Shown here one piece after another: positions 1 through 64,000 of a stretch of DNA of 64,000 nt. The notes under the pieces are model-generated. The model worked only from the letters and a program-made list of their open reading frames with translations. It had not been told where the DNA came from and did not search any database. Position 1 is the stretch's first letter; the number at the start of each line of letters is the position of its first letter. The position numbers and the translations under genes are program-made. Source of the stretch: Acidiferrobacter thiooxydans (lineage in GTDB: Bacteria; Pseudomonadota; Gammaproteobacteria; Acidiferrobacterales; Acidiferrobacteraceae); contig NZ_PSYR01000001.1 of assembly GCF_003333315.1 (NCBI RefSeq), positions 770,501 through 834,500 on the forward strand, given 5' to 3'.

Positions 1-1124
<1,124 letters not shown>

Positions 1125-1292
1125 CCTGGGCTCTTTGGTCGCGCGGGCATGATGGGCCCGGCAAGGACCGGAGGCGGCTTTAGGAACAAGGTGTGTGTGC
1201 TGCGTCGAGACCGGTGAGACCGTGGTGGATTTTGTTCAGGCGACCCCCTGAGTAAGGGGCGCGAGCGCCTCTGCCGATACGCGCTATTCGTG

Positions 1293-1312
1293 GGCCCCGG
1301 CCGGGCGGGGCC
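1293..1312. terminator. GC hairpin between convergent genes, possible bidirectional terminator
   Basis: A perfect 7-bp stem (GGCCCCG / CGGGGCC) with a 6-base loop lies in the 196-bp gap between leuA and the convergent oxidoreductase gene. It has no T-tract on either side, so a terminator role is only inferred from position. Confidence 0.3.
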
Positions 1313-1320
1313 GGTGCGGT

Positions 1321-2304
1321 TTAGGGCCTTACGGCAAGCACGATCTTGCCGCGATGGTCGCCGCTTTCCATGAGGGCGTGGGCGCGCGCGGCCTCGGCCA
1401 GCGGAAACCGCGCGCCGATGTGCGGAAGCAGCCGGCCATGATCGAGTTCGGGCCAGATGCGGGTGGCGAGGGCGTTGCGTATGGCGCGCTTTTCGCCGAC
1501 CGTGCGCGGGCGCATTGTAGAGCCGGTGAGCCGCAGGCGCTTGGTCAGGATCGGGGTGAGGTTGATCTCGCCCCGGCTGCCGCCGGACAGTGCGATAAAA
1601 ACGAGCCGGCCGTCACGCCTCAGAATGTCGAGATGACGTTCCAGATAGGGGGCGCCCACGACATCGAGGATCACATCTATGCCCTGGTGGTTGGTGGTCG
1701 CCATCACGGCCTCTGCGAAATCGGTCGTGCGGTAATTGATGACGTGATGGGCGCCGGATGCGCGACAGAAGGCGGCCTTGTCGTCGTTGCCGACCGTCGC
1801 CCAGCATGTCGCGCCGAGAAAGCGGGCGAGGTGGATGGCGGTGAGTCCGATACCGCTCGTGCCGCCATGCACGAGCAGGCGCTCACCCTCTTTCAGTGCG
1901 CCCATGTCGGCGGCGTTGGCCCACACCGTAAACCAGTTCTCGGGGAGGCCGGCGGCGGATGCCAGATCCATGTGGGCGGGGATGCGTAAGGCCTGATCGG
2001 CGGGTGTGGTGCAGTATTCGGCGTAGCCGCCGCCGGGCACGAGGGCCGTCACGGCGTCACCGACCTGCCATTCGCGTACGTCGGCCCCTACCCGAACGAC
2101 ATGCCCGGAGACCTCGAGACCAAGGATCGGGGAGGCGCCTGATGGCGGCAGATAGCGTCCTAACCGCTGCAGAATGTCCGGGCGGTTGATACCAGCGTAC
2201 GCGACTTCGATGAGGATCTCACCGGCCTGCGGGATCGGGGCCGGGCCCTCGGCGAGTCGCAGGGTATCGGCGTTGCCGCCAGGTTCGTAGTCGATGTAGC
2301 GCAT
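1321..2304 (-). CDS. NAD(P)H quinone oxidoreductase, zeta-crystallin/PIG3-like MDR family
   Basis: A 327-residue medium-chain dehydrogenase/reductase of the zinc-free quinone oxidoreductase (QOR/PIG3) group, which transfers electrons from NADPH to quinones in the cytoplasm. The N-terminal GroES-like fold has the typical AGINRPDILQRLGRYLPP segment. The Rossmann part carries LVHGGTSGIGLTAIHLA. A C-terminal RPRTVGEKRAI segment follows, and the protein ends HRGKIVLAV. The open frame extends 66 codons further upstream, but that part is low-complexity and does not match the family, so the start is set at the ATG of MRYIDYEP (2304). No structural zinc cysteine lobe is present, as expected for QORs. 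The physiological quinone substrate cannot be read from sequence. Confidence 0.88.
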   Translation of the reverse strand: MRYIDYEPGGNADTLRLAEGPAPIPQAGEILIEVAYAGINRPDILQRLGRYLPPSGASPILGLEVSGHVVRVGADVREWQVGDAVTALVPGGGYAEYCTTPADQALRIPAHMDLASAAGLPENWFTVWANAADMGALKEGERLLVHGGTSGIGLTAIHLARFLGATCWATVGNDDKAAFCRASGAHHVINYRTTDFAEAVMATTNHQGIDVILDVVGAPYLERHLDILRRDGRLVFIALSGGSRGEINLTPILTKRLRLTGSTMRPRTVGEKRAIRNALATRIWPELDHGRLLPHIGARFPLAEAARAHALMESGDHRGKIVLAVRP

Positions 2305-2758
2305 GCCATACCCCCGGGTTCGGGCCACTATGGCAAAGGGCGCAGGCCCATACAAGCCCGAAAGGCCGGGCGCGCAGGATCGAGGCGGGGGCATGATTCC
2401 CGGGTGTGCGGCGATACCCGGAATCGTGTCGGAACCTATGGGGCATGCCGGACTCAAAGAATTGGCCAGGGGGACCGGCCGCGGCGGTAGGAAGTGTTCC
2501 ATGAATCCCCTGCGGGTACCCGGGGCCTTGCCGTCTCCGACTTTCGGCGGATAGGGCAGGGGCTTCGTTAGGCTTACCCTGGCTTCGCCTGGGATGGCGG
2601 ATCGTGAAAAGGGATTTTCGACAGGATGTCGAGAGAGCAGGAAGCGCAGGGCAAGGAGGCCATGGGGCGCAGGGATGTTCTTGGTAGGGATGCCGAGTGA
2701 TGGGCTTTCTGTAGCGAGGGGAGTGGCAAGGAGGCCGCCCTCTTTTTTTTCGCCTTAG
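2305..2758. other. Non-coding stretch between divergent qor-like gene and lexA
   Basis: About 450 bases without a recognisable gene. It contains an imperfect inverted repeat around 2396-2424 (ATTCCCGGGT paired with ATACCCGGAAT) and a T-run (2743-2750) shortly before the SOS box. Short open frames on both strands have no family-like sequence. Confidence 0.5.
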
Positions 2759-2778
2759 TACTGTATATATTACCAGTA
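2759..2778 (+). promoter_or_regulatory. LexA operator (SOS box) overlapping the lexA start codon
   Basis: The 20 bases read TACTGTATATATTACCAGTA, which fits the gammaproteobacterial SOS consensus (CTGT-N8-ACAG, here CTGT-N8-CCAG, with TA flanks). The final A of the box is the A of the lexA ATG. This predicts tight LexA autorepression of the whole lexA-imuA-imuB-dnaE2 operon. It also implies a very short or absent 5' leader. Confidence 0.88.
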
Positions 2779-3389
2779 TGTCGATTCTTACAGGGCGCCA
2801 ACAGCAGGTTCTGGATTGGATCCGGGGGCAGATCGAGGCCACCGGCCGACCGCCCACGCGCGCCGAGATCGCCGCCGCCCTGGGTTTCCGGTCCGTCAAT
2901 GCCGCCGAGGAGCATGTACGGGCGTTGGCGCGCAAGGGTGTGATCGTCTTGACCCCCGGGAGTGCGCGCGGTATCCGTGTGCCGGATCGACGCGAGGAAG
3001 GCATCCCCGTGATCGGGCGCGTGGCGGCCGGCCAGCCCCTGCTTGCACATGCCCATGTCACTGCCCATCATCAGGTCGATCCGGCCCTGTTCCGGCCGCG
3101 CGCGGACTATTTCCTGACGGTAGTCGGCGAGAGTATGCGCGATGCCGGGATTCGGGATGGGGACCTCCTGGCGGTCCACAAGACCCCGACCGCCCACGAT
3201 GGGCAGATCGTTGTGGCGCGGTTGGAAGACGAGGTGACGGTCAAGCGCTTGCGGCGCCGTGCCGGGCAGGTCGTGTTGCTGCCGGAGAATCCGGCCTTTC
3301 AGCCGATCGTGCTACGGGACCGCGAGGATTGGGTCATAGAGGGGATCGGGGTGGGGGTGTTGCGCCAGGGCCTGGCGGGCGTGCCATGA
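2778..3389 (+). CDS. lexA: LexA repressor
   Basis: LexA represses SOS genes and self-cleaves on RecA filaments after DNA damage. The 203-residue protein has a winged-helix N-terminus ([14 protein letters not shown], then [16 protein letters not shown]) and an S24 peptidase-like C-terminus. The cleavage pair is Ala84-Gly85 in GRVAAGQP. The catalytic dyad is Ser119 (GES) and Lys156 (DEVTVK), at the same numbers as in E. coli LexA. The ATG at 2778 gives the canonical N-terminus (MSILTGRQQ); no Shine-Dalgarno precedes it because the SOS box fills the space. It overlaps imuA by ATGA and so heads the mutasome operon. Confidence 0.97.
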
Positions 3390-3973
3390 TGGCCGGGGTG
3401 GAGGCCTGGGGGGCTAGGGTGTACCGAGGGGTGGTGCCCGCCCCGGCTGCTGTCATGTCCACGGGTTTCCCGGCGCTTGACCAGGGCCTGGGAGGAGGTT
3501 GGCCGGTCGGCGTATTGACGGAGTTGCGTGCCGGCCGGACGGGTATCGGTGAGATGCGCCTGCTGCTGCCGGTGCTGGCGGCCTTGAGTCGCACAGGTCG
3601 ACTGATATGGGTGGCGCCCCCCTACGGACCCTACGCCCCCGCGCTCGTCGCCCACGATATCGCGCTGGATCACCTGATCGTCGTGCGTCCGAGGACCCAC
3701 AAAGAGGCCTTGTGGGCAGTCAGCCAAGGGCTTTTGAGCCCCACCGTCGGGGCTGTGGTGAGTTGGTTTGGCGATATCCGTGAGCAAGAGTTCCGTGCCC
3801 TGCAGCGGCACGCCGCTCAAGGGGGGCATTGGGGCTTTTGTTTCCTGCCCTGGGGCCTCGCGCCCCAGCCGTCGCGCCTGCGTCTTATCCTGGAGTCCGC
3901 GCCAGAAGGCGTGCGCATCACGCTCGCTCGCAAGGCCGGGCGTCCGGTGGCGCCGCTTGTCGTTGCGCTCTAG
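3386..3973 (+). CDS. imuA: ImuA (SulA/RecA-like mutasome accessory protein)
   Basis: ImuA is the RecA-like accessory factor of the ImuA-ImuB-DnaE2 translesion mutasome. The 195-residue product has the family sequence [18 protein letters not shown] followed by a degenerate nucleotide-binding loop ([16 protein letters not shown]) lacking a full Walker A GxxxxGKT. It also has [15 protein letters not shown] and a GFCFLPW segment near the C-terminus. The start at 3386 overlaps the lexA stop by four bases, indicating translational coupling. An upstream extension of the same frame through lexA is a shadow. Regulation is expected from the SOS box at 2759. Confidence 0.88.
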
Positions 3974-3988
3974 TTTCGGGACCGTTCC

Positions 3989-5398
3989 ATGCTCTGGTTG
4001 GCCGTGGTCCTGACGGCGTTGCCCCTGGAGGTATTCGCGGCACGTCCGGCGCCGTTCGCGGTGGTTGAGGACAAGGTCCTGGTCGACTGCGATGCGCAGG
4101 CCCGCACCCAGGGCCTGACACCCGGTCTGTCCGTGGTGCAGGCCTGCGCCTTATGTCCGTCCCTATCGCTCGGAGCCCGTGACCGGGCTGCCGAAAGCAG
4201 TCTTCTGGAGGGCCTCGCGGCCTTTGCCTACGGCTTCAGCCCGTGCGTGGTCCTGCGCGCCGATGGGGTATTGATGCGGTTTACGGATCAGGCAAGCCCG
4301 CTAGGCGACCCGCATCGGGTCGTGGCCCATGTGACGCGCGGCCTGGAGGATGCGGGGTATGTGTTCGAGATCGCCATGGCGCCGACCGCCGCCCTGGCAT
4401 GGCACTGCGCGCGCTCGGCGATGCGCTGCGTATGGACATCGAAGGACCCTTGGCGTCTTGCGATGCGCTCCTTGCCCCTGACGGGGCTCCCCTGGGCGGG
4501 TGAGGTGCGTGCCGCCTGCCAGGCCCTTGGGCTTACGCGGATGGGCGATCTCCTCGATCTGCCGCGCCCGGGTCTCGCCCGTCGCTTCGGTCAGGAGACC
4601 GTCCATCTCCTCGAGGGGCTCATGGGGGAGCGTCCGGAGATCGAGGATTTTTGGGCGCCGACGCCGTGGTTCAGGCGTAGGCTCGCCTTTCCTCATCCGG
4701 TGGAGACGGATGAGGCCCTGGCGTTCGCGCTCGCCCGGATCGTGCGCGAGTGGGTCATGGTGTTGCGTTCCCGAGAGGCGCGCGTGGCGGGTTTTACGGT
4801 CGAGATGAGCTGTGAGGACGGGAGTCTGCGGTCGGAGGTGTTTACGCTGACGCGCCCGGAGCGGGATGGCCGGATCCTTATGTGCCTTGTGCGGGAACGG
4901 TTGCGGGACTTCCGGCCCGGGTCGGCCATAACCGCCGTGGCGGTATCGGCCCCCCTGGAAGACTCGACAGAAGGCAGTCTGCCCTTGTGGCGTGATGGGC
5001 AATGGCGCGAACAGGACTTTCGGGGGTTCTTGGACAGGCTGCAGGCGCGGCTTGGCCGTGATGCGGTGCGCGTGCTGTCTGTCCACCCGGATCACCGCCC
5101 GGAGCGTGCCAGCCGGGAGATCCCTTGGCCTCAACGCACCCCGCAAGGGCGGATTCGCGCCCTGGCCGATCGTCCGGTATGGCTCATAGATCCCCCCAAG
5201 CGACTGGACGTTGTTCGAGGGGCGCCGATGTTTCATGGTCCCTTGAGGCTTACGCGTGGACCTGAGCGGGTGGAAACGGGGTGGTGGGACGAGCCCGTGG
5301 TGCGCGACTACTTCGTGGCCACCAATACCAGACATGAGTCCCTCTGGGTATTTCGCATCGCGCGCGGCGAGTGGTTTCTGCACGGTTATTTCGCATGA
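3989..5398 (+). CDS. imuB: ImuB, catalytically inactive Y-family polymerase homologue
   Basis: ImuB bridges the beta clamp and DnaE2 in error-prone lesion bypass. The 469-residue protein starts with the Y-family N-terminus (MLWLAVVLTALPLEVF), in the form lacking the catalytic carboxylates of active Pol IV/V. Y-family-like helix-hairpin-helix and finger segments follow (MGDLLDLPRPGLARRFG). The little-finger region contains FPHPVETDEALAFAL. The C-terminus has the ImuB-type YFVATNTRHESLWVFR and RGEWFLHGYFA. It lies 15 bases after imuA and overlaps dnaE2 by ATGA. Start chosen at the ATG giving the conserved N-terminus. Confidence 0.92.
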   Translation: MLWLAVVLTALPLEVFAARPAPFAVVEDKVLVDCDAQARTQGLTPGLSVVQACALCPSLSLGARDRAAESSLLEGLAAFAYGFSPCVVLRADGVLMRFTDQASPLGDPHRVVAHVTRGLEDAGYVFEIAMAPTAALAWHCARSAMRCVWTSKDPWRLAMRSLPLTGLPWAGEVRAACQALGLTRMGDLLDLPRPGLARRFGQETVHLLEGLMGERPEIEDFWAPTPWFRRRLAFPHPVETDEALAFALARIVREWVMVLRSREARVAGFTVEMSCEDGSLRSEVFTLTRPERDGRILMCLVRERLRDFRPGSAITAVAVSAPLEDSTEGSLPLWRDGQWREQDFRGFLDRLQARLGRDAVRVLSVHPDHRPERASREIPWPQRTPQGRIRALADRPVWLIDPPKRLDVVRGAPMFHGPLRLTRGPERVETGWWDEPVVRDYFVATNTRHESLWVFRIARGEWFLHGYFA

Positions 5399-8300
5399 TC
5401 GCCTACAGCGAGCTGCATTGCCTGAGCCATTTCAGCTTTCTGCGTGGTGCCTCCGCCCCGCAGGAGCTCGTGGAACGGGCCTGCGCCTTGTCCTATCGGG
5501 GGCTTGCCATAACGGATGAGTGCTCCCTGTCGGGCATCGTGCATGCCCATAGGGCCGCCAGGGATCGGGGGTTGCCCCTGATCGTGGGATCCGAGATCAC
5601 GGTCCGGGAAGGGTTGAAGTGTGTGGTCCTGGTGAGTAGCGCGCGCGGATATGCGGAGCTTTCCGAGCTCATCACGCGCGGTCGGCAGGTAGACAAGGGT
5701 GATTACGATCTTGGCATCGCCGATCTCGGCGCGCTCGCAGATTGTCTCGTGCTCTGGTGCCCCGATGCCGGTGGAGACCATGATCCGCTTGCGGGGGCGC
5801 TTGCGCGGGCCCTGTCCGCGCGGTTCTGGATTGCCGGGGAATTGCATAAGACGGGGACCGACGATGGCTACAAAGGGCGCCTGCAGGCCCTGTCCGCGCG
5901 CCTGGGGAGACCGGTCGTGGCCTGTGGCGATGTGCACATGCATAAGCGCGGGCGCCGCGCCCTGCAAGACACCATGACCGCCGTGCGCTTGAAGACGACC
6001 GTGGCGGAGGCAGGGTGGGCCCTGTTCCCGAACGGCGAACGGCATCTGCGGGATATCCCGACGTTATGTGCCCTCTATCCGGAGGCGTGGCTTAAGGAGA
6101 CGCAGGTCGTGGCTGAGGCCTGCCGTTTTTCCCTGGAGGACCTCCAGTATCGCTATCCGCGTCAGGGTCGCAGCCCACGCCATTCCCTAGGGCAATTGAT
6201 GCGATTGACGCGCGCGGGTCTTGCAGCGCGCTATCCGCAAGGCGTGCCGGATTCCGTGCGGTCTTTGGTACGCCACGAACTCTCTCTCATAGGGGAACTT
6301 GCCTATGCGGATTACTTTTTGACCGTCCACGACCTCGTGCGGTTTGCCAAAGATCGCGGCATCCTCTGTCAGGGGCGAGGGTCTGCGGCTAATTCCGTGG
6401 TCTGCTATGCCTTGGGCATCACTGCGGTGGATCCCGCGCGTCTCGAGGTCTTGTTCGAGCGGTTCATTTCACGCGAACGCCGCGAGCCCCCGGATATCGA
6501 TATCGATTTCGAGCACGAGCGACGCGAGGAGGTCATTCAATACTTGTATGAGCGTTATGGTCGCGAGCGCGCGGCCATGACAGCGAGCGTCATCACGTAC
6601 CGAACACGCAGTGCGTTACGCGACGTCGCCAAGGCCCTGGGTTGCGAGGCCGCGCTCGTGGATCGCCTGGCGGGATTGCTTGGTTGGTGGGAGGGGGTCG
6701 ATGTCCTGGAGGAGCGGTTGGTCGAACACGGTTATGACGTGCGCAGATCGCCGTTTCGCCCGCTTATCGCCTTGGTGCGCGAGCTGGTCGGTCGCCCCCG
6801 CCATCTCTCGCAGCATGTCGGGGGCATGGTGTTGTCGCAGGAGGCCCTGACACGGCTCATCCCGATAGAGAAGGCGGCGATGCCCGGCCGGACGGTGCTG
6901 CAGTGGGACAAGGACGACCTGGACACACTGCGCATCATGAAGGTCGATTGCCTGGGGCTTGGCATGTTGACGGCGCTGCAAAGGGCCTTCGCGCTCATGC
7001 GTGAGCACGGGCTTGGTCCTGGCACGCTCGAGGACATACCGGCCGAAGACCCCGCCGTCTACGAGATGGTGTCGGCGGCCGATACGGTGGGCGTTTTTCA
7101 GATCGAATCGCGCGCCCAGATGGCACTCCTGCCGCGTCTTAGGCCGCGCACCTTCTACGATCTCGTCGTGCAGATCGCGATCGTGCGCCCCGGGCCGATC
7201 CAGGGGAATATGGTCCACCCCTATCTGCGCCGGCGCCAGGGACGCGAGGCGGTGTCCTATCCCAGCTGTGAGATCGAGGCGGTCCTCGGCCGGACGCTCG
7301 GGATACCGCTCTTTCAGGAACAGGTGATCAAGCTCGCGGTCGTGGCCGCAGGTTTCTCGCCAGGCGAAGCCGACGAGCTGAGGCGCGCCATGGGGGCCTG
7401 GAAGAGGGACGGAGACCTTCGGGCCTTCAAGGAACGGTTTCTGAAAGGGATGGGCGCGCGCGGTTATGGCAAGGACTATGCCCAGGACATCTATCGCCAG
7501 ATCCACGGTTTCGGGGCCTATGGTTTCCCGGAATCCCATGCCGCAAGCTTTGCGTTATTGGCTTACGCCAGCGCCTGGCTCAAATGCCATGTCCCCGATG
7601 TCTATTTATGTGCCTTATTGAACAGCCAGCCGCTCGGTTTCTATGCGCCATCGCAGATCATAGCCGATGCCCGGCGTCACGGGGTGCGGGTATTGGCGCC
7701 GGATGCCCGCTCAAGCCAGGTAGCCACTGTTTTGGAGATGCGCCCAAGCGGACGGGCCGTGCGCCTTGGCCTCGACCTCGTGCGCGGGCTGAGCCGCAAG
7801 GGGGCCGCGCGGCTTGCGCAATTACCCTTGCGGGGGCGCTCCTCATGGCAGTCCATGGCGCAAGGCGCATCCCTGTCGCGGACCGATGGCGGGCGGTTGG
7901 CGCAGGGCGGGGCGTTGGATGATGTGTGTGGCTCACGACCGCAGGCCTTGTGGGAAAGTCTCGCGATCCAGGCGCCCTTGCCGCTCTTTGCGGACCCCGA
8001 GGAGGCGCGGGTGTGGCGGCGTCCGGGCACCCACGCCGACGATGTGGCCGCCGATTATCAAGCGCTGGGCTTCTCTTTACGCGGTCACCCGGTGGGGCTT
8101 ATGCGCAAGCGCCTCGCATCCCATGTCCTGCCGATCGCGACCCTGGGGGGTATAAGATCCGCTACCGTCGTAACCATTGCCGGTCTCGTGACGAGCCGCC
8201 AAAGGCCGGGATCCGCCAAAGGCCTTATGTTCCTGCTTTTGGAAGACGAGACCGGTACCGCGAATGTCATCGTGTCCCCGGAGGTGGCGCAGGCATTCCG

Positions 8301-8409
8301 CGCACTGGTCCTGCGATCCGCCCTGGTGCTCGTCACAGGCGTTCTGGAGCGCACCTCCGACAAGGTCCAGCATATCCATGCGCGCGCATTCACACGGATT
8401 TGGGCCTGA
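5395..8409 (+). CDS. dnaE2: Error-prone DNA polymerase DnaE2
   Basis: This C-family polymerase performs SOS mutagenic synthesis with ImuA and ImuB. The 1004-residue product starts with a PHP domain (AYSELHCLSHFSFLRGAS and GLAITDECSLSG). The catalytic palm has CQGRGSAANSVVCYALGI and the metal-binding PDIDIDFEHERREEV around residues 365-380. The helix-hairpin-helix region includes GFGAYGFPESHAASFALLAY. A C-terminal OB fold has TVVTIAGLVTSRQRP and FLLLEDETGTANVIV. The length is typical of DnaE2 and shorter than replicative DnaE1. The start is ATG 5395, overlapping the imuB stop (ATGA); an eight-codon upstream extension lies inside imuB. Confidence 0.95.
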   Translation: MIAYSELHCLSHFSFLRGASAPQELVERACALSYRGLAITDECSLSGIVHAHRAARDRGLPLIVGSEITVREGLKCVVLVSSARGYAELSELITRGRQVDKGDYDLGIADLGALADCLVLWCPDAGGDHDPLAGALARALSARFWIAGELHKTGTDDGYKGRLQALSARLGRPVVACGDVHMHKRGRRALQDTMTAVRLKTTVAEAGWALFPNGERHLRDIPTLCALYPEAWLKETQVVAEACRFSLEDLQYRYPRQGRSPRHSLGQLMRLTRAGLAARYPQGVPDSVRSLVRHELSLIGELAYADYFLTVHDLVRFAKDRGILCQGRGSAANSVVCYALGITAVDPARLEVLFERFISRERREPPDIDIDFEHERREEVIQYLYERYGRERAAMTASVITYRTRSALRDVAKALGCEAALVDRLAGLLGWWEGVDVLEERLVEHGYDVRRSPFRPLIALVRELVGRPRHLSQHVGGMVLSQEALTRLIPIEKAAMPGRTVLQWDKDDLDTLRIMKVDCLGLGMLTALQRAFALMREHGLGPGTLEDIPAEDPAVYEMVSAADTVGVFQIESRAQMALLPRLRPRTFYDLVVQIAIVRPGPIQGNMVHPYLRRRQGREAVSYPSCEIEAVLGRTLGIPLFQEQVIKLAVVAAGFSPGEADELRRAMGAWKRDGDLRAFKERFLKGMGARGYGKDYAQDIYRQIHGFGAYGFPESHAASFALLAYASAWLKCHVPDVYLCALLNSQPLGFYAPSQIIADARRHGVRVLAPDARSSQVATVLEMRPSGRAVRLGLDLVRGLSRKGAARLAQLPLRGRSSWQSMAQGASLSRTDGGRLAQGGALDDVCGSRPQALWESLAIQAPLPLFADPEEARVWRRPGTHADDVAADYQALGFSLRGHPVGLMRKRLASHVLPIATLGGIRSATVVTIAGLVTSRQRPGSAKGLMFLLLEDETGTANVIVSPEVAQAFRALVLRSALVLVTGVLERTSDKVQHIHARAFTRIWA

Positions 8410-8446
8410 TGTCATCCAGGGACCTGCTCCGCATTCCTTTCCGTCC

Positions 8447-9337
8447 CTACAAGATTCCCAGCTCGATGGCCTTTTTGATACAGGCGCGCCGGTTTTTCAT
8501 GCCCATCTTGATACGCACCGCATCGAGATGTTCCTCTACGGTCTTGATCGATATCCCAAGTACGCTGCCGATTCCTTTATAGCTCATCCCATGGGCAAAC
8601 AGTGCAAGCACTTCGCGTTGACGGATCGTAATCCCGCCAAACGATATCTTGTTGCCCACGAGGCGCCCGATCTCCCGGGCAATCGATCGCGCCAAGGCCA
8701 ACTTTTCATGGATCGGACCTTCGGGCGCTGAGATATCGAGGCATCCGATGAGCGTCCCATCGGCGCTTATGACCGGGGCCGCCACACACGTCCAGTCATG
8801 GAATATGCGACAGAGGTGCTCCTCGCCCTTCAAGATGACGGGACCTTGCGCCGCCAGAGCGAGCGCCACGGCATTGGTCCCGGCACTATCTTCGGCCAGT
8901 GATGCCCCTGCCCGCAGGCCTATAAGGGCAGCCGCGGATACGATCTCCGGGCGCGACCATAACCCCAATATGCGGCCTTGACCGCTGGTGAAAATAAAAA
9001 GATCGCTGGCCTCCTTGATGTCACCCATGTATTCCATAATGACCAGACGCCCATAGGTGACAAGCTTGCCATTCTGCTGGAGAAAATTGCGGGTCTCTCC
9101 CTCTCCAAGGGTATCGTCTATGCGCCGTTTGTTCTCGCGCACGTCGAACATACGGCATCGCTCATAGGAAGCGGCCAGCACGTTTTGCGGTACGATATCC
9201 GAAGCGTCCGCGGCCTGCAGGTATTGGATGGTATTCCACATATTCTCCCCCGATTGTGCGAGCATGACGATATCCGGGCACGGGAGGAGTCGCACCATCA
9301 TGGTGTCGGTACCGCATGTCTTCCTATGCCCCTTCAT
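8447..9337 (-). CDS. GAF-domain transcriptional regulator with LuxR-type HTH
   Basis: A 296-residue regulator. Residues ~50-225 resemble the sensor region of AcoR-type activators: an ASYERCR entry motif, RAGASLAEDSAGTNAVALAL, then a GAF-like WTCVAAPVISADGTLIGCLDIS. The C-terminal ~60 residues are a LuxR/NarL helix-turn-helix (ITIRQREVLALFAHGMSYKGIG followed by SIKTVEEHLDAVRIKMG). In AcoR proteins this sensor normally precedes a sigma-54 AAA domain and a Fis HTH; here it joins directly to a LuxR HTH. The gene stands alone, convergent with dnaE2. The start is uncertain: 9337 has no clear ribosome binding site and an internal Met near 9241 follows GGGGGAGA. Ligand unknown. Confidence 0.82.
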   Translation of the reverse strand: MKGHRKTCGTDTMMVRLLPCPDIVMLAQSGENMWNTIQYLQAADASDIVPQNVLAASYERCRMFDVRENKRRIDDTLGEGETRNFLQQNGKLVTYGRLVIMEYMGDIKEASDLFIFTSGQGRILGLWSRPEIVSAAALIGLRAGASLAEDSAGTNAVALALAAQGPVILKGEEHLCRIFHDWTCVAAPVISADGTLIGCLDISAPEGPIHEKLALARSIAREIGRLVGNKISFGGITIRQREVLALFAHGMSYKGIGSVLGISIKTVEEHLDAVRIKMGMKNRRACIKKAIELGIL

Positions 9338-9496
9338 GGGACAGGCGCTAAGGCCGCGCGCCCACTATCGTGGGCAGGAAATAGGGAGTCAACCTGCAAA
9401 ACTAGTCAGGTGGGATAATGAGACTATCCGAAACACCGGTATTAATGGCAGGGTCTATCACGCCGCTCCCGTGGCTATTACGAGGAGTGTTTCCCC

Positions 9497-9775
9497 TTAG
9501 GGAACGTGCGATTCCTGCGCGAGAACCCAAAGGCGGCAGAGGCGTCTTTTATCCGCGGCCGGCAACCGTTTTATGTGCGCCTCGAGGCGACTGGCCTGTG
9601 AGCGGTCCAGGCAGGTCGTGAAGGCCAATATGCGGCGCGGTTTGTTCATGCGCGTAAAGGCCGCGCCGCGGCCGGCGACGTGTTCACGGAACCGACGGGC
9701 GACGTCCGTGGTGATCCCGGTGTAGAGGTAGTCGTTGGCGCATTCCAGGATGTAGACGAACCAGGGCGATGACAT
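9497..9775 (-). CDS. GIY-YIG domain protein (UPF0213/YhbQ-like)
   Basis: A 92-residue single-domain GIY-YIG protein. The nuclease signature appears as FVYILECANDYLYTGIT near residues 6-22, followed by DVARRFREH and the C-terminal helix with LEAHIKRLPAADKRRL. Free-standing proteins of this size (YhbQ group) are related to SLX1 and UvrC catalytic domains; some have DNase activity, but a cellular role is not settled. The start is ATG 9775; a longer upstream frame runs into the divergent neighbour's leader. The gap to the divergent DsrC-like gene is 220 bases. Confidence 0.88.
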   Translation of the reverse strand: MSSPWFVYILECANDYLYTGITTDVARRFREHVAGRGAAFTRMNKPRRILAFTTCLDRSQASRLEAHIKRLPAADKRRLCRLWVLAQESHVP

Positions 9776-9995
9776 GCAACGGTCTCGATGGGTCATGCGC
9801 CAAGGCGAGCGTGCGCACGCCGGAATCTTGCGCCAGAAGAGGGTGGGTGGCAAGGGCGCCGGTCTCTTGACCTGCGTCAAGGCGTGTCGGCGGCCCGATC
9901 TGAAAAAGTGCCGCGTAGACGATTGGCGTGCCGATAGGAACATCGCGCCGTCGAGAGGATCTCGGGGCGCAACGAAGACCGATTCTGGGGGGTGT

Positions 9996-10331
9996 ATGGA
10001 GCTCATGGTGGGGGATGCGCGTGTCGTTACCGACGACGAGGGTTACCTCATCGACCCTGGGGATTGGAACGAGTCCGTGGCCGAGGCCCTGGCGTGCTCC
10101 GAGGGCCTGGTTCTGAACGGCGACCATTGGGAGGTGATCCGCTTCGTGCGGGCGTTCTTCGACGAGCACCAGGTGATCCCGGATGCCCGTTTCGCGATCC
10201 GTCATCTCGCCGATCACGGCATGGGCGCCAAGGCCCGCGCGCGCCTCTTCGAGTTGTTTCCCTACGGCTATGTGAAGCAGGTTTGCAAGGTCGCTGGCAT
10301 GCGTCGGCCGCGCGGCTGGAGCACCGGCTAA
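9996..10331 (+). CDS. DsrC/TusE-family protein with CysB only
   Basis: A 111-residue member of the DsrC/TusE/RspA superfamily, small carriers of sulfane sulfur in dissimilatory sulfur metabolism or tRNA thiolation. Family marks are DDEGYLIDPGDWNESVAEALA, WEVIRFVRAFFDEH and the C-terminal arm GYVKQVCKVAGMRRPRG. DsrC has two arm cysteines (CysB, and CysA eleven residues later next to the C-terminus); TusE keeps only CysA. Here CysB is present (Cys97), but the CysA position is Trp108 and the protein ends STG. It therefore fits neither DsrC nor TusE, and any carrier chemistry would rest on Cys97 alone. The start at ATG 9996 follows a G-rich ribosome binding site. Confidence 0.85.
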   Translation: MELMVGDARVVTDDEGYLIDPGDWNESVAEALACSEGLVLNGDHWEVIRFVRAFFDEHQVIPDARFAIRHLADHGMGAKARARLFELFPYGYVKQVCKVAGMRRPRGWSTG

Positions 10332-10345
10332 GGCGGACCGGGCCT

Positions 10346-10710
10346 GCTATCAAAAGCCCACATGCACCCGAGGCCTCCATAGCCCCGGGTGTCTTGCCAA
10401 CCCCTTCCCATCAGACCGTTGTCACGGCCCTGGGGCCACTGGAAGCCCTTTGAGGCCGCCGCTGTGGCCGGATGGACCCACGCCCCAGGCAGGACCGTCA
10501 CGGGAGTCAGCCCGTTTCGGGGGATAGGGGGGGCGCGAACAGGCGCGCGCCACCGCCGGTGACACATCTTGTCCCGAACGCGCCCCGATAGCCCCTTTTG
10601 CGCCAGCGAGCGCACCCAGGCGGCCTGCCCGGCGGTGGGCGGCCTGCCCGGCGGCGGGCATCACACCGCGCGGGGGCATCGCCTGGGGTACACAGCGCCC
10701 CCTCCCAATA
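10346..10710 (-). repeat. Dispersed repeat, copy A (inverted relative to copy B at 34560)
   Basis: Read on the minus strand, this segment aligns with 34560-34908 on the plus strand. The best part, about 165 bases, holds long shared blocks such as GGCCGCCGCTGTGGCCGGATGG and the complement of GGCCTCGGGxGCATG. By eye it is roughly 80-85 percent identical; similarity then weakens but continues through the GGGGCTATCGGGGCGCG and TGTGTCACCGGCGG blocks. There is no coherent conserved reading frame and no transposase. It begins 15 bases after the DsrC-like gene. It may be a non-autonomous element or a structured RNA family. Confidence 0.75.
10619..10656. repeat. Two tandem 19-bp units
   Basis: GGCGGCCTGCCCGGCGGTG is followed directly by GGCGGCCTGCCCGGCGGCG, differing at one position. 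The pair lies inside copy A of the dispersed repeat and is not duplicated in copy B, so it looks like a local expansion. Confidence 0.7.
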
Positions 10711-11329
10711 CGATCGCAACCCGACACCGCGGGCGTGCCGGCCCTCACCGATGGCCTCACGGCCGGCGCCATTGCCCCCTCGCGCCATTGACACGAGGGC
10801 CCCCGAGGGACCCGAGCGGTCGCCCGCACCCCGCGGGACGTGCGCCCTGGCCCATCTCCGCGAATCCGCGGTCTCCCATGGTGACTGTTTCGAGCCCGTC
10901 GCCGCTGACATCGGTCATCGCCGCGGCCGCGGCAGGTCAGGACGTACCATGCGCAACGATGGCGATGGCCGTGCTCACCCGGCCCATCCATGGTCTGGCA
11001 GGGCTGGGACGCCGATCTATCGATGATGGACGCAGTCATTGCCAGGCCCAGGGCCCGCCAGGCGCGCGCGTCACCATCCTGGTGACGCGTTCTCCCAAGA
11101 TGGTGACACCGGGATCCGCCATTACCCGGAATATCGAGGAAATCCCCGGGTTTACCCGCTGGCGCGGGTTTTGCTGATGGAGGGGTCGGGGGGTCGCGGT
11201 GACCGGGCCATAAGGGTCTCCGGCATCCCGATGGACGATCGTCGGAATGGGTTTGAGATGCCATGGTGCCCGGCCGCATGGCGGCCGGTAGGCCATGACA
11301 GGGCCACACGTACAAAGGGGGGTGATACC
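10711..11329. other. Non-coding leader region upstream of the sulfur operon
   Basis: About 620 bases with no recognisable gene; open frames on both strands are GC-driven and have no family-like sequence. Visible structures are a perfect palindrome GTCACCA-TCC-TGGTGAC at 11070-11086 and an 8-bp stem CCGGCCGC-ATG-GCGGCCGG at 11270-11288, about 40 bases before the first gene. Either could be an operator or leader hairpin for the operon that starts at 11330. Confidence 0.5.
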
Positions 11330-11824
11330 GTGGAGTTTTTCAAGAAATCTTTGGATCCCATAGTCGCGCTGGCGATCATTGCGGTATTCGACATCTTTCT
11401 GTTTCAAATCGTCGGCGCGTGGACCGTGGGCGGCGGCGAGACGATGATCGCCGGCTTGTTCGTGAAGGCCCTGGTCGGTACCAAGGAGATGAACCGCATC
11501 CCATTCTGGCGCATGGTATTCAAGCCGACGTGGGCCTATTGGAAGATCTACATCAGTCTCGGCATGGGGTTCGGGGCGCTCGTGAGCGCGATCCTGAGCA
11601 AGGAGTTCTATTGGCGGGTCCCGAAACATCTGTCGGAGTGGGTGATGATCACCATCGGTGGCCTGCTCATGGGCATCGGTATTCGCCTGTCCTTTGTCTG
11701 TAATGTCAGCACCTTTCTCGGTCTCACGCCGGAGATGAATCTCGGCGGTTACTTGGCGGTGAGCGGCCTTGTGATCGGCGCGTGGGTCGGGACCTGGGTG
11801 TACAAGAAGATCCTGGAGGCCTGA
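11330..11824 (+). CDS. YeeE/YedE-family membrane protein, first half (PmpA/TsuA-like)
   Basis: A 164-residue membrane protein with about four hydrophobic segments, one half of a split YeeE/YedE (DUF395) transporter. The family includes the thiosulfate channel TsuA and the two-part PmpAB pairs. Family marks are GGGETMIAGLFVKALVG and the second-repeat segment GIGIRLSFVCNVSTFLG with its conserved cysteine. The start is GTG 11330, preceded by a strong AAAGGGGGG ribosome binding site; longer upstream frames are non-coding. The partner half follows after 3 bases. Together they probably form an inner-membrane conduit for a sulfur species; the substrate is inferred. Confidence 0.85.
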   Translation: MEFFKKSLDPIVALAIIAVFDIFLFQIVGAWTVGGGETMIAGLFVKALVGTKEMNRIPFWRMVFKPTWAYWKIYISLGMGFGALVSAILSKEFYWRVPKHLSEWVMITIGGLLMGIGIRLSFVCNVSTFLGLTPEMNLGGYLAVSGLVIGAWVGTWVYKKILEA

Positions 11825-11827
11825 ATC

Positions 11828-12532
11828 ATGATTACCGTAGACGGTCAATGCCTGGCGGCTTTCGTTTTTGGGAGCACCGTCGGGGTGCTCGTGCAAAGGT
11901 CGCGCTGGTGCAATACCGCGGCTTTGCGCGACGCCATGCTCTTCAAGAGCTACCGCAATACCAAGGCCTTGCTGGTGGCGATGATGATCCTCACCGTGGG
12001 CTTTACGGCCATGATCAGTTTCGGCAACGGCAATCCCATGCGCTTCGATGTCGGGATCAACCAGTTCGTCGGACTGTTTCTGTTTGGCATCGGTATGGTC
12101 TTCGCCGGGGCGTGCACGGTGTCGTCGTGGGTCAAGACCGGCGAGGGCAATATCGGCGCCCTGTGGGCCCTGCTGTTTCTCATCGTCGGCCTGTTTCTGT
12201 CCTCGCTCATGTGGTCGTTCTCCTACTGGCCGCCTGCCGGACAGACGATGACCGGGCACGCGAACGCCGCCGGCCTGCAGTTCGGCTGGGCAGATGCCCT
12301 GACCTTGCAGCGCGATACCGGGATTCCGGCGATCTTTTTCGGTCTCATTCAGACCGCCGCGCTCTATGCCTTGTATCGACGCATCCTGAAGCGCGAGCGC
12401 GCGACCCTCGTGGCGGATGGTAAGGCCGAGCCGAGGGTGGCGGCGCCCGTGGCGCCGGCATCGCCGGTACTCGCCAAGACCGCCGACGATGCCGGCGACA
12501 CATCGGCCGCTCTACCTACCTTAGGAGATTGA
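11828..12532 (+). CDS. YeeE/YedE-family membrane protein, second half (PmpB/TsuA-like)
   Basis: A 234-residue multi-pass protein, the partner of the preceding gene. It has the two conserved YeeE cysteine motifs: QRSRWCNTAALRD near residues 23-35 and FAGACTVSSWVKTGEGN near 92-108. Conserved cysteines are the sulfur-relay residues in TsuA. Roughly five hydrophobic segments are followed by a ~45-residue Ala/Pro-rich cytoplasmic tail (residues ~190-234) unlike the family core. The tail may be a linker toward the soluble sulfurtransferase encoded 4 bases downstream. Confidence 0.86.
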   Translation: MITVDGQCLAAFVFGSTVGVLVQRSRWCNTAALRDAMLFKSYRNTKALLVAMMILTVGFTAMISFGNGNPMRFDVGINQFVGLFLFGIGMVFAGACTVSSWVKTGEGNIGALWALLFLIVGLFLSSLMWSFSYWPPAGQTMTGHANAAGLQFGWADALTLQRDTGIPAIFFGLIQTAALYALYRRILKRERATLVADGKAEPRVAAPVAPASPVLAKTADDAGDTSAALPTLGD

Positions 12533-12536
12533 TGTC

Positions 12537-12851
12537 ATGGGTCTATTCAACCGTAAAGCCGCTCCAACCGCAGCCGTTTCGACGGCGCCTGCCGCGCAGG
12601 TGACCTTGGAGGACGGGAACACCTATACGATAAGCCGTGTGGTCGACGTCCTGGGGGATTCCTGCCCACGTCCGCAGCTCATGACCAAAAAGGCCTTGAA
12701 CGAGGCCGTATCGGGGGCGGTGATAGAGGTCAAGGTGGATAATCCGACGTCCATGGAGGCCTTGCCGACGGTTATGGCGGCGGTCAACGGCACGCATCTC
12801 GCGACCCTCAAGGCCGATCGTTATTGGCGCGTCTTCGTGCGCAAGAACTAG
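12537..12851 (+). CDS. TusA-like sulfurtransferase with N-terminal extension
   Basis: A 104-residue SirA/TusA-fold protein. The persulfide-carrying motif is CPRP (Cys43) in VVDVLGDSCPRPQLMTKKAL, close to the CPxP of TusA and TsuB. An Ala/Thr-rich ~25-residue N-terminal extension precedes the domain, and the usual C-terminal strand ends RYWRVFVRKN. TusA-like proteins beside YeeE channels (the TsuA-TsuB pair) take sulfur from the channel, so this is the likely cytoplasmic acceptor. The ribosome binding site TTAGGAG precedes the ATG; it sits 4 bases after the second YeeE gene. Confidence 0.9.
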   Translation: MGLFNRKAAPTAAVSTAPAAQVTLEDGNTYTISRVVDVLGDSCPRPQLMTKKALNEAVSGAVIEVKVDNPTSMEALPTVMAAVNGTHLATLKADRYWRVFVRKN

Positions 12852-12863
12852 GGAGGGTATGCC

Positions 12864-13133
12864 ATGCTTCCTGTTGGTCAAAGGCAGATGCTGACGCTGG
12901 CGGTGCTGGTCGGTGTCATGACCATCGGCACCTTCGTGTACATCCTGGCCATGCCCCCGGCCTATCTGCACCGTACGCGCGATGGCGTCGCGTATTTCAC
13001 GCCGCCTGTCATAAACCCCGTCAACGGCAAGCCGCTGAACGTGAATCGGCTCGCCCAGTACTATAAGGGCAACGTTGCCGCCGGCGTCTACGCCGTAGAA
13101 AAGTCCGCGGTCGCGAAGACCACCGGACACTAG
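12864..13133 (+). CDS. Small single-pass membrane protein of the sulfur operon
   Basis: An 89-residue protein of no family I recognise. Residues ~9-31 are one membrane segment (TLAVLVGVMTIGTFVYILAM). The rest is a ~55-residue soluble tail with PPVINPVNGKPLNVN and no cysteine. The tail probably lies outside the cytoplasm, as the short N-terminus keeps a basic residue inside. A GGGAGGG ribosome binding site lies in the 12-base gap after the TusA-like gene. Expected to be a structural or anchoring subunit; function unknown. Confidence 0.75.
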   Translation: MLPVGQRQMLTLAVLVGVMTIGTFVYILAMPPAYLHRTRDGVAYFTPPVINPVNGKPLNVNRLAQYYKGNVAAGVYAVEKSAVAKTTGH

Positions 13134-13141
13134 GAGGACTT

Positions 13142-13234
13142 ATGGAACTGAACGTGCCAACGATTGCGCAAATCGTCATGTTCATCGTCATGATGTACGT
13201 GCTCTATGTGGCCCTGACGACCGACGTATTCTAG
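13142..13234 (+). CDS. 30-residue single-pass membrane peptide
   Basis: A very short gene with a strong AGGAGG ribosome binding site eight bases before its ATG. It encodes 30 residues: a short N-terminus (MELNVPTIAQ), one hydrophobic helix (IVMFIVMMYVLYVAL) and a TTDVF tail, ending TAG at 13232-13234. It lies 8 bases after the previous gene and 15 before the next, all in tandem. Size and topology recall the tiny subunits found in membrane complexes such as CydX or CcoQ-type peptides, which is analogy only. Confidence 0.72.
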   Translation: MELNVPTIAQIVMFIVMMYVLYVALTTDVF

Positions 13235-13249
13235 GGGTGGGGAGGTCTT

Positions 13250-13621
13250 ATGACAGTAAAAGAAGTGCTTCATGGAGTGACCCTGCCAGATGCGGGCTGT
13301 GCGCCGCCGATACAGCAGGCGCGGGCGGCCGCTACGGGTGGCGGAGAGATGACGACCAGCCAGATCCTTCTCTATTGCGGTTCGTGCATCGCCCTGGTGG
13401 TGGTCGGCATGTCGTTTCTGATGCGCGCAGCCTCGGTGTCGCCCGAGACGATCAAGCGTTCGGAGACCCCACAGACGGTGGGCCGTTTCGCGCCCATTCC
13501 CATGGGCGGCCTGTACGGTACCGTGACGGTCCGTGAGCTCGTGAATTACTACCTCCAGAACCCACCGCCGGCGCGGGGCGCGGCGTTCGTGCCGCGCCTG
13601 CCGAAGATCGGGGGCTGCTGA
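13250..13621 (+). CDS. Membrane-anchored cysteine-containing protein, unknown family
   Basis: A 123-residue protein. A ~35-residue N-terminal part with one cysteine (DAGCAPP) precedes a membrane segment at ~38-60 that begins with a YCGSC pair. An outer tail follows with VGRFAPIPMGGLYGTVTVRELVNYYL. The protein ends in a C-terminal cysteine (PKIGGC). A second possible start, Met34 (MTTSQILLYCGSC), would remove the N-terminal part. GGGGAGG precedes the annotated ATG. The CxxC at the membrane and the terminal Cys are suggestive in a sulfur-handling operon, but no function can be assigned. Confidence 0.72.
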   Translation: MTVKEVLHGVTLPDAGCAPPIQQARAAATGGGEMTTSQILLYCGSCIALVVVGMSFLMRAASVSPETIKRSETPQTVGRFAPIPMGGLYGTVTVRELVNYYLQNPPPARGAAFVPRLPKIGGC

Positions 13622-13623
13622 CA

Positions 13624-14505
13624 GTGCATGCCGCGCCGCTTCCGGTGCTCGCCGCGGGCCATGGGGCCGCGCCCAGGGCGTTCGTGGCGCGCACACACCT
13701 GCCTTGGCCCTTGCCGGCGCGTAGTGTGGTCATCGATACGCGTCGCCGCGCGGTATGCACGCGCGGGTCGGTGGCGGGCGGTCTCTGCCTGAATCCGCGC
13801 ATGCTTCTCACCTCGCGCGGCCGACTGGCGAGTTGGCGCAATGTCCGCTGGCTCCTGGGGGCACTGAGGCTGACCGGGGCCGAGACGGCGATCGTGGTTG
13901 GCGACCGGATGAGGTCTGAGGATTTCGTGGCCGGCATGTTGTATGTCGCCGGCCAAAGGCGGGTGGAGGTGGTGGCGGATCCGGTGACGGCGTGGCTTGC
14001 GCGTCATCCCGGGGCACGCGGCGCGGGCACGACCCGTGGTGTATTCCGTGAGGCCATTTATAGCGCCTGGCCGCGCACGCGGCTCGTGGTATTGCGCCAG
14101 GAATTGGCGGCGCGCCTGCGGGCCGGCGGGCGTGGATATCTTCTGGTCGATGGGCGGGCGCGCGGGCGCTACCGCAGGCCTGGCCACATTCCTGGGGCAC
14201 GATCCCTGCCGATGGCCGATGTAGGGCGCGATCAGGCGGCCGTGCGGGGCCTGATCTCCACCCGGCGTCCGGTGGTGGCCTATGGTGCCGGGCCCTATGG
14301 GTCAATAGCCTACTTTGCGCGACTTCGCATGCTTGCGGTGCGCGCGCGCGTGTTGGCGAGCGGCTGGCGGGGTTGGACGCATAGGCGGCACGTGCGCGTA
14401 AGCCCCGGCCGGACGGGGGTGCCGACCCCGGATAAGGCCTTGGCGGTGGCGTCGGCGGGTGCCGCCATCATGGTTCTGGCGTGGCGCATGACGAGGAGGC
14501 GCTAA
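13624..14505 (+). CDS. Tandem rhodanese-like protein lacking the catalytic cysteine
   Basis: A 293-residue protein with two rhodanese-like folds. The first is residues ~25-130 (ARSVVIDTRRRAVCTRG and ETAIVVGDRMRSEDFVAGML). The second is ~165-260 (GYLLVDGRARGRYRRPGHIPGARSLP, then RRPVVAYGAGPYGSIAYFA). In active rhodaneses the loop after the second signature is CRxGxR; here it reads YGAGPYGS, so the persulfide cysteine is absent. A hydrophobic segment near residues 270-287 with a basic tail suggests C-terminal membrane anchoring. The start is GTG 13624, two bases after the previous stop. A sulfur-carrier docking or scaffold role is more likely than sulfurtransferase activity. Confidence 0.7.
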   Translation: MHAAPLPVLAAGHGAAPRAFVARTHLPWPLPARSVVIDTRRRAVCTRGSVAGGLCLNPRMLLTSRGRLASWRNVRWLLGALRLTGAETAIVVGDRMRSEDFVAGMLYVAGQRRVEVVADPVTAWLARHPGARGAGTTRGVFREAIYSAWPRTRLVVLRQELAARLRAGGRGYLLVDGRARGRYRRPGHIPGARSLPMADVGRDQAAVRGLISTRRPVVAYGAGPYGSIAYFARLRMLAVRARVLASGWRGWTHRRHVRVSPGRTGVPTPDKALAVASAGAAIMVLAWRMTRRR

Positions 14506-14792
14506 TGGATATCCTGTTTCTGGTGTCGCGGACTGAATCGGCGCCCCTGCTGCGCGGCTTCCTGCGCGCTTGTGAGCGCCGCCAGATTGAATGCGGCTGT
14601 TTCTTTACCGGCCCCGCCGCGCAGCTCGCGTCCGATCCGGAGATCGTAGCCTCCCTGCATGCCGGTCCGGGTTCGGCGGTCTGCGAATATTCCTGGGAGC
14701 GCTTTGGGCAGGGACAATGCCCCATCCCGCTCGGGAGCCAGACCGACAACAGCGCCATGACTGCCGCCGCGCGGCGCATCGTGAGTCTCTAG
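14505..14792 (+). CDS. DsrE-like small protein with five cysteines
   Basis: A 95-residue protein with a DsrE/TusD-like beginning (MDILFLVSRTESAPLLRGFL). Cysteines sit at ACERR, the pair IECGC, VCEY, and the C-terminal GQCPIPLGSQTDNSAM. The last resembles the conserved DsrE active-site cysteine loop. The start overlaps the rhodanese-like stop as TAATG, after AGGAGG. It is shorter than canonical DsrE (~115-120 residues), so family membership is probable rather than certain. In this operon it may accept sulfur from the TusA-like protein. Confidence 0.68.
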   Translation: MDILFLVSRTESAPLLRGFLRACERRQIECGCFFTGPAAQLASDPEIVASLHAGPGSAVCEYSWERFGQGQCPIPLGSQTDNSAMTAAARRIVSL

Positions 14793-14795
14793 GTC

Positions 14796-15071
14796 ATGGG
14801 CACGGCAAAGACAGTGGTGGTCCTGGGTCGACACGATCACACAGAGGCGATGCGCGTGGCCGCCGGACTGACGATATTCGGTCATACGGTGCGCCTGATC
14901 CTTATGGGGGGGCCGGTCGCCGACACGCCGGAAAACGCCGTGCAGGCCGAAAGTCTCGAACTCGCCGATGTGCAGCCGGAGACCACGGTCCCCGATCAGG
15001 GCCTGCCCTACCTCGATACTGCCGCGCTCGCCACGGCGCTTGCGACCGCCGAGGCTGTCATTTCGCTATGA
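14796..15071 (+). CDS. DsrE/DsrF-like small protein without cysteine
   Basis: A 91-residue protein with a DsrE-superfamily-like alternating fold (KTVVVLGRHDHTEAMRVAAG, then FGHTVRLILMGGPV) and a C-terminal AEAVISL. There is no cysteine anywhere, so it cannot carry a persulfide and would be a structural partner, as DsrF-type subunits are in DsrEFH. It starts 3 bases after the previous stop and overlaps the next frame by ATGA. Confidence 0.62.
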   Translation: MGTAKTVVVLGRHDHTEAMRVAAGLTIFGHTVRLILMGGPVADTPENAVQAESLELADVQPETTVPDQGLPYLDTAALATALATAEAVISL

Positions 15072-15091
15072 AGCATCTGGAGGAAAGTCCC

Positions 15092-15283
15092 ATGCGCATC
15101 GTGGTTCTCGAGACGGATCTTTTCCCGGACCGACGCGCCATGGACGAGGCCCTGGCGTCTTTGGAGCGGACCCCGACGAGGCATCGTCTGTCCCGTCATG
15201 ACCTGCGCCCGGCCCTGAGCGAGGGCGAGTGGGATGCCGTGCTCGATGCCATCCTGGCGAGCGATGTGGTTGTGACCGTGTGA
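15092..15283 (+). CDS. 63-residue small protein, possible third DsrEFH-like subunit
   Basis: A short product (MRIVVLETDLFPDRRAMDEA at the N-terminus, LDAILASDVVVTV at the C-terminus) with a beta-alpha pattern ending in a hydrophobic strand, no cysteine. The start is ATG 15092 with GGAGG at the right spacing; an ATG at 15068 overlapping the previous stop would add eight residues. By position it would be the third member of a DsrE-F-H-like trio, but sequence similarity to DsrH/TusB is not evident. Function unknown. Confidence 0.55.
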   Translation: MRIVVLETDLFPDRRAMDEALASLERTPTRHRLSRHDLRPALSEGEWDAVLDAILASDVVVTV

Positions 15284-15284
15284 G

Positions 15285-15977
15285 ATGGGGGACCGACCTT
15301 CGCCTCGGGGTGCGTCCGCCGCTCCTGTGCGCCGCCTCCGAATGGTCATGCTCGCCGCCGTGCTCGCGCCGGTCCTGGCGCATGCCGATCGCAGCCTGCG
15401 TTTCCGGTTGGAGGTGGCCTTGTTGGCCCACGAGACGCACCAGGCGGTCCGAGGTCGGGCGTCGGCACGGCTTCTCGCGCGCATCCATAGCGATCTCGGG
15501 GTGCTCGGTTTCGAGGCGCGATCCTATTGTGCCAGGGCCGGATGTGATGTCGGGCCGATCAAGGCCCGTATCGGGGTGGCCCGTAAGGCCCTAAGGCGCA
15601 AGGCGATGCCTGCAGTATGGTCGGAGATGCGCGCGCTGCGGCGGCGGTTCCCGGTTGATCTGCGCGGCATCCTGCCGCTGCATCCTCAGGGGTATCGTTG
15701 GCGCGAGGGCCGATTTCTCTATACCCACCTGTGCGCGACCTGCCATGCCGCGGCGGGCCCTGGGAGCCCGATCCCCAACCTCTTTACGCTGGCACACCGC
15801 GAAAAGCCCGCGGATCTGATCGTAGAGATCCTGGCCGGGGTTCGCGGGACGCGCGCCGTAGGCTATGCCAATCCCTTGAGCGGCCGCCAAGTCGCGAGCC
15901 TCGCTGACTATCTGACCGCGCCTACGGCAATGCCGGCCGCATCCAGGGGTCCTGAAGGGGCGGCGGCCGGTCATTGA
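15285..15977 (+). CDS. Monohaem c-type cytochrome
   Basis: A 230-residue exported cytochrome c. An N-terminal signal segment (residues ~17-34, VVMLAAVLAPVLAHA-like) precedes an Arg-rich helical region of ~100 residues with two cysteines (SYCARAGC). A class I-type haem domain follows with CATCH at Cys150-Cys153-His154 and the family segment YANPLSGRQVASLADYL. No clear axial methionine follows at the usual place (GYANPLS lacks the Met of MPPF-like loops), so the sixth ligand is unclear. It is the last gene of the sulfur operon, one base after the previous stop, and is the likely periplasmic electron acceptor. Haem attachment would use the ccm system at 26644-33234. Confidence 0.82.
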   Translation: MGDRPSPRGASAAPVRRLRMVMLAAVLAPVLAHADRSLRFRLEVALLAHETHQAVRGRASARLLARIHSDLGVLGFEARSYCARAGCDVGPIKARIGVARKALRRKAMPAVWSEMRALRRRFPVDLRGILPLHPQGYRWREGRFLYTHLCATCHAAAGPGSPIPNLFTLAHREKPADLIVEILAGVRGTRAVGYANPLSGRQVASLADYLTAPTAMPAASRGPEGAAAGH

Positions 15978-16063
15978 GGGTGTGACAGGGTATACCATCG
16001 TCCCGGCACGCCTGCACCGGTAAAATCTCCGCCTATCGGCGTGCGGCCGGTTATACTTCCGGC

Positions 16064-16720
16064 ATGGACAGTCGTAGCGCGCGCCCGTGGCTCAAGGCCA
16101 TGGGGATCACCGTCTGGCAACGCCGAGAGCCGATCGCAGTCGCGAACGCCCAGGGGCCTTGCGCGGAGGTGGACGGATGGGGGCGCCTGGAGGATGAAGT
16201 TCGCTCATGCGTGCGCTGCGGCTTGCATGCCGGGCGCACGCAGACGGTATTTGGGACCGGTCCGCGCACGGCCACATGGTGTTTCGTGGGAGAGGCGCCG
16301 GGGGCCGAGGAGGATCGGCGTGGCGCGCCCTTTGTCGGGCGCGCGGGCCAGCTGCTCGATGCTATGCTGCGGGCCCTGGCCCTGGACCGCGAGCAAGTCT
16401 TTATCGCCAACGTCTTGAAGTGTCGGCCGCCGGGGAATCGCGACCCGCAGCCATCCGAAGTGGCGGCATGCCTGCCCTATTTACGCGCACAGATTGCCGC
16501 CGTGCGGCCCCGGATCGTGGTGGCCCTGGGGCGATTTGCCGCCCAGAGCCTGTTGGCCACGGACCAGCCGCTCGGCAGGCTCCGGGGATCCGTGCATGAC
16601 TACGAGGGCATCCCGGTGGTGGTGACCTATCATCCGGCCTACCTCTTGCGGCGTCCGGCGGACAAGGTCGCCGCCTGGGCCGACCTGAAACGCGCCCGGG
16701 GGGTCGTGGCCGATGAGTAG
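16064..16720 (+). CDS. Uracil-DNA glycosylase, family 4 (iron-sulfur)
   Basis: Removes uracil from DNA, important where cytosine deamination is fast. The 218-residue protein has the family 4 motif GEAPGAEEDRRGAPFVGRAG near residues 84-103 and the C-terminal TYHPAYLLRRP. Cysteines that would bind the 4Fe-4S cluster are the pair in CVRCGLH and those in NVLKCRPP and EVAACLPYL. The stop overlaps the rimI start (ATGAGTAG). An uncharacterised ~40-residue N-terminus precedes the domain. There are 86 bases between the cytochrome gene and this start. Confidence 0.92.
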   Translation: MDSRSARPWLKAMGITVWQRREPIAVANAQGPCAEVDGWGRLEDEVRSCVRCGLHAGRTQTVFGTGPRTATWCFVGEAPGAEEDRRGAPFVGRAGQLLDAMLRALALDREQVFIANVLKCRPPGNRDPQPSEVAACLPYLRAQIAAVRPRIVVALGRFAAQSLLATDQPLGRLRGSVHDYEGIPVVVTYHPAYLLRRPADKVAAWADLKRARGVVADE

Positions 16721-17201
16721 CTGGCGGCTACCAGCCCAGTCCGCGCGTAACACGCCGTCGCAGATCCGGCTTCGGGCGATGGCCCGCGAGGACCTGCCGT
16801 TTGTCATGCAGGTCGAACGGCAGGCCTATGAGTTTCCCTGGACCGAGGGGATATTCCGCGATTGCCTGCGCGTCGGTTACTGCTGCCGGGTGCTCGAGGA
16901 TGAGGGGCGTCTCGTGGGCCATGGGATCATGGCGGTCGCCGCTGGCGAATGCCATCTGCTGAATATCTGTGTCCACCCGCGCTATCAACGACGCGGGCTT
17001 GGGCGGCGGATGCTCAGTCATCTGTTGGATGTTGCGCGTCATGGGCAGGCCAAGATCGCCCTGCTCGAGGTGCGGCGCTCCAACAAGGCCGCCTACGCGC
17101 TCTATTACGGCCTTGGATTCAATGAGATCGGTCTGCGCAAGAACTATTACCCGACGCGTCACGGCCGGGAAGACGCCCTGGTGCTGGCCTGCGATCTGTG
17201 A
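16713..17201 (+). CDS. rimI: Ribosomal protein bS18 N-acetyltransferase RimI
   Basis: A 162-residue GNAT acetyltransferase that modifies the N-terminus of ribosomal protein S18. Visible marks are the acetyl-CoA loop RYQRRGLGRRML, the ECHLLNICVHP strand, LEVRRSNKAAYALYYGLGF and a tail with the KNYYPT and EDALVLA motifs typical of RimI. The first ~18 residues are extra to the family, so an internal start is possible. It overlaps the glycosylase gene by 8 bases and converges with crcB, 2 bases apart. Confidence 0.9.
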   Translation: MSSWRLPAQSARNTPSQIRLRAMAREDLPFVMQVERQAYEFPWTEGIFRDCLRVGYCCRVLEDEGRLVGHGIMAVAAGECHLLNICVHPRYQRRGLGRRMLSHLLDVARHGQAKIALLEVRRSNKAAYALYYGLGFNEIGLRKNYYPTRHGREDALVLACDL

Positions 17202-17203
17202 TG

Positions 17204-17596
17204 TTATCCGCCCGAGATGCTGCGTGATAGCCAGGCGCCGAAGGTCGTGGCCGCGAGACCCAGCACCACCGACCCCAGGAGGTAGCTCATCCCCAGGATC
17301 CAGGCCCCGTGCTCGATGAGCCCCACTGCCCCGAAGGTGTAGGTCGAGAAGGTGGTATAGGCCCCGAGGAAACCTGTCAGCAGGCCGGTACGCAGCTCCG
17401 GACTTATGCTGATACGCTCCAGGGTCTCGAAGAACAGAAAGCCCATCGCAAACGAGCCCAGCAGGTTGATCGACAGGATATCCCACGGAAAGGGACCGCC
17501 CACGACGTGCGCTACGACCAGCGCCTGCAGATAGCGGGCGATGGCGCCGAAGATGGCAAACACCGCGATGAATGCCAGGGTCTTCATGGGCGGCAC
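17204..17596 (-). CDS. crcB: Fluoride channel CrcB/Fluc, second subunit
   Basis: Fluc channels export fluoride from acidic environments. This 130-residue four-helix protein has FGAIARYLQ, the pore motif WDILSINLLGSFAMGFL, GLLTGFLGAYTTFSTYTFG and a last helix near the C-terminus. The start may be Met1 or Met4 (MKTLAF). It is the last gene of a three-gene operon (crcB, DUF190, crcB) read from a fluoride riboswitch at 18445. The two CrcB proteins are clearly different, as in heterodimeric Fluc pairs. Confidence 0.95.
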   Translation of the reverse strand: MPPMKTLAFIAVFAIFGAIARYLQALVVAHVVGGPFPWDILSINLLGSFAMGFLFFETLERISISPELRTGLLTGFLGAYTTFSTYTFGAVGLIEHGAWILGMSYLLGSVVLGLAATTFGAWLSRSISGG

Positions 17597-17680
17597 CCAT
17601 GGCGTGTGTTATGGAGTCTTCGGTCCAGGGAGTGGATAGGCGCTGCTGGTCGCCCCCTTACAGGCATAGCGCGGGCCACT

Positions 17681-17968
17681 TCACAATGTGTTCGGGGGAA
17701 CGAGCCCGCGCAGCGCGGCGAGCGCCGCGGCGACCGCCTCGGGGGTGTCGAAAAATTCGATGACGAGCGGCAGGCGCGCGGTCATACGCAAAAGGTCGGC
17801 GGCATGGATCTCGCCATGGACCCCGAACCCGGCGACGCCGCGGAATACCGTCACGCCTTGGATCTTGTGCTGATCCTGGAGCAGGGCGAAGATCTGCTTC
17901 ATGACATCGAGGCCGTCGGCGTGGTCGCCCTCGCGAATATAGATGCGCGCGATTTCAATCGCCTTCAT
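17681..17968 (-). CDS. DUF190-family protein
   Basis: A 95-residue protein of the DUF190 family, with a PII-like ferredoxin fold by family knowledge. Marks are IARIYIREGDHADG, VTVFRGVAGFG and the C-terminal PLVIEFFDTPEAVAAAL. DUF190 genes often lie beside crcB and may be a nucleotide- or ion-sensing partner, but its role is not established. It lies between the two crcB genes, so co-regulation by fluoride is expected. Confidence 0.88.
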   Translation of the reverse strand: MKAIEIARIYIREGDHADGLDVMKQIFALLQDQHKIQGVTVFRGVAGFGVHGEIHAADLLRMTARLPLVIEFFDTPEAVAAALAALRGLVPPNTL

Positions 17969-17983
17969 GCGACTCCCTCCCCC

Positions 17984-18355
17984 TCACAGACGAGGCGCGC
18001 TCAGCGCCCCGAGAAGCACGCCACCAACCCCAAGGGCGAGTGACGTCGCGACATACGCAAGACCCCGTAGCACCTGTCCCTCTTCCACGAGCAGCAGGGT
18101 CTCGAGCGAGAAGGTGGAGAAGGTCGTGTAGGTGCCGATGCCGCCTACGATCACCCCGGTGCGCAACGCCGCACTCACTGGTACCCCGTGGACGAGCGTG
18201 TAGGAGAGGAGGCCTATGAGAAACGAGCCCATGACGTTGATCGAGAGCGTAGCCCACGGGAAGTCGCGCCCGAGGAGGCGTTGGACCACGAGGTTCTGTC
18301 CATAACGCAACCATGCCCCAAGCACAGCAAAGCAGGCGATCCACACAAAAGTCAC
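17984..18355 (-). CDS. crcB: Fluoride channel CrcB/Fluc, first subunit
   Basis: A 123-residue four-helix fluoride channel subunit with AVLGAWLRYG, WATLSINVMGSFLIGLLS and RTGVIVGGIGTYTTFSTFS. The start is GTG 18355 with GAGGAGG just upstream; a longer upstream frame (to 18448) runs into the riboswitch expression platform and is rejected. It is the first gene of the operon and 15 bases ahead of the DUF190 gene. Confidence 0.93.
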   Translation of the reverse strand: MTFVWIACFAVLGAWLRYGQNLVVQRLLGRDFPWATLSINVMGSFLIGLLSYTLVHGVPVSAALRTGVIVGGIGTYTTFSTFSLETLLLVEEGQVLRGLAYVATSLALGVGGVLLGALSAPRL

Positions 18356-18444
18356 CGGTCCTCCTCGGCGGCCGAGACGCGGGGTTTGGTCAGGCCCATG
18401 GGGGCGCAGGATCGATCGGGGGTGGCGAATGGATAAGCGCACCC

Positions 18445-18518
18445 ACATTTCCGATACCCGGAAATCGTAGGCATCATCAGCCGCGAGGGCGGTTATAGGT
18501 AGGCTGCCATCTCCCGCA
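18445..18518 (-). ncRNA. Fluoride riboswitch (crcB motif)
   Basis: On the minus strand the aptamer reads GGGAGATGGCAG, then ATAACCGCC, then GCGGCTGATGATGCCTAC. These are the conserved GAUGGCA, AACCGC and GCUGAUGAUGCCUAC elements of the crcB motif, in order and at the right spacing. A hairpin ATTTCC-GGGTATC-GGAAAT (18447-18465) follows, about 90 bases before the GTG of the first crcB. There is no T-run, so control is more likely translational than by termination. Confidence 0.9.
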
Positions 18519-18630
18519 AGACGCCGGCCAGTCTACCGGCGGCAAGCCACGGGCGCAAGCCTGAGCCTGCCTGATGCGCCGCCGATACCCGTGTGCTGTG
18601 CCCCGCCCCCATCGCTGCGTGAGAATGAGG

Positions 18631-21408
18631 TTAACCAGAGAGTCGCGCCATGTGCGTCTCCTGCTCGGAGAGCTTGTGCAGGCGCTCTTCGAAGTCTGCA
18701 AGCCGCCGACGTTCCTCGTCGACCACCGCCGCCGGCGCGCGCTCGACAAAGTCGGGCCGCCCGAGCTTGGCGCGCGCGCGCCCGATCTCGCGTTCGATCT
18801 TCTCGATCTCCTTGGCGAGGCGGCGCAGTTCAGCGGCCTTGTCGATCAGCCCTGCGAGAGGGATGAGGACACGTACCGTCCCGGCCAATCCGACTGCTGA
18901 TTCCGGCGTCACGGTATCGGCGGCGAGGTGCGTGATTTCCGAAATCCGTGCGAGCGTCATGATCGTCCGCTCGTGGGTCCGTACGAGTTCCATCAGGTGC
19001 TGGGCGCCATCCAGGATTACCGGGATACGGGCGCTGGGCGCGATGTTGATTTCGCCCCGGATGGTGCGCACGGTACTGATGATGCCCATGAGTGCCTGCA
19101 TATCGGCGGTCGCGCGTGCATCGATGCGGCTTTCGTCGCAGCGTGGGTAGGGGGCGCGCATGATGGTGGCCCCGCCGCGGCCGCATAGCGGCGCTACCCG
19201 TTTCCACAGGGTTTCGGTGATGAAGGGCATGAACGGATGCAGGAGCCGCAGGGCGGTCTCCAGTACGCGCACCAGTGTGCGGCGCGTGCCGCGGGCCGCG
19301 GGCGCGTCGGCGTCGGCGAGGACGGTCTTCGACCACTCAAGATACCAGCTGCAGTATTCATCCCATATGAAGCCGTAGAGGGCCTGCGTGGCGAGATCGA
19401 AGCGGTAGGTGGCAAACGCCTCCTCGACCGCGCGCTCGGTCTCTTGGAGGCGGGATATGATCCAGCGATCCCCGATGTCGAGGACATAATCCCCTTCATT
19501 GCCGCAGTCCGCATTTTCGGTATTCAGCAATACGAAGCGCGCGGCGTTCCAGAGCTTGTTGCAGAAGCTGCGGTAGCCGTCGATGCGCGCGCGGTCGAAG
19601 TTGATGTTCCGGCCCTGGGTGGCGAGGCTCGCAAAGGTCATGCGCAGGGCATCAGTGCCGTAGGGTGGTATGCCGTCGGGATATTCGCGTTCGGTGGCCC
19701 GACGGATCTCCTCGGCCTTGGCCGGCTGCATGAGCCCGCTCGTGCGTTTGGCGATGAGATCCGGGAGGCTTATGCCGTCTATGAGATCGATCGGATCGAT
19801 CACGTTGCCGCGCGACTTCGACATCTTCTGGCCCTTGGCATCCAGCACTAGACCGTGGACATAGACCTCGCGAAACGGGACGTCGCCCGTGAACTTGAGG
19901 CCCATCATGATCATGCGCGCCACCCAAAAGAAGATGATGTCAAACCCGGTTACGAGCACGCGGGTGGGGTAAAAGCGCGCCAGGGCCTCGGTCCGGTCCG
20001 GCCAGCCGAGCGTCGAAAATGGCCACAGGGCCGAGGAGAACCAGGTATCGAGGACATCCGGATCCTGCGTGAGCGTGACATCCGCGCCTAGCCCGTAGCG
20101 TGCGCGCGCCTCGTCTTCGCTGCGCGCGACGTATATCCGTCCGGCATCGTCATACCAGGCGGGGATGCGGTGCCCCCACCAGATCTGGCGCGAAATGCAC
20201 CAGTCCTTGATGTTGCGCATCCATTCGTAATAGGTCTTGTCCCAGTTCTCGGGCACAAAGCGGATACGGCCGTCCTCCACTGCCGCGAGCGCCGGCTGGG
20301 CGAGGTCGGCGGTGCGCACGTACCATTGGTCCGTGAGCCAAGGCTCGATCACCGCCCCGCTGCGTTCGCCGCGTGGGACCTTGAGCTTATGGGGCTGCAC
20401 CCGTTCCAGGAGCCCTGCGGCCTCGAGGTCGGCCACGATCCGCTGCCTTGCCTGCTCGCGGCCGAGCCCGTGATAGGGTGAGCCCGGCAACTGGATATGC
20501 GCGGCCTTGTCTAGGATATTGGTGAGCGCCAACCCATGGCGTTGGCCGACCTCGTAGTCATTGAAGTCATGCGCCGGCGTGATCTTCACGCAGCCCGATC
20601 CAAAAGCCGGGTCGACGTAGTCATCGGCGATGATGGGAATTTCGCGTGCGGTCAGCGGGAGGCTTACGGTCTGCCCGACGAGCTGCCGGTAACGCGGGTC
20701 GTCGGGATGCACGGCCACCGCCTCATCGCCGAGCAGGGTCTCGGGGCGGGTGGTGGCGACCACCAGATGCCCCCCGGAGGGCAACGGATAACGGATGTGC
20801 CAGAGATGACCATCTTCCTCCTCGGCCGTGACCTCGAGATCCGAGACCGCCGTCTCGAGCTGCGGGTCCCAGTTCACGAGCCGCTGCCCGCGATAGATGA
20901 GTCCCTCATCGTACAGTCGGACGAACACCTCGCGCACCGCGCGCGACAGTCCTTCGTCGAGTGTGAAGCGTTCGCGCGACCAGTCGACCGACGCCCCCAT
21001 ACGCCGCAACTGTTCGCTGATACGTCCGCCGGAGCGCGCCTTCCAGTCCCAGACTGCCTCGAGGAACCGTTTGCGACCCAAGGCCACGCGGCTTTCGCCG
21101 GTCGCCTCCAACTGCCGTTCGACGACCATCTGCGTGGCGATGCCGGCATGGTCGGTGCCAGGCTGCCAGAGGGTGTCGTCGCCGCGCATCCGGTGGTAGC
21201 GCGTGAGCGCGTCCATGATGGTGTCCTGGAAGGCATGGCCCATGTGCAGGCTGCCAGTCACGTTGGGCGGGGGGATGACGATGCAATACCCGGGCCCGTG
21301 TCCGGAAGGCGCGAACACGCCGCTCGCCTCCCATTGGGCGTAGATGGCCTTTTCTATCTCGCCGGGCTCGTAACTCTTGGCGAGGGTGTGTGGCAATGGG
21401 TCTGTCAT
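18631..21408 (-). CDS. valS: Valyl-tRNA synthetase
   Basis: A class Ia synthetase of 925 residues that charges tRNA-Val and edits misactivated threonine. The HIGH motif is SLHMGHAF near residue 50 and the KMSKS loop is [11 protein letters not shown] in the second half. The editing domain has [21 protein letters not shown]. The C-terminal arm is a long coiled coil ([20 protein letters not shown]). Length is normal. It is the last gene of the pepA-holC-hypothetical-valS block, 6 bases after its neighbour, a conserved gammaproteobacterial order. Confidence 0.97.
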
Positions 21409-21414
21409 CTCGTG

Positions 21415-21798
21415 TCAGGTCAGTTCTTGAAGGGCTTGCGCCAGTGCGTGTTCGAGGGTTGCCATCATAGCAGGGTCGAGCGGATCGTTCCCATCGGCGC
21501 GCCACAGGGTATCGACGCGCTGGACGATCGTCGCTGCGCGTATGTGCGCGGAAAGCGTCTCGCGATCGGCGGCCCCGGGATCGGGCGTGGCGGGCAGACG
21601 CGCGACCACGTTACTCAGGGTTGGTATGGGGGCGCCCACGGCGTGCGGCCGGATGTCCGGTCGGCTCGGGTTGGCAATCACCGCCGTCAGGACCGGAATA
21701 CCGTCGTCACCGATCGTGGCATCGTCTTGCAGGTCGGCGGCCAGTGCACGCAGGCCTGCGAGGATGTCCGGCAGCGGTTCATGGCGGATGCGGGTCAT
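21415..21798 (-). CDS. Hypothetical protein between holC and valS
   Basis: A 127-residue soluble, Ala/Asp-rich protein with no motif I recognise. Visible segments are PVLTAVIANPSRPDIRPHAV and a C-terminal helix PAMMATLEHALAQALQEL. It overlaps the holC stop by four bases (ATGA) and lies 6 bases before valS, so it is translated with them. Small uncharacterised genes at this place are common in gammaproteobacteria. Confidence 0.7.
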   Translation of the reverse strand: MTRIRHEPLPDILAGLRALAADLQDDATIGDDGIPVLTAVIANPSRPDIRPHAVGAPIPTLSNVVARLPATPDPGAADRETLSAHIRAATIVQRVDTLWRADGNDPLDPAMMATLEHALAQALQELT

Positions 21799-22199
21799 GG
21801 GAGGTTATGGACGACCGGTTCCAGACCCTGGCGGCGGTAGTGACGAAACCGTGCGCGTGACCGTTCCTTCTCGCTGTCAGTGGCCCCCACGGCCTCGAGC
21901 ACGCGCGCAAAGGCCGTCACCGAGGGCGGGGCGTCGGCGGTCAATGGGACCAGGCAGTCCCCCGCATGCGGAAGCTCGGCACCAATGAGCACTGGCTCAT
22001 CTGCGAGACCCGCCGGCGCGTGCGGCACGAAGCTCGTATCGGAAAATGTCCACAGCCGCTCGTCCCATAGGCCGATCTCGTCTTTTGGGACCCACAGGAA
22101 CACGCGGTGGCCGTGCCTATGGGCGGTCTCCACGAGTCGGCACGCCAGTGTATCGCGCGCCAGTCCGTCACCGCCGAGATAAAAATCGACGCGCGTCAT
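21795..22199 (-). CDS. holC: DNA polymerase III chi subunit
   Basis: HolC links the clamp loader to SSB at the replication fork. The 134-residue product has the family N-terminus VDFYLGGDGLARDTLACRL, RVFLWVPKDEIGLWDERLWTFSDTSFVPHAP, and the C-terminal RFRHYRRQGLEP. The start ATG 22199 overlaps the pepA stop; a longer frame upstream is a shadow of pepA. Conserved pepA-holC-valS synteny supports the call. Confidence 0.93.
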   Translation of the reverse strand: MTRVDFYLGGDGLARDTLACRLVETAHRHGHRVFLWVPKDEIGLWDERLWTFSDTSFVPHAPAGLADEPVLIGAELPHAGDCLVPLTADAPPSVTAFARVLEAVGATDSEKERSRARFRHYRRQGLEPVVHNLP

Positions 22200-23677
22200 G
22201 CCGGCCGCGCGCGGCGCCTCAGGAATTCCATGAGCAATGGGATCGGCCGCCCGGTGGCGCCCTTGTCCTTGCCGCCCTTGTAGGCGATGCCTGCGATATC
22301 GAGATGCGCCCAGGGATAGGCCTCGGTGAAGCGCGACAGGAAGCAGGCGGCGGTGATGGTCCCGGCCTCGCGACCGCCGATATTGGCCATATCCGCGAAA
22401 TTCGAGTCGAGCTGCTTTTGGTATTCTTCCCATAGCGGCAGCGGCCAGACGCGGTCGGTCGCGTGCTGGCCGGCCTGCTCCAGTTCGTGTCCGAGGGCCT
22501 CGTTGTTGCCCATGAGGCCGCCGGCCTGGGCGCCGAGGGCGATGACGCAGGCCCCGGTTAGCGTGGCGATGTCGATGACCGCGGCCGGCTTGAATCGCTC
22601 GGCGTAGGTGAGCGCGTCGCACAGGATCAACCGGCCTTCGGCGTCGGTATTCAGGATCTCGATCGTCTGACCGGACAGGCTCGTCACGATATCGCCGGGC
22701 TTGATAGCGCTCCCCCCGGGGAGGTTTTCGGTCGTCGGCACGATGCCCACGAGATTGATCGGCAGCCTCATGTCGGCCGCAGCCTGCATGACGGCCAATA
22801 CCGTCGCCGCCCCACACATGTCGAATTTCATCTCATCCATGTTGGCCGGCGGCTTCAGGGAGATACCCCCGGAGTCGAAGGTCACGCCCTTGCCGACGAG
22901 CGCGATGGGGGCGCCGGTGCCATTCCCGTGATACTCGAGGACGATGAGTTTGGCGGGCTCATGCGTTCCGCGCGCTACCGCCAGCAGCGCGCCCATCCCC
23001 AGGGTTTCCATGTCGCTCTTTTCGAGCACGCTGACCTTGAGGGCATGGCGCGTGGCGAGCGTCTGGGCCTGCTCGGCGAGATAGGATGGTGTGCACATAT
23101 TGCCCGGGAGGTTGGCGAGATCTTTGGCAAACGACATGGCGTGCGCGATCGCGGCACCGGCGGCCAGGGCGTCGCGCGCGCTCGTTTCGGACCCGCCGGG
23201 CGTACTGAAGACACACGACTGCGGCTGCGTGCGCGCCGGGGCCCGGGTCTTGAGCCGGTCGAAGCGGTAGAGGGCATCTTCGGTGGCCACCACGGCCTGT
23301 TCAAGGGCCCAGACCGGCGAACGGTCCTTGACCGGGACCGACGGCAAGAAGTTCGCAATGGTCGTGACGTGCAAGTCGGCTGCCGACAGCGCCGCGCGTG
23401 CCACGGCCTCTTTGTACTGCATCGGTTTGCATTCGCCGGCCGCGCCCATGCCCACGAGCAGGATGCGCTCGGCCTTGCCGACCGCGCGCAATAGCGGCAG
23501 CGTCTGTCCGGGTTTGCCTTCGATGTCGCCCCGTTGCACAATGGCCGCGATCTCGCCGCCAAGGATGCGGTCGATGGCCGCGGCGGCCTCCGAGAGTCCA
23601 CGGTTTTCGTGGATACCCACGATCAGGCATTCCGTGGCCAATTGATCAGGAGTTTCTTGAGTGAGGGCGTATTCCAT
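22196..23677 (-). CDS. pepA: Cytosol (leucyl) aminopeptidase PepA
   Basis: An M17 metallopeptidase of 493 residues that removes N-terminal residues from peptides. The catalytic core shows GKGVTFDSGGISLKP, MKFDMCGAA, the signature NTDAEGRLILCDAL, and LTGACVIALG. Both metal-binding and bicarbonate-loop residues appear in place. Length is normal. It heads the minus-strand pepA-holC-hypothetical-valS operon and is divergent from lptF, an arrangement typical of gammaproteobacteria. E. coli PepA also acts in Xer recombination as a DNA-binding protein. Confidence 0.96.
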   Translation of the reverse strand: MEYALTQETPDQLATECLIVGIHENRGLSEAAAAIDRILGGEIAAIVQRGDIEGKPGQTLPLLRAVGKAERILLVGMGAAGECKPMQYKEAVARAALSAADLHVTTIANFLPSVPVKDRSPVWALEQAVVATEDALYRFDRLKTRAPARTQPQSCVFSTPGGSETSARDALAAGAAIAHAMSFAKDLANLPGNMCTPSYLAEQAQTLATRHALKVSVLEKSDMETLGMGALLAVARGTHEPAKLIVLEYHGNGTGAPIALVGKGVTFDSGGISLKPPANMDEMKFDMCGAATVLAVMQAAADMRLPINLVGIVPTTENLPGGSAIKPGDIVTSLSGQTIEILNTDAEGRLILCDALTYAERFKPAAVIDIATLTGACVIALGAQAGGLMGNNEALGHELEQAGQHATDRVWPLPLWEEYQKQLDSNFADMANIGGREAGTITAACFLSRFTEAYPWAHLDIAGIAYKGGKDKGATGRPIPLLMEFLRRRARPA

Positions 23678-23767
23678 AGGGCTCGGGGATCTCGGGTTAA
23701 GTGTTGGTTACGGGAGCGCCGTCGTGCGCGGTTCCATGATAAACCGCTTACGGCGCCAGCAAAAGCC

Positions 23768-24856
23768 GTGATAGTCCACAAAGCCTTTTACCGCGAGGCG
23801 ACGCAAACCACGTTGCTCGTGACCTTGACGTTCCTGACCCTCTATCTTGTGGTCAGTCTGGTAAAGCTCTTGAGCCAGGCGGCGAGCGGCGAGTTTCCTG
23901 CGCATATCGTGTTCCTGCTGCTCGCCCTGGAGCTCCTCAAAAACCTCGCGATGATACTGCCGTTGACGGTCTTTATCGGACTTTTGCTGACCATGGCGCG
24001 CTGGTATCGGGATAGCGAGGTGACAGTGTTGGCGGCCTGCGGGATCGGGCTTACGCGGCTCTTGCGTCCGACCATGGTGTGGACCGGTGTCGTGGCCACT
24101 GTGGTGGCGGCCATCGCGTTTTATCTGGCGCCCATGGCGGCGCTCCTGCTCCACAAGATCAAGCTCGAAAATACCTCCGCTTACACCGCCGGCATCATCC
24201 CCGGGCGCTTCAATCATACGAGAAACGGGCGGGCCATCTTCTATGTCGGGCGCGTCGGGTCGAGTGGGCGCCTGCATGATATCTTCGTGAGCCGCACGCA
24301 GTTCGGCAAGGGTGGGGTGCTGATCGCCAAGCGCGGTTACGAGTTCAAGAACCGCCACACCGGCGCGCGTTTTCTCGTGCTGCTAAACGGTCGCCGTTAC
24401 CAAGGGATTCCCGGCCAGGCCAATTACCGGATCCTGCGCTATCGCACTTATGCGTTGCGCATAAAGCGGCGACCATTCACGCCGGTCATGACCGGGCTCA
24501 CCCGCGATGAGGTCCCGACCCTGCGCCTGCTGCGTTCCTCGAATCCGCGGGCGATCGCTGAATGGCAGTGGCGTCTGGCGCAGCCCCTGTCGCTTTTCAT
24601 ATTGGCGCCATTGGCGCTGGTCTTTGCCTACACCGACTCCCGCAAAGGGGCCTTTGCCCCGCTGTTTGCCGCGGTCCTTGCCTATTTCTCGTATGCCAAC
24701 CTGCTGAGCATCGCCCACGCCCTGTTGGCGCGCGGACAGGAGCCGGCATGGCTCGGGTTGTGGTGGGTCCATGCCGTGTTCGCGGCGCTTGCGGCGGCGT
24801 TCTTCGCCCGGCGCGCCGCCGGTAAGGGGCTTTTGCCGTGGGGTCTATTCCGCTGA
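23768..24856 (+). CDS. lptF: LPS export permease LptF
   Basis: One of two permeases of the LptB2FG complex that extracts lipopolysaccharide from the inner membrane. The 362-residue protein has three N-terminal membrane segments (from TLLVTLTFLTLYLVVSLVKLL), a periplasmic jellyroll region (~residues 130-255), and three C-terminal segments. The start is GTG 23768 giving VIVHKAFYREA, the family-like N-terminus; the open frame extends further upstream into the pepA leader but without family sequence. It overlaps lptG by one base (TGATG). Confidence 0.9.
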   Translation: MIVHKAFYREATQTTLLVTLTFLTLYLVVSLVKLLSQAASGEFPAHIVFLLLALELLKNLAMILPLTVFIGLLLTMARWYRDSEVTVLAACGIGLTRLLRPTMVWTGVVATVVAAIAFYLAPMAALLLHKIKLENTSAYTAGIIPGRFNHTRNGRAIFYVGRVGSSGRLHDIFVSRTQFGKGGVLIAKRGYEFKNRHTGARFLVLLNGRRYQGIPGQANYRILRYRTYALRIKRRPFTPVMTGLTRDEVPTLRLLRSSNPRAIAEWQWRLAQPLSLFILAPLALVFAYTDSRKGAFAPLFAAVLAYFSYANLLSIAHALLARGQEPAWLGLWWVHAVFAALAAAFFARRAAGKGLLPWGLFR

Positions 24857-25905
24857 TGCGCATCCTCTATACCTACATTGCGCGGCGCCTGATCCTGAGT
24901 ACGGGTCTTGTGTTGAGCGTATTCGTAGGCCTGTTTCTGTTCTTCGATCTCGTGACCACCCTGGACCATATCCACCACGGGGGGTTTTCGCGGCTGTTCA
25001 TGATCCTTCTGCTAGGGGTCCCGGCCAAGATCTCCATGCTCTTCCCGATGTCGGCGCTGGTCGGGGCTACCCTCGGGCTGTCATCGCTTGCCATAGATGG
25101 CGAACTGACCGCCATGCGCGCCGCCGGGGTGTCGGTCGGGCGCATCGCCTACGCGGCCCTAAGGGCGGCGCTCGCGCTCGGTCTTGTGGCGGCGTTGCTC
25201 GGGGATTTTCTCGGGCCCAAGGCGGCCTCGCTCGCGCGCCGGGAGCAGGCCCAGGCCGCCGGACTGGGGGCGGCCGTGAATGCCCAAGGGCTATGGTTGA
25301 AGGAAGGGCACAGTTTCGTGGATATCGGCGAGGTCCTGCCCGATCTTAGTATCCTGCGGCTTACGATCTATCGTTTTCATCACGGGCGGCTCGCACATGA
25401 GTTGTTCGCGGCCAGTGGCCGTTACCACAATGGCCGCTGGCGATTGCGGGGGGTTTCCGAGACCCTGTTTCGCCGGCAACGGCTGATCGTGAAGACCAGC
25501 CGACGAGGCTATTGGCATGGGATTGCGCCGAGCCTTCTGTCGGTATTCGCGGTCAATCCGCATGCCCTGTCGCTGGTCGACCTATTTCGTTATATCCGCC
25601 ACCTACAACGCAACCAGCAGGCCACCACCCATTACCAGTTGGTGTTCTGGTACAAGGTGTTGGCGCCGCTTACGACCGCCGCCATGGTGCTGTTGGCGGT
25701 GCCGTTCGTCTTTCGACACGGGCGCCATGGAGGGCTCGGGTTCCGCCTGTTTCTGGCGGTCGTGCTCGGGCTGATTTTTTACGTCGTCAACCGCGGCTTT
25801 GGTGATCTCACGCTGCTCTACCACTGGCCGCCCCTGCTCGGGGCGGCGGTGCCTACGCTAGGACTGACCCTGGTCTGCGTGGGTTTTCTCGCCCGCGCCG
25901 GGTGA
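24856..25905 (+). CDS. lptG: LPS export permease LptG
   Basis: Partner permease of LptF. The 349-residue product starts MRILYTYIARRLI, has N-terminal membrane segments with FFDLVTTLDHI, then PMSALVGATLGLSSLA and GELTAMRAAGVSV (the coupling-helix region), a periplasmic domain, and C-terminal segments with the conserved YQLVFWYKVLAPLTTAAMVLLAVPFVF. ATG 24856 overlaps the lptF stop. Its 3' end overlaps the convergent RDD gene by 48 bases. Confidence 0.94.
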   Translation: MRILYTYIARRLILSTGLVLSVFVGLFLFFDLVTTLDHIHHGGFSRLFMILLLGVPAKISMLFPMSALVGATLGLSSLAIDGELTAMRAAGVSVGRIAYAALRAALALGLVAALLGDFLGPKAASLARREQAQAAGLGAAVNAQGLWLKEGHSFVDIGEVLPDLSILRLTIYRFHHGRLAHELFAASGRYHNGRWRLRGVSETLFRRQRLIVKTSRRGYWHGIAPSLLSVFAVNPHALSLVDLFRYIRHLQRNQQATTHYQLVFWYKVLAPLTTAAMVLLAVPFVFRHGRHGGLGFRLFLAVVLGLIFYVVNRGFGDLTLLYHWPPLLGAAVPTLGLTLVCVGFLARAG

Positions 25906-26418
25906 TTTCGGAATGAACAGCACCCGTGTCCCGCTCAGGCGATCGTGCAGGGCCTGCGCCTCGGGATCGAAAAATATCCAGAAATAGGCGGCGCCAAACA
26001 GCGCCAGCGCAAAGGCCGCCATGTGATAACGCCCCTCGAAGGCGAGCGCGAAACCTTCGATCAGCGAGGCCCACCACAGAAGCGCCAGCACGTAACGCAC
26101 CCCAGCGCGCGCGACACTCAAATGGCCGTGCGCGGCGCGCAGGCTCAGACGCCAGGCGCGCATTCCAAAGGTCTGACCCGACCTCATCCAGGCGCGCCCG
26201 AAATAGGCGAACCCCACCAGCGGCAGATAGATGCGCAGCACGATCTGTAGCGCCGAACTTTGCAGTTCATTGGCGATGGCGAACACGATGGCGATCGGCG
26301 CGGCGGCCGCCACCCACAACGCCAGGAGCAGGAACGCGTCGAAGGAATTGGCGCCCATGCGTCGCACGAGGGCACTCGTACGTCCGGGAGGGGAACTGAC
26401 CGCCTCATCCGTGTTCAA
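25858..26418 (-). CDS. RDD-family membrane protein
   Basis: A 186-residue protein with the RDD fold: RRMGANSFDAFLLLAL (the Arg of the first motif), a middle segment SGQTFGMRAWRLSL typical of the family, and a third hydrophobic region before LHDRLSGTRVLF with the Asp-Arg pair. About four hydrophobic helices. The family is of unknown function, some members linked to ion transport. It lies between convergent lptG and the divergent ccm operon. Confidence 0.85.
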   Translation of the reverse strand: MNTDEAVSSPPGRTSALVRRMGANSFDAFLLLALWVAAAAPIAIVFAIANELQSSALQIVLRIYLPLVGFAYFGRAWMRSGQTFGMRAWRLSLRAAHGHLSVARAGVRYVLALLWWASLIEGFALAFEGRYHMAAFALALFGAAYFWIFFDPEAQALHDRLSGTRVLFIPKSPGAGEKTHADQGQS

Positions 26419-26643
26419 AGGGTAATCAATCCGAGAGAAGCGCAGGAGGCATGCCGCTCCGTCCGATCCACACCAGGTTTATGCACAGGGTTACGCACCA
26501 TTTTTGTCGATATCTTTATCGTGTGTTAAAGGGGGCCTCATACTATACGAGGCGTCTTGTTTGAGATACCCTTGCGACCGGATCGTGGCCTTGGCGGCGC
26601 TGTTCTCGGGTCGTTCCGGTCTTCTCGCTATAGGGGTGCAGGT

Positions 26644-28644
26644 ATGGTATCAGGTGTTTCGCTAAATCTCATCGAGCTCGGTCATTTCGCGGCGTACCTC
26701 GCGTTTTTCGTCGCCATAACTCAGGCCCTTGCGCCAGTGGCGGCACGCGTGTTCAAGGCCCCGGGCCTGCGCACGCTGTCTGTCAACGGTGCGACGCTGT
26801 TGTTCCTTTTGACGACAGTCGGCGCCTTGACCATCCTCTACTCGCTTCTCACCAACAATTTTTCCGTGCTCTACGTCGCGAGCAACTCGAATACGCACCT
26901 GCCGACTTTCTATAAGATTGCGGCCTTGTGGGGCGGACACCGTGGCTCGCTCTATCTTTGGGTATGGATCATGACCGGTTACACGGCGGCGGTCGCCCAC
27001 CACGGGCGCTCGCGGTATCCCGATCGGCTGCCGGTCATCATGGCCGTCGAGGGCGCGCTCATCGCCGGCTTCTACGGTCTCGTGTTGTTCTTGTCCGATC
27101 CGTTCACGCGGCTCTTTCCGATCCCGCCGCAGGGCCAGAACATGAATCCGCTGCTCCAGGATCCAGGTATGGTCATCCATCCCCCGATGCTCTATATGGG
27201 CTATGTCGGGTTTTCCATACCGTTTTCGTTTGCGGTGGCGGCACTGCTCACCAATTGGAGGAGTGAGCTCTGGATAGGGCACACACGCCGCTGGGCGCTG
27301 TTTGCCTGGGGCTTTCTCACCGCCGGGATCATATTCGGCGCATGGTGGTCGTATTATGTGCTCGGCTGGGGCGGATATTGGGGCTGGGATCCGGTCGAAA
27401 ATGCCTCGTTCATGCCGTGGCTTATGGGCACCGCGCTGATTCATTCGATCTCGGTGCAGGAGCGGCGACGCATGCTCCATACCTGGAATATCTTCCTGAT
27501 CATCACGACCTTCGCCCTGTCACTGCTCGGTACCTTCCTGGTGCGATCCGGGGTATTGGCCTCGGTGCATGCCTTCTCGGCGGCGCCCGGGCAGGGGGTT
27601 TACCTCCTTACCTTCATGGTGGTGGTGTTGACGCTGGCGTTTGGCCTGTTTCTCGTCAAGGGTGGTTACCAGCAGGCCGAGGAATCGTTCATTTCGCCTT
27701 TCTCGCGCGAGTCGATGTTCATCTGGAACAACGTCATTTTCACCGTGGCGTGCGCGTCGGTCCTACTGGGCACCCTGTATCCCTTGTTCCTGCAGGCCGC
27801 GACCGGGGCGCGCATCAGTGTCGGGCCTCCGTATTTCGATCTCGTCATGGTGCCGATCTTCCTTGTCATGCTGGTGGTCATGGCCATAGGGCCGCTCGTT
27901 TCCTGGCGTAAAGCGAATGTCGCGAAGCTGCGCGGCCGGCTCGTGGTGCCGGTACTCGTGGGTGTGGCGTTCGCGGCGTTGGTGGCGATCGTGTGGGCCC
28001 CCGTCTATTGGACCGCACCCGTGGCCGTGGGCCTCGTGGCGTTCGTGGCAACCACCATAGCCGCTAATGTCGCGCGTGCCGTGGCGCAGCGTCGCAAGCA
28101 GCATCATGAGGGTCCTGCGCGGGCGTTCATGGCGACCGTGCTCGGCAATCGCCGACACTACGGCGGCATGATCGTCCATATGGGCATCCTCGTGATCGTG
28201 ATCGGGCTCACAGGCTCCGGGCTTTTCGCAAAAAGCAAGCTCGTCATGATGGCCCCGGGCGATGTGCTGCAGGTCGCGCACGAGCGCGTTCGTTTTGACG
28301 GCACGCGCAACGTGCGCGGTCCCGACTACACGGCAGTGCAAGGGCGTCTTACGATCCTGAACAACGGTGCGCATCTGCGTCCCGAGCAGCGCGTGTTCTT
28401 CGGGAGTCCGATGCAGGTGGAGCGTCCGAGCGTGAATTCGACGCCGTTGCGTGATGTCTATGTGGACATCGGCGATGAGCATGACGGCAAGTGGGAGATT
28501 CACCTGTTCGTCAATCCGCTCGTGAATTTCATATGGACGGGTGGCGGGATCGTAATCGCGGGCCTCGCGTTTTCGCTGAGCGATTACGTCCGCCGTCGCA
28601 AGCGGGTGGCCGTGACCTCGGGAGCCGTGGCCAGCCACTCATGA
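26644..28644 (+). CDS. ccmF: Haem lyase CcmF
   Basis: CcmF attaches haem to apocytochromes with CcmH and CcmI. The 666-residue multi-pass protein has the tryptophan-rich haem-handling signature WGGYWGWDPVENASFMPW around residues 240-257, FPIPPQGQNMNPLLQDPGM, and the C-terminal periplasmic domain with HMGILVIVIGLTGSG. The start is ATG 26644; the frame is open 29 codons upstream without family sequence. It heads the ccm operon and overlaps ccmH by ATGA. A dyad GCCTC-N9-GAGGC (26535-26553) lies in its 225-base upstream gap. Confidence 0.96.
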   Translation: MVSGVSLNLIELGHFAAYLAFFVAITQALAPVAARVFKAPGLRTLSVNGATLLFLLTTVGALTILYSLLTNNFSVLYVASNSNTHLPTFYKIAALWGGHRGSLYLWVWIMTGYTAAVAHHGRSRYPDRLPVIMAVEGALIAGFYGLVLFLSDPFTRLFPIPPQGQNMNPLLQDPGMVIHPPMLYMGYVGFSIPFSFAVAALLTNWRSELWIGHTRRWALFAWGFLTAGIIFGAWWSYYVLGWGGYWGWDPVENASFMPWLMGTALIHSISVQERRRMLHTWNIFLIITTFALSLLGTFLVRSGVLASVHAFSAAPGQGVYLLTFMVVVLTLAFGLFLVKGGYQQAEESFISPFSRESMFIWNNVIFTVACASVLLGTLYPLFLQAATGARISVGPPYFDLVMVPIFLVMLVVMAIGPLVSWRKANVAKLRGRLVVPVLVGVAFAALVAIVWAPVYWTAPVAVGLVAFVATTIAANVARAVAQRRKQHHEGPARAFMATVLGNRRHYGGMIVHMGILVIVIGLTGSGLFAKSKLVMMAPGDVLQVAHERVRFDGTRNVRGPDYTAVQGRLTILNNGAHLRPEQRVFFGSPMQVERPSVNSTPLRDVYVDIGDEHDGKWEIHLFVNPLVNFIWTGGGIVIAGLAFSLSDYVRRRKRVAVTSGAVASHS

Positions 28645-29096
28645 AACGCTTGGCGTGGATGGTCCTTTTGTGGGCATGGCTTGCGCCGAGCATGGCGGCG
28701 ACGGTGGTGCATGAGAGCGTGATCCATCGCCGCGAGATCGCGATCGCGAAGAAGCTGCGGTGCACGGTCTGTCAGGCGGAGTCGTTGGCCGTCTCTCAGG
28801 CCGGCATCGCCGCCGACATGCGCAAGCTCATCCGCCAGAAGCTGCGCGCGGGGCAGACGCCGGCGCAGATTCGCGCGTATTTCGTGAAGCGCTATGGCGA
28901 TTACATCCTGCTAAAGCCTCCCTTTGATCCGCTTGGCGCCATTCTGTGGATATGGCCGTTTGCGCTGGCCGCGGTGTTCGGCGGAGTTGCCATCGCGGTG
29001 ATGCGCCGCCGTGCGCGCGCGCCCATGCCTCCCTCAGCCCCGGAGCTTGGGCCGGAAGATCAGGCCCGTATCGAGGCCCTTACGCGTCAGGAGTAG
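28641..29096 (+). CDS. ccmH: Cytochrome c maturation thiol reductase CcmH (CycL type)
   Basis: A 151-residue membrane-anchored protein that reduces or relays the CxxCH thiols of apocytochromes. A signal segment (MKRLAWMVLLWAWLAPSMA) is followed by LRCTVCQ with Cys41 and Cys44, a three-helix domain (RKLIRQKLRAGQTPAQI, then YGDYILLKPP), and one C-terminal membrane helix. It is the separate CycL form, not fused to CcmI as in E. coli CcmH. The start overlaps ccmF (ATGA). Confidence 0.95.
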   Translation: MKRLAWMVLLWAWLAPSMAATVVHESVIHRREIAIAKKLRCTVCQAESLAVSQAGIAADMRKLIRQKLRAGQTPAQIRAYFVKRYGDYILLKPPFDPLGAILWIWPFALAAVFGGVAIAVMRRRARAPMPPSAPELGPEDQARIEALTRQE

Positions 29097-29098
29097 TT

Positions 29099-30037
29099 AT
29101 GTTCGTCATTATCATGTTGTCGGCGTTTCTCGCCTTGTTTGCGGCGTGGTTTCTGACGCGCCCCATCAAGGGGCGTGCCGCGGCCGAGGGCGACCGAATC
29201 GCCCTGGAACTGACGCGTGAGGAGACGCTGAAACAGCTTCGCGAAATCGAGTCGGACCGAAATGATGGGCGTATCGACGAGTCGGTGGCCCACGAGGAGA
29301 CTGCGCGCCTTAAGTATACGCTGGCCCAAACCCTGCGGGCCCTGGAGGCGGGGAAGGCCACGGCACCGAGCGCCCCCGACAAGCTTCGCCGTCGCGGCGC
29401 GGTGTTGGTGAGTCTGCTGGTGGGATTGACGGTGGCTGCCGGTGGCATGGACTATTGGCAGAACAAGCCCGCGTTGCTGACCTTCGCGACGCTCAATGCC
29501 AAGGGGCGAGTCAGTGGTGTCCACGGCTTCCCGCCCATGGTCCTTAGCATGGTCGCCAAGCTTCGGCGCCACTTAGTCCATCATCCACGTGATACCGGCG
29601 GCTGGCTTGAGCTCGCGCGCGCCAATGTCGTATTAGGGGACCTGAAGGGTGCGCGTTCGGCCTATGCGCGCGCCTATCATCTCGCCCCGGACGATGAGGC
29701 CATACTGGCCAATTACGCATGGTTACTGTATTCCGCGCATCCGGCCAAGACCACCGGGCGAGTGTATACCTTGTTCCGTCGCCTCTATAAGCAGGACCCG
29801 CACCAGCAAGACGCGCTATGGTTTCTTGGGCTTGCCTCCTATAACCGCCATCATTTCCACAAGACCTTGATGTACTGGACGAGACTTCAGAAGGAGCTGC
29901 CCCCAGGCAGCAAGGCGCGCAGCGGTGTGGATACAGCGGTGAGCAAGATTCGTACGATTCTCGTGGCCGAGCATGGGCGAGCGCCCGCCGGTCTGGGCCA
30001 AGGCGCAGGGTCGCAGGCACCGGCGGCGACTCCATGA
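29099..30037 (+). CDS. ccmI: Cytochrome c maturation protein CcmI (TPR)
   Basis: A 312-residue apocytochrome chaperone. Two membrane segments (residues ~2-20 and ~101-118) flank a cytoplasmic coiled region with QLREIESDRNDGRID, the usual CcmI motif (E-D/S-D-R-x-G-x-I). The periplasmic part has TPR helices (WLELARANVVLGDLKGARSAYARAYHLAP). Two bases after ccmH and overlapping ccmA by ATGA. CcmI sequences vary, so the assignment rests on motif, topology and operon. Confidence 0.88.
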   Translation: MFVIIMLSAFLALFAAWFLTRPIKGRAAAEGDRIALELTREETLKQLREIESDRNDGRIDESVAHEETARLKYTLAQTLRALEAGKATAPSAPDKLRRRGAVLVSLLVGLTVAAGGMDYWQNKPALLTFATLNAKGRVSGVHGFPPMVLSMVAKLRRHLVHHPRDTGGWLELARANVVLGDLKGARSAYARAYHLAPDDEAILANYAWLLYSAHPAKTTGRVYTLFRRLYKQDPHQQDALWFLGLASYNRHHFHKTLMYWTRLQKELPPGSKARSGVDTAVSKIRTILVAEHGRAPAGLGQGAGSQAPAATP

Positions 30038-30678
30038 GTGACGCCCTGTTCGCTGTGCACGGACTGTCGTGCGTGCGCGGGGACCGGACGCTGTTTGCGG
30101 GATTATCGCTCACGCTCGATGCAGGCGAAGCCGTGCATGTACGCGGGCCCAATGGATTGGGGAAGACTACGCTACTACGGGCACTATGCGGGCTGTCGCG
30201 GCCGATGCGCGGGGAGATCCGCTGGCGCGGCGAGCGCATCTCGGATCTGGCCGAGGAGTTCACCGCCGAGGTCGCCTACGTCGGACATTTGAATGGAATC
30301 CAGGGCGAATTGACGGCGGCGGAGAATCTCCGGCTGGCAAGCCGCGTGTTCACGCGTCGGGGTTGCGCGGGGCAGAGCGAGGGCGAGGCCTTGGCGCGCG
30401 TCGGTTTGCGCGCACAGGCCGATCGCCCGGCGCGCCACCTGTCGCAGGGACAGAAGCGGCGACTCGCGCTCGCGCGATTGCTGGTGCTGCGTCGGCCGTT
30501 GTGGGTGCTCGATGAGCCGTTTACGGCCCTGGATGTGGCCTCGGTCGCGAGCCTGTCGTCTTTGATCGGAGAACACATGGCTGCGGGCGGACTGGCGCTG
30601 GTCGTGTCGCATCAGGCCTTCGACCTGCCGGGCATCCGGGATTTCGAGCTGGCCCGATATTGCAGGACGCGGCGATGA
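30034..30678 (+). CDS. ccmA: Haem exporter ATPase CcmA
   Basis: The ATPase of CcmABCD, which releases holo-CcmE. The 214-residue ABC protein has Walker A GPNGLGKTT, the CcmA-type signature LSQGQKRR, Walker B LWVLDEPFTALD and the H-loop VVSHQAF. Length is normal for CcmA, shorter than other ABC ATPases. The start overlaps ccmI and the stop overlaps ccmB (ATGA on both sides). Confidence 0.94.
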   Translation: MSDALFAVHGLSCVRGDRTLFAGLSLTLDAGEAVHVRGPNGLGKTTLLRALCGLSRPMRGEIRWRGERISDLAEEFTAEVAYVGHLNGIQGELTAAENLRLASRVFTRRGCAGQSEGEALARVGLRAQADRPARHLSQGQKRRLALARLLVLRRPLWVLDEPFTALDVASVASLSSLIGEHMAAGGLALVVSHQAFDLPGIRDFELARYCRTRR

Positions 30679-31358
30679 GCGGTGGGGTGTTGGGGGCCAT
30701 GCGCGCCGTATTTGTGCGCGAGCTCCTGGTGTTTTGGCGGCGCAGTACCGAGATCATGGCAGGACTTGTGTTTTTTTTGATCGTCACGACGTTGTTTCCG
30801 TTGGCGATAGGACCGGAGCGTCGCGAGTTGATGCTGGTGGCCCCGGGGGTACTGTGGGTGGCGGCATTGTTAGCGACCACCCTGTCCCTGAATCATCTGT
30901 TTGCGAGCGATTATCAGGATGGTAGTCTGGAGCAGCTACTCATGAGTCCTTATCCTCTGTCGGCGATGGTGCTCGCCAAGATTGCGGCGCATTGGGTGCT
31001 GACGGGTCTGCCGCTTGCGCTGTTGTCGCCGCTGCTCGCGATACAGATGGCATTGCCGACCAAGGCGATAGGAACGCTCGTCGGTTCCCTTCTGCTGGGT
31101 ACGCCGACTCTCACTTTGATCGGCGCGATCCCGGCTGCCCTTACGCTCGGGGTGCGAGGGGGTGGGGTACTGGTTTCCCTGCTGGTGTTGCCACTGTATA
31201 CTCCGGTCCTGATATTCGGCGCCGAGGCGGTCGCCGCATCCGCGGGTCAGGGCTTCGCGTCGGTTGCGCATTTATCGTTACTGGGGGCGTTTTTGGCGCT
31301 GGCTTTAAGTTTTGCCCCATGGGCAAGTTCAGCGGCCTTGCGTGTGTCACTCGATTGA
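30675..31358 (+). CDS. ccmB: Haem exporter membrane subunit CcmB
   Basis: A 227-residue six-helix partner of CcmA and CcmC. Family marks are FVRELLVFWRRSTEI at the N-terminus, FPLAIGPERREL, LASDYQDGSLEQLLMSPYPL-like DGSLEQL and LPLYTPVLIFGA. ATG 30675 overlaps the ccmA stop; the stop overlaps ccmC by one base (TGATG). Confidence 0.94.
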   Translation: MSGGVLGAMRAVFVRELLVFWRRSTEIMAGLVFFLIVTTLFPLAIGPERRELMLVAPGVLWVAALLATTLSLNHLFASDYQDGSLEQLLMSPYPLSAMVLAKIAAHWVLTGLPLALLSPLLAIQMALPTKAIGTLVGSLLLGTPTLTLIGAIPAALTLGVRGGGVLVSLLVLPLYTPVLIFGAEAVAASAGQGFASVAHLSLLGAFLALALSFAPWASSAALRVSLD

Positions 31359-32095
31359 TGAAACTCATTCACAAATACGGGGCGCCCAAGCGGTTCTATG
31401 AACTCGCAGGGACATTGACCCCGTGGTTCGCGGCCCTGACGACGTTGTTGTTCGTATCGGGTCTCTATCTCGGGTTGTATTGGGCGCCGCCTGACTACCA
31501 GCAGGGCAATGCCTATCGCATCATGTTCGTCCATGTGCCGAATGCGTGGATGTCGATGATGGCCTATGTGGTTATGGCGGTGTTTGCGGCCGCCGGCTAC
31601 ATCTGGAACATTCGTCTGGCCGATATTCTTGCCAAGGTGACAGCGCCACTTGGGGCATCGTTTACCCTGACCGCGCTTGTGACGGGGTCGTTGTGGGGCA
31701 AGCCGATGTGGGGAACCTATTGGGTATGGGATGCCCGCCTCACCTCGGAACTCGTGTTGTTTTTCCTGTACGTGGGTTATATGGCGCTCCAGGCGAGCAT
31801 CGATGATCCGCGCCGCGCGGCCCATGCGAGCGCCATCTTGGCGATCGTGGGGGTGGTGAATGTGCCGATCATTCATTATTCGGTCTATTGGTGGCATACC
31901 CTCCATCAGCCGGCATCGCTGTCCCTGACCGGTCAGCCGAAGATCTATATCACGATGCTGATTCCGCTCATCATCATGTCGCTTGGTTTCATGTTCTTTT
32001 ATCTGACCATGCTGTGTGTGCGCGCGCGTAGTGAGATCCTCTGGCGCGAGCGCCGCGCGGACTGGGTGCGCAAACTCATCGAGTCGCGGTCATGA
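31358..32095 (+). CDS. ccmC: Haem handling protein CcmC
   Basis: CcmC loads haem on CcmE. The 245-residue protein has six membrane segments, the periplasmic tryptophan motif WGTYWVWDARLTSELVLF, and flanking histidines (FVHVPNAWMS and YWWHTLHQPASL). The start ATG 31358 overlaps the ccmB stop. Length is normal. Confidence 0.96.
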   Translation: MKLIHKYGAPKRFYELAGTLTPWFAALTTLLFVSGLYLGLYWAPPDYQQGNAYRIMFVHVPNAWMSMMAYVVMAVFAAAGYIWNIRLADILAKVTAPLGASFTLTALVTGSLWGKPMWGTYWVWDARLTSELVLFFLYVGYMALQASIDDPRRAAHASAILAIVGVVNVPIIHYSVYWWHTLHQPASLSLTGQPKIYITMLIPLIIMSLGFMFFYLTMLCVRARSEILWRERRADWVRKLIESRS

Positions 32096-32277
32096 GCCTG
32101 CCAGGATTTCTGCAGATGGGGCGCTTTTCCGTGTTTATCTGGGCGGCCTATGGCTTCGCTGGTCTCATGGTCTTTTTGAATATCGTGCAGCCCTTGATCC
32201 AGAAGCGCCGGGTGTGGGAACGGCTGCGCCGTAACCGGGATGACGACGAGGAGGATGTCCATGAGGAAGCAGAATAA
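32092..32277 (+). CDS. ccmD: Haem exporter small subunit CcmD
   Basis: A 61-residue single-helix protein (FIWAAYGFAGLMVFLNIV) with a basic then acidic tail (QKRRVWERLRRNRDDDEED), the normal CcmD layout. It overlaps both ccmC (ATGA) and the first 17 bases of ccmE. Confidence 0.9.
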   Translation: MSLPGFLQMGRFSVFIWAAYGFAGLMVFLNIVQPLIQKRRVWERLRRNRDDDEEDVHEEAE

Positions 32278-32704
32278 GAGGCTCATATTCGTCCTAGTCG
32301 GGCTGGCGGGTGTGAGCGTCGCGGTGTGGTTGGTATTGACGGCGTTCCGGCACAACCTCGTGTTCTTCTATTCCCCCACGCAGGTCTTGGAGGGTAAGGC
32401 CCCCAGTCACGGAGTGTTTCGTTTAGGGGGTATCGTCGAGAAGGGCAGCATCAAGAAAGATGGGCTGCATACGACCTTCACGGTCACTGATCTGCGCCAC
32501 AGTATGGTGATCCACTATACGGGCATCCTTCCGGACCTTTTCCGGCAGGGGCAGGGCGTGGTGGTTCAGGGTCGGCGCGTGGGCACGACGACGTTCTTGG
32601 CAAGTCAGGTACTCGCCAAGCATGGTGCCAACTACATGCCCCCGGACGTGGCCGCGGAGTTGAAGCGCTCAATGGCCGCCAAGGCCAAGGCGGCGCTATC
32701 GTGA
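32261..32704 (+). CDS. ccmE: Haem chaperone CcmE
   Basis: A 147-residue periplasmic haem carrier anchored by an N-terminal helix (LIFVLVGLAGVSVAVWLVLTA). The haem-binding His121 and Tyr125 lie in LAKHGANYMPP, matching the LAKHDxNYxPPE motif. The OB-fold core includes FRLGGIVEKGS and VHYTGILPDLFRQGQGVV-like strands. Start chosen at ATG 32261 (MRKQNKR); seven upstream in-frame codons lie inside ccmD. Confidence 0.95.
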   Translation: MRKQNKRLIFVLVGLAGVSVAVWLVLTAFRHNLVFFYSPTQVLEGKAPSHGVFRLGGIVEKGSIKKDGLHTTFTVTDLRHSMVIHYTGILPDLFRQGQGVVVQGRRVGTTTFLASQVLAKHGANYMPPDVAAELKRSMAAKAKAALS

Positions 32705-33234
32705 AGAAGTTCCTGATCCCCGTGGCGTTGTTCATCGCCATCGGGGTAGCGCTAGGGCGCGGTTTGTTCTTGAACCCCACCTACATTCCCTCGCCATTGA
32801 TCGGCAAGCCGATGCCGGCGTTTTCCTTACCATTGGCGGCGACCCCGAACGTGGATCTGACCAATGCCGACCTGAAAGGACACGTGACGCTTCTGAACGT
32901 CTTTGCGTCATGGTGTGTGAGTTGCAAGCAAGAGATGCCAAACCTCATGCGGCTCCACGCCCTGCACCTCGTACGGTTGGTGGGTGTCGATTACAAGGAT
33001 ACCCCCCAGGGCCTGCACCACTACCTGGATGCCTTCGGCGACCCGTATTCGATGATCGTCACGGACAAGCGCGGGATGACGGCGATCAATTGGGGTATCT
33101 ATGGCGTCCCCGAGACCTTCGTCGTCAATAAGCAAGGGATCATCGCCTACAAGTTCGTAGGCCCCATCAGCTACCGTAAGCTCCACGCCAAGCTGATCCC
33201 CATGGTGAAGCGGCTAGAGGCGCAACCCGCCTAA
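32701..33234 (+). CDS. ccmG: Thioredoxin-like CcmG/DsbE
   Basis: A periplasmic thiol oxidoreductase that keeps apocytochrome cysteines reduced. The 177-residue protein has a signal anchor (residues ~4-24), the active site WCVSCKQE (Cys72, Cys75), the CcmG groove VGVDYKDT, and the cis-proline loop YGVPETFVVNKQG. The active site has Val-Ser between the cysteines where most CcmG have Pro. It overlaps ccmE (ATGA) and ends the operon, an unusual last position for ccmG. Confidence 0.93.
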   Translation: MKKFLIPVALFIAIGVALGRGLFLNPTYIPSPLIGKPMPAFSLPLAATPNVDLTNADLKGHVTLLNVFASWCVSCKQEMPNLMRLHALHLVRLVGVDYKDTPQGLHHYLDAFGDPYSMIVTDKRGMTAINWGIYGVPETFVVNKQGIIAYKFVGPISYRKLHAKLIPMVKRLEAQPA

Positions 33235-33397
33235 GTGTCAGGGCTGGCAAGAGCGGCATTCAGTCGCCCGGCATGCGGCTGCCGGCAGGCGCGCGGGCTA
33301 ACCTAGGCCTTGCAGCCGGCATGCCACGGCGACATCGCCGGTGACAGGCCTGCCGATTAGTCAGTCGCCCCTATAACCGATCGACCCTTGGGGTGCC

Positions 33398-34207
33398 CTA
33401 GCGCCCCAGGCCGAGGCCGGGCTCCGCCAAGGGCGCAATGACGCCCACATGGACGCGATAGGGTGTCCGGCCGGTAAGCGCGAGCAGTGGGCCGTGCATG
33501 AACACCGCCTGCCAAAAGGCGTTTTGCAGGCCCGAGTTCGAGCAATGCGGTCGCACCATCTGGCGGACTCGGCCGCTGGGCGAGAGTATCAGTACGGCGG
33601 TACATACGCCGGTTGGGAGTCTGACCGGCCTCCCGGTCTTGAGGATCATGGCGCGCTCCAGGGCGACGCGCACCAGGCGCAAGCGTCTGGCAAGCGCGTC
33701 GCTGGCGGCCTGGGAATCGGGTATCCAGGCAGGCCCCGAGGCGGTGCCGACTCCGGGTCGCGGGAAAGGACCGCCGTGCGGGACCGGGGTCAATTGCGAT
33801 CTGGCTGCGGCCTTGATCTGACGCATCAGTTGTTGTCCGGCAGGCGTCGTCTTGAAGTCGCCACCGCTCATTTGTGCAATCACGAGGGCGCGCCATTCAC
33901 CGGGCGTAGCCCCAAGGAATGCGCCCATGAGGTGGCACAGGCGGGGCGCGAGCCCGAGCCCGAACAGCTGCTGGGGGCCGCGCGCCAATTTTTGCATCAG
34001 GGTCAGCGAACAGTGGATGCGCATTTGCCGCAAAAAGCGGCGGGGTGGGTAGTCGTGAGGGACGCCGGATTCCGGGCCTCGTGCTCGGCAGTAACGCTGG
34101 GCGATCGGGCAGGGATTGGCGGGTGTCGGCGAGCCGACCAAGGCGGCGACGGCCGACGTCGTTGCGCAAAGCCATAGAAGCCCGGCGAACACCCGTGCAA
34201 GGCCCAT
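33398..34207 (-). CDS. Exported protein with TolA/TonB C-terminal-like domain
   Basis: A 269-residue protein with a clear signal peptide (VFAGLLWLCATTSAVAALVG; cleavage near VAA-LVG). Eight or so cysteines are spread along it (NPCPIAQRYC, IHCSL, RLCHL, GVCTAV, PHCSN). The C-terminal part resembles a TonB/TolA C-terminal fold: RPVRLPTGVCTAVLILSPSG, then NAFWQAVFMHGPLL. No function can be assigned; a cell-envelope role is inferred. It converges with ccmG across a 163-base gap. Confidence 0.6.
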   Translation of the reverse strand: MGLARVFAGLLWLCATTSAVAALVGSPTPANPCPIAQRYCRARGPESGVPHDYPPRRFLRQMRIHCSLTLMQKLARGPQQLFGLGLAPRLCHLMGAFLGATPGEWRALVIAQMSGGDFKTTPAGQQLMRQIKAAARSQLTPVPHGGPFPRPGVGTASGPAWIPDSQAASDALARRLRLVRVALERAMILKTGRPVRLPTGVCTAVLILSPSGRVRQMVRPHCSNSGLQNAFWQAVFMHGPLLALTGRTPYRVHVGVIAPLAEPGLGLGR

Positions 34208-34559
34208 GTCTCCTCCCTCGCCGCGATTGCGGTCTTTTACATAAGGGTAGACGGCGCCGGACCCGGCGGCAAGGAAGGTCCGGCGTGGACGTCCTCTCCC
34301 CTTGAAGAACGGGGAGGATGTCCGCGGCCGAAGCGAGCCTCACCCTCGCTTACGGGTAAGGGCCGTTTCGATAGCGGACCAGGGCCTGGAGGCGGTTCTT
34401 TGCCGGCCCCAAGGCCGGCAAACCGGCCCATGATCGGCGAGGTGACGATGACCGGCAGGGCGCGGTCATGGCAAGATACGAAGAGGACCACGCAGGGCGA
34501 GCGCAGACCGGCCGTCCCGGGATGCCGCCCACCGACCGGCGCGCCCGCGCGCTCCGGCC
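34208..34559. other. Non-coding stretch with two strong hairpins
   Basis: The first hairpin (about 34292-34318) pairs CTCCCC with GGGGAG around TTGAAGAAC and ends GGGGAGGATGTC, which resembles the right end of IS200/IS605 elements. The second is a perfect 10-bp stem TTTGCCGGCC-CCAA-GGCCGGCAAA at 34399-34422. No transposase or tnpB frame is present and no gene is recognised on either strand. Confidence 0.55.
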
Positions 34560-34908
34560 GTGGGGATGTCCTGCTGCGGGGTATCCCGGGCGATGTCCTG
34601 CCCGGGTGTGCTGTTGTTCCACCGCAGGGCAGGCTGTCGGGTGCGTCAGGTCAGCGCAAGAGGGGGCTATCGGGGCGCGATCGGGACGGGATGTGTCACC
34701 GGCGGCGCTCACCATGCTGGCACCGCCCCGTCCCCGAACAGGGCTTACCCCCGTAACGGTCCTGTCTGGGGCGCGAGTCCATCCGGCCACAGCGGCGGCC
34801 TTAAAGGGTGTCCTGTGGCCGCCAGGACCGTGACGCCGGTCTGATAGGAAGGGGTCTGTAAGACACCGGGGCTATAAAAGGCCTCGGGCGCATGTTCGCT
34901 TTTGACAG
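34560..34908 (+). repeat. Dispersed repeat, copy B
   Basis: Plus-strand partner of 10346-10710 (inverted there). Shared blocks run from GGGCGATGTCC and GGGCTATCGGGGCGCG through GATGTGTCACCGGCGG, ACGGTCCTG, CATCCGGCCACAGCGGCGGCC and GGCCTCGGGCGCATG, in the same order. Copy B ends around 34908, right before the MerR gene, and so supplies its upstream region. Confidence 0.75.
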
Positions 34909-34918
34909 GGGCAAGTCC

Positions 34919-35449
34919 GTGGCAGAGCGCAGAGAAAAGACGGCAGGAATGACGATCGGCGATCTCGCACAGGCCGCCGGTGTCTCGGTCGAGACCATAC
35001 GATTTTATGAACGCCGCGGTCTCATCGATCAGCCCCCGCGCCCCTATGGCGGGATCCGCCGTTACCCGGGGCCGCTCGTGCGTCGCATCCAGTTCATAAA
35101 GCACGCGAAATCCCTGGGTTTTACGCTCACTGAGATCAGCGACATGCTGGCGCTGTCGGCCGACGATCCATCGACCTGCGGCGAGATCCAGCGCCTGGCT
35201 CAAGGCAAGCTCGCGCTGCTGCGCGAGAAGCGCGAGGCGCTATGTTTCATGGAGTCGGTGCTTGAGGCCTTGCTCGCCGACTGCCGGCGCCACACCGACC
35301 ATTCCTGCCCGATCCTGGAGGCGGTCGAGGAGGGAATAGGGGGGCGCCCGGCAAAACGCCGCGCTCCCGGGAATAAGGGCCCGTTTATCAGAAAGCGCCG
35401 TAAAACCCCGCCGTTATTGTGGGCGGGGAGCAGTCACTTGGCGTATTGA
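34919..35449 (+). CDS. merR: MerR-family regulator, mercury-type
   Basis: A 176-residue regulator. The N-terminal winged helix reads TIGDLAQAAGVSVETIRFYERRGL, then GGIRRYPGPLVRRIQFIKHAKSLGF. The three cysteines that bind Hg(II) in MerR are all present: STCGEIQ, LLADC and HSCPILEAV. No merT, merP or merA lies nearby. A Lys/Arg-rich ~38-residue tail beyond the usual end of MerR (GKR-type, KRRAPGNKGPFIRKRRKTPP) overlaps a terminator hairpin. The start is set at GTG 34919 with AGGGG seven bases upstream; an ATG at 34892 lies inside the dispersed repeat, and ATG 34949 has poor spacing. Confidence 0.82.
   Translation: MAERREKTAGMTIGDLAQAAGVSVETIRFYERRGLIDQPPRPYGGIRRYPGPLVRRIQFIKHAKSLGFTLTEISDMLALSADDPSTCGEIQRLAQGKLALLREKREALCFMESVLEALLADCRRHTDHSCPILEAVEEGIGGRPAKRRAPGNKGPFIRKRRKTPPLLWAGSSHLAY
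35401..35429 (-). terminator. Rho-independent terminator of the Tat DsrE-like gene
   Basis: On the minus strand CCCCGCC pairs with GGCGGGG (35406-35428), followed by TTTTA. It begins about 5 bases after the stop at 35434. The same bases lie inside the 3' extension of the convergent merR gene. Confidence 0.7.
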
Positions 35450-36210
35450 AAGCCGGCGAGCTCGAGTTGCGGCAGTGTCCCCACGATCCCGGGGGTGAGG
35501 ACCACCCCCGGGATGAGGTGGTTAGTGAATTCCGCGGCCATGCGTTCATGGCTCAGATGGTCGGGGTTCACACCCTTTTTGTGGAGTTTCATGGTGAACT
35601 CCCAGACCTCGTTGTGGCAGCCGAGAAACACCGCCCCTCGCCGCTGCAATACCGGAATGCTGTTGTCGTAGGGGGAATACACGCCCCTACTATCTTCGTA
35701 GTCGCGCGGATTGGCGTGCGCGGCCGCGGGTTCGTTGACGAACTTGTTGGTCGGGACCTTGCCCTTCGTGAACCGGCCTAGATGATACTTATCCCAGATA
35801 TAGGCATCGTAGAGCGCAAGGTGGGCCGACCCATGGGTTGCCGAGACGCACAGGAAGTTCGGATGCCCGAATGACCAGATCTGGGTATTCATGGCGTTAC
35901 GCATGAGATTGAGCCAGGGACTGGCAATGGCGGTATTGTCCCAGACCTGGCGCGGGCTGCCTTGGTAGCGCAGCACCAGATCCAGGGCCGCACTGTCCCA
36001 TTGATCGCGATGGGTGAGGATCATGGGGACGGTCTTGAAGTCGCGGTGATACGGCGCCCGCGCCAGGGCCATGGTGAGCTCGTGCAGGCTGTGTGCTGAT
36101 GGCGGTTCTAAGTCCGGTAGCGCAGTGGTGCGCGCGGCGGCCCCGCCGGCAATGGCCGCGCCGATCGCGGTTGCCCCCGCCTGTTTGAAGAGATTACGTC
36201 TCGTCACCAT
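35434..36210 (-). CDS. Tat-exported DsrE-superfamily-like protein
   Basis: A 258-residue protein with a twin-arginine signal (TRRNLFKQAGATAIGAAIAGGAAA). The mature part has DsrE-like features: an early ILTHRDQWDSAALDLVLRY, and a C-terminal LTPGIVGTLPQLELAGFQYAK, close to the VPxGVxxLxELQxxGYxYI end of periplasmic DsrE-like proteins. In between it has a longer insert with conserved-looking LCVSATHGSAHLALYDAYIW and VFLGCHNEVWEFTMKL; two cysteines. Start ATG 36210 has GGAGGG six bases upstream; ATG 36216 is an alternative. Export through Tat suggests a folded, possibly cofactor- or sulfur-bound periplasmic protein. Confidence 0.72.
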   Translation of the reverse strand: MVTRRNLFKQAGATAIGAAIAGGAAARTTALPDLEPPSAHSLHELTMALARAPYHRDFKTVPMILTHRDQWDSAALDLVLRYQGSPRQVWDNTAIASPWLNLMRNAMNTQIWSFGHPNFLCVSATHGSAHLALYDAYIWDKYHLGRFTKGKVPTNKFVNEPAAAHANPRDYEDSRGVYSPYDNSIPVLQRRGAVFLGCHNEVWEFTMKLHKKGVNPDHLSHERMAAEFTNHLIPGVVLTPGIVGTLPQLELAGFQYAK

Positions 36211-36312
36211 GTTCATCCCTCCTTCTTGGATGCTGCGACAATGGCCAAAAGAGGCGCCTATTATCGGGCACGACACGCGCCGCCCGGCAGCGCACAAAGC
36301 CGGATGTGCGGC

Positions 36313-36918
36313 CTAGCCCCGGGCACTGTCGGCGGATCGCGGGTCGCGGTTTGCGGTGAGGCGTGCTAGGTCCTCGGGCGCATCGATATCGGTGAGGATG
36401 CCCGAGTCCGAGCATGGCACCTTGACCACGAGATGGTGGTGCGCCTTGATGAGCGCGAGTGCCCCGATGTCCCCTGCGAGGGCGCCGAGCTGTGGCCCAA
36501 GCGCCCTCGCAAAACCTACTGGATGGCCACGGCGCCCATGGAAATAGGGGGCGGCGATGATCGCCCCGAGACGCAGCTGGGCGGCTACCGCCTGAGCAGT
36601 CTCCGCCTTTATGTAGGGCATGTCCGCCAATGCCACCAGCCACCCCGTTGAACCGCCGGTCATGCGGACGCCGAAGGCCAGCGATGCCCCCTGGCCGCCG
36701 TGTGCATCCGGGCAGCAGATGATTTCGAATCCGGTCTCGCGGAGCTGGGCTGCCAGTGCCAGATCATCGGGTCTTATGACCGCCACTGCGCGATCCACCG
36801 CCGCGCGCAGGGCGCGCGCGCTGTGCACGGCGAGCGGCACGCCATCCAAGGGCGCGACGAGCTTGGGTGATCCGAAACGCCGGCTACGGCCAGCGGCCAA
36901 CAGTAATCCCGTGATCAT
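36313..36918 (-). CDS. mocA: Molybdenum cofactor cytidylyltransferase-like protein (MocA/MobA-like)
   Basis: A 201-residue NTP transferase of the MocA group, which makes the cytosine-dinucleotide form of molybdenum cofactor used by xanthine-oxidase-family enzymes. The nucleotide-binding signature is GLLLAAGRSRRFGSPKL at residues 4-20, followed by GGQGASLAFGVRM, LVALADMPYI and RRGHPVGF. It overlaps xdhC by ATGA and is last in the operon with iorAB and xdhC, which fits the role exactly. The start is ATG 36918 with AGGAGG upstream. Confidence 0.88.
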   Translation of the reverse strand: MITGLLLAAGRSRRFGSPKLVAPLDGVPLAVHSARALRAAVDRAVAVIRPDDLALAAQLRETGFEIICCPDAHGGQGASLAFGVRMTGGSTGWLVALADMPYIKAETAQAVAAQLRLGAIIAAPYFHGRRGHPVGFARALGPQLGALAGDIGALALIKAHHHLVVKVPCSDSGILTDIDAPEDLARLTANRDPRSADSARG

Positions 36919-37895
36919 GAATGAGCGACCTCCTTGGTGACGTGGAAATGGATCCGTCCATGCGTTTCGCAACGTTTGTAGCTCACCAATGCCGCGGCTA
37001 TGGACACGGCGATTTCGGCCGGTGTGCGGCTATGGATGGCAAGCCCCGCCGGCCCCTGGATACGCGATACCGTGGCCGGATCGAGGCCGAGACCCAAGAG
37101 TCGCGCACAGCGCCTGGCGTGGGTCGTCGCCGAGCCCAGCGCCGCCACATAGTAGGCCGCGCTCGGGGCCGCCGCCCATAGACCCAGATCGTCGAGGCGC
37201 GGGTCATGCGCAAGCGTCACGACCGCGGTACGCGCGTCGGGTTGCAGGGCCATCACGGCATCATCGGGCATGGCCTCGGTGACGGTGGCGAGCCCTGCCG
37301 GAAAGCCTGCCCGGTGTTCGGCGCGCGGTTCACTCACGGTGACCGAGTAGCCGAGGCTCAGCGCGATTCGTGCCAGATGGATGCTGATCGCATCGGCGCC
37401 TACCAAGAGTAGACACCAGTCGGGGCCGTAGATTCCCTGCCAGAGATGGCCCGTCCATCGGCAGGATTCGCGCGCCGATGCCGTTGCCAGGAGCGGCCGG
37501 CCGCCCACCGTATCGATCGTACGGCGGACGCACGCCCGGGCGCCCAGGGCCGCGAGCCATTCGCGGACGTGATTGGGGTCGGGATTGTCCTCGATCAGAA
37601 ACTCGAGGCGCCCGCCGCAGGGCAGATCAAGCCCGTCCGCGGGTCCGGCGGTGATCACCGCTACGCGCCGTTCCTTGATTCGCCCGGTACGTGTCTTGAT
37701 CCAGGAGCCAAGACAGGTCCCGGAGAGGGTGCCGGCCTCTTGGCCTTGCGCGTTCAAGGCGTACAGGGCGCCGGCCTCATAGGGGGCGGAGCCGTAACTC
37801 TGGACCACCGTGGCGAGCCTTACCGATAGTCCCTGCGCCTGCCAGTGGCTTAGCGCGCCGAGTACCGCGCCATCTCCCCGATCGGCGGTCGTCAT
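36915..37895 (-). CDS. xdhC: XdhC/CoxI-family molybdenum enzyme maturation factor
   Basis: A 326-residue maturation factor that binds and delivers sulfurated molybdenum cofactor to xanthine-oxidase-family enzymes. The N-terminal XdhC/CoxI domain has VRLATVVQSYGSAPYEAGA, TLSGTCLGSWI and LDLPCGGRLEFLIE with conserved cysteines. The C-terminal Rossmann part has LLLVGADAISIHLARIALSLGY and YYVAALGSATTHARR. It overlaps both flanking genes (iorB upstream, mocA downstream). Confidence 0.88.
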   Translation of the reverse strand: MTTADRGDGAVLGALSHWQAQGLSVRLATVVQSYGSAPYEAGALYALNAQGQEAGTLSGTCLGSWIKTRTGRIKERRVAVITAGPADGLDLPCGGRLEFLIEDNPDPNHVREWLAALGARACVRRTIDTVGGRPLLATASARESCRWTGHLWQGIYGPDWCLLLVGADAISIHLARIALSLGYSVTVSEPRAEHRAGFPAGLATVTEAMPDDAVMALQPDARTAVVTLAHDPRLDDLGLWAAAPSAAYYVAALGSATTHARRCARLLGLGLDPATVSRIQGPAGLAIHSRTPAEIAVSIAAALVSYKRCETHGRIHFHVTKEVAHS

Positions 37896-40021
37896 GGCAA
37901 GGCCTGAGGGAGCGGTAGGGTGCGATAGCGGATGCCGCTCGCCGCAAAGATGGCATTGGCCAAGGCCGGCGCCAGCGGAGGAACGCCCGGTTCGCCCATG
38001 CCGCGCGGGGGGGCGGCGCCCGGCAGGATATGGATGTCGACAGGGGGCATCTCGTCGATGCGCAGCAGCGGATAGCTGTCGAAGTTGCGCTGTTGTATCC
38101 GGCCGTTTGCCACGGTGATGGGTCCCTTCAAGGCCGCCTGCAGGGCGAACGCGACCGCACCTTCGATCTGCGCGCGCACGATGTTGGGATTGACGACGAG
38201 CCCGCAGTCGCAGACACAGACCACGCGCTCGATGCAAAGCCTGTCTGAACGTATCCTGACCGAGACAGCCTGGGCCATGCTAGTGCCAAACGACCTATGG
38301 ACGGCGATCCCGAAACCCTGCCCGCGGGCCCGCGGACGGCCCCAGCCGATGATATGCGCGACCGTATCCAGCACGCGCCGCTGCTCGTGGTCGCCGGCCA
38401 GGAGCGTGCGGCGTAGTGCCAAGGGGTCGCGGCCGGCGGCATGGGCGAGTTCGTCGATGAACGATTCCTTGACGAACGCAGTATAGGAATCGGCCACCGA
38501 ACGCCAGAACCCGACCGGTATCTGGGTGTCTCGTTCCACGTAGTCGATCTCGATGTGAGGGATACGGTAGGGCATGCCTATGGCCCCGCCAACGGCGGTC
38601 GGGTCCACACCGTTTTTGATCGCGGATGGATCACGTGTGCGCATGAGTGAGGCCGCGACGATCGTTTGCTGCCAGGCTATGGGTAGGCCTGCGGCATCCA
38701 GTGCACCGATCAGGCGGTGATAGCTGTAGGGGCGATAGAAGTCATGGGTCATGTCCTCGGTGCGAGACCACACCACCTTGACAGGATTTGGCACGGTCTT
38801 GGCCAGGGTCACGGCATCGGCCACGAAGTCCTGCTCGAGTCGTCGGCCAAAGCCGCCGCCGAGCAAAGTGGTATGGCAGACGACGCGTTGTAGGGGTAGG
38901 CCCGTCAATCGCGAGGCAGTAATCTGAACGCCGGTCTGGGCCTGCGTCGGCACCCAGATCTCGCAAAGACCATCGTGGATGTGGGCCGTACAGTTCATCG
39001 GCTCGAGCGGTGCGTGCGCGGCGTAGGGGACCTCGTAATCGGCGGCGATGACGCGCGCGGCATCGGCAATCGCGGCGTGTGCATCGCCCCGCCGCTCGGC
39101 GATGGCACCCCGGCTTGCGGCCGCCTGCCGATACTCGGCGCGGATCGCCGGCGTCGACAGGCGCGCGTAGTCCCCCTTATCCCAATGAAAACGGACCGCA
39201 TCCAAGGCCTTCCAGGCCGTCCAGGTATCGGTCGCCACTACGCCGAGCCCGCGATCGACGCGCGCCAGGGCCAGTACCCCGGGCAGACCCTGCGCCGCGC
39301 GCGCATCGTAATCGCGGAGGTGACCATTTACGGTCGGCGGTCTACGTACCGCCCCGAGCACAAGACCGGGCCTTTGCACATCGATGCCGAAGATCGCCTG
39401 GCCGGTGGTCTTGGAAGGGGTGTCGATGCGTGCCAGCGGCCGCCCGATCAGGCGAAAGCGCCGTGGCGACTTGAGAGGCGGTTCGCGCGGTACGCGCAAA
39501 CGCGCCGCCGCGTGCGCCAGTGTGCCATAGGGGAGGCGCCGGCCATCTGGTAGCAGGACCGCGCCGCGCGCGGTGTGCAGATGGATCATGGCGATGCCGG
39601 TGCGCAGGTTTGCGGCGCGCAGGAGCATGAGGCGCGCGGCCGCCCCCGCCACGCGCAGCGGCCGGTAGCTCGAGGATACGCTGGTGCTGCCGCCGGTGGC
39701 CTCCGCGCCCAGGGCGGGATTGATATAGGCGCGGGCCGCGGGCGCCTGCGCGATCTGCAGGCGTTCCCAGTCGGCGTCGAGTTCCTCGGCCACGAGCATG
39801 GGAAGCGCGGTCATGACGCCCTGTCCCATCTCCGACTTATCGACCACGATGACCACCGTGTCGTCGGCATGAATACGGATCCAGGCGTTGGGCGTAAAGA
39901 CCGATGGCCCACGTACCCCGCGAGGCGCGATCTCGGCTTTGGCGACACGCGTGTCGAGGGCGAGTACGAACCCGCCGCCGGTCAGGGTCGCGACCTTCAG
40001 GAAGTCACGACGCGTGATCAT
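37892..40021 (-). CDS. Tat-exported molybdenum hydroxylase large subunit (isoquinoline 1-oxidoreductase/aldehyde oxidase type)
   Basis: A 709-residue xanthine-oxidase-family subunit. It has a Tat signal ([21 protein letters not shown]), so it acts in the periplasm. Molybdopterin-binding parts include [40 protein letters not shown] and [11 protein letters not shown]. The catalytic glutamate lies in [15 protein letters not shown] near the C-terminus. This is the IorB/Mop-like split architecture, with Fe-S clusters on the separate subunit encoded upstream (overlap 17 bases). The substrate (aldehyde or N-heterocycle) cannot be told. A longer upstream frame lies inside the small-subunit gene. Confidence 0.9.
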
Positions 40022-40472
40022 GATCGCAGGCCCGGGCGGCGCGGTGGATGGCCCGGCGGATACGCGCATAGGTCCCGCAACGGCACAGGTTGCCGGCCAT
40101 GGCGGCGTCGATCTCGCGGTCGCTCGGGTGACGATGGCGCGCCAATAGCGCCGCGGCACTCATGATCTGTCCCGACTGACAGTAACCGCATTGCGGGACA
40201 TCCTCCGCTACCCACGCCTTTTGCACGGGATGCATGCCGTCCGAGGACAGGCCCTCTATCGTAGTGATATGGCGGCCGGCCAGGGATCCCACCGGGAGTA
40301 TGCAGGCGCGTAGGGGTGCGTGATCGACATGGACCGTACACGCCCCGCACACCCCGATACCGCAACCGTACTTGGTCCCGAGGAGCCCGCATTCATCGCG
40401 GATCACCCATAAGAGAGGTGTATCCGGCGATGCCTGTATTGTCCTTTCGATCCCGTTGACGACCATGCGCAT
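40005..40472 (-). CDS. 2Fe-2S small subunit of the molybdenum hydroxylase
   Basis: A 155-residue protein with two [2Fe-2S] clusters. The plant-ferredoxin-type site is [19 protein letters not shown] with a later cysteine; the second is [11 protein letters not shown] plus [15 protein letters not shown]. No signal peptide is visible, so it would travel with the Tat-targeted large subunit as a hitch-hiker. It is 92 bases downstream of msrB and overlaps the large subunit. Confidence 0.93.
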
Positions 40473-40564
40473 GGCATCTGCCTTCTGTGGCCAATCGTCA
40501 GTCTAGGGTGTGGAGCGGGCTGTACCAGGGACCTTCGGGCCTGGCTGCGATGTGCGCCGTGGCT

Positions 40565-41038
40565 TTACGCGTCGCGCTCCTCGTGATCGGCCCGCGCGCC
40601 ATCGGGCATGAAGCGTAACGACACGGAGTTGACGCAATGCCGTTCGCCGGTCGGGGCCGGCCCGTCGGGAAAGACGTGCCCGAGATGGCTCTGACAGCGC
40701 GCGCAGCGGATTTCGGTGCGTGTCATGCCGTGACTGGTATCAGTGAGGCGTGTGAGATGGTCGGGATCGAGAGGCCGCGTGAAGCTCGGCCAACCGGTGC
40801 CCGACTCGAATTTGTCCTCGGACCGAAAGAGCGGCAGTGCGCACAGCCGGCAGACGAAGGTCCCGACACCGTGTTCATCGAGCAGGCCGCCACAAAATGG
40901 CGTCTCGGTGCCCGAGGCGAGCAGCACTCGCCGCTCCTCGGGGGTGAGGTCTTTCACGCGCCGCTCGTAAACGACGGTGGGCAGCGGCGAGAGGTCGTAA
41001 CCGGACGCCGAATAGCGCTTGGATGTCTCATCATTCAT
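40565..41038 (-). CDS. msrB: Peptide methionine-(R)-S-oxide reductase MsrB
   Basis: A 157-residue MsrB repairing the R epimer of methionine sulfoxide. The catalytic cysteine is in ERHCVNSVSLRF; the structural zinc site is formed by CRLC and CARC. The core GTGWPSFTRP and RCARCQSHLGHVFPDGP are canonical. No signal peptide, so cytoplasmic. It lies 24 bases after msrA. Confidence 0.96.
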   Translation of the reverse strand: MNDETSKRYSASGYDLSPLPTVVYERRVKDLTPEERRVLLASGTETPFCGGLLDEHGVGTFVCRLCALPLFRSEDKFESGTGWPSFTRPLDPDHLTRLTDTSHGMTRTEIRCARCQSHLGHVFPDGPAPTGERHCVNSVSLRFMPDGARADHEERDA

Positions 41039-41062
41039 GGGTCGCTCCTTTTGTGCTAGCCG

Positions 41063-41668
41063 TTATGATAGCGGGGAGCGGCGCAGCATGTGCGTGAAAT
41101 AGCGCCGGAGCTTGGTGACTTTGGGGGCCGCGACATGCACGACGTAGGGCTGGTCCGGGTGGCAGGCGGCGTAATTGTTGTGATAGACCTCGGCCGGATA
41201 GAATGGGCTTGCGGCCACGACCTCAGTCACGATCGGATTCTTGAAGACCTGATCACGCGTCAATTGCTCGATGATGGTAGTCGCCGCCGCCTGCTGGCGC
41301 TCATCGCCGTAGAAGATGACGGAACGGTATTGGCGTCCGCGATCGTTACCTTGTCGATCCTTTTGCGTCGGGTCGTGGGCGATCGAGAAAAACACCGTGA
41401 GCAGGTCTTCGTAGCGGATCTGCTGCGGGTCATAAGAGATGCGCACCGCCTCGGCGTGGTCGGTGCGTCCCGTACATACCTGTTGATAGTCGGCGGTCTC
41501 GCGCGTGCCGCCGCAGTATCCGGACTCCACTTTCAGGACCCCGCGCAGCTCGCGAAAGACGGCCTCGACGCACCAGAAACAGCCGCCGGCCAAGATCGCG
41601 GTCTCGACATTCGGTTCGGTGGGCAAATAGGCACCGTTGTCCGGTGCCGTCGTATCATGATCGTGCAT
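41063..41668 (-). CDS. msrA: Peptide methionine-(S)-S-oxide reductase MsrA
   Basis: A 201-residue MsrA. The catalytic motif is GGCFWCVEAVF (Cys30) and the family core includes ESGYCGG, DHAEAVRISYDP and FYPAEVYHNNYAACHPDQPYV-like residues with a recycling cysteine. Cytoplasmic. First gene of the msrA-msrB-iorA-iorB-xdhC-mocA set on the minus strand, divergent from a diiron protein gene. Confidence 0.96.
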   Translation of the reverse strand: MHDHDTTAPDNGAYLPTEPNVETAILAGGCFWCVEAVFRELRGVLKVESGYCGGTRETADYQQVCTGRTDHAEAVRISYDPQQIRYEDLLTVFFSIAHDPTQKDRQGNDRGRQYRSVIFYGDERQQAAATTIIEQLTRDQVFKNPIVTEVVAASPFYPAEVYHNNYAACHPDQPYVVHVAAPKVTKLRRYFTHMLRRSPLS

Positions 41669-41879
41669 GGCGATCTCCCTCTCGTTGTGTGGGTTCGACC
41701 GGTAAGGCCGCCCAGGGGGCGCGGGCTCGACGTCGGCTGGCGGGCCTCCGGATGGTTTTTTATACTAGCGCGACGGCATGCCCAGACCCATCGGCCGGCA
41801 CGACCGACGGTCCGTGGCGGCCGTCCCGTGACTGCGGCCTTGCCTAAGAGGTGGCACAAGACCGATGGGAGGTTCTGCT

Positions 41880-42704
41880 GTGGAAATGCATCTTAGCCCT
41901 TTCCAGCGACGGTGGTCGCTCGACGACATCCCCTACGACCAGGTGGATCGGACTATGATCGCCGATGATCGCGACTGGTTTTACCTGCTCGCCGCCTCGT
42001 CGTTTGTGGAGATTCTCTCCGATCTGTATGCCCGCAACCTGGGCGACTATTATGCCGGTGATGACGAGACCTGTACCTGGCTTGCGCGCAAATGGGGGCC
42101 GGAGGAGGTGCAGCATGGCGAGGCCTTGAAACGCTACGTTCTATCCGTATGGCCCGACTTCGATTGGCAGCGGGGCTTCGACGGGTTCCGGGCGGATTAC
42201 GCGCCGTATTGCGAGACCGCGCGGCTTGGTCCGACCCGCGCCCTGGAAATGGCCGCGCGGTGCGTGGTGGAGACCGGTACGTCGAGCTTTTACGGGATGC
42301 TGCGCCAAGCCAGTCCAGAGCCGGTATTGGCGGCCTTGGCCGGCCATATCCGTGAGGACGAGATCGGCCATTATAAGGGGTTCTACCGGATCTATCGCGA
42401 CTATCAGGGGCGCGAACCGCATTCCCGATGGCGTGTGGCGCGCGAGATCTGGCGGCGAGTGGCCGAGGTGGATAGCGAGGACGCCTATCTGGCCGTAAAG
42501 AACGTGAGCCTCGCCTGCGAATCACGCGCGGCATTCACGCGCGGCGATTTTCGTGCCTTTCGCAACCGCATACGCGTGTGGATGCGCCGGTATTATCCCT
42601 TTCAGCCGGCGGTGAAGATGCTGCTCACGCCCCTCGATCTGCCCGCATCCGTGCAGAGGCTCATGGTGTCGTTCATGGTCGGCGGCGCGCGACTTATTGT
42701 GTAG
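41880..42704 (+). CDS. Diiron ferritin-like protein (acyl-ACP desaturase-like)
   Basis: A 274-residue helical protein with two carboxylate/histidine motifs: EEVQHGEAL near residues 70-78 and EDEIGHYKGFYRIY near 158-171. Each is preceded by a helix carrying another glutamate (FVEILSD and VVETGTSSFYG). This E, ExxH, E, ExxH pattern is that of soluble diiron proteins such as type 2 fatty acid desaturases. The start is GTG 41880, seven bases after GGGAGG; an ATG at 41865 would overlap that ribosome binding site. The substrate is unknown, a desaturase or oxygenase role is inferred. Confidence 0.72.
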   Translation: MEMHLSPFQRRWSLDDIPYDQVDRTMIADDRDWFYLLAASSFVEILSDLYARNLGDYYAGDDETCTWLARKWGPEEVQHGEALKRYVLSVWPDFDWQRGFDGFRADYAPYCETARLGPTRALEMAARCVVETGTSSFYGMLRQASPEPVLAALAGHIREDEIGHYKGFYRIYRDYQGREPHSRWRVAREIWRRVAEVDSEDAYLAVKNVSLACESRAAFTRGDFRAFRNRIRVWMRRYYPFQPAVKMLLTPLDLPASVQRLMVSFMVGGARLIV

Positions 42705-42747
42705 CCGCGCGCCGCCTGTCCGATGCGCCCTGCAATGGCCCGCGGAT

Positions 42748-43011
42748 TCAGGCCGGACGGCGCGTGAAGCGGATTAGGACGCCCGCGGCATTGCGTTCGA
42801 GGTACTCGATGGCGACCTGGTGGCCGTAGTGCTGCTCCATTTGTTGGAGCAGCGGGATGGGATCGTGGTCATTGCGGAAGTCCATGGCCTCGCCGGGGGT
42901 CAGGGCATCGAGGGCGCCGAAGATGGCGGCGTGCCGAAACCGCTTGGCGATCCCGCGGGCGTCGAATGGATAGGTGCGATCATCGCGCAGGTGGTTGTGG
43001 GCAATGGTCAT
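42748..43011 (-). CDS. DUF2249-domain protein
   Basis: An 87-residue DUF2249 protein, seen in FGALDALTPGEAMDFRNDHDP and the IPLLQQMEQHYG helix; C-terminal strand VLIRFTRRP. The TusA-like fold of this family lacks a CPxP cysteine here (no Cys at all). DUF2249 genes are often in nitric-oxide or anaerobic regulons; an FNR/Dnr-type box lies ~93 bases upstream (43104-43117), which fits. Start ATG 43011. Confidence 0.82.
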   Translation of the reverse strand: MTIAHNHLRDDRTYPFDARGIAKRFRHAAIFGALDALTPGEAMDFRNDHDPIPLLQQMEQHYGHQVAIEYLERNAAGVLIRFTRRPA

Positions 43012-43103
43012 GAGGAAGGTCTCCGATCGGTTGGGATGGGCGCGCCGTGGGCACCATCGCGCACGGCGCAAGACAATACTTGACTGAGGCAGTCAGGTAA
43101 TCC

Positions 43104-43117
43104 TTGACCGCAATCAA
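43104..43117 (-). promoter_or_regulatory. FNR/Dnr-type operator upstream of the DUF2249 gene
   Basis: TTGACCGCAATCAA matches the FNR/Dnr palindrome TTGAT-N4-ATCAA with one mismatch. It lies ~93 bases before the DUF2249 start and ~307 bases before the divergent acetolactate synthase gene, so the former is the likelier target. Confidence 0.6.
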
Positions 43118-43423
43118 GGACGCCGGGATGCGGTCCGGCGCGATGGCCGTGCTCACCGCTCCCCCTTGTGTCGTCGTGCGCGATCGCGCACAATAATCGG
43201 CGATCTGTAAGGGAAACCCGATGACCGCTTGCCTATCGCGTCTTTGTCCCGGACCCGCGTGCCGTTTCGACGGCGCGGTCCTGGCCGTACGCGTAACGAA
43301 CGCCGGCGGCCAGAGCGACCTTTTGTAAACGTCTACTCATCCGCCGGCAGGCCGCCGGCGGATAGCGTCCCTTCACGACCTCATTCCTCGGCGGACTCCG
43401 GCCCCTGTTAAAGGAGTCGATCG
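43118..43423. other. Leader region of the acetolactate synthase gene with a perfect hairpin
   Basis: Non-coding apart from short frames. A perfect 10-bp stem ATCCGCCGGC-AGGCC-GCCGGCGGAT spans 43339-43363, about 60 bases before the ilvB-like start. No run of branched-chain codons is evident before it and no T-tract follows, so it is not an obvious attenuator. Confidence 0.5.
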
Positions 43424-45136
43424 ATGTCTGTGACCTGCGCTGAACTGCTCGTGACCTTGCTCGAGCGCCACGGGGTGCGCCTCGTGGCCGGTATACCCGG
43501 GGGCACCATTCTGCCGATCTACGATGCCCTGGCACGATCCGCACAGATCCGTCACTTGCTCGTTCGCCATGAGCAGGCAGCGGGTTTCGTGGCCCAGGGC
43601 TATGCGCGCGCGACCGGCAGGGTCGGTGTGTGCCTGGCGTCGTCCGGTCCGGGTGCGACCAATCTCTTGACCGCGGTGGCCGATGCTCAGCGCGACTCCA
43701 TCCCGCTCTTGGCGATCACAGGCCAGGTCCCGCGCGCGATGATCGGCACGGATGCCTTCCAGGAAGTGGATACCTGCGCCTTGGCGCGCGTGGTCACCAA
43801 GTTCAGCGCGCAGGTGCGACGTGCGGATGAGCTCCCCGGGATCCTCGCGACCGCTCTTTCAGAGGCCCAGTCGGGACGGCCCGGGCCGGTGTGGATCGAT
43901 ATCCCCAAGGACGTGCAAACGGAATGTGTGTCTGATGCGTGCGCATTACCACAGGCCTCGGCCCCGGCCTTGCCGGCAACGCCGGCGGACACGATCGTGG
44001 AGGCCGCGGCCGAGGCCATCGCCGGCGCGCAGCGCCCTATCCTTTACCTCGGCGGCGGGCTTGTGCAGGCGCAGGCGGCGCCGCTCGCGCGCGCCCTGGC
44101 GGAATGTCAGGACATGCCGGCGGTCATGACCTTGATGGCGCTCGGCACATTCCCCAAGGGGCACCCCTTGTCGCTCGGGATGTTGGGCATGCACGGCTCG
44201 CGCGCAAGCCATGCCGTGCTGCGCGAGACCGACCTCCTGATAGCCTTGGGGGCGCGCTTCGATGATCGCGCCACCGGACGGCTTGCCGACTTCTGCCCGC
44301 AGGCCAAGGTGATTCATGTGGATATCGATGCGCGCGAACTCGGCAAGCTGCGCATCCCCGATATCGCGATCGCAGGCGACCTGGGGTGTGTCTTAAGGGC
44401 GCTCCTACCGCGCCTTCGGCCACGCACGCGCCCTCTATGGCAGGCCCGGGTGGCGGCCTTGCGGGCCGCGTATCCGGACAGGGAGGGCGGTCCCGGCGCC
44501 CCGCGCGCGCTCCTGCAGAAGGTCGCGCGCGCCGCGCCCGCGGAGGCGATTGTCGTGAGCGATGTCGGGCAACACCAGATGTGGGTCGCGCAACATTATC
44601 CGTTGGCGGATGCGCGGCGCTGGCTCACATCCGGCGGTCTTGGCACTATGGGCTTTGGTTTGCCTGTCGCGATCGGCGCGGCGTACGCCCGGCCCGAGGT
44701 CCCGGTGATCTGTTTTACAGGCGACGGCGGGCTTTTGATGAATATCCAGGAGCTCGCCACCGCCGCCGAGGCGGACGTCAACGTGAAGGTGATCGTCCTC
44801 GACAATCAGTCGCTGGGACTCGTTGCCCAGCAGCAGGCGTTGTTCTATGCCGCGCCCGGGTTTGGCTCGCGCTTCGCGCAGGCTACTGATTACGTCACCA
44901 TCGCCCGTGGGTTCGGGATACCGGCCTTCGACGCCGGTGATGCGGGCGAGGGCCCGGATTTCTGGTCGGACGTGTTGACCACCCAGGGGCCGTGCCTTGT
45001 GCGCGTGCCCGTGGATGCCCGCGAGCAGGCCTTGCCGATCGTGCCCCCGGGGCCGCCCATTGGGAGGCGATCGGCGGATAGGTCAGGGCGGCGGCGAATC
45101 GTACAGCCGAGCGTGCCGCGATGGTATCGGGCATAA
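43424..45136 (+). CDS. ilvB: Acetolactate synthase large subunit (IlvB-like)
   Basis: A thiamine-diphosphate enzyme of 570 residues that condenses pyruvate for valine, leucine and isoleucine synthesis. The N-terminal domain has GIPGGTILPIYDAL and the catalytic Glu in RHEQAAGFVAQGYARATG. The middle FAD-binding domain has GMLGMHGSRASHAVLRETD. The ThDP domain has TGDGGLLMNIQELATA then VIVLDNQSLGLVAQQQALFY, which is closest to E. coli IlvB. No ilvN regulatory subunit is adjacent. AAAGGAG precedes the ATG. Confidence 0.9.
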   Translation: MSVTCAELLVTLLERHGVRLVAGIPGGTILPIYDALARSAQIRHLLVRHEQAAGFVAQGYARATGRVGVCLASSGPGATNLLTAVADAQRDSIPLLAITGQVPRAMIGTDAFQEVDTCALARVVTKFSAQVRRADELPGILATALSEAQSGRPGPVWIDIPKDVQTECVSDACALPQASAPALPATPADTIVEAAAEAIAGAQRPILYLGGGLVQAQAAPLARALAECQDMPAVMTLMALGTFPKGHPLSLGMLGMHGSRASHAVLRETDLLIALGARFDDRATGRLADFCPQAKVIHVDIDARELGKLRIPDIAIAGDLGCVLRALLPRLRPRTRPLWQARVAALRAAYPDREGGPGAPRALLQKVARAAPAEAIVVSDVGQHQMWVAQHYPLADARRWLTSGGLGTMGFGLPVAIGAAYARPEVPVICFTGDGGLLMNIQELATAAEADVNVKVIVLDNQSLGLVAQQQALFYAAPGFGSRFAQATDYVTIARGFGIPAFDAGDAGEGPDFWSDVLTTQGPCLVRVPVDAREQALPIVPPGPPIGRRSADRSGRRRIVQPSVPRWYRA

Positions 45137-45164
45137 TAGGGGCCTTGTGTCGCTGGGGGACATC

Positions 45165-46196
45165 ATGCCACCGTCTGCTCTATCCGCTCTCGAATTCGCT
45201 TACCGCATGCCCAAGGCCGAGCTGCATGTCCATATCGAGGGCACGCTTGAGCCTGAACTCGCGTTCGCGCTTGCGCGTCGCAACGGACTCACCCTGCCGT
45301 ATGCCGATGAGGAGGCGCTGCATGCCGCCAAGGCATTCACCGATCTCCAGTCGTTCCTTGATCTCTATTACGCCTGTGCGGATGTGCTGCGCGCCAGCCA
45401 TGACTTCGCCGACCTCATGCTCGCCTATCTCGGTCGCGCGCATGCCGACGGCGTCGTTCACGCCGAGATCTTTTTCGATCCCCAGACCCATACGGCGCGT
45501 GGTATCCCGTTTGCCGAGGTCATGGCCGGCCTCAATGCCGGGCGTGCTGAGGGTGCGCGGCGCTTTGGCATCACAAGCCGGCTCATCCTGTGCTTCCTTA
45601 GACATTTGAGCGAGGAGGAGGCATTCGCGACGCTCGCCGCCGCCGAGCCGTTTCTGGATGACATCGATGGCTTCGGTCTCGACTCGTCGGAACGCGACCA
45701 TCCGCCTGCGAAATTCGCACGGGTATTCGCGCGTGTGCGTGCCCTCGGTAAGCGCGTCGTCGCCCATGCCGGCGAAGAGGGCCCGGCGTCGTATATCACC
45801 GAGGCCCTCGATGTCCTGGGGGCCTCGCGCATAGACCATGGCGTGCGCGCCGTCGACGATCCGGCGTTGGTGCGGCGCTTGGCCGCCGATGGTGTCGCGC
45901 TCACTGTCTGCCCCTTGTCGAACGTACGCCTGCGGGTCTTTCCCACCATGAAGGATCATACCCTGCCGGCATTGATGGCCGCCGGCGTGCGCGTGACGAT
46001 CAATAGCGATGATCCCGCCTACTTCGGGGGCTACATGAACGACAACATTCGTGCCGTGCATGAAGCCTTCGGCTTCGATCGCGCCACCTGGGCCGCGCTT
46101 GCGCGCAATAGCCTGGAGGCGAGCTGGGCCGGGGCCGACGACAAGGCCCGCTGGATCGCGGCGCTTGATAGTCTCGCGACCTCCCCCGATCCGTGA
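45165..46196 (+). CDS. Adenine deaminase (adenosine deaminase superfamily)
   Basis: A 343-residue zinc amidohydrolase for purine salvage. Metal ligands and catalytic residues are seen in ELHVHIEGTLEPEL, VVHAEIFFDPQTHT, VVAHAGEEGPASYI, SRIDHGVRAVDDP and NSDDPAYFGGYM. GTLEPELAFALARRNG and FFDPQTHTARGIPF follow the bacterial adenine-deaminase subgroup rather than adenosine deaminases. The ATG at 45165 has GGGGGA six bases upstream. It converges with cbbX with no gap. Confidence 0.9.
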   Translation: MPPSALSALEFAYRMPKAELHVHIEGTLEPELAFALARRNGLTLPYADEEALHAAKAFTDLQSFLDLYYACADVLRASHDFADLMLAYLGRAHADGVVHAEIFFDPQTHTARGIPFAEVMAGLNAGRAEGARRFGITSRLILCFLRHLSEEEAFATLAAAEPFLDDIDGFGLDSSERDHPPAKFARVFARVRALGKRVVAHAGEEGPASYITEALDVLGASRIDHGVRAVDDPALVRRLAADGVALTVCPLSNVRLRVFPTMKDHTLPALMAAGVRVTINSDDPAYFGGYMNDNIRAVHEAFGFDRATWAALARNSLEASWAGADDKARWIAALDSLATSPDP

Positions 46197-47147
46197 TCAG
46201 TGCGTCGGGGTGGCATCGGTATCCGTGGCCCCCTCGCCAAACACGCGGCTTGCCAACACATCTTCGGCCTCTATGGTCATGAGGTCGCGCTTTGTGAGCG
46301 GCCGGCGCTTGCCCGCGAACAGCCGGTTGGCCTGTCGCAGGCGCGCGCGGTCGAGGGCGTTGCGGATGGAGCGTGCGTTGGCGAAATGTCCAAGCTTCAT
46401 GCGTAGCGGAATGTAGTCGGCAAATGCCTTCTCGCCGGCCGGGCTGAAGCCATAGTTCTGCTCGGCAAGCATGAGTTTTGCGATCGCCATGAGTTGCGCC
46501 GCCGAGTAGTCCGGAAAATCGACGTGGTGGGCGATACGCGAGCGCATGCCGGGATTGCTCGCGAAGAACCGCTCCATCTTGTCCTTGTAGCCGGCCAGGA
46601 TCACCACCAGATCGTCGCGGTTGTTCTCCATGATCTGCAGCAGGATCTCTATCGCCTCCTGCCCGTAATCGCGTTCGTTCTCAGGTTTGTGGAGATAATA
46701 GGCCTCGTCTACGAATAACACCCCGCCCATCGCCTTCTTGATGACTTCCTTGGTCTTGGGGGCGGTGTGGCCTATATATTGGCCCACGAGATCATCGCGC
46801 GTGACGGCGACCAGATGACCCTCGCGCACGTAGCCTAGGCGGTGCAGGATCTCGGCCATACGCAGCGCCACGGTGGTCTTGCCGGTCCCGGGGTTGCCGG
46901 TAAAGGACATATGGAGAGTGGGTGTCCCGGCGGTCAGCGCGTAACGCTTGCGCAGGCGGTCGACGAGCAGGAGCGCTGCGATCTCGCGGATGCGCGTCTT
47001 CACGGGCCGCAGGCCGATCAGCTCGCGATCGAGGGTGTCGAGCACCTCCTGGACGCGCGAGTCGTTGAACTCCGCCTCGAGATCGACCGGCGTATCGTCG
47101 TTCGGTGCCCCTGGCCCTGTCACCTGCGATTCTTCGCCCATACCCAT
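46197..47147 (-). CDS. cbbX: Red-type RuBisCO activase CbbX
   Basis: A 316-residue AAA+ ATPase that pulls on the RuBisCO C-terminus to release inhibitory sugar phosphates. Walker A is GNPGTGKTT, Walker [13 protein letters not shown], with the CbbX-type pore/sensor segments [15 protein letters not shown] and [19 protein letters not shown]. The C-terminal [15 protein letters not shown] is the arginine-finger/sensor-2 region. The start is ATG 47147 with GGGAG eight bases upstream; a GTG at 47201 is less likely. It follows cbbL-cbbS, the usual red-type order. Confidence 0.95.
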
Positions 47148-47230
47148 TGTGTTGTCTCCCGCGCTGCGGATTTCACATGCGATCGGGCAGGCCGCCGTCA
47201 CAAGACAGCGGTCCTAGCCCCTATGCCGCG

Positions 47231-47665
47231 TCAGTAGCGCTCGGACTCCGGATGGTCGGTGGCGTAACTGTGGATCGTGTACCGTATCCGGCGGCCATCG
47301 ACCTCCTGGCGCACGAGCCCGAAGCCCGGTTCCTTCTTCGGGCGGTTTACGATATATGACATGCGCGGCGTCTCCCATCCCTGGGATGAGTCGAACGCCG
47401 TGACGCGCACATAGTGGTTGGGGAAGGTCTTGCGGCAGTCGTTGATCTCCATCAGGATGCCGGCTGCGTCCTTCAGATCGAACATCGGCATGCCGAACAT
47501 CTCCCAGTAGGTGTTGCGCGGGTGCGGGTCGTCGGTATATTCGACGCCGATCGCCCAGCCGTGATTCAGGGCGTATCGGATCTGCGCTGTGATCTGGGCG
47601 TCGGTCAGGTCGGGAAGAAATGAGAACTGTCCTTGAGTCAGGCGATTGCCCGGGTTCGTCATCAT
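47231..47665 (-). CDS. cbbS: RuBisCO small subunit, red type
   Basis: A 144-residue form I small subunit. Marks are [38 protein letters not shown] and the long C-terminal beta-hairpin extension ([20 protein letters not shown]) that distinguishes red-type (IC/ID) small subunits from green-type ones. Twenty-six bases downstream of cbbL. Confidence 0.96.
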
Positions 47666-47691
47666 GGCTGTGGTCTCCTTGATCGATGCGT

Positions 47692-49330
<1,639 letters not shown>

Positions 49331-49396
49331 CCGGGGGTCGCCTTCTGGTAGAGTTAGAGCACGTTCCAGGGGATCTTCGTATCCGAGGGAGCGGTC

Positions 49397-50308
49397 ATGC
49401 GTCATGGCACTTTTCGCCAACTGGAAGTCTTCGACGCCATCATGCGTCTAGGGAGTTTCCGCAAGGCGGCCGAGTTTCTGTTTCTGACTCAGCCTACCGT
49501 ATCCATGCAGATGAAAAAGCTCACCGAGGCGGTGGGCTACCCCTTGTTCGAGCAAGTCGGAAAGCGGATCTTTCCAACCGACGTCGGGCGCGAGCTGCAT
49601 AAGACGACGCGTGAGATCTTTGATGATCTGGCGCGATTTGACATGGCGCTCGGGGACCTCAAGGGTCTGGCGCGCGGCTCGCTCAGCATTGCCGTGGTGA
49701 CTACCGCCAAATACTTCGCACCTGGCCTGCTGGGCCGGTTCTGCGAGCGTTACCCGTCCATAGAGGCGTCGCTCAAGGTGTGCAATCGCGCGCACATCAT
49801 CGAGCGACTCATTGCCAATGAGGACGACTTCTATATCTTGGGTCAGCCACCCGAGGAGATCGAGGTCGACGCCGAGGCCTTCCTTGATAACCCGCTCGTG
49901 GCGGTAGCGGCGAACGACCATCCGCTCATGGGCGAAAAACGCATCTCGTTGAGACGTTTTGCCGAGGAGCCGTTTCTGGCGCGGGAACCGGGCTCGGGGA
50001 CGCGCGCCGCAACCGAACGCTTGTTTGCCGAACATGGATTGAAAGTGCACGTGCGCATGGAGATGGAGAGCAATGAGGCCATAAAGCAGGCCATCATGGT
50101 GCACTTCGGGGTCTCCATCCTGTCGCGCCATACGATTGTGATGGAGATCGCCTCAGGTCATCTGGGGGTGCTCGATGTCGAGCATCTGCCGATCACGCGA
50201 TCCTGGTACCTGGTCAACCGCAAGGGCAAGTACCCATCGTTGGTGGCCTGTGCCTTTCGTAACTATCTGCGTGAATATACCACTGCGTCTGATCATCGCG
50301 GCCCGTGA
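49397..50308 (+). CDS. cbbR: LysR-type regulator CbbR
   Basis: A 303-residue LysR-family activator of the cbb operon. The N-terminal HTH reads RQLEVFDAIMRLGSFRKAAEFLFLTQPTVSMQMKKL. The effector domain (from ~90) has GSLSIAVVTTAKYFAPGLLGRFCERYPSI and AREPGSGTRAATERLF, both typical of CbbR. Divergent position from cbbL supports the role. A long repeat-rich operator lies between them. Confidence 0.92.
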   Translation: MRHGTFRQLEVFDAIMRLGSFRKAAEFLFLTQPTVSMQMKKLTEAVGYPLFEQVGKRIFPTDVGRELHKTTREIFDDLARFDMALGDLKGLARGSLSIAVVTTAKYFAPGLLGRFCERYPSIEASLKVCNRAHIIERLIANEDDFYILGQPPEEIEVDAEAFLDNPLVAVAANDHPLMGEKRISLRRFAEEPFLAREPGSGTRAATERLFAEHGLKVHVRMEMESNEAIKQAIMVHFGVSILSRHTIVMEIASGHLGVLDVEHLPITRSWYLVNRKGKYPSLVACAFRNYLREYTTASDHRGP

Positions 50309-50450
50309 ATGAGAGGGCTGTGGCGGGCGTAAAGCGAGGACCGGGCTGTTGCAAAACACTACATCTCTCGGCCGTCGCCAGGATTAACCTGGACAGGCAT
50401 AATGGCGGTTACGGAACAGGGTGTTTATCTCTTACGGAAAGGAGCCTTTC

Positions 50451-50948
50451 ATGTCGAAATCGCGATTGACGTTGGCGCTGCTCGGTCTGCTCACCACGGG
50501 GACGGCATTTGCCATGCCTCCCATGAAGCCCATGGCCCCACCACCCCCGGGGTGCCATGTCGTCATGCGCCATCGATTTCTCCACCACCCCATGATTCCC
50601 ATGGTCCTGCCATTGGCGGAAATGCGGTCCTATAGCCTGCATCTGAGTGATCATCAGGTGAGCACGCTTGCCGTGTGGCATAACCGTCACATGCGCGTCG
50701 CGGTGCCGCTCATGAAGCGCCTGCGCGATGACAAGAGGGCGCTCCACGAGGCCCTGCTGCGAGGCGCCGGCACGGGGACCGTGCACGATATCCTGGATCG
50801 CCTGGATCACGATCATGCACGCCTGTTGGATCTGGAGGTCGCCCAGGTACGCATTGTGCGCAAGACATTGTCGGTCGATCAGTGGCACAAGCTCGTGAAC
50901 ATGTACCATCGCATGCCACCCATGCGCTTTATGATGATGCGCCACTGA
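50451..50948 (+). CDS. Spy/CpxP-like periplasmic protein, Met/His-rich
   Basis: A 165-residue exported protein with a signal peptide (SRLTLALLGLLTTGTAFA). The mature N-terminus is Pro/Met/His-rich (MPPMKPMAPPPPGCHVVMRHRF-like, 6 His within 20 residues). The helical core (LSDHQVSTLAVWHNRHMRVAVPLMKRLRDDKRALHEALL) resembles Spy/CpxP-type LTxxQ proteins. The Met-rich C-terminus (MPPMRFMMMRH) also suggests metal contact. It may be a metal-stress chaperone; the exact role is inferred. AAAGGAG precedes the ATG; a terminator follows at 51008. Confidence 0.75.
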   Translation: MSKSRLTLALLGLLTTGTAFAMPPMKPMAPPPPGCHVVMRHRFLHHPMIPMVLPLAEMRSYSLHLSDHQVSTLAVWHNRHMRVAVPLMKRLRDDKRALHEALLRGAGTGTVHDILDRLDHDHARLLDLEVAQVRIVRKTLSVDQWHKLVNMYHRMPPMRFMMMRH

Positions 50949-51007
50949 TCTTCGGCGGACGCATCTGCCGGGCCCCATCGAAGGATGAGGCCACGGCATC
51001 GCATTCC

Positions 51008-51034
51008 GGGGCCCGCTCGGGCCCCTTTGCCTTC
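51008..51034 (+). terminator. Rho-independent terminator after the Spy-like gene
   Basis: A perfect 7-bp stem GGGGCCC-GCTC-GGGCCCC is followed by TTTGCCTT, 60 bases after the stop codon. Stem, tetraloop and T-rich tail are all present on the plus strand. Confidence 0.72.
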
Positions 51035-52191
51035 TCGCACGGTCTGGGCGCGGGGTCGCCCTGAATATGTGCGTCGGCCGCAACCAGTGGGGCTCCGAGC
51101 GTACGGGACATCGCCACGATCCTGTGCTCGGCAGGATCCGTAGGGTCGCTGGGCGGTGTGGCGCTTGTGACGGCGATTTCGTGGTCCTGGCCCCGACGGG
51201 CGCCAGAGGGTCTTGGTAGCGAGGGACTGAGCCCGCGGGGTATCCAGGGGATTATCGGCGTGCGATTTGTCGGGTTAGACCTCAAGATTTAAGTGTGCCG
51301 TGATCAGTCCTCACGATCGGTTCTCCGCTGCGCCTGGGCCGACGCGCTAAGGGAGGTCGGTCGCACGATCGCGTGATCTCCGGAGAGGCGCCGGTTGGCG
51401 TGATCCCGGACGATTCCACGGTGGTCGATAGAGAAGGTGTGCGCGGCATGTGCGGCACGTATATCGACAGGCGGCGAGAGGGATAATCCAATGGCCGCAT
51501 AGGGCCGGAATCGTTCCGGGCGGCCTTCAAAGAGCGGCGCGGGCGCCCAGCAGGGGCGATGACTACGATACCGCGCCTATCGCAAACGGTTGGGCGTGGC
51601 GCTGGTCGTCGTTTGATTGCCCGAGGCGCCGATGACCGACCGGCCCGTCAAGGCAACGTGTCAACGCCGTGGAGATCGCATCTTTGGCCCGATGCCTCTC
51701 TGCAGCGGGGGTCTGAGCAGCTTTTTTGGACGCGATCCCGGTGTGCTTATAGTGCGGCAAGTCCCGCCATGATGCGCCATTGTCGGCCATGGCGATGGCG
51801 CGCCGGGTGGTCGATCCCAAAGAGCGGACGCCGCCCCTGTCCTCGCTGGTACGCTCTTTCGGTCCCTGCGTCACAATCGCGGCACCCGGCGCGTCGTGGA
51901 TCTGTAGGCAACTGCGTGCACGGGCGTGTGCGATTGCGATGTAGGCGCGCTGACCTGACCGGGCCCGGGCAAGCGGGATCAGGCGGCTTTTCTCCCCTCC
52001 GTGTCGTGCCGACGGCAGTCGTACAGTACGCGAGGCCGTCTTTTCGGTATTTGGCGACGGCCGGGTATTGAGTCTCGCCAGCATAATATGAAATTATGCC
52101 CTATCGGAAAAACTAATGGGCCGAGCATGAGAGTGCGCCTTCCCGAGCTCGCCCGCATCGTATCGGATGGGCATACCCCTAGGGGTCGCGG
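51035..52191. other. Long non-coding or degenerate stretch
   Basis: About 1150 bases without a recognisable gene. The longest frames (plus strand 51559-52071, minus strand 51563-52084) overlap each other and are Arg/Ser/Pro-rich shadows with no family-like sequence or good ribosome binding site. It may hold remnants of a decayed gene; nothing specific could be identified. Confidence 0.5.
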
Positions 52192-54369
52192 GTGTCTGGT
52201 ATGAGGGGAACCGGACGCCTCCCCGGGGGACTCGTAACCCATCGGCTTTCCGGGCCGGTGCGCGTGATCACGGCCGTCTATGGCCTGCTGGAGCGATCGA
52301 CCGGGCCGATCGTGGATCTCCTGATTCGCCTGTGGCTCGCCAAGGTCTTTTTCGTCTCGGGCGTACTCAAGATCTTTGGTGTCAGTGTCGAGCCCTACCT
52401 GTCGCGCGTCGCCTATCCCGTGCCGTGGGTGGAACCGCTCAGCCCCACCTATCTGGGCGCGGCCCTGCAGATGACCATCCCGATCCTGCTCGCATTGGGG
52501 CTTGCGACCCGATGGGCGGCGCTTTATATGCTCATCCTCGTGCTGGTGGTCCAGCTGAACTACCTGCCCTTGGACATCAACCTGTATTCAGCGGTGTTGT
52601 TTGGATGGTTGGTCGTCTGCGGCGCCGGCCCGCTGTCGCTGGATCATCTGTTGGCGCGCGGCTTGGGGGATACCGCGCTACCCTTGGCCACGCCTCTGAC
52701 GCGCCTGGCGCGCGCCATCACGCGCTATCTCCGGCCCTATTATCAATTGTTCGTCCGGCTATGGCTGGCCTTGGCGCTGTGCGCGGTCAGCACCAAGATG
52801 TCATTGCCGGTCGGGTTGGCAAGGCTCATCCCCCAAGACTCGCTTGCACATTTCGCGCCGGCACCCGTGCTGGCCTTGACTGGTGCCTTGCTCCTGGCGC
52901 TGGGTCTGGCGGCGCGCCCCATGGCGCTCCTGCTCATCGCGGTCGTGGCCGGCATGCACGTGGCGGGTGCAGCCGGTCCGGCCGATGTCTATTTCGTGAT
53001 GACGCTCGCACTGCTCGGCCTGTACGGATCGGGTCCGCTGTCGCTCGACCGACAGATCGCGCGCATCTTTTGGACGATCAGCGCACAGCAGGCTATCGTG
53101 CCAGAGGGTGCCCCGCGCGTGGTGATCGTAGGCGCCGGCTTCGGGGGCTTGGCGTGCGCGTCGCGGTTGACGCGGGCGCCGCTCCAGGTGACCTTGATCG
53201 ATCGTCACAACTACCATCTGTTCCAGCCTCTATTGTATCAGGTGGCCACGGCCTCCTTGTCGCCGGCCGACATCGCCACGACCGTGCGCGGCCTTTTTTG
53301 TGAATACTTGAACGTGAAGGTCCTGTTGGCCGATGTCACTGGGGTCGATACCGATCGGCAGGCCGTACTGATCGGGGAACGGCGTGTGCCTTATGATTAC
53401 CTGGTGCTGGCCACGGGTGCCTCACATAGTTACTTCGGGCGCGACGAGTGGGCACCTCATGCACCGGGCCTGAAGACCATCGACGACGCTGTGGAGATAC
53501 GACGGCGCATTCTCGCCGCCTTTGAGCGCGCCGAATCCGCGGAAGATCCGGCCGAACGCCGGAGTCTGCTCACATTCGTGATCGTCGGCGGCGGACCGAC
53601 GGGGGTGGAGCTGGCAGGCGACATCGCCGAACTCGTGCGCTACGGCATGGACAAGGAATTCCGTCACTTCGACCCTGCCAGTGCGCGCGTGGTGTTGGTG
53701 CAGTCGGCTGCGCGCCTCTTGCCGACCTTTCCCGAGGCCTTATCGCGCAAGGCACAGCATTCGCTCGAACGGCTGGGGGTCGAGGTCGCGCTGGAAAGCA
53801 AGGTGGCGGATATCGACCCGGATGGCGTGCTCGTAAACGGTCGGCGGATCGCATCGCGTACCGTATTGTGGGCCGCTGGGGTGGTGGCGTCACCGGCCGC
53901 GCAGTGGCTCCAGGCCCCGGCGGATCGCAGCGGACGGGTGAAGGTTGAAGCCGACCTCTCGGTGGCCGGCCTGCCCAATGTGTTTGTCATAGGGGACACG
54001 GCCTTGGTCAACGCCTGGAAGGGAAAACCCGTGCCTGGCCTGGCGCCGGCGGCAAAGCAGGGTGGGAGCTATGTCGCGAGGGCGATCCTCGCGAGGTTGC
54101 GCGGCGAGGCGCTGCCGCCATTCCGCTACCGCCACATGGGCAGTCTTGCCACCATCGGCCGTAAGGCGGCGGTGGCGAGTTTCGGTGGCGTCAATGTGAG
54201 CGGCGCGCCGGCATGGTGGCTGTGGGGCGCGGTTCATGTGGCGTTTCTCGTGGGCTTGCGTAACCGCATCGCGGTGATGTTCAGCTGGTTTTGGGCCTAC
54301 CTCACCTTCAAGCGTGGGACGCGCCTCATAACCGGAGACGGGAGGCCGGCGGGGGAGGATCGCGGGTGA
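52192..54369 (+). CDS. DoxX-DoxX-NDH-2 fusion: membrane module joined to type II NADH:quinone oxidoreductase
   Basis: A 725-residue fusion. Residues ~40-160 and ~185-295 are two DoxX-like four-helix membrane modules (DLLIRLWLAKVFFVSGVLKIFG and FVRLWLALALCAVSTK open them; each ends GPLSLD). From ~306 a complete NDH-2-type flavoprotein follows: FAD motif VVIVGAGFGGLACASRL, RHNYHLFQPLLYQVATASLSP, second dinucleotide motif FVIVGGGPTGVELAGDIAEL, and GLPNVFVIGDTALV. The C-terminal NDH-2 membrane helices (LVGLRNRIAVMFSWFWAYLTFKRG) are kept. DoxX proteins are quinone-reductase membrane partners in sulfur oxidation (DoxDA), so a quinone-linked fusion is sensible. Start is GTG 52192 (AGGGG upstream) or ATG 52201. 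Confidence 0.85.
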   Translation: MSGMRGTGRLPGGLVTHRLSGPVRVITAVYGLLERSTGPIVDLLIRLWLAKVFFVSGVLKIFGVSVEPYLSRVAYPVPWVEPLSPTYLGAALQMTIPILLALGLATRWAALYMLILVLVVQLNYLPLDINLYSAVLFGWLVVCGAGPLSLDHLLARGLGDTALPLATPLTRLARAITRYLRPYYQLFVRLWLALALCAVSTKMSLPVGLARLIPQDSLAHFAPAPVLALTGALLLALGLAARPMALLLIAVVAGMHVAGAAGPADVYFVMTLALLGLYGSGPLSLDRQIARIFWTISAQQAIVPEGAPRVVIVGAGFGGLACASRLTRAPLQVTLIDRHNYHLFQPLLYQVATASLSPADIATTVRGLFCEYLNVKVLLADVTGVDTDRQAVLIGERRVPYDYLVLATGASHSYFGRDEWAPHAPGLKTIDDAVEIRRRILAAFERAESAEDPAERRSLLTFVIVGGGPTGVELAGDIAELVRYGMDKEFRHFDPASARVVLVQSAARLLPTFPEALSRKAQHSLERLGVEVALESKVADIDPDGVLVNGRRIASRTVLWAAGVVASPAAQWLQAPADRSGRVKVEADLSVAGLPNVFVIGDTALVNAWKGKPVPGLAPAAKQGGSYVARAILARLRGEALPPFRYRHMGSLATIGRKAAVASFGGVNVSGAPAWWLWGAVHVAFLVGLRNRIAVMFSWFWAYLTFKRGTRLITGDGRPAGEDRG

Positions 54370-54711
54370 CCGTGATCCGACGGTCTTGAAGATAGCGGCT
54401 CACCCGTGGCGCCCTCGACAGCTGGCATAGCCCGCCGTATGTGGGCGTTCTGCGCAGGGGTATGGTCCCTGGCTGGTCGCGGCGCCGTCACGTCGTGGGG
54501 GCGGCTCATGATCGCTCCGTGGAAGCGGCGAGAGGCCTGCCATCGCCCTGCCGGCACGCCGCATGCTGGGGGCGGGGTTTGTCTGCCATCAATATCAGAA
54601 CCGCCAGCCTTTCCCAAGGCTCATGTCGAAAAGGGAGGGAAGGGCATAGGATTGGCAACGCCGTGATCGGGGCTGGTCAGTCGGTCGAAAGATAAGAGGG
54701 GGTGTCAATCT
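54370..54711. other. Non-coding stretch
   Basis: About 340 bases between the NDH-2 fusion and the dioxygenase gene. Short frames on both strands look like GC-driven shadows. No terminator or promoter of convincing strength is seen. Confidence 0.45.
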
Positions 54712-55491
54712 ATGGCCAATCGGCTTCCAGCGGTCTTTTTGGGGCACGGCAATCCCATGCAGACCTTGGCACATAATGACTACACAGAGGCGTGGCGCCA
54801 GCTGGGCCTGGACATGCCAAGGCCCAGGGCGATCCTCGCGATCTCGGCGCACTGGTATGGGCCTGGGGCGGCGGTAACGGTCGCGACGGCCCCGAGAACG
54901 CTTCATGATTTCGGCGGATTTCCGCGGGAACTCTACCAGATTCAGTACCCGGCACCCGGCGATCCTGGGCTCGCCGGCAGTATCCAGCGGCTGTTGGCGC
55001 CGGTTGCGGTCAGTGCGGATGAAAGCTGGGGGCTCGATCATGGCACGTGGTCGGTCCTGCGTCATGTCTATCCCGATGCCGACATTCCGGTCGTGCAACT
55101 CCGCATCGACGCCACAAAGGGCCCGGATCACCATTTCGATATCGGCCGAATGCTCGCGCCTTTGCGGGACGAGGGTGTACTGATTGTCGGAAGCGGCAAT
55201 CTCATACATAACCTTCGGATGTATGCCTGGGACCGGCCGTTGCGGGAGCCTTACGACTGGGCGGTGCGCTTCGACAACAAAGTCCGGGAGCTGGTGCGCG
55301 AAGGGGACTTCGCACCACTCATCCATTACGAGGCGCTCGGACGGGACGCGACCCTCTCGATACCGACGCCGGACCACTATCTGCCGCTACTCTATGTCCT
55401 TGGTGCCCGACGACCCGGTGATGGCATCCGCTTTCCGGTCTCGGGTATCGAGGGAGGGGCGCTTTCCATGCTCGCGGTGCAGGTCGGGTAG
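54712..55491 (+). CDS. ygiD: Extradiol ring-cleavage dioxygenase, YgiD/DODA-like (class III)
   Basis: A 259-residue non-haem iron dioxygenase of the 4,5-DOPA dioxygenase (YgiD) group. Candidate metal and catalytic histidines are in PAVFLGHGNPMQ, AILAISAHWYGPG, WGLDHGTWSVLRHVYPDADIPVVQL and VGSGNLIHNLRMY. The C-terminal PDHYLPLLYVLGAR completes the family pattern. Physiological substrate unknown. Alone in its neighbourhood. Confidence 0.9.
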   Translation: MANRLPAVFLGHGNPMQTLAHNDYTEAWRQLGLDMPRPRAILAISAHWYGPGAAVTVATAPRTLHDFGGFPRELYQIQYPAPGDPGLAGSIQRLLAPVAVSADESWGLDHGTWSVLRHVYPDADIPVVQLRIDATKGPDHHFDIGRMLAPLRDEGVLIVGSGNLIHNLRMYAWDRPLREPYDWAVRFDNKVRELVREGDFAPLIHYEALGRDATLSIPTPDHYLPLLYVLGARRPGDGIRFPVSGIEGGALSMLAVQVG

Positions 55492-55920
55492 GCTACCGCC
55501 GCGGGCGAATCTCTGTGGCCTTTGCGATTTCGGCCACCTGTGGCGATATTGCTGCCAATCGGCTGGTATCCCCATCGATCCCGGTGTCCTGCTTGTCCGG
55601 GTGCGCGGCGGTTGCTTAGGTGGGCCGCCGGTAACGCCGCGCGCCAGACCGCAACGTCGGACTATCGCCCCTACAGCAACCTGGAGTCGATCAGGCGCAC
55701 GGGCGGAGCGAGTCGCCGTAGCGTCATGCGGGTATCGACAAGACCATCGTTGCCCGTCGCACCCAAATCTACGAGGAGGCCCCGCGCTGCGTCCGGAACG
55801 TTGGCATCGTGGCATCCGGAACTGGTCATGGCCCAGGGAGGTATGGTTCAATCGCCCTGTTCTGGGCAAACAAGGCACCTCACAATGCGCCGCGGCTTAG
55901 ATGACCGGGTAACAGGTACC
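55492..55920. other. Non-coding stretch upstream of the ABC exporter
   Basis: About 430 bases without a recognisable gene; short frames have no family-like sequence. The last bases run into a strong promoter at 55921. Confidence 0.45.
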
Positions 55921-55948
55921 TTGACAGCCACTGAAGCCGGCGGATAAT
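55921..55948 (+). promoter_or_regulatory. Sigma-70-type promoter of the ABC exporter
   Basis: A perfect -35 TTGACA (55921-55926) and a -10 GATAAT (55943-55948) are 16 bases apart. Transcription would begin about 55955, only ~8 bases before the ATG at 55963, so the mRNA leader would be very short. Confidence 0.65.
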
Positions 55949-55962
55949 CAGAAATCGATGTG

Positions 55963-56904
55963 ATGATACAGGCGACGACGCGACCGATCCTCAAGGTCAC
56001 CAATCTATCGAAGGTCTATGCTTCGGGTTTTCAGGCGCTGAAGGGCGTCAATCTGGACATCCACGAGGGCGAAATCTTCGCCTTGCTCGGCCCAAACGGC
56101 GCCGGCAAGACAACGCTTATCAGCATCATCTGCGGAATCGTCACTCCCGGCACGGGGAGCGTCACGGTCGACGGGCACGATATCGCGCGGGACTACCGGG
56201 CCGCGCGCTCCCTGATCGGGCTTGTGCCGCAGGAGTTGACCACGGAGGCCTTCGAGTCCGTCTGGAGGACCGTCTCCTTTAGTCGTGGCCTGTTCGGCAG
56301 GCCCCCAAACCCCGCCCATATCGAAAAGGTGCTGAAGGACCTTTCGTTGTGGGATAAGAGAGACAATAAAATCATAACGCTTTCCGGGGGCATGAAGCGG
56401 CGGGTTCTCATCGCGAAGGCGTTGGCCCATGAGCCGCGCGTCCTGTTTCTCGACGAGCCCACGGCAGGCGTCGATGTCGATTTGCGGCGCGATATGTGGC
56501 AGCTGATGCGCAATCTGCGCGCCTCCGGCGTCACGATCATCCTCACCACCCACTACATAAACGAAGCCGAAGAAATGGCCGACCGGGTCGGCGTCATGAG
56601 AAAAGGTGAGATCATTCTCGTGAAAGACAAGGTCGAGCTCATGCGCGATTTGGGCAAGAAGCAGCTTTGGCTTCAGCTGCAGAAACCATTGGGCGAGATC
56701 CCTGTCGCGCTTTCGATGTATCCTTTGGAGCTGTCCGGCGACGGCACCTGCCTGACCTATACCTACGATACGCATGACGGGCGTGTCGGTATCATGGACT
56801 TCCTAAAGCGCCTCGGCGAAACGGGAATCGATTTCCGGGATTTTCGGACCACGGAGAGTTCCTTGGAGGAGATTTTCGTGAACCTTGTCAAGGAAGGGGC
56901 ATGA
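55963..56904 (+). CDS. ABC-2 type exporter, ATP-binding subunit
   Basis: A 313-residue ATPase of the NodI/YadG type. Walker [11 protein letters not shown]-loop LVPQEL, signature TLSGGMKRR, Walker [13 protein letters not shown] and H-loop [14 protein letters not shown] are intact. A C-terminal ~80-residue extension ([16 protein letters not shown] and [29 protein letters not shown]) is typical of YadG-like ATPases. It overlaps the permease by ATGA. Codon use has more A/T third positions than most neighbours. Substrate unknown (the group includes antibiotic and polysaccharide exporters). Confidence 0.92.
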
Positions 56905-57662
56905 ACCTTTACGCCGTACGCGCGATTTATACATGCGAGATGGCGCGCACCTGGCGCACTCTGATGCAAAGCATCGTGGCCCCGGTGATTTCCACATCGC
57001 TGTATTTTATCGTGTTCGGCTCCGCGATCGGCTCGCGTATGCCGATCGTCGGCGGAGTAAGCTATGGGGCCTTCATCGTGCCCGGCCTCATTATGTTGTC
57101 GCTGCTGACCCAAAGCATCTCGAACGCGGCGTTTGGTATCTATTTCCCGAAATTCGCGGGCACGATCTACGAGCTTTTGTCGGCACCGGTATCCACGATG
57201 GAGATCGTCGTAAGCTACGTAGGGGCCGCCGCAACAAAGTCGATCGTCTTGGGGGTCATTATCCTCGCAACGGCGGCGTTCTTTGTGCCGCTGCGCGTGG
57301 AGCATCCGGCGTGGATGCTGGGGTTCTTGCTGCTCACTGCGGCCACATTCAGTCTCATTGGTTTTATTATCGGTATTTGGGCCGATGGCTTTGAAAAGCT
57401 GCAGGTCGTGCCGCTTTTGATCGTCACACCGTTGACCTTCCTTGGGGGGAGCTTTTACTCCATCAAGATGTTGCCGCCCTTCTGGCGGACCGTGGCCTTG
57501 TTCAATCCGGTGGTGTATCTCATAAGCGGGTTTCGCTGGAGCTTCTATGGCTCGGCGGATGTGGGTGTCGGCATTAGCTTGGGCGTTACGCTTGGATTCC
57601 TTTTGGCCTCCGTCGTGATCGTGACGTGGATCTTCGAGACCGGCTATAGGCTCAAGGCCTAA
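56901..57662 (+). CDS. ABC-2 type exporter, permease subunit
   Basis: A 253-residue six-helix permease (YadH/NodJ type). Family marks are [48 protein letters not shown]-like segments, the ABC-2 signature [18 protein letters not shown] and [15 protein letters not shown]. Encoded with the ATPase as a two-gene unit; the stop lies before a non-coding stretch. Confidence 0.92.
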
Positions 57663-58097
57663 CCTTCCGTAAACGATCCTGGTGTGGGCCGAAGTCGGAC
57701 ATGGGATGGCGCGGGCGCCCTCCGGCGCTGCCGTGGGCGCATCTCCTGAGTACACTCGCACGCCGGTCCGCGGCTTCCCAATACTCCTTACAGAGCTCGC
57801 CACCATCGTGCGCAATACTTGTACGCTCTTGGGTGTGGATGATGCCTCGCCCTTTACCATCACGACCCAGCCGCCCCCCTTCAGCAGTGCGCCATGGGGT
57901 GTGTGGCGAACTTCCCGGTGTAACCAGTACGAGGAACTGCGTTGTCCAGATAGCCAATGGAAATATCCATGACAGCCGGTTTCGGCGGGGAAGAACTAAT
58001 GACGAGTTTAGGGAATGTGTGAATTGCCCCCGGATTTCGCCAATCGCGAGGCTCGGAATCCGCATTTCGACAAAGTGGAAGGCGTAGATGCCCCGTA
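57663..58097. other. Non-coding or degenerate stretch
   Basis: About 430 bases. Overlapping frames on both strands (e.g. 57682-57972 plus, 57652-58101 minus) look protein-like in patches, such as FTITTQPPPFSS on the plus strand, but are interrupted and unlike any family I recognise. It may be a decayed gene. Confidence 0.4.
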
Positions 58098-58277
58098 TCA
58101 TGCCGTAATCGGGCTTAGTTGGGTCGTTCGAGGGGCTTTTGTGGTCTGGAACCCGAATTCCGGACAGACTACGCCCTTGCCGGTCGTAACTTCAAAGGCC
58201 GCTCCGGCGGGATCGAGCGGCCGGCCGACGTCGCTGTACACCGTCGTGAGGATATGATCCGGCGAGGCCAAAGCCAT
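58098..58277 (-). CDS. Small hypothetical protein downstream of the acyltransferase (uncertain)
   Basis: A 59-residue frame starting at ATG 58277 (MALASPDHILTTVYSDVGRP), or 63 residues from a TTG at 58289 that overlaps the acyltransferase stop. It has patches like DPAGAAFEVTTGKGVVCPEFGF, one Cys and no membrane helix. No family recognised. Position and coupling make it possible as a real gene, but it may also be a remnant. Confidence 0.3.
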   Translation of the reverse strand: MALASPDHILTTVYSDVGRPLDPAGAAFEVTTGKGVVCPEFGFQTTKAPRTTQLSPITA

Positions 58278-58282
58278 TATCT

Positions 58283-59062
58283 CTAACAAGCGGCGCGCGC
58301 CCCAACATCCTGGACTGTGACGGGTTCAATACATTGTAAGATGGCATTTCTGGCATTGGTGGCCAACATCAACGAAGAGGCCCCCAAGGACTGTTCTGGC
58401 GCAAGGAAATAAACCTCAACTCTCAGGGTGCCGCGCTCGCGTAGAAGTCGCCACAAATGGTGGATCAGCTTCTCTCTGCCAGCAAACGAGGCCGCCGGAC
58501 AAGCGTGGTTTGCGGAATCGGAGTACCGTAGCGCTACGGGCTGGACTGTGACGTCGGCCTCTATGGCCACGGCAAAAAGACGCGGATGAAACATCTGGAC
58601 TGTCTGTCCATCGCTTGTGGTTCCTTCCGGAAACAGGATGATCGATTCTTGCCGACGCAGGGCCGCGACCATTTGGGCGTCGACGATTGTTGACGCACCG
58701 CGATCGCCGCGCTTAATGTAGATGGTGCCTCCTTGCCCCGCGAACCAGCCTATCAGTGGCCACGAACGGATCTCCGATTTCGCCACGAAATGCCCTGGTA
58801 TAACGGCACCCACCGCAGCGAACTCCACCCACGAGATATGATTGGCGACGATGAGGGCGGGCGCGGCCGCCGGTATTCCATAGAGCCGCAACTCGAGGCC
58901 CAAGATGCGCAAAAGGCGGCGGTGCCACCAACGAACGATCCGCTGGCCGCGCGGCGTTCGCATAAGAGTGCCCGCCGGGAACACTAAGGCAATGCCCCCG
59001 CCCAGAGCTATATGCCCGATTATACCCATCAGGCGAGTCACCGCGCCCCCGGGAATCTTCAT
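58283..59062 (-). CDS. plsC: 1-acyl-glycerol-3-phosphate acyltransferase (PlsC-like)
   Basis: A 259-residue membrane-associated acyltransferase of phospholipid synthesis. Motif I is ANHISWVEF: the catalytic His75 is followed four residues later by Glu80 where the family has Asp (HX4D). Motif II region GTIYIKRGDRG, motif III LFPEGTTSDG and motif IV VQPVALRY are intact. An N-terminal hydrophobic segment (MGIIGHIALGGGIALVFPAG) anchors it. The start is set at ATG 59062 (MKIPGG); the frame extends 26 codons further upstream without family sequence. Confidence 0.85.
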   Translation of the reverse strand: MKIPGGAVTRLMGIIGHIALGGGIALVFPAGTLMRTPRGQRIVRWWHRRLLRILGLELRLYGIPAAAPALIVANHISWVEFAAVGAVIPGHFVAKSEIRSWPLIGWFAGQGGTIYIKRGDRGASTIVDAQMVAALRRQESIILFPEGTTSDGQTVQMFHPRLFAVAIEADVTVQPVALRYSDSANHACPAASFAGREKLIHHLWRLLRERGTLRVEVYFLAPEQSLGASSLMLATNARNAILQCIEPVTVQDVGARAAC

Positions 59063-59536
59063 GGGGGCGCGTTCAAGGCACACCGCCAAAAACGTAATCG
59101 GCCTACATAGCCCAAGATGTGGCGGTGCCGTGGCCCCCAATGTGGCCTGCTACCAGCGGTCGCCGCGCTTGCGCCGTGCAAGGTCCACCGGCCGAACCGT
59201 TCTAGGTCTTGGGGCAGCCTTGTGTGCGCCGTTGCCCCTCCGCCAGTCAGTGTGGGAAAAGTGGATGGAGGCGCCGCGGCTACCGGTGCGCCACGGACGC
59301 GCACGGACCAAGGGACGATACTTTAGCGGTATGCCCGCATGGTACAAAGGACGAGGCACATAAAGGCACGTCAACGGGCCTCATCAGATCCTAGTGGCGA
59401 CCCGCTGCACCATCAAGCGACATCCATTATCGTATGCCATCTTCAAGGTCGACAGGAGCGGCCCACGATCATGGCCACTGGGTTTAAGGAGAATTATGTC
59501 GTTTCAATGAGACAATCATGGACAGGAGTATGAGCG
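59063..59536. other. Non-coding stretch between divergent genes
   Basis: About 470 bases. No gene, strong hairpin or clear operator is recognised. The base composition shifts to lower GC toward the stress-protein gene. Confidence 0.45.
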
Positions 59537-60064
59537 ATGGCGATAGAGATGGAGACAACGCCCGATGCGGGAATCGCGATATTTAACACGCATATCGAAG
59601 CCGAAAACGCAATAAAATTGTTGTCCCGTTCCGGGGTCGACATCAAAAAATTATCTATTATTGGCAAGGGATATCATAGCGAAGAGCAGCCTCTGGGCTT
59701 TTATACGGTGGGTGACCGCATGAAGGTTTGGGGCGGTCTGGGTGCATTCTGGGGCGGTTTGTGGGGTTTGTTATTTGGCTCCGCCTTCTTCTTTATCCCG
59801 GGTATAGGCCCATTGCTGGCGGCGGGCCCTATCATATCCATGATAGTGGGCGCGGGAGAAGGGGCCGTAGTCGTGGGTGGCCTATCCGCACTGGGGGCAG
59901 GGCTCTATACCCTGGGTTTTACGAAACATCATATTATTAAGTATGAGACGGAACTGAAGGCCAATAAATATCTATTGATTGTGCATGGAAATGCTGCCGA
60001 AAGGGCACAGGTTGCCGCGATTTTGACGGCCGACAAAAGCGAGCGGGCAGCTGTGGAGGCGTAA
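59537..60064 (+). CDS. DUF1269/general-stress-protein-like membrane protein
   Basis: A 175-residue protein. The N-terminal part is a ferredoxin-like domain (GIAIFNTHIEAENAIKLLSRSG, then KKLSIIGKGYHSEEQP). Two Gly-rich hydrophobic hairpins follow (FWGGLWGLLFGSAFFFIPGIGP and IISMIVGAGEGAVVVGGL). A final domain has ETELKANKYLLIVHGNAAE. This arrangement matches DUF1269/YflT-like stress proteins; function unknown. Codon use is clearly more A/T-rich than the surroundings (runs such as AAATTGTTG, AAAATTATC), suggesting transfer. AGGAG precedes the ATG by eight bases. Confidence 0.78.
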   Translation: MAIEMETTPDAGIAIFNTHIEAENAIKLLSRSGVDIKKLSIIGKGYHSEEQPLGFYTVGDRMKVWGGLGAFWGGLWGLLFGSAFFFIPGIGPLLAAGPIISMIVGAGEGAVVVGGLSALGAGLYTLGFTKHHIIKYETELKANKYLLIVHGNAAERAQVAAILTADKSERAAVEA

Positions 60065-60164
60065 TTTCGTGACGCAGAGCGGAGAGGGAGCAGATATAAA
60101 CGGCTCTGTCGAAGTTCATGTGGGTTGGCCCGTTATATGCAAGTTGATCTGCGAGAAGTCGAGC

Positions 60165-60778
60165 TTACCGGTGATCAGGAAGATCACGGTACGAATAGTC
60201 GCGAACCGGCAATAGACGCGGCCTTGCGCTTGGCGGCCTGGAAGAGGCCCATTCACGGCGACGAGGCGCGATCGCGGCCGGGAGGCCAAGGACGGCCCTC
60301 TTGACCTGCGTGACGGGGTTGCCGGCAGGGAGCGCGATGCCCCATTCCTTAATGCAGATATTTAGGCCGTGCGAGATGAGGGAAAGGTCATGCTTGACGG
60401 TCTGCGCCGCGTACCCCTTTGCCATCTGCTGGTCGCGATACTTGGCCAGGGCCGATGACGTGATGGCGGCCAGGGAGAGGGCGCCCAAGCCTTCCCGCAC
60501 GTTCCGGGCATGGTAGGTGACTGGGCGCGTGCTCTTTTTGGTCGGCAAGACCTCGCGCGCATAGCGGTCCAGGGCATCGGCCAGGGTCGTGTTCTCGGCC
60601 TCGGCATGGGAAACGAAGACCCCGCGGCGCATGGCGTTCTCGATGCCACCAGCCCAGGCCTGCGCCTCGCTCTTCGTGTCAAAGGTCAAGGGTCTGCTTG
60701 GGGGTATCCCTTGCGCCGGACAAGCGCTTGCCAGACCCGCTTACCACCTGGCCCCGAACGTTGAACGTAGGTCGCCAT
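60165..60778 (-). pseudogene. Tyrosine-recombinase integrase, frameshifted and truncated
   Basis: ATG 60778 starts a typical integrase N-terminus (MATYVQRSGPGGKRVWQALV) that hits a stop after 30 codons. The frame resumes at ~60689 with TFDTKSEAQAWAGGIENAM and a SAM-like core-binding domain (LADALDRYAREVLPTKKSTRP to VKHDLSLISHGLNICIKEWG). A one-base indel in the G5 run at 60700-60704 would restore the frame. The sequence after NPVTQVKR loses the family pattern, and the catalytic domain with the R-H-R-Y residues is missing. It points away from the 3' end of the tRNA-Arg gene, as island integrases do. Confidence 0.85.
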
Positions 60779-60866
60779 GCGACACCTCTTTTTGATGGAT
60801 TTGTCGCAGGATTGTCGTAAAATCCGATAGTGTCCCGCTAGGGCGCCTCGTAAGTCCTTGATTTTA

Positions 60867-60942
60867 TGGTGCCCCGAGCCGGAATTGAACCGGCGACCTG
60901 CCGCTTAGGAGGCGGCCGCTCTATCCACTGAGCTACCGGGGC
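60867..60942 (-). tRNA. tRNA-Arg (anticodon CCU)
   Basis: A 76-nt cloverleaf: acceptor GCCCCGG pairs with TCGGGGC, D-arm GCTCAGTGGATAGAGC, anticodon arm GCCGC-CTCCTAA-GCGGC with anticodon CCT (reads AGG), T-arm GCCGG-TTCAATT-CCGGC, discriminator A and encoded CCA. All stems pair. An integrase pseudogene follows its 3' end. Confidence 0.97.
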
Positions 60943-61077
60943 GGACTGGGGCATTATACGCAATGCCCTTTACGACCCATAGGGGCGTGGTCACGCCCCT
61001 ATGGGGTCTACGGGGGTCGGCCATGACCAATGCCCTTGGTTATTGCGGGCCTCGGGCTACTGCGTCTGGGGTAGCCG

Positions 61078-61539
61078 CTATCCGCGTGGACGCAGAAGCG
61101 CGCGCAAATCTTGGGTGAGTTCCTTATGTGGTCGCGTCGTGAGATCTTTCGGGATCTTGTCAATGACCTTTTTAGCGGTCTGTGCCGACAGATTGGCCTG
61201 CAGGGTACCCAGGAAGCCGGGTTCGGCCACCAGGATGAGGGATTCATACAGGTGGTTGGTTCGCCCCTTGTCCAGGACTCGGGCCAGAGTCTTCGCAAAG
61301 CGCGAAGCGGCCTCTTCTTTCGCGGACATCTCGGTGGCCATGGCATGGCGTCCGGAGCCCTTGCGATCGAAGGTGCGTCCGGGTTTATCGGTCGATAGGG
61401 CCCGCTCCGGTATGCGTGCCTCTGGATACACGAGGGGTTCGAGTTCTTCCCAGTCGCGCCCATTGCTGGGCACCGCGTTGGGCTTAGCAACGATTCGGGC
61501 GCGCGCCCGGTCAGCGACCAATATCCATGTGTAGTCCAT
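61078..61539 (-). CDS. Host attachment family protein
   Basis: A 153-residue protein of the family named for host-cell attachment (PF10116-like). Marks are DYTWILVADRARARIV at the N-terminus, SGRHAMATEMSAKEEAASRFAKTLA in the middle, and YESLILVAEPGFLGTLQANL with PKDLTTRPHKELTQDLR. Its fold is related to eRF1/Vms1-like domains by family knowledge; the role is unclear in free-living bacteria. Start ATG 61539 (MDYTWI); nine upstream codons are not family-like. Confidence 0.85.
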   Translation of the reverse strand: MDYTWILVADRARARIVAKPNAVPSNGRDWEELEPLVYPEARIPERALSTDKPGRTFDRKGSGRHAMATEMSAKEEAASRFAKTLARVLDKGRTNHLYESLILVAEPGFLGTLQANLSAQTAKKVIDKIPKDLTTRPHKELTQDLRALLRPRG

Positions 61540-62028
61540 AGGCCTCGGCTCTCTCGTTTGTTGCAATCGATCCGTTAGCGGGTCACAACGCTGGTGTCGC
61601 GATGGCCCATCTGAAGGGCCCGCGCAACTGGCGCCGTTCTATGGCTTGCTTCGCTATTGAGGGCGATTGTACGCGGTTTCAGGACAGGATTCACTGACCG
61701 AAAGGGTATAGACAAACCAAGCGGTCTCGGTGCGGGTGAGCCATCCCACTGGGCGGCGATGGCCTCGGCGAGGCATGCGCGGACTATTGTCTCCACGGAG
61801 ACCGTCTCACCGCGAGCCCCCAAAGCCCTGGGCACCTATGCCCTGGAGGCCTTGTGTGCGTCGTTTGGCCGCGTCGATCGCCCCCGGGCCGCGGGAATGC
61901 AGGCCGTCTTTGCGTGTCGGCCGTATGCCGGGCTGATGTTACGAGACGGCGGGCGGCCGTATGGATCGGGTTGTCTGTACGGCGCCGGGCAGGCATGATT
62001 GCAGGCTGCTAATCATAAGGGAGTGCTC
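61540..62028. other. Non-coding stretch upstream of adhC
   Basis: About 490 bases. No convincing gene on either strand; a minus-strand frame (61575-61835) ends ALQMGHRDTSVVTR, which faintly recalls integrase C-terminal segments but is too short to call. TAAGGGAG serves as the adhC ribosome binding site at its end. Confidence 0.45.
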
Positions 62029-63138
62029 ATGGAGGTACGCGCAGCAGTCGCTTATGCGGCCGACCGGCCATTGGTGTTGGACACCGTGCAGCTCGACGGG
62101 CCTCGCGCCGGCGAGGTGCTTGTCGAGATCAAGGCGACAGGAGTCTGTCATACCGATGCCTTCACCTTGTCAGGAGGGGACCCCGAGGGGCGTTTTCCCA
62201 CCATCCTGGGGCACGAAGGCGCGGGCGTGGTCGTGGATGTGGGGCCTGGGGTCCGATCGCTTCGTCCCGGCGATCACGTTATCCCGTTGTATACGCCGGA
62301 ATGTCGTGAGTGCGAATACTGTCTGAGCGGCAAGACCAATCTCTGTCAGGCGATCCGCGCGACCCAGGGGCGCGGGGTAATGCCCGACGGCACCAGTCGT
62401 TTTTCCATCGGCGGGCAGCCGCTCTACCATTACATGGGGACCAGTACCTTCGCCAACTACACGGTCCTTCCCGAGATCGCGCTTGCGAAGATTCGCGAGG
62501 ATGCCCCGTTCGACAAGGTCTGCTATATCGGTTGCGGGGTCACGACCGGCATAGGTGCGGTGATCTACACCGCCAGGGTGCGCGCCGGCGACAACGTCGT
62601 GGTGTTCGGTCTCGGCGGGATCGGTCTGAATGTCATCCAGGGGGCGCGCATGGCGGGGGCCGACCGGATCGTGGGGGTCGATATCAACCCCGGTAGACGC
62701 GCAATCGCGGAGCGCTTTGGTATGACGCACTTCGTGAACCCGCGCGAGGTGGAGGACGATCTCGTACCCTATCTCGTGAGCATCACCAAAGGTGGCGCGG
62801 ATTTCAGCTTCGAATGCATAGGAAATGTGACGACCATGCGCCAAGCCCTGGAGTGTTGTCATAAGGGCTGGGGTACGAGCATCATCATAGGGGTGGCGGC
62901 GAGCGGCGAGGAGATCAGGACGCGCCCCTTTCAGCTTGTGACCGGACGCAACTGGCGGGGCTCAGCATTCGGGGGTGCCCGTGGGCGTACCGATGTCCCG
63001 AAGATCGTCGATTGGTATATGGAGGGCAAGATCAATATCGACGACCTGATTACGCACACCCTGCCGCTTGCCGAAATCAATACCGCTTTCGATCTCATGC
63101 GTCGGGGTGAGTCGATTCGAACTGTGCTGACGTACTAG
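62029..63138 (+). CDS. adhC: S-(hydroxymethyl)glutathione dehydrogenase (class III alcohol dehydrogenase)
   Basis: A 369-residue zinc enzyme that oxidises the glutathione adduct of formaldehyde to S-formylglutathione. Catalytic zinc ligands are in [12 protein letters not shown], the HE of LGHEGAGVV, and [13 protein letters not shown]. The structural zinc lobe is [15 protein letters not shown]. The NAD fold is [44 protein letters not shown] and [14 protein letters not shown] are class III marks. Start ATG 62029 with AAGGGAG upstream. It is 6 bases before fghA. Confidence 0.96.
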
Positions 63139-63144
63139 ACGACC

Positions 63145-63993
63145 ATGACCGCAAATCTGAAGATTCTGGAGGAACATGCGTGCTTTGGCGGCCGTGTGGC
63201 GCGCTATGAGCATGCCTCGGAGAGCTGTCATGGCCCCATGCGTTTCTCGATCTATCTGCCCCCGCAGACCGTCACCGGGCGTGTCCCCGTCGTCTATTTT
63301 CTGGCGGGCCTCACGTGTACCGAGGAGACGTTCATGATCAAGGCCGGGGCGCAGCGTTACGCCGCGGAGTGGGGACTTGCCCTGGTCGCGCCCGATACCA
63401 GCCCGCGGCGCACGGGTATCCCGGACGAGACACGCGATTGGGACCTCGGCAGTGGTGCATCATTTTACGTGGACGCGACCGAGGAGCCTTGGAGTCGCCA
63501 CTATCGGATGCACCAGTATGTCGCAGAAGAGCTCCCGGCCCTGGTTGCCGCATCGTTCCCCGTGGATGGCAACTGCCAGGCCTTGTGCGGTCACTCCATG
63601 GGCGGGCATGGGGCCCTGACCATCGGTCTGCGTCATGGGCACCGTTACCGTTCGCTGTCGGCTTTTGCCCCGGTGTGCGCCCCGAGCCGCACCCCCTGGG
63701 GCCAAAAGGCCTTTGGGGTCTATCTCGGGTCCGATGAGGCGCGTTGGCGGGATTACGATACCGTGGCGCTCCTGAAGGCCCGCGAGAGTCAGGCGCTCGC
63801 GCCCATGCTTGTGGATCAGGGTGGCGGTGACCCCTATCTCGAGCGCGAGCTAAAGACCCAATGGCTCGAGGGTTTGGGTGGCGGGGCGCTCACCCTGCGC
63901 TGGCATGAGGGGTATGACCATAGCTATTTTTTCATCGCAAGTTTCATAGGCGACCATATGGCCTTCCATGCGCGCCATCTGGGCGTCACCTAG
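63145..63993 (+). CDS. fghA: S-formylglutathione hydrolase
   Basis: A 282-residue serine hydrolase of the esterase D family that releases formate and glutathione, the second step after AdhC. The nucleophile is the Ser of LCGHSMGGHGAL; oxyanion region VYFLAGLTCTEETF; the catalytic His is in HEGYDHSYFFIASFI. It is complete and ends with TAG at 63991-63993. With adhC it forms the glutathione-dependent formaldehyde detoxification operon. Confidence 0.96.
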   Translation: MTANLKILEEHACFGGRVARYEHASESCHGPMRFSIYLPPQTVTGRVPVVYFLAGLTCTEETFMIKAGAQRYAAEWGLALVAPDTSPRRTGIPDETRDWDLGSGASFYVDATEEPWSRHYRMHQYVAEELPALVAASFPVDGNCQALCGHSMGGHGALTIGLRHGHRYRSLSAFAPVCAPSRTPWGQKAFGVYLGSDEARWRDYDTVALLKARESQALAPMLVDQGGGDPYLERELKTQWLEGLGGGALTLRWHEGYDHSYFFIASFIGDHMAFHARHLGVT

Positions 63994-64000
63994 CCCGTGC

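Follow-up and report, generated by a model that had tools for sequence, protein, structure and literature searches.

A conserved eleven-gene operon of Acidiferrobacter thiooxydans as a candidate relay of sulfane sulfur across the membrane

Our analysis of a 64,000-nucleotide stretch of the Acidiferrobacter thiooxydans genome (contig NZ_PSYR01000001.1, positions 770,501 to 834,500; the window) identifies a conserved eleven-gene operon that, with moderate probability, encodes a transmembrane sulfane-sulfur relay, a form of group translocation that would feed cytoplasmic sulfur oxidation by reverse Dsr. An earlier note on this DNA had proposed that sulfur enters through YeeE and passes along TusA and DsrE carriers, and that electrons leave by a cytochrome. 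That interpretation is partly supported: the genes form a conserved unit, the cysteines are kept and the carriers are sulfur oxidisers with Dsr, but the core of the system is not new, and in most lineages the set includes a further rhodanese.

The eleven open reading frames lie in tandem on the + strand at 11330-15977, as the earlier note described, with gaps of -1 to 20 bases (in order 3, 4, 12, 8, 15, 2, -1, 3, 20 or -4, and 1). A sigma-54 promoter element, TGGCGCGGGTTTTGCT, is located at 11160..11175 on the + strand, 170 bases 5′ of the first gene, Y1, and is the only match within the 64-kb window, where 0.17 would be expected. A similar element stands 5′ of Y1 in 31 of 52 homologous loci, compared to 1 of 52 for the reverse-strand control. 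Inside the block, a sigma-70 scan gave nothing convincing (one promoter-like site, on the other strand, versus 1.1 expected), a terminator scan likewise gave nothing convincing (seven terminator-like sites, three on the other strand and the rest within genes), and an Rfam scan of 9000-17500 found no RNA family. A PhnD-like protein, a histidine kinase and a sigma-54 activator are encoded upstream in nine to ten loci.

The small proteins of the operon, for which the earlier note had suggested a neighbourhood search, do stay together. Profile searches yielded 52 untruncated, non-redundant loci from Gamma-, Beta- and Alphaproteobacteria and SAR324, and in 49 of these all eleven families occur in the window's order; even a peptide of 30 residues is kept within the conserved gene order. 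A tblastn search recovers the full set of eleven, in unchanged order, from 12 complete loci of the window's family and from 4 belonging to a second family within its taxonomic order. This conservation in tblastn and profile searches excludes chance as the origin of the gene block. In most other lineages a secreted rhodanese with an active site is added to the set, which is absent here in the window's genus. A search for the E2 protein in 399 Pseudomonadota genomes found it in the window's own and one other, indicating that the operon is rare overall. Cultured carriers are Sulfuriferula multivorans, Sedimenticola selenatireducens, Thiorhodococcus mannitoliphagus, Magnetovibrio blakemorei and Rhodobium orientis, and among the carriers generally are known sulfur oxidisers and phototrophs such as Thiobacillus, Sulfuriferula, Thiorhodococcus and SUP05.

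Six cysteine columns are invariant across the homologues, and from the alignments they suggest a single path: the terminal cysteine of m123 (67/67), three in the channel (C124 of Y1, 68/68; C96 and C28 of Y2, each 69/69), Cys43 of TusA (68/68) and Cys60 of the DsrE-like E1 (64/64). The channel is encoded by two genes in swapped order, as the C-terminal half of YeeE (Y1, 11330..11824, + strand, GTG start; PF04143 positions 171-310, 70.5 bits) precedes the N-terminal half (Y2, 11828..12532, + strand; PF04143 positions 1-152, 81.6 bits), and together they constitute the only YeeE in the window's genome. Cys124 of Y1 aligns with C293 of Spirochaeta thermophila YeeE (PDB 6LEO), and Cys96 and Cys28 of Y2 align with its C91 and C22. 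In YeeE-YeeD, the equivalent channel cysteines and that of YeeD form a row through the membrane, numbered first to fourth (PMC11073785). The TusA-type sulfurtransferase that follows (12537..12851, + strand; GDSCPRPQLM, PF01206 56.9 bits) has the YeeE-YeeD fusion 8K1R as its best PDB match.

Three small membrane proteins come next, all on the + strand. The 89-residue m89 (12864..13133; 52/52 loci) and the 30-residue m30 (13142..13234; 51/52 loci) are predicted to be single-pass, with one helix in 65 of 67 and 64 of 66 homologues, respectively, and the C-terminal part of m89 is predicted to be periplasmic. The third is the 123-residue membrane-anchored m123 (13250..13621); in most of its homologues the start corresponds to codon 34 (13349). 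Its AF2 model contains a helix at 3-28, a small domain and a low-confidence tail, and its charge bias (+0.66 versus -0.84) predicts that this tail lies outside; with m89, this makes two small membrane proteins of the operon for which a periplasmic orientation is predicted. All aligned homologues have GC at the very C-terminus, and the window's tail is GGC, which is comparable to the GGCGG end of SoxY (PMC6067878). The earlier note's account of the single CxxCH, of CPRP, of YCGSC and of the terminal cysteine is correct; of the cysteines it highlighted in m123, the terminal one is kept throughout, whereas wide conservation within YCGSC is limited to the first (54/67). Judged from its sequence, m123 is probably a sulfur carrier with a C-terminal cysteine on a predicted periplasmic tail. 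It shares with the SoxY carrier a cysteine in a glycine-containing C-terminal tail and a periplasmic location (predicted for m123), but differs in being membrane-anchored, in lacking the SoxY domain (PF13501), or indeed any Pfam match, and in ending at the cysteine itself. A PDB sequence search with the m123 profile gave no significant match, and comparison of m89 with m123 (hhalign 72%) is suggestive of a relation.

The module continues with a tandem rhodanese-like protein (13624..14505, + strand, GTG start; PF00581 37 bits) that appears to be exported and C-terminally anchored in most homologues; the window's own copy has a weak signal sequence and no hydrophobic segment above the cut-off. 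The earlier statement that it has no catalytic cysteine is correct as regards the active-site loop; elsewhere, it has two cysteines in common with just over half of the homologues. At the far end of the operon lies an exported mono-haem cytochrome c (15285..15977, + strand; PF13442 29.5 bits) with an N-terminal helical domain before the haem part. CxxCH is present in 58 of 59 homologues and no Met ligand is conserved after the haem motif; since 15 of 58 have no Met at all after it, it is uncertain whether the protein is simply an electron carrier. Cytochrome and m123 distances track channel distances (Mantel 0.36 and 0.50, respectively; 0/300 permutations); E1 distances hardly do, which may reflect saturation.

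Between the rhodanese and the cytochrome, the + strand encodes a DsrE/F/H-like trio. E1 (14505..14792) is predicted by AF2 to adopt a DsrE fold (pLDDT 94), its top Foldseek matches include the DsrE/DsrF-family structures 3PNX and 2QS7 (probability 1.00, E 0.01-0.03), hhalign relates it to the YTD-type DsrE of the window's order at 99.6%, and eight of its homologues weakly match Pfam DsrE. The DsrF-like or Chp1-like E2 (14796..15071) matches by profile the corresponding small gene of YTD-type clusters in the window's order (5e-11 to 4e-16) and weakly DsrF in the PDB (2HY5_B, E 1.1); PDB sequence searches with the E1 and E2 profiles gave nothing significant. The DsrH-like or Chp2-like E3 (15092..15283, or from 15068; 50/52 loci), which has no cysteine, is tentatively assigned from gene order and weak profile matches. 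None of m89, m123, E1, E2 and E3 has a significant match in Pfam or NCBIfam. With canonical DsrEFH (type I) and TusBCD the trio shares three subunits, the key cysteine in the first and the DsrE fold predicted for E1, and no sequence relation to the canonical DsrE, F and H of the same genome is detectable by hhalign (probability 2.0, 1.2 and 0.6%).

Occurrence in sulfur oxidisers with Dsr is supported, as full-length DsrA is found in 29 of 32 carrier genomes tested, and SoxY in 23 of 24. Within the window's order DsrA is near-universal with or without the operon, so its co-occurrence is uninformative there. The window's genome encodes canonical DsrEFH and DsrC besides the operon trio, with dsrEFH immediately following dsrAB, an arrangement typical of oxidative clusters, and this dsrABEFHC order suggests an oxidative Dsr. 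The same genes count against a relay, given that a second trio is then not strictly needed.

We infer the direction of the relay, its substrate, the formation of a complex and the roles of m123 and the cytochrome as follows. Periplasmic rhodaneses would handle sulfane sulfur (Sox-bound persulfide, polysulfide or thiosulfate) and load the C-terminal cysteine of m123, and electrons may leave through the cytochrome c, which would accept them if this loading is oxidative. m123 would then give the sulfur to the Y1-Y2 channel, with m89 and m30 as putative subunits, where it could pass from Cys124 of Y1 to Cys96 and Cys28 of Y2 and be taken up at the cytoplasmic face by Cys43 of TusA. From there it would move to Cys60 of E1 in a presumed E1-E2-E3 complex and on to DsrC and DsrAB; transfer from persulfidated TusA to DsrE type II to DsrC has been observed in vitro (PMC13293266). 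In its fullest form, the proposal is of an undescribed persulfide group-translocation machine linking periplasmic Sox to cytoplasmic reverse Dsr, in which a dedicated cytochrome c and rhodaneses oxidatively load an anchored periplasmic carrier at its C-terminal cysteine, and this carrier supplies sulfur to a two-chain permuted YeeE channel and, through it, to TusA and a DsrEFH of a second type. We put this forward tentatively, as a possibility close to even.

Several known systems share parts of this design. TsuA-TsuB (YeeE-YeeD) takes up thiosulfate using three channel cysteines and a TusA-type cysteine at matching positions, and all of these are kept in Y1, Y2 and TusA. The operon could accordingly serve thiosulfate uptake by a TsuA-like channel, followed by TusA cleavage and cytoplasmic oxidation, with the rhodaneses and cytochrome c interconverting periplasmic thiosulfate and other sulfur compounds. 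We consider this unlikely, as the score is far under that of TsuA models (55 bits against the 400 required by NCBIfam), a free ion needs neither a periplasmic cysteine carrier nor rhodaneses, and thiosulfate did not load the TusA and DsrEFH II of cable bacteria (PMC13293266). TsuA-TsuB is also assimilatory in E. coli, and the operon differs from it by its two-chain permuted channel, periplasmic partners and DsrE trio. PmpAB of Serratia likewise comprises two-chain YeeE-family proteins, and is set apart by its description, with no TusA-DsrE-cytochrome set known.

There is a close likeness to YTD, or DsrEFH type II, of sulfur disproportionators, cable bacteria and Desulfurivibrio, in which YeeE, TusA, a one-cysteine DsrE-like protein and two small partners form one cluster. 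The operon has yeeE (here split) and tusA syntenic with a dsrE-like gene, whose product has a predicted DsrE fold and one conserved cysteine. Its YeeE-TusA-DsrE core is a recognisable YTD variant and therefore not new; on the full set we found no paper in the open-access literature. The operon departs from YTD in its split and swapped YeeE, in the extra m89, m30, m123, one or two rhodaneses and cytochrome c, and in having canonical DsrEFH in the same genome (as seen in the window's). YTD is usually found with reductive-type dsrAB; the dsr order in the window's genome is suggestive of oxidation. Neither the periplasmic module nor the split permuted channel, nor the set as a whole, appears to have been described. 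A YTD cluster with extra subunits might instead act in sulfur disproportionation or anaerobic sulfur reduction, which is rather improbable given that carriers include organisms generally known as sulfur oxidisers and phototrophs, that the window's genome has an oxidative-like dsrAB-dsrEFH arrangement and that a c-type cytochrome belongs to the set. In its favour are the relation of E1 and E2 to the YTD trio and a proposal that YTD marks disproportionation (PMC12998232), but this role is disputed (PMC13293266).

The SoxT1A module of Hyphomicrobium denitrificans also combines YeeE-family import for cytoplasmic oxidation with a small single-pass membrane protein nearby, but has a single-chain SoxT and sHdr instead of Dsr, and the operon's small cysteine proteins are not reported there; no sox genes, whose proximity (sox or soxSR) marks SoxT, are among the operon's recurrent neighbours listed. 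It is very improbable that the operon is a sensor or export module, with YeeE-type import for signalling, as for Hyphomicrobium SoxT1B (PMC11582611), or removal of excess cytoplasmic persulfide, for although TusA-DsrE transfer is reversible in vitro (PMC13293266) and the regulatory genes upstream would suit a sensor, no SoxR/ArsR-type repressor is seen among the recurrent neighbours, and a sensor would need fewer structural genes than the eleven or twelve here, which include three or more for cytoplasmic carriers.

For sulfur oxidisers, the route by which sulfur passes from periplasmic oxidation into the cytoplasm has been described as poorly understood (PMC11582611). This step is required wherever a truncated Sox pathway is combined with reverse Dsr, and the proposed relay makes the operon a specific, conserved candidate for it, with six cysteines to mutate and cultured carriers in which to do so. 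Five protein families that are blank in databases also gain a context through the operon, which extends the YTD-type DsrE trio to an organism that already has a canonical one.

Our analysis bore out the eleven open reading frames that an earlier note had placed at 11330-15977, all of which lie on the + strand and are separated by -1 to 20 bases. The first two, Y1 and Y2, match the C-terminal and N-terminal halves, respectively, of the Pfam model PF04143 (Sulf_transp), which indicates that the YeeE channel is split, with its halves in reversed gene order. Pfam further assigns the third frame to TusA, the seventh to a rhodanese-like protein, and the last to a mono-haem cytochrome c; the membrane proteins m89 and m123 and the three small DsrE/F/H-like proteins (E1, E2, and E3) had no significant family in Pfam or NCBIfam scans. 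By tblastn, gene order is the same in the window's family and another family of its order wherever a contig edge does not truncate the locus. The earlier note had asked whether the small proteins stay together when the neighbourhood is searched with Y2 as anchor, and they do. A Y2 profile scan returned 68 loci, with carriers in Thiobacillus, Sulfuriferula, Sedimenticola, Thiorhodococcus, Thioglobus (SUP05), Magnetovibrio, Rhodobium, Rhodospirillales, SAR324, and others, and profile searches found all eleven families, ordered as in the window, in 49 of the 52 untruncated, non-redundant loci, with the 30-residue peptide m30 in 51. One contig-truncated locus (L096) has the E2-to-cytochrome segment before Y1, and in a close relative (G005, L033:9384-9985) m123 is partly duplicated in tandem, the extra stretches being residues 1-49 and 86-123. 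The operon is rare overall, occurring in 1 further genome among 398 Pseudomonadota.

Cysteine is present in every aligned homologue at six columns: Y1 C124, Y2 C28, Y2 C96, TusA C43, E1 C60, and the last residue of m123. In the YeeE-YeeD structure, three YeeE cysteines and the YeeD cysteine are stacked through the membrane, from first to fourth (PMC11073785). Alignment to Spirochaeta thermophila YeeE (PDB 6LEO) equates Y1 C124, Y2 C96, and Y2 C28 with C293, C91, and C22, and the operon thus retains the YeeE-YeeD path. It extends this path by one cysteine at each end, E1 C60 on the cytoplasmic side and, by predicted topology, the m123 terminal cysteine on the periplasmic side. m123 is a single-pass protein whose charge bias puts its C-terminal part outside; its model comprises a helix followed by a small domain and a low-confidence tail terminating in GGC or QGC. 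Because the cysteine of a C-terminal GGCGG sequence is where SoxY binds its sulfur substrate (PMC6067878), m123 may reasonably be regarded as a sulfur carrier, although by sequence it is not a SoxY. Both m89 and m30 are single-pass and have no conserved cysteine. In most homologues the tandem rhodanese is hydrophobic near the N-terminus and has a C-terminal helix whose end is basic, and is thus probably periplasmic and anchored; both features are weak in the window's own protein. An additional rhodanese with a signal-like N-terminus and the active-site loop FCNTGHWAS occurs in 40/52 loci, mostly between E3 and the cytochrome. It is absent at the operon in the window's genus, but elsewhere the window's genome encodes an exported, distantly related rhodanese that carries YCNTGHWAS. 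The cytochrome contains a single CxxCH, after which no methionine is conserved, and this leaves the identity of its second haem ligand uncertain.

The predicted structure of E1 (pLDDT 94) has among its best matches the DsrE/DsrF-family entries 3PNX and 2QS7 (probability 1.00, E 0.01-0.03). In profile comparisons, E1 is related to the DsrE-like protein of YTD-type (YeeE, TusA, and DsrE-like) clusters in the same order (99.6%), whereas no relation to the canonical DsrE of its own genome was detectable (2%). Such clusters, in L134-L137 (genomes G039, G020, G021, and G040), have a full-length YedE between two TusA genes, followed by DsrE-like and Chp-like (small partner protein) genes; G021 and G040 also carry the operon. 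Two SAR324 genomes have TusA directly after E1-E2-E3 homologues, with the membrane module absent. YTD, or DsrEFH type II, was described from cable bacteria and sulfate reducers, and in vitro its DsrE is loaded by TusA and loads DsrC (PMC13293266). Its DsrE and Chp proteins were reported in Desulfobacterota, Nitrospirota, and Acidobacteriota only (PMC12998232); some Pseudomonadota are mentioned in DsrEFH type II subtype 1 (PMC13293266), and these could include relatives of the trio, which we place through the order's YTD-type clusters rather than by direct comparison with published sequences. The core is a variant of YTD; in the literature searched we found no description of the split permuted channel, the periplasmic module, or an operon of eleven to twelve genes that conserves them.

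The window has a single match to the sigma-54 promoter element, TGGCGCGGGTTTTGCT at 11160-11175 (0.17 expected). Similar elements precede Y1 in 31/52 loci, compared with 1/52 on the opposite strand, and in ten loci a sigma-54 activator-class response regulator (one member confirmed by Pfam) lies nearby, mostly upstream and accompanied by a PhnD-like binding protein and a histidine kinase. Together, these putative elements and activators support one regulated operon. Upstream of Y1 (L046, L068, L076, L091, L100, and others), the PhnD-like protein, kinase, and activator form a probable three-part sensor. Fifteen other loci have an RHH_4 protein, nearly always upstream of Y1 and divergent. Throughout the genus, a LuxR-type regulator (by eye; 8447-9337, - strand) lies upstream, beside the operon. 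Further out are LexA-, ImuA-, ImuB-, and DnaE2-like genes in tandem (2778-8409, + strand; named by eye), a familiar mutagenesis cassette, and a DUF190 protein between two CrcB/FluC proteins (17204-17596, 17684-17968, and 17987-18448, - strand).

Full-length DsrA is present in 29/32 carrier genomes, the other three comprising two with fragments and one 1.8-Mb genome without a match, and SoxY in 23/24. The window's genome encodes no YeeE-family proteins besides those of the operon, and it has a canonical dsrA-B-E-F-H-C cluster at another site. This co-occurrence and the dsr cluster place the operon between a periplasmic maker and a cytoplasmic consumer of sulfane sulfur. As DsrA is almost universal within the order, the link to Dsr agrees with this model but does not test it. 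A DsrC-family protein (9999-10331, + strand; PF04358, 101 bits) that keeps the inner cysteine and ends in RRPRGWSTG, without the C-terminal cysteine of DsrC, adjoins the operon at almost every locus of the genus. In Magnetovibrio, a relative is found 2 kb away from the operon (L101:15555-15878), and more than half of 24 carrier genomes have relatives that match to the end; the protein may be an acceptor or a regulator partner. Import of sulfane sulfur by group translocation is the model with the best support. The relay from channel to TusA to DsrE follows from solved or tested relatives; we infer its direction, its substrate, and the roles of m123 and the cytochrome. m123 would be loaded in the periplasm, its sulfur would pass through Y1-Y2 and be captured by TusA, and TusA would deliver it to E1 and onward to reverse Dsr.
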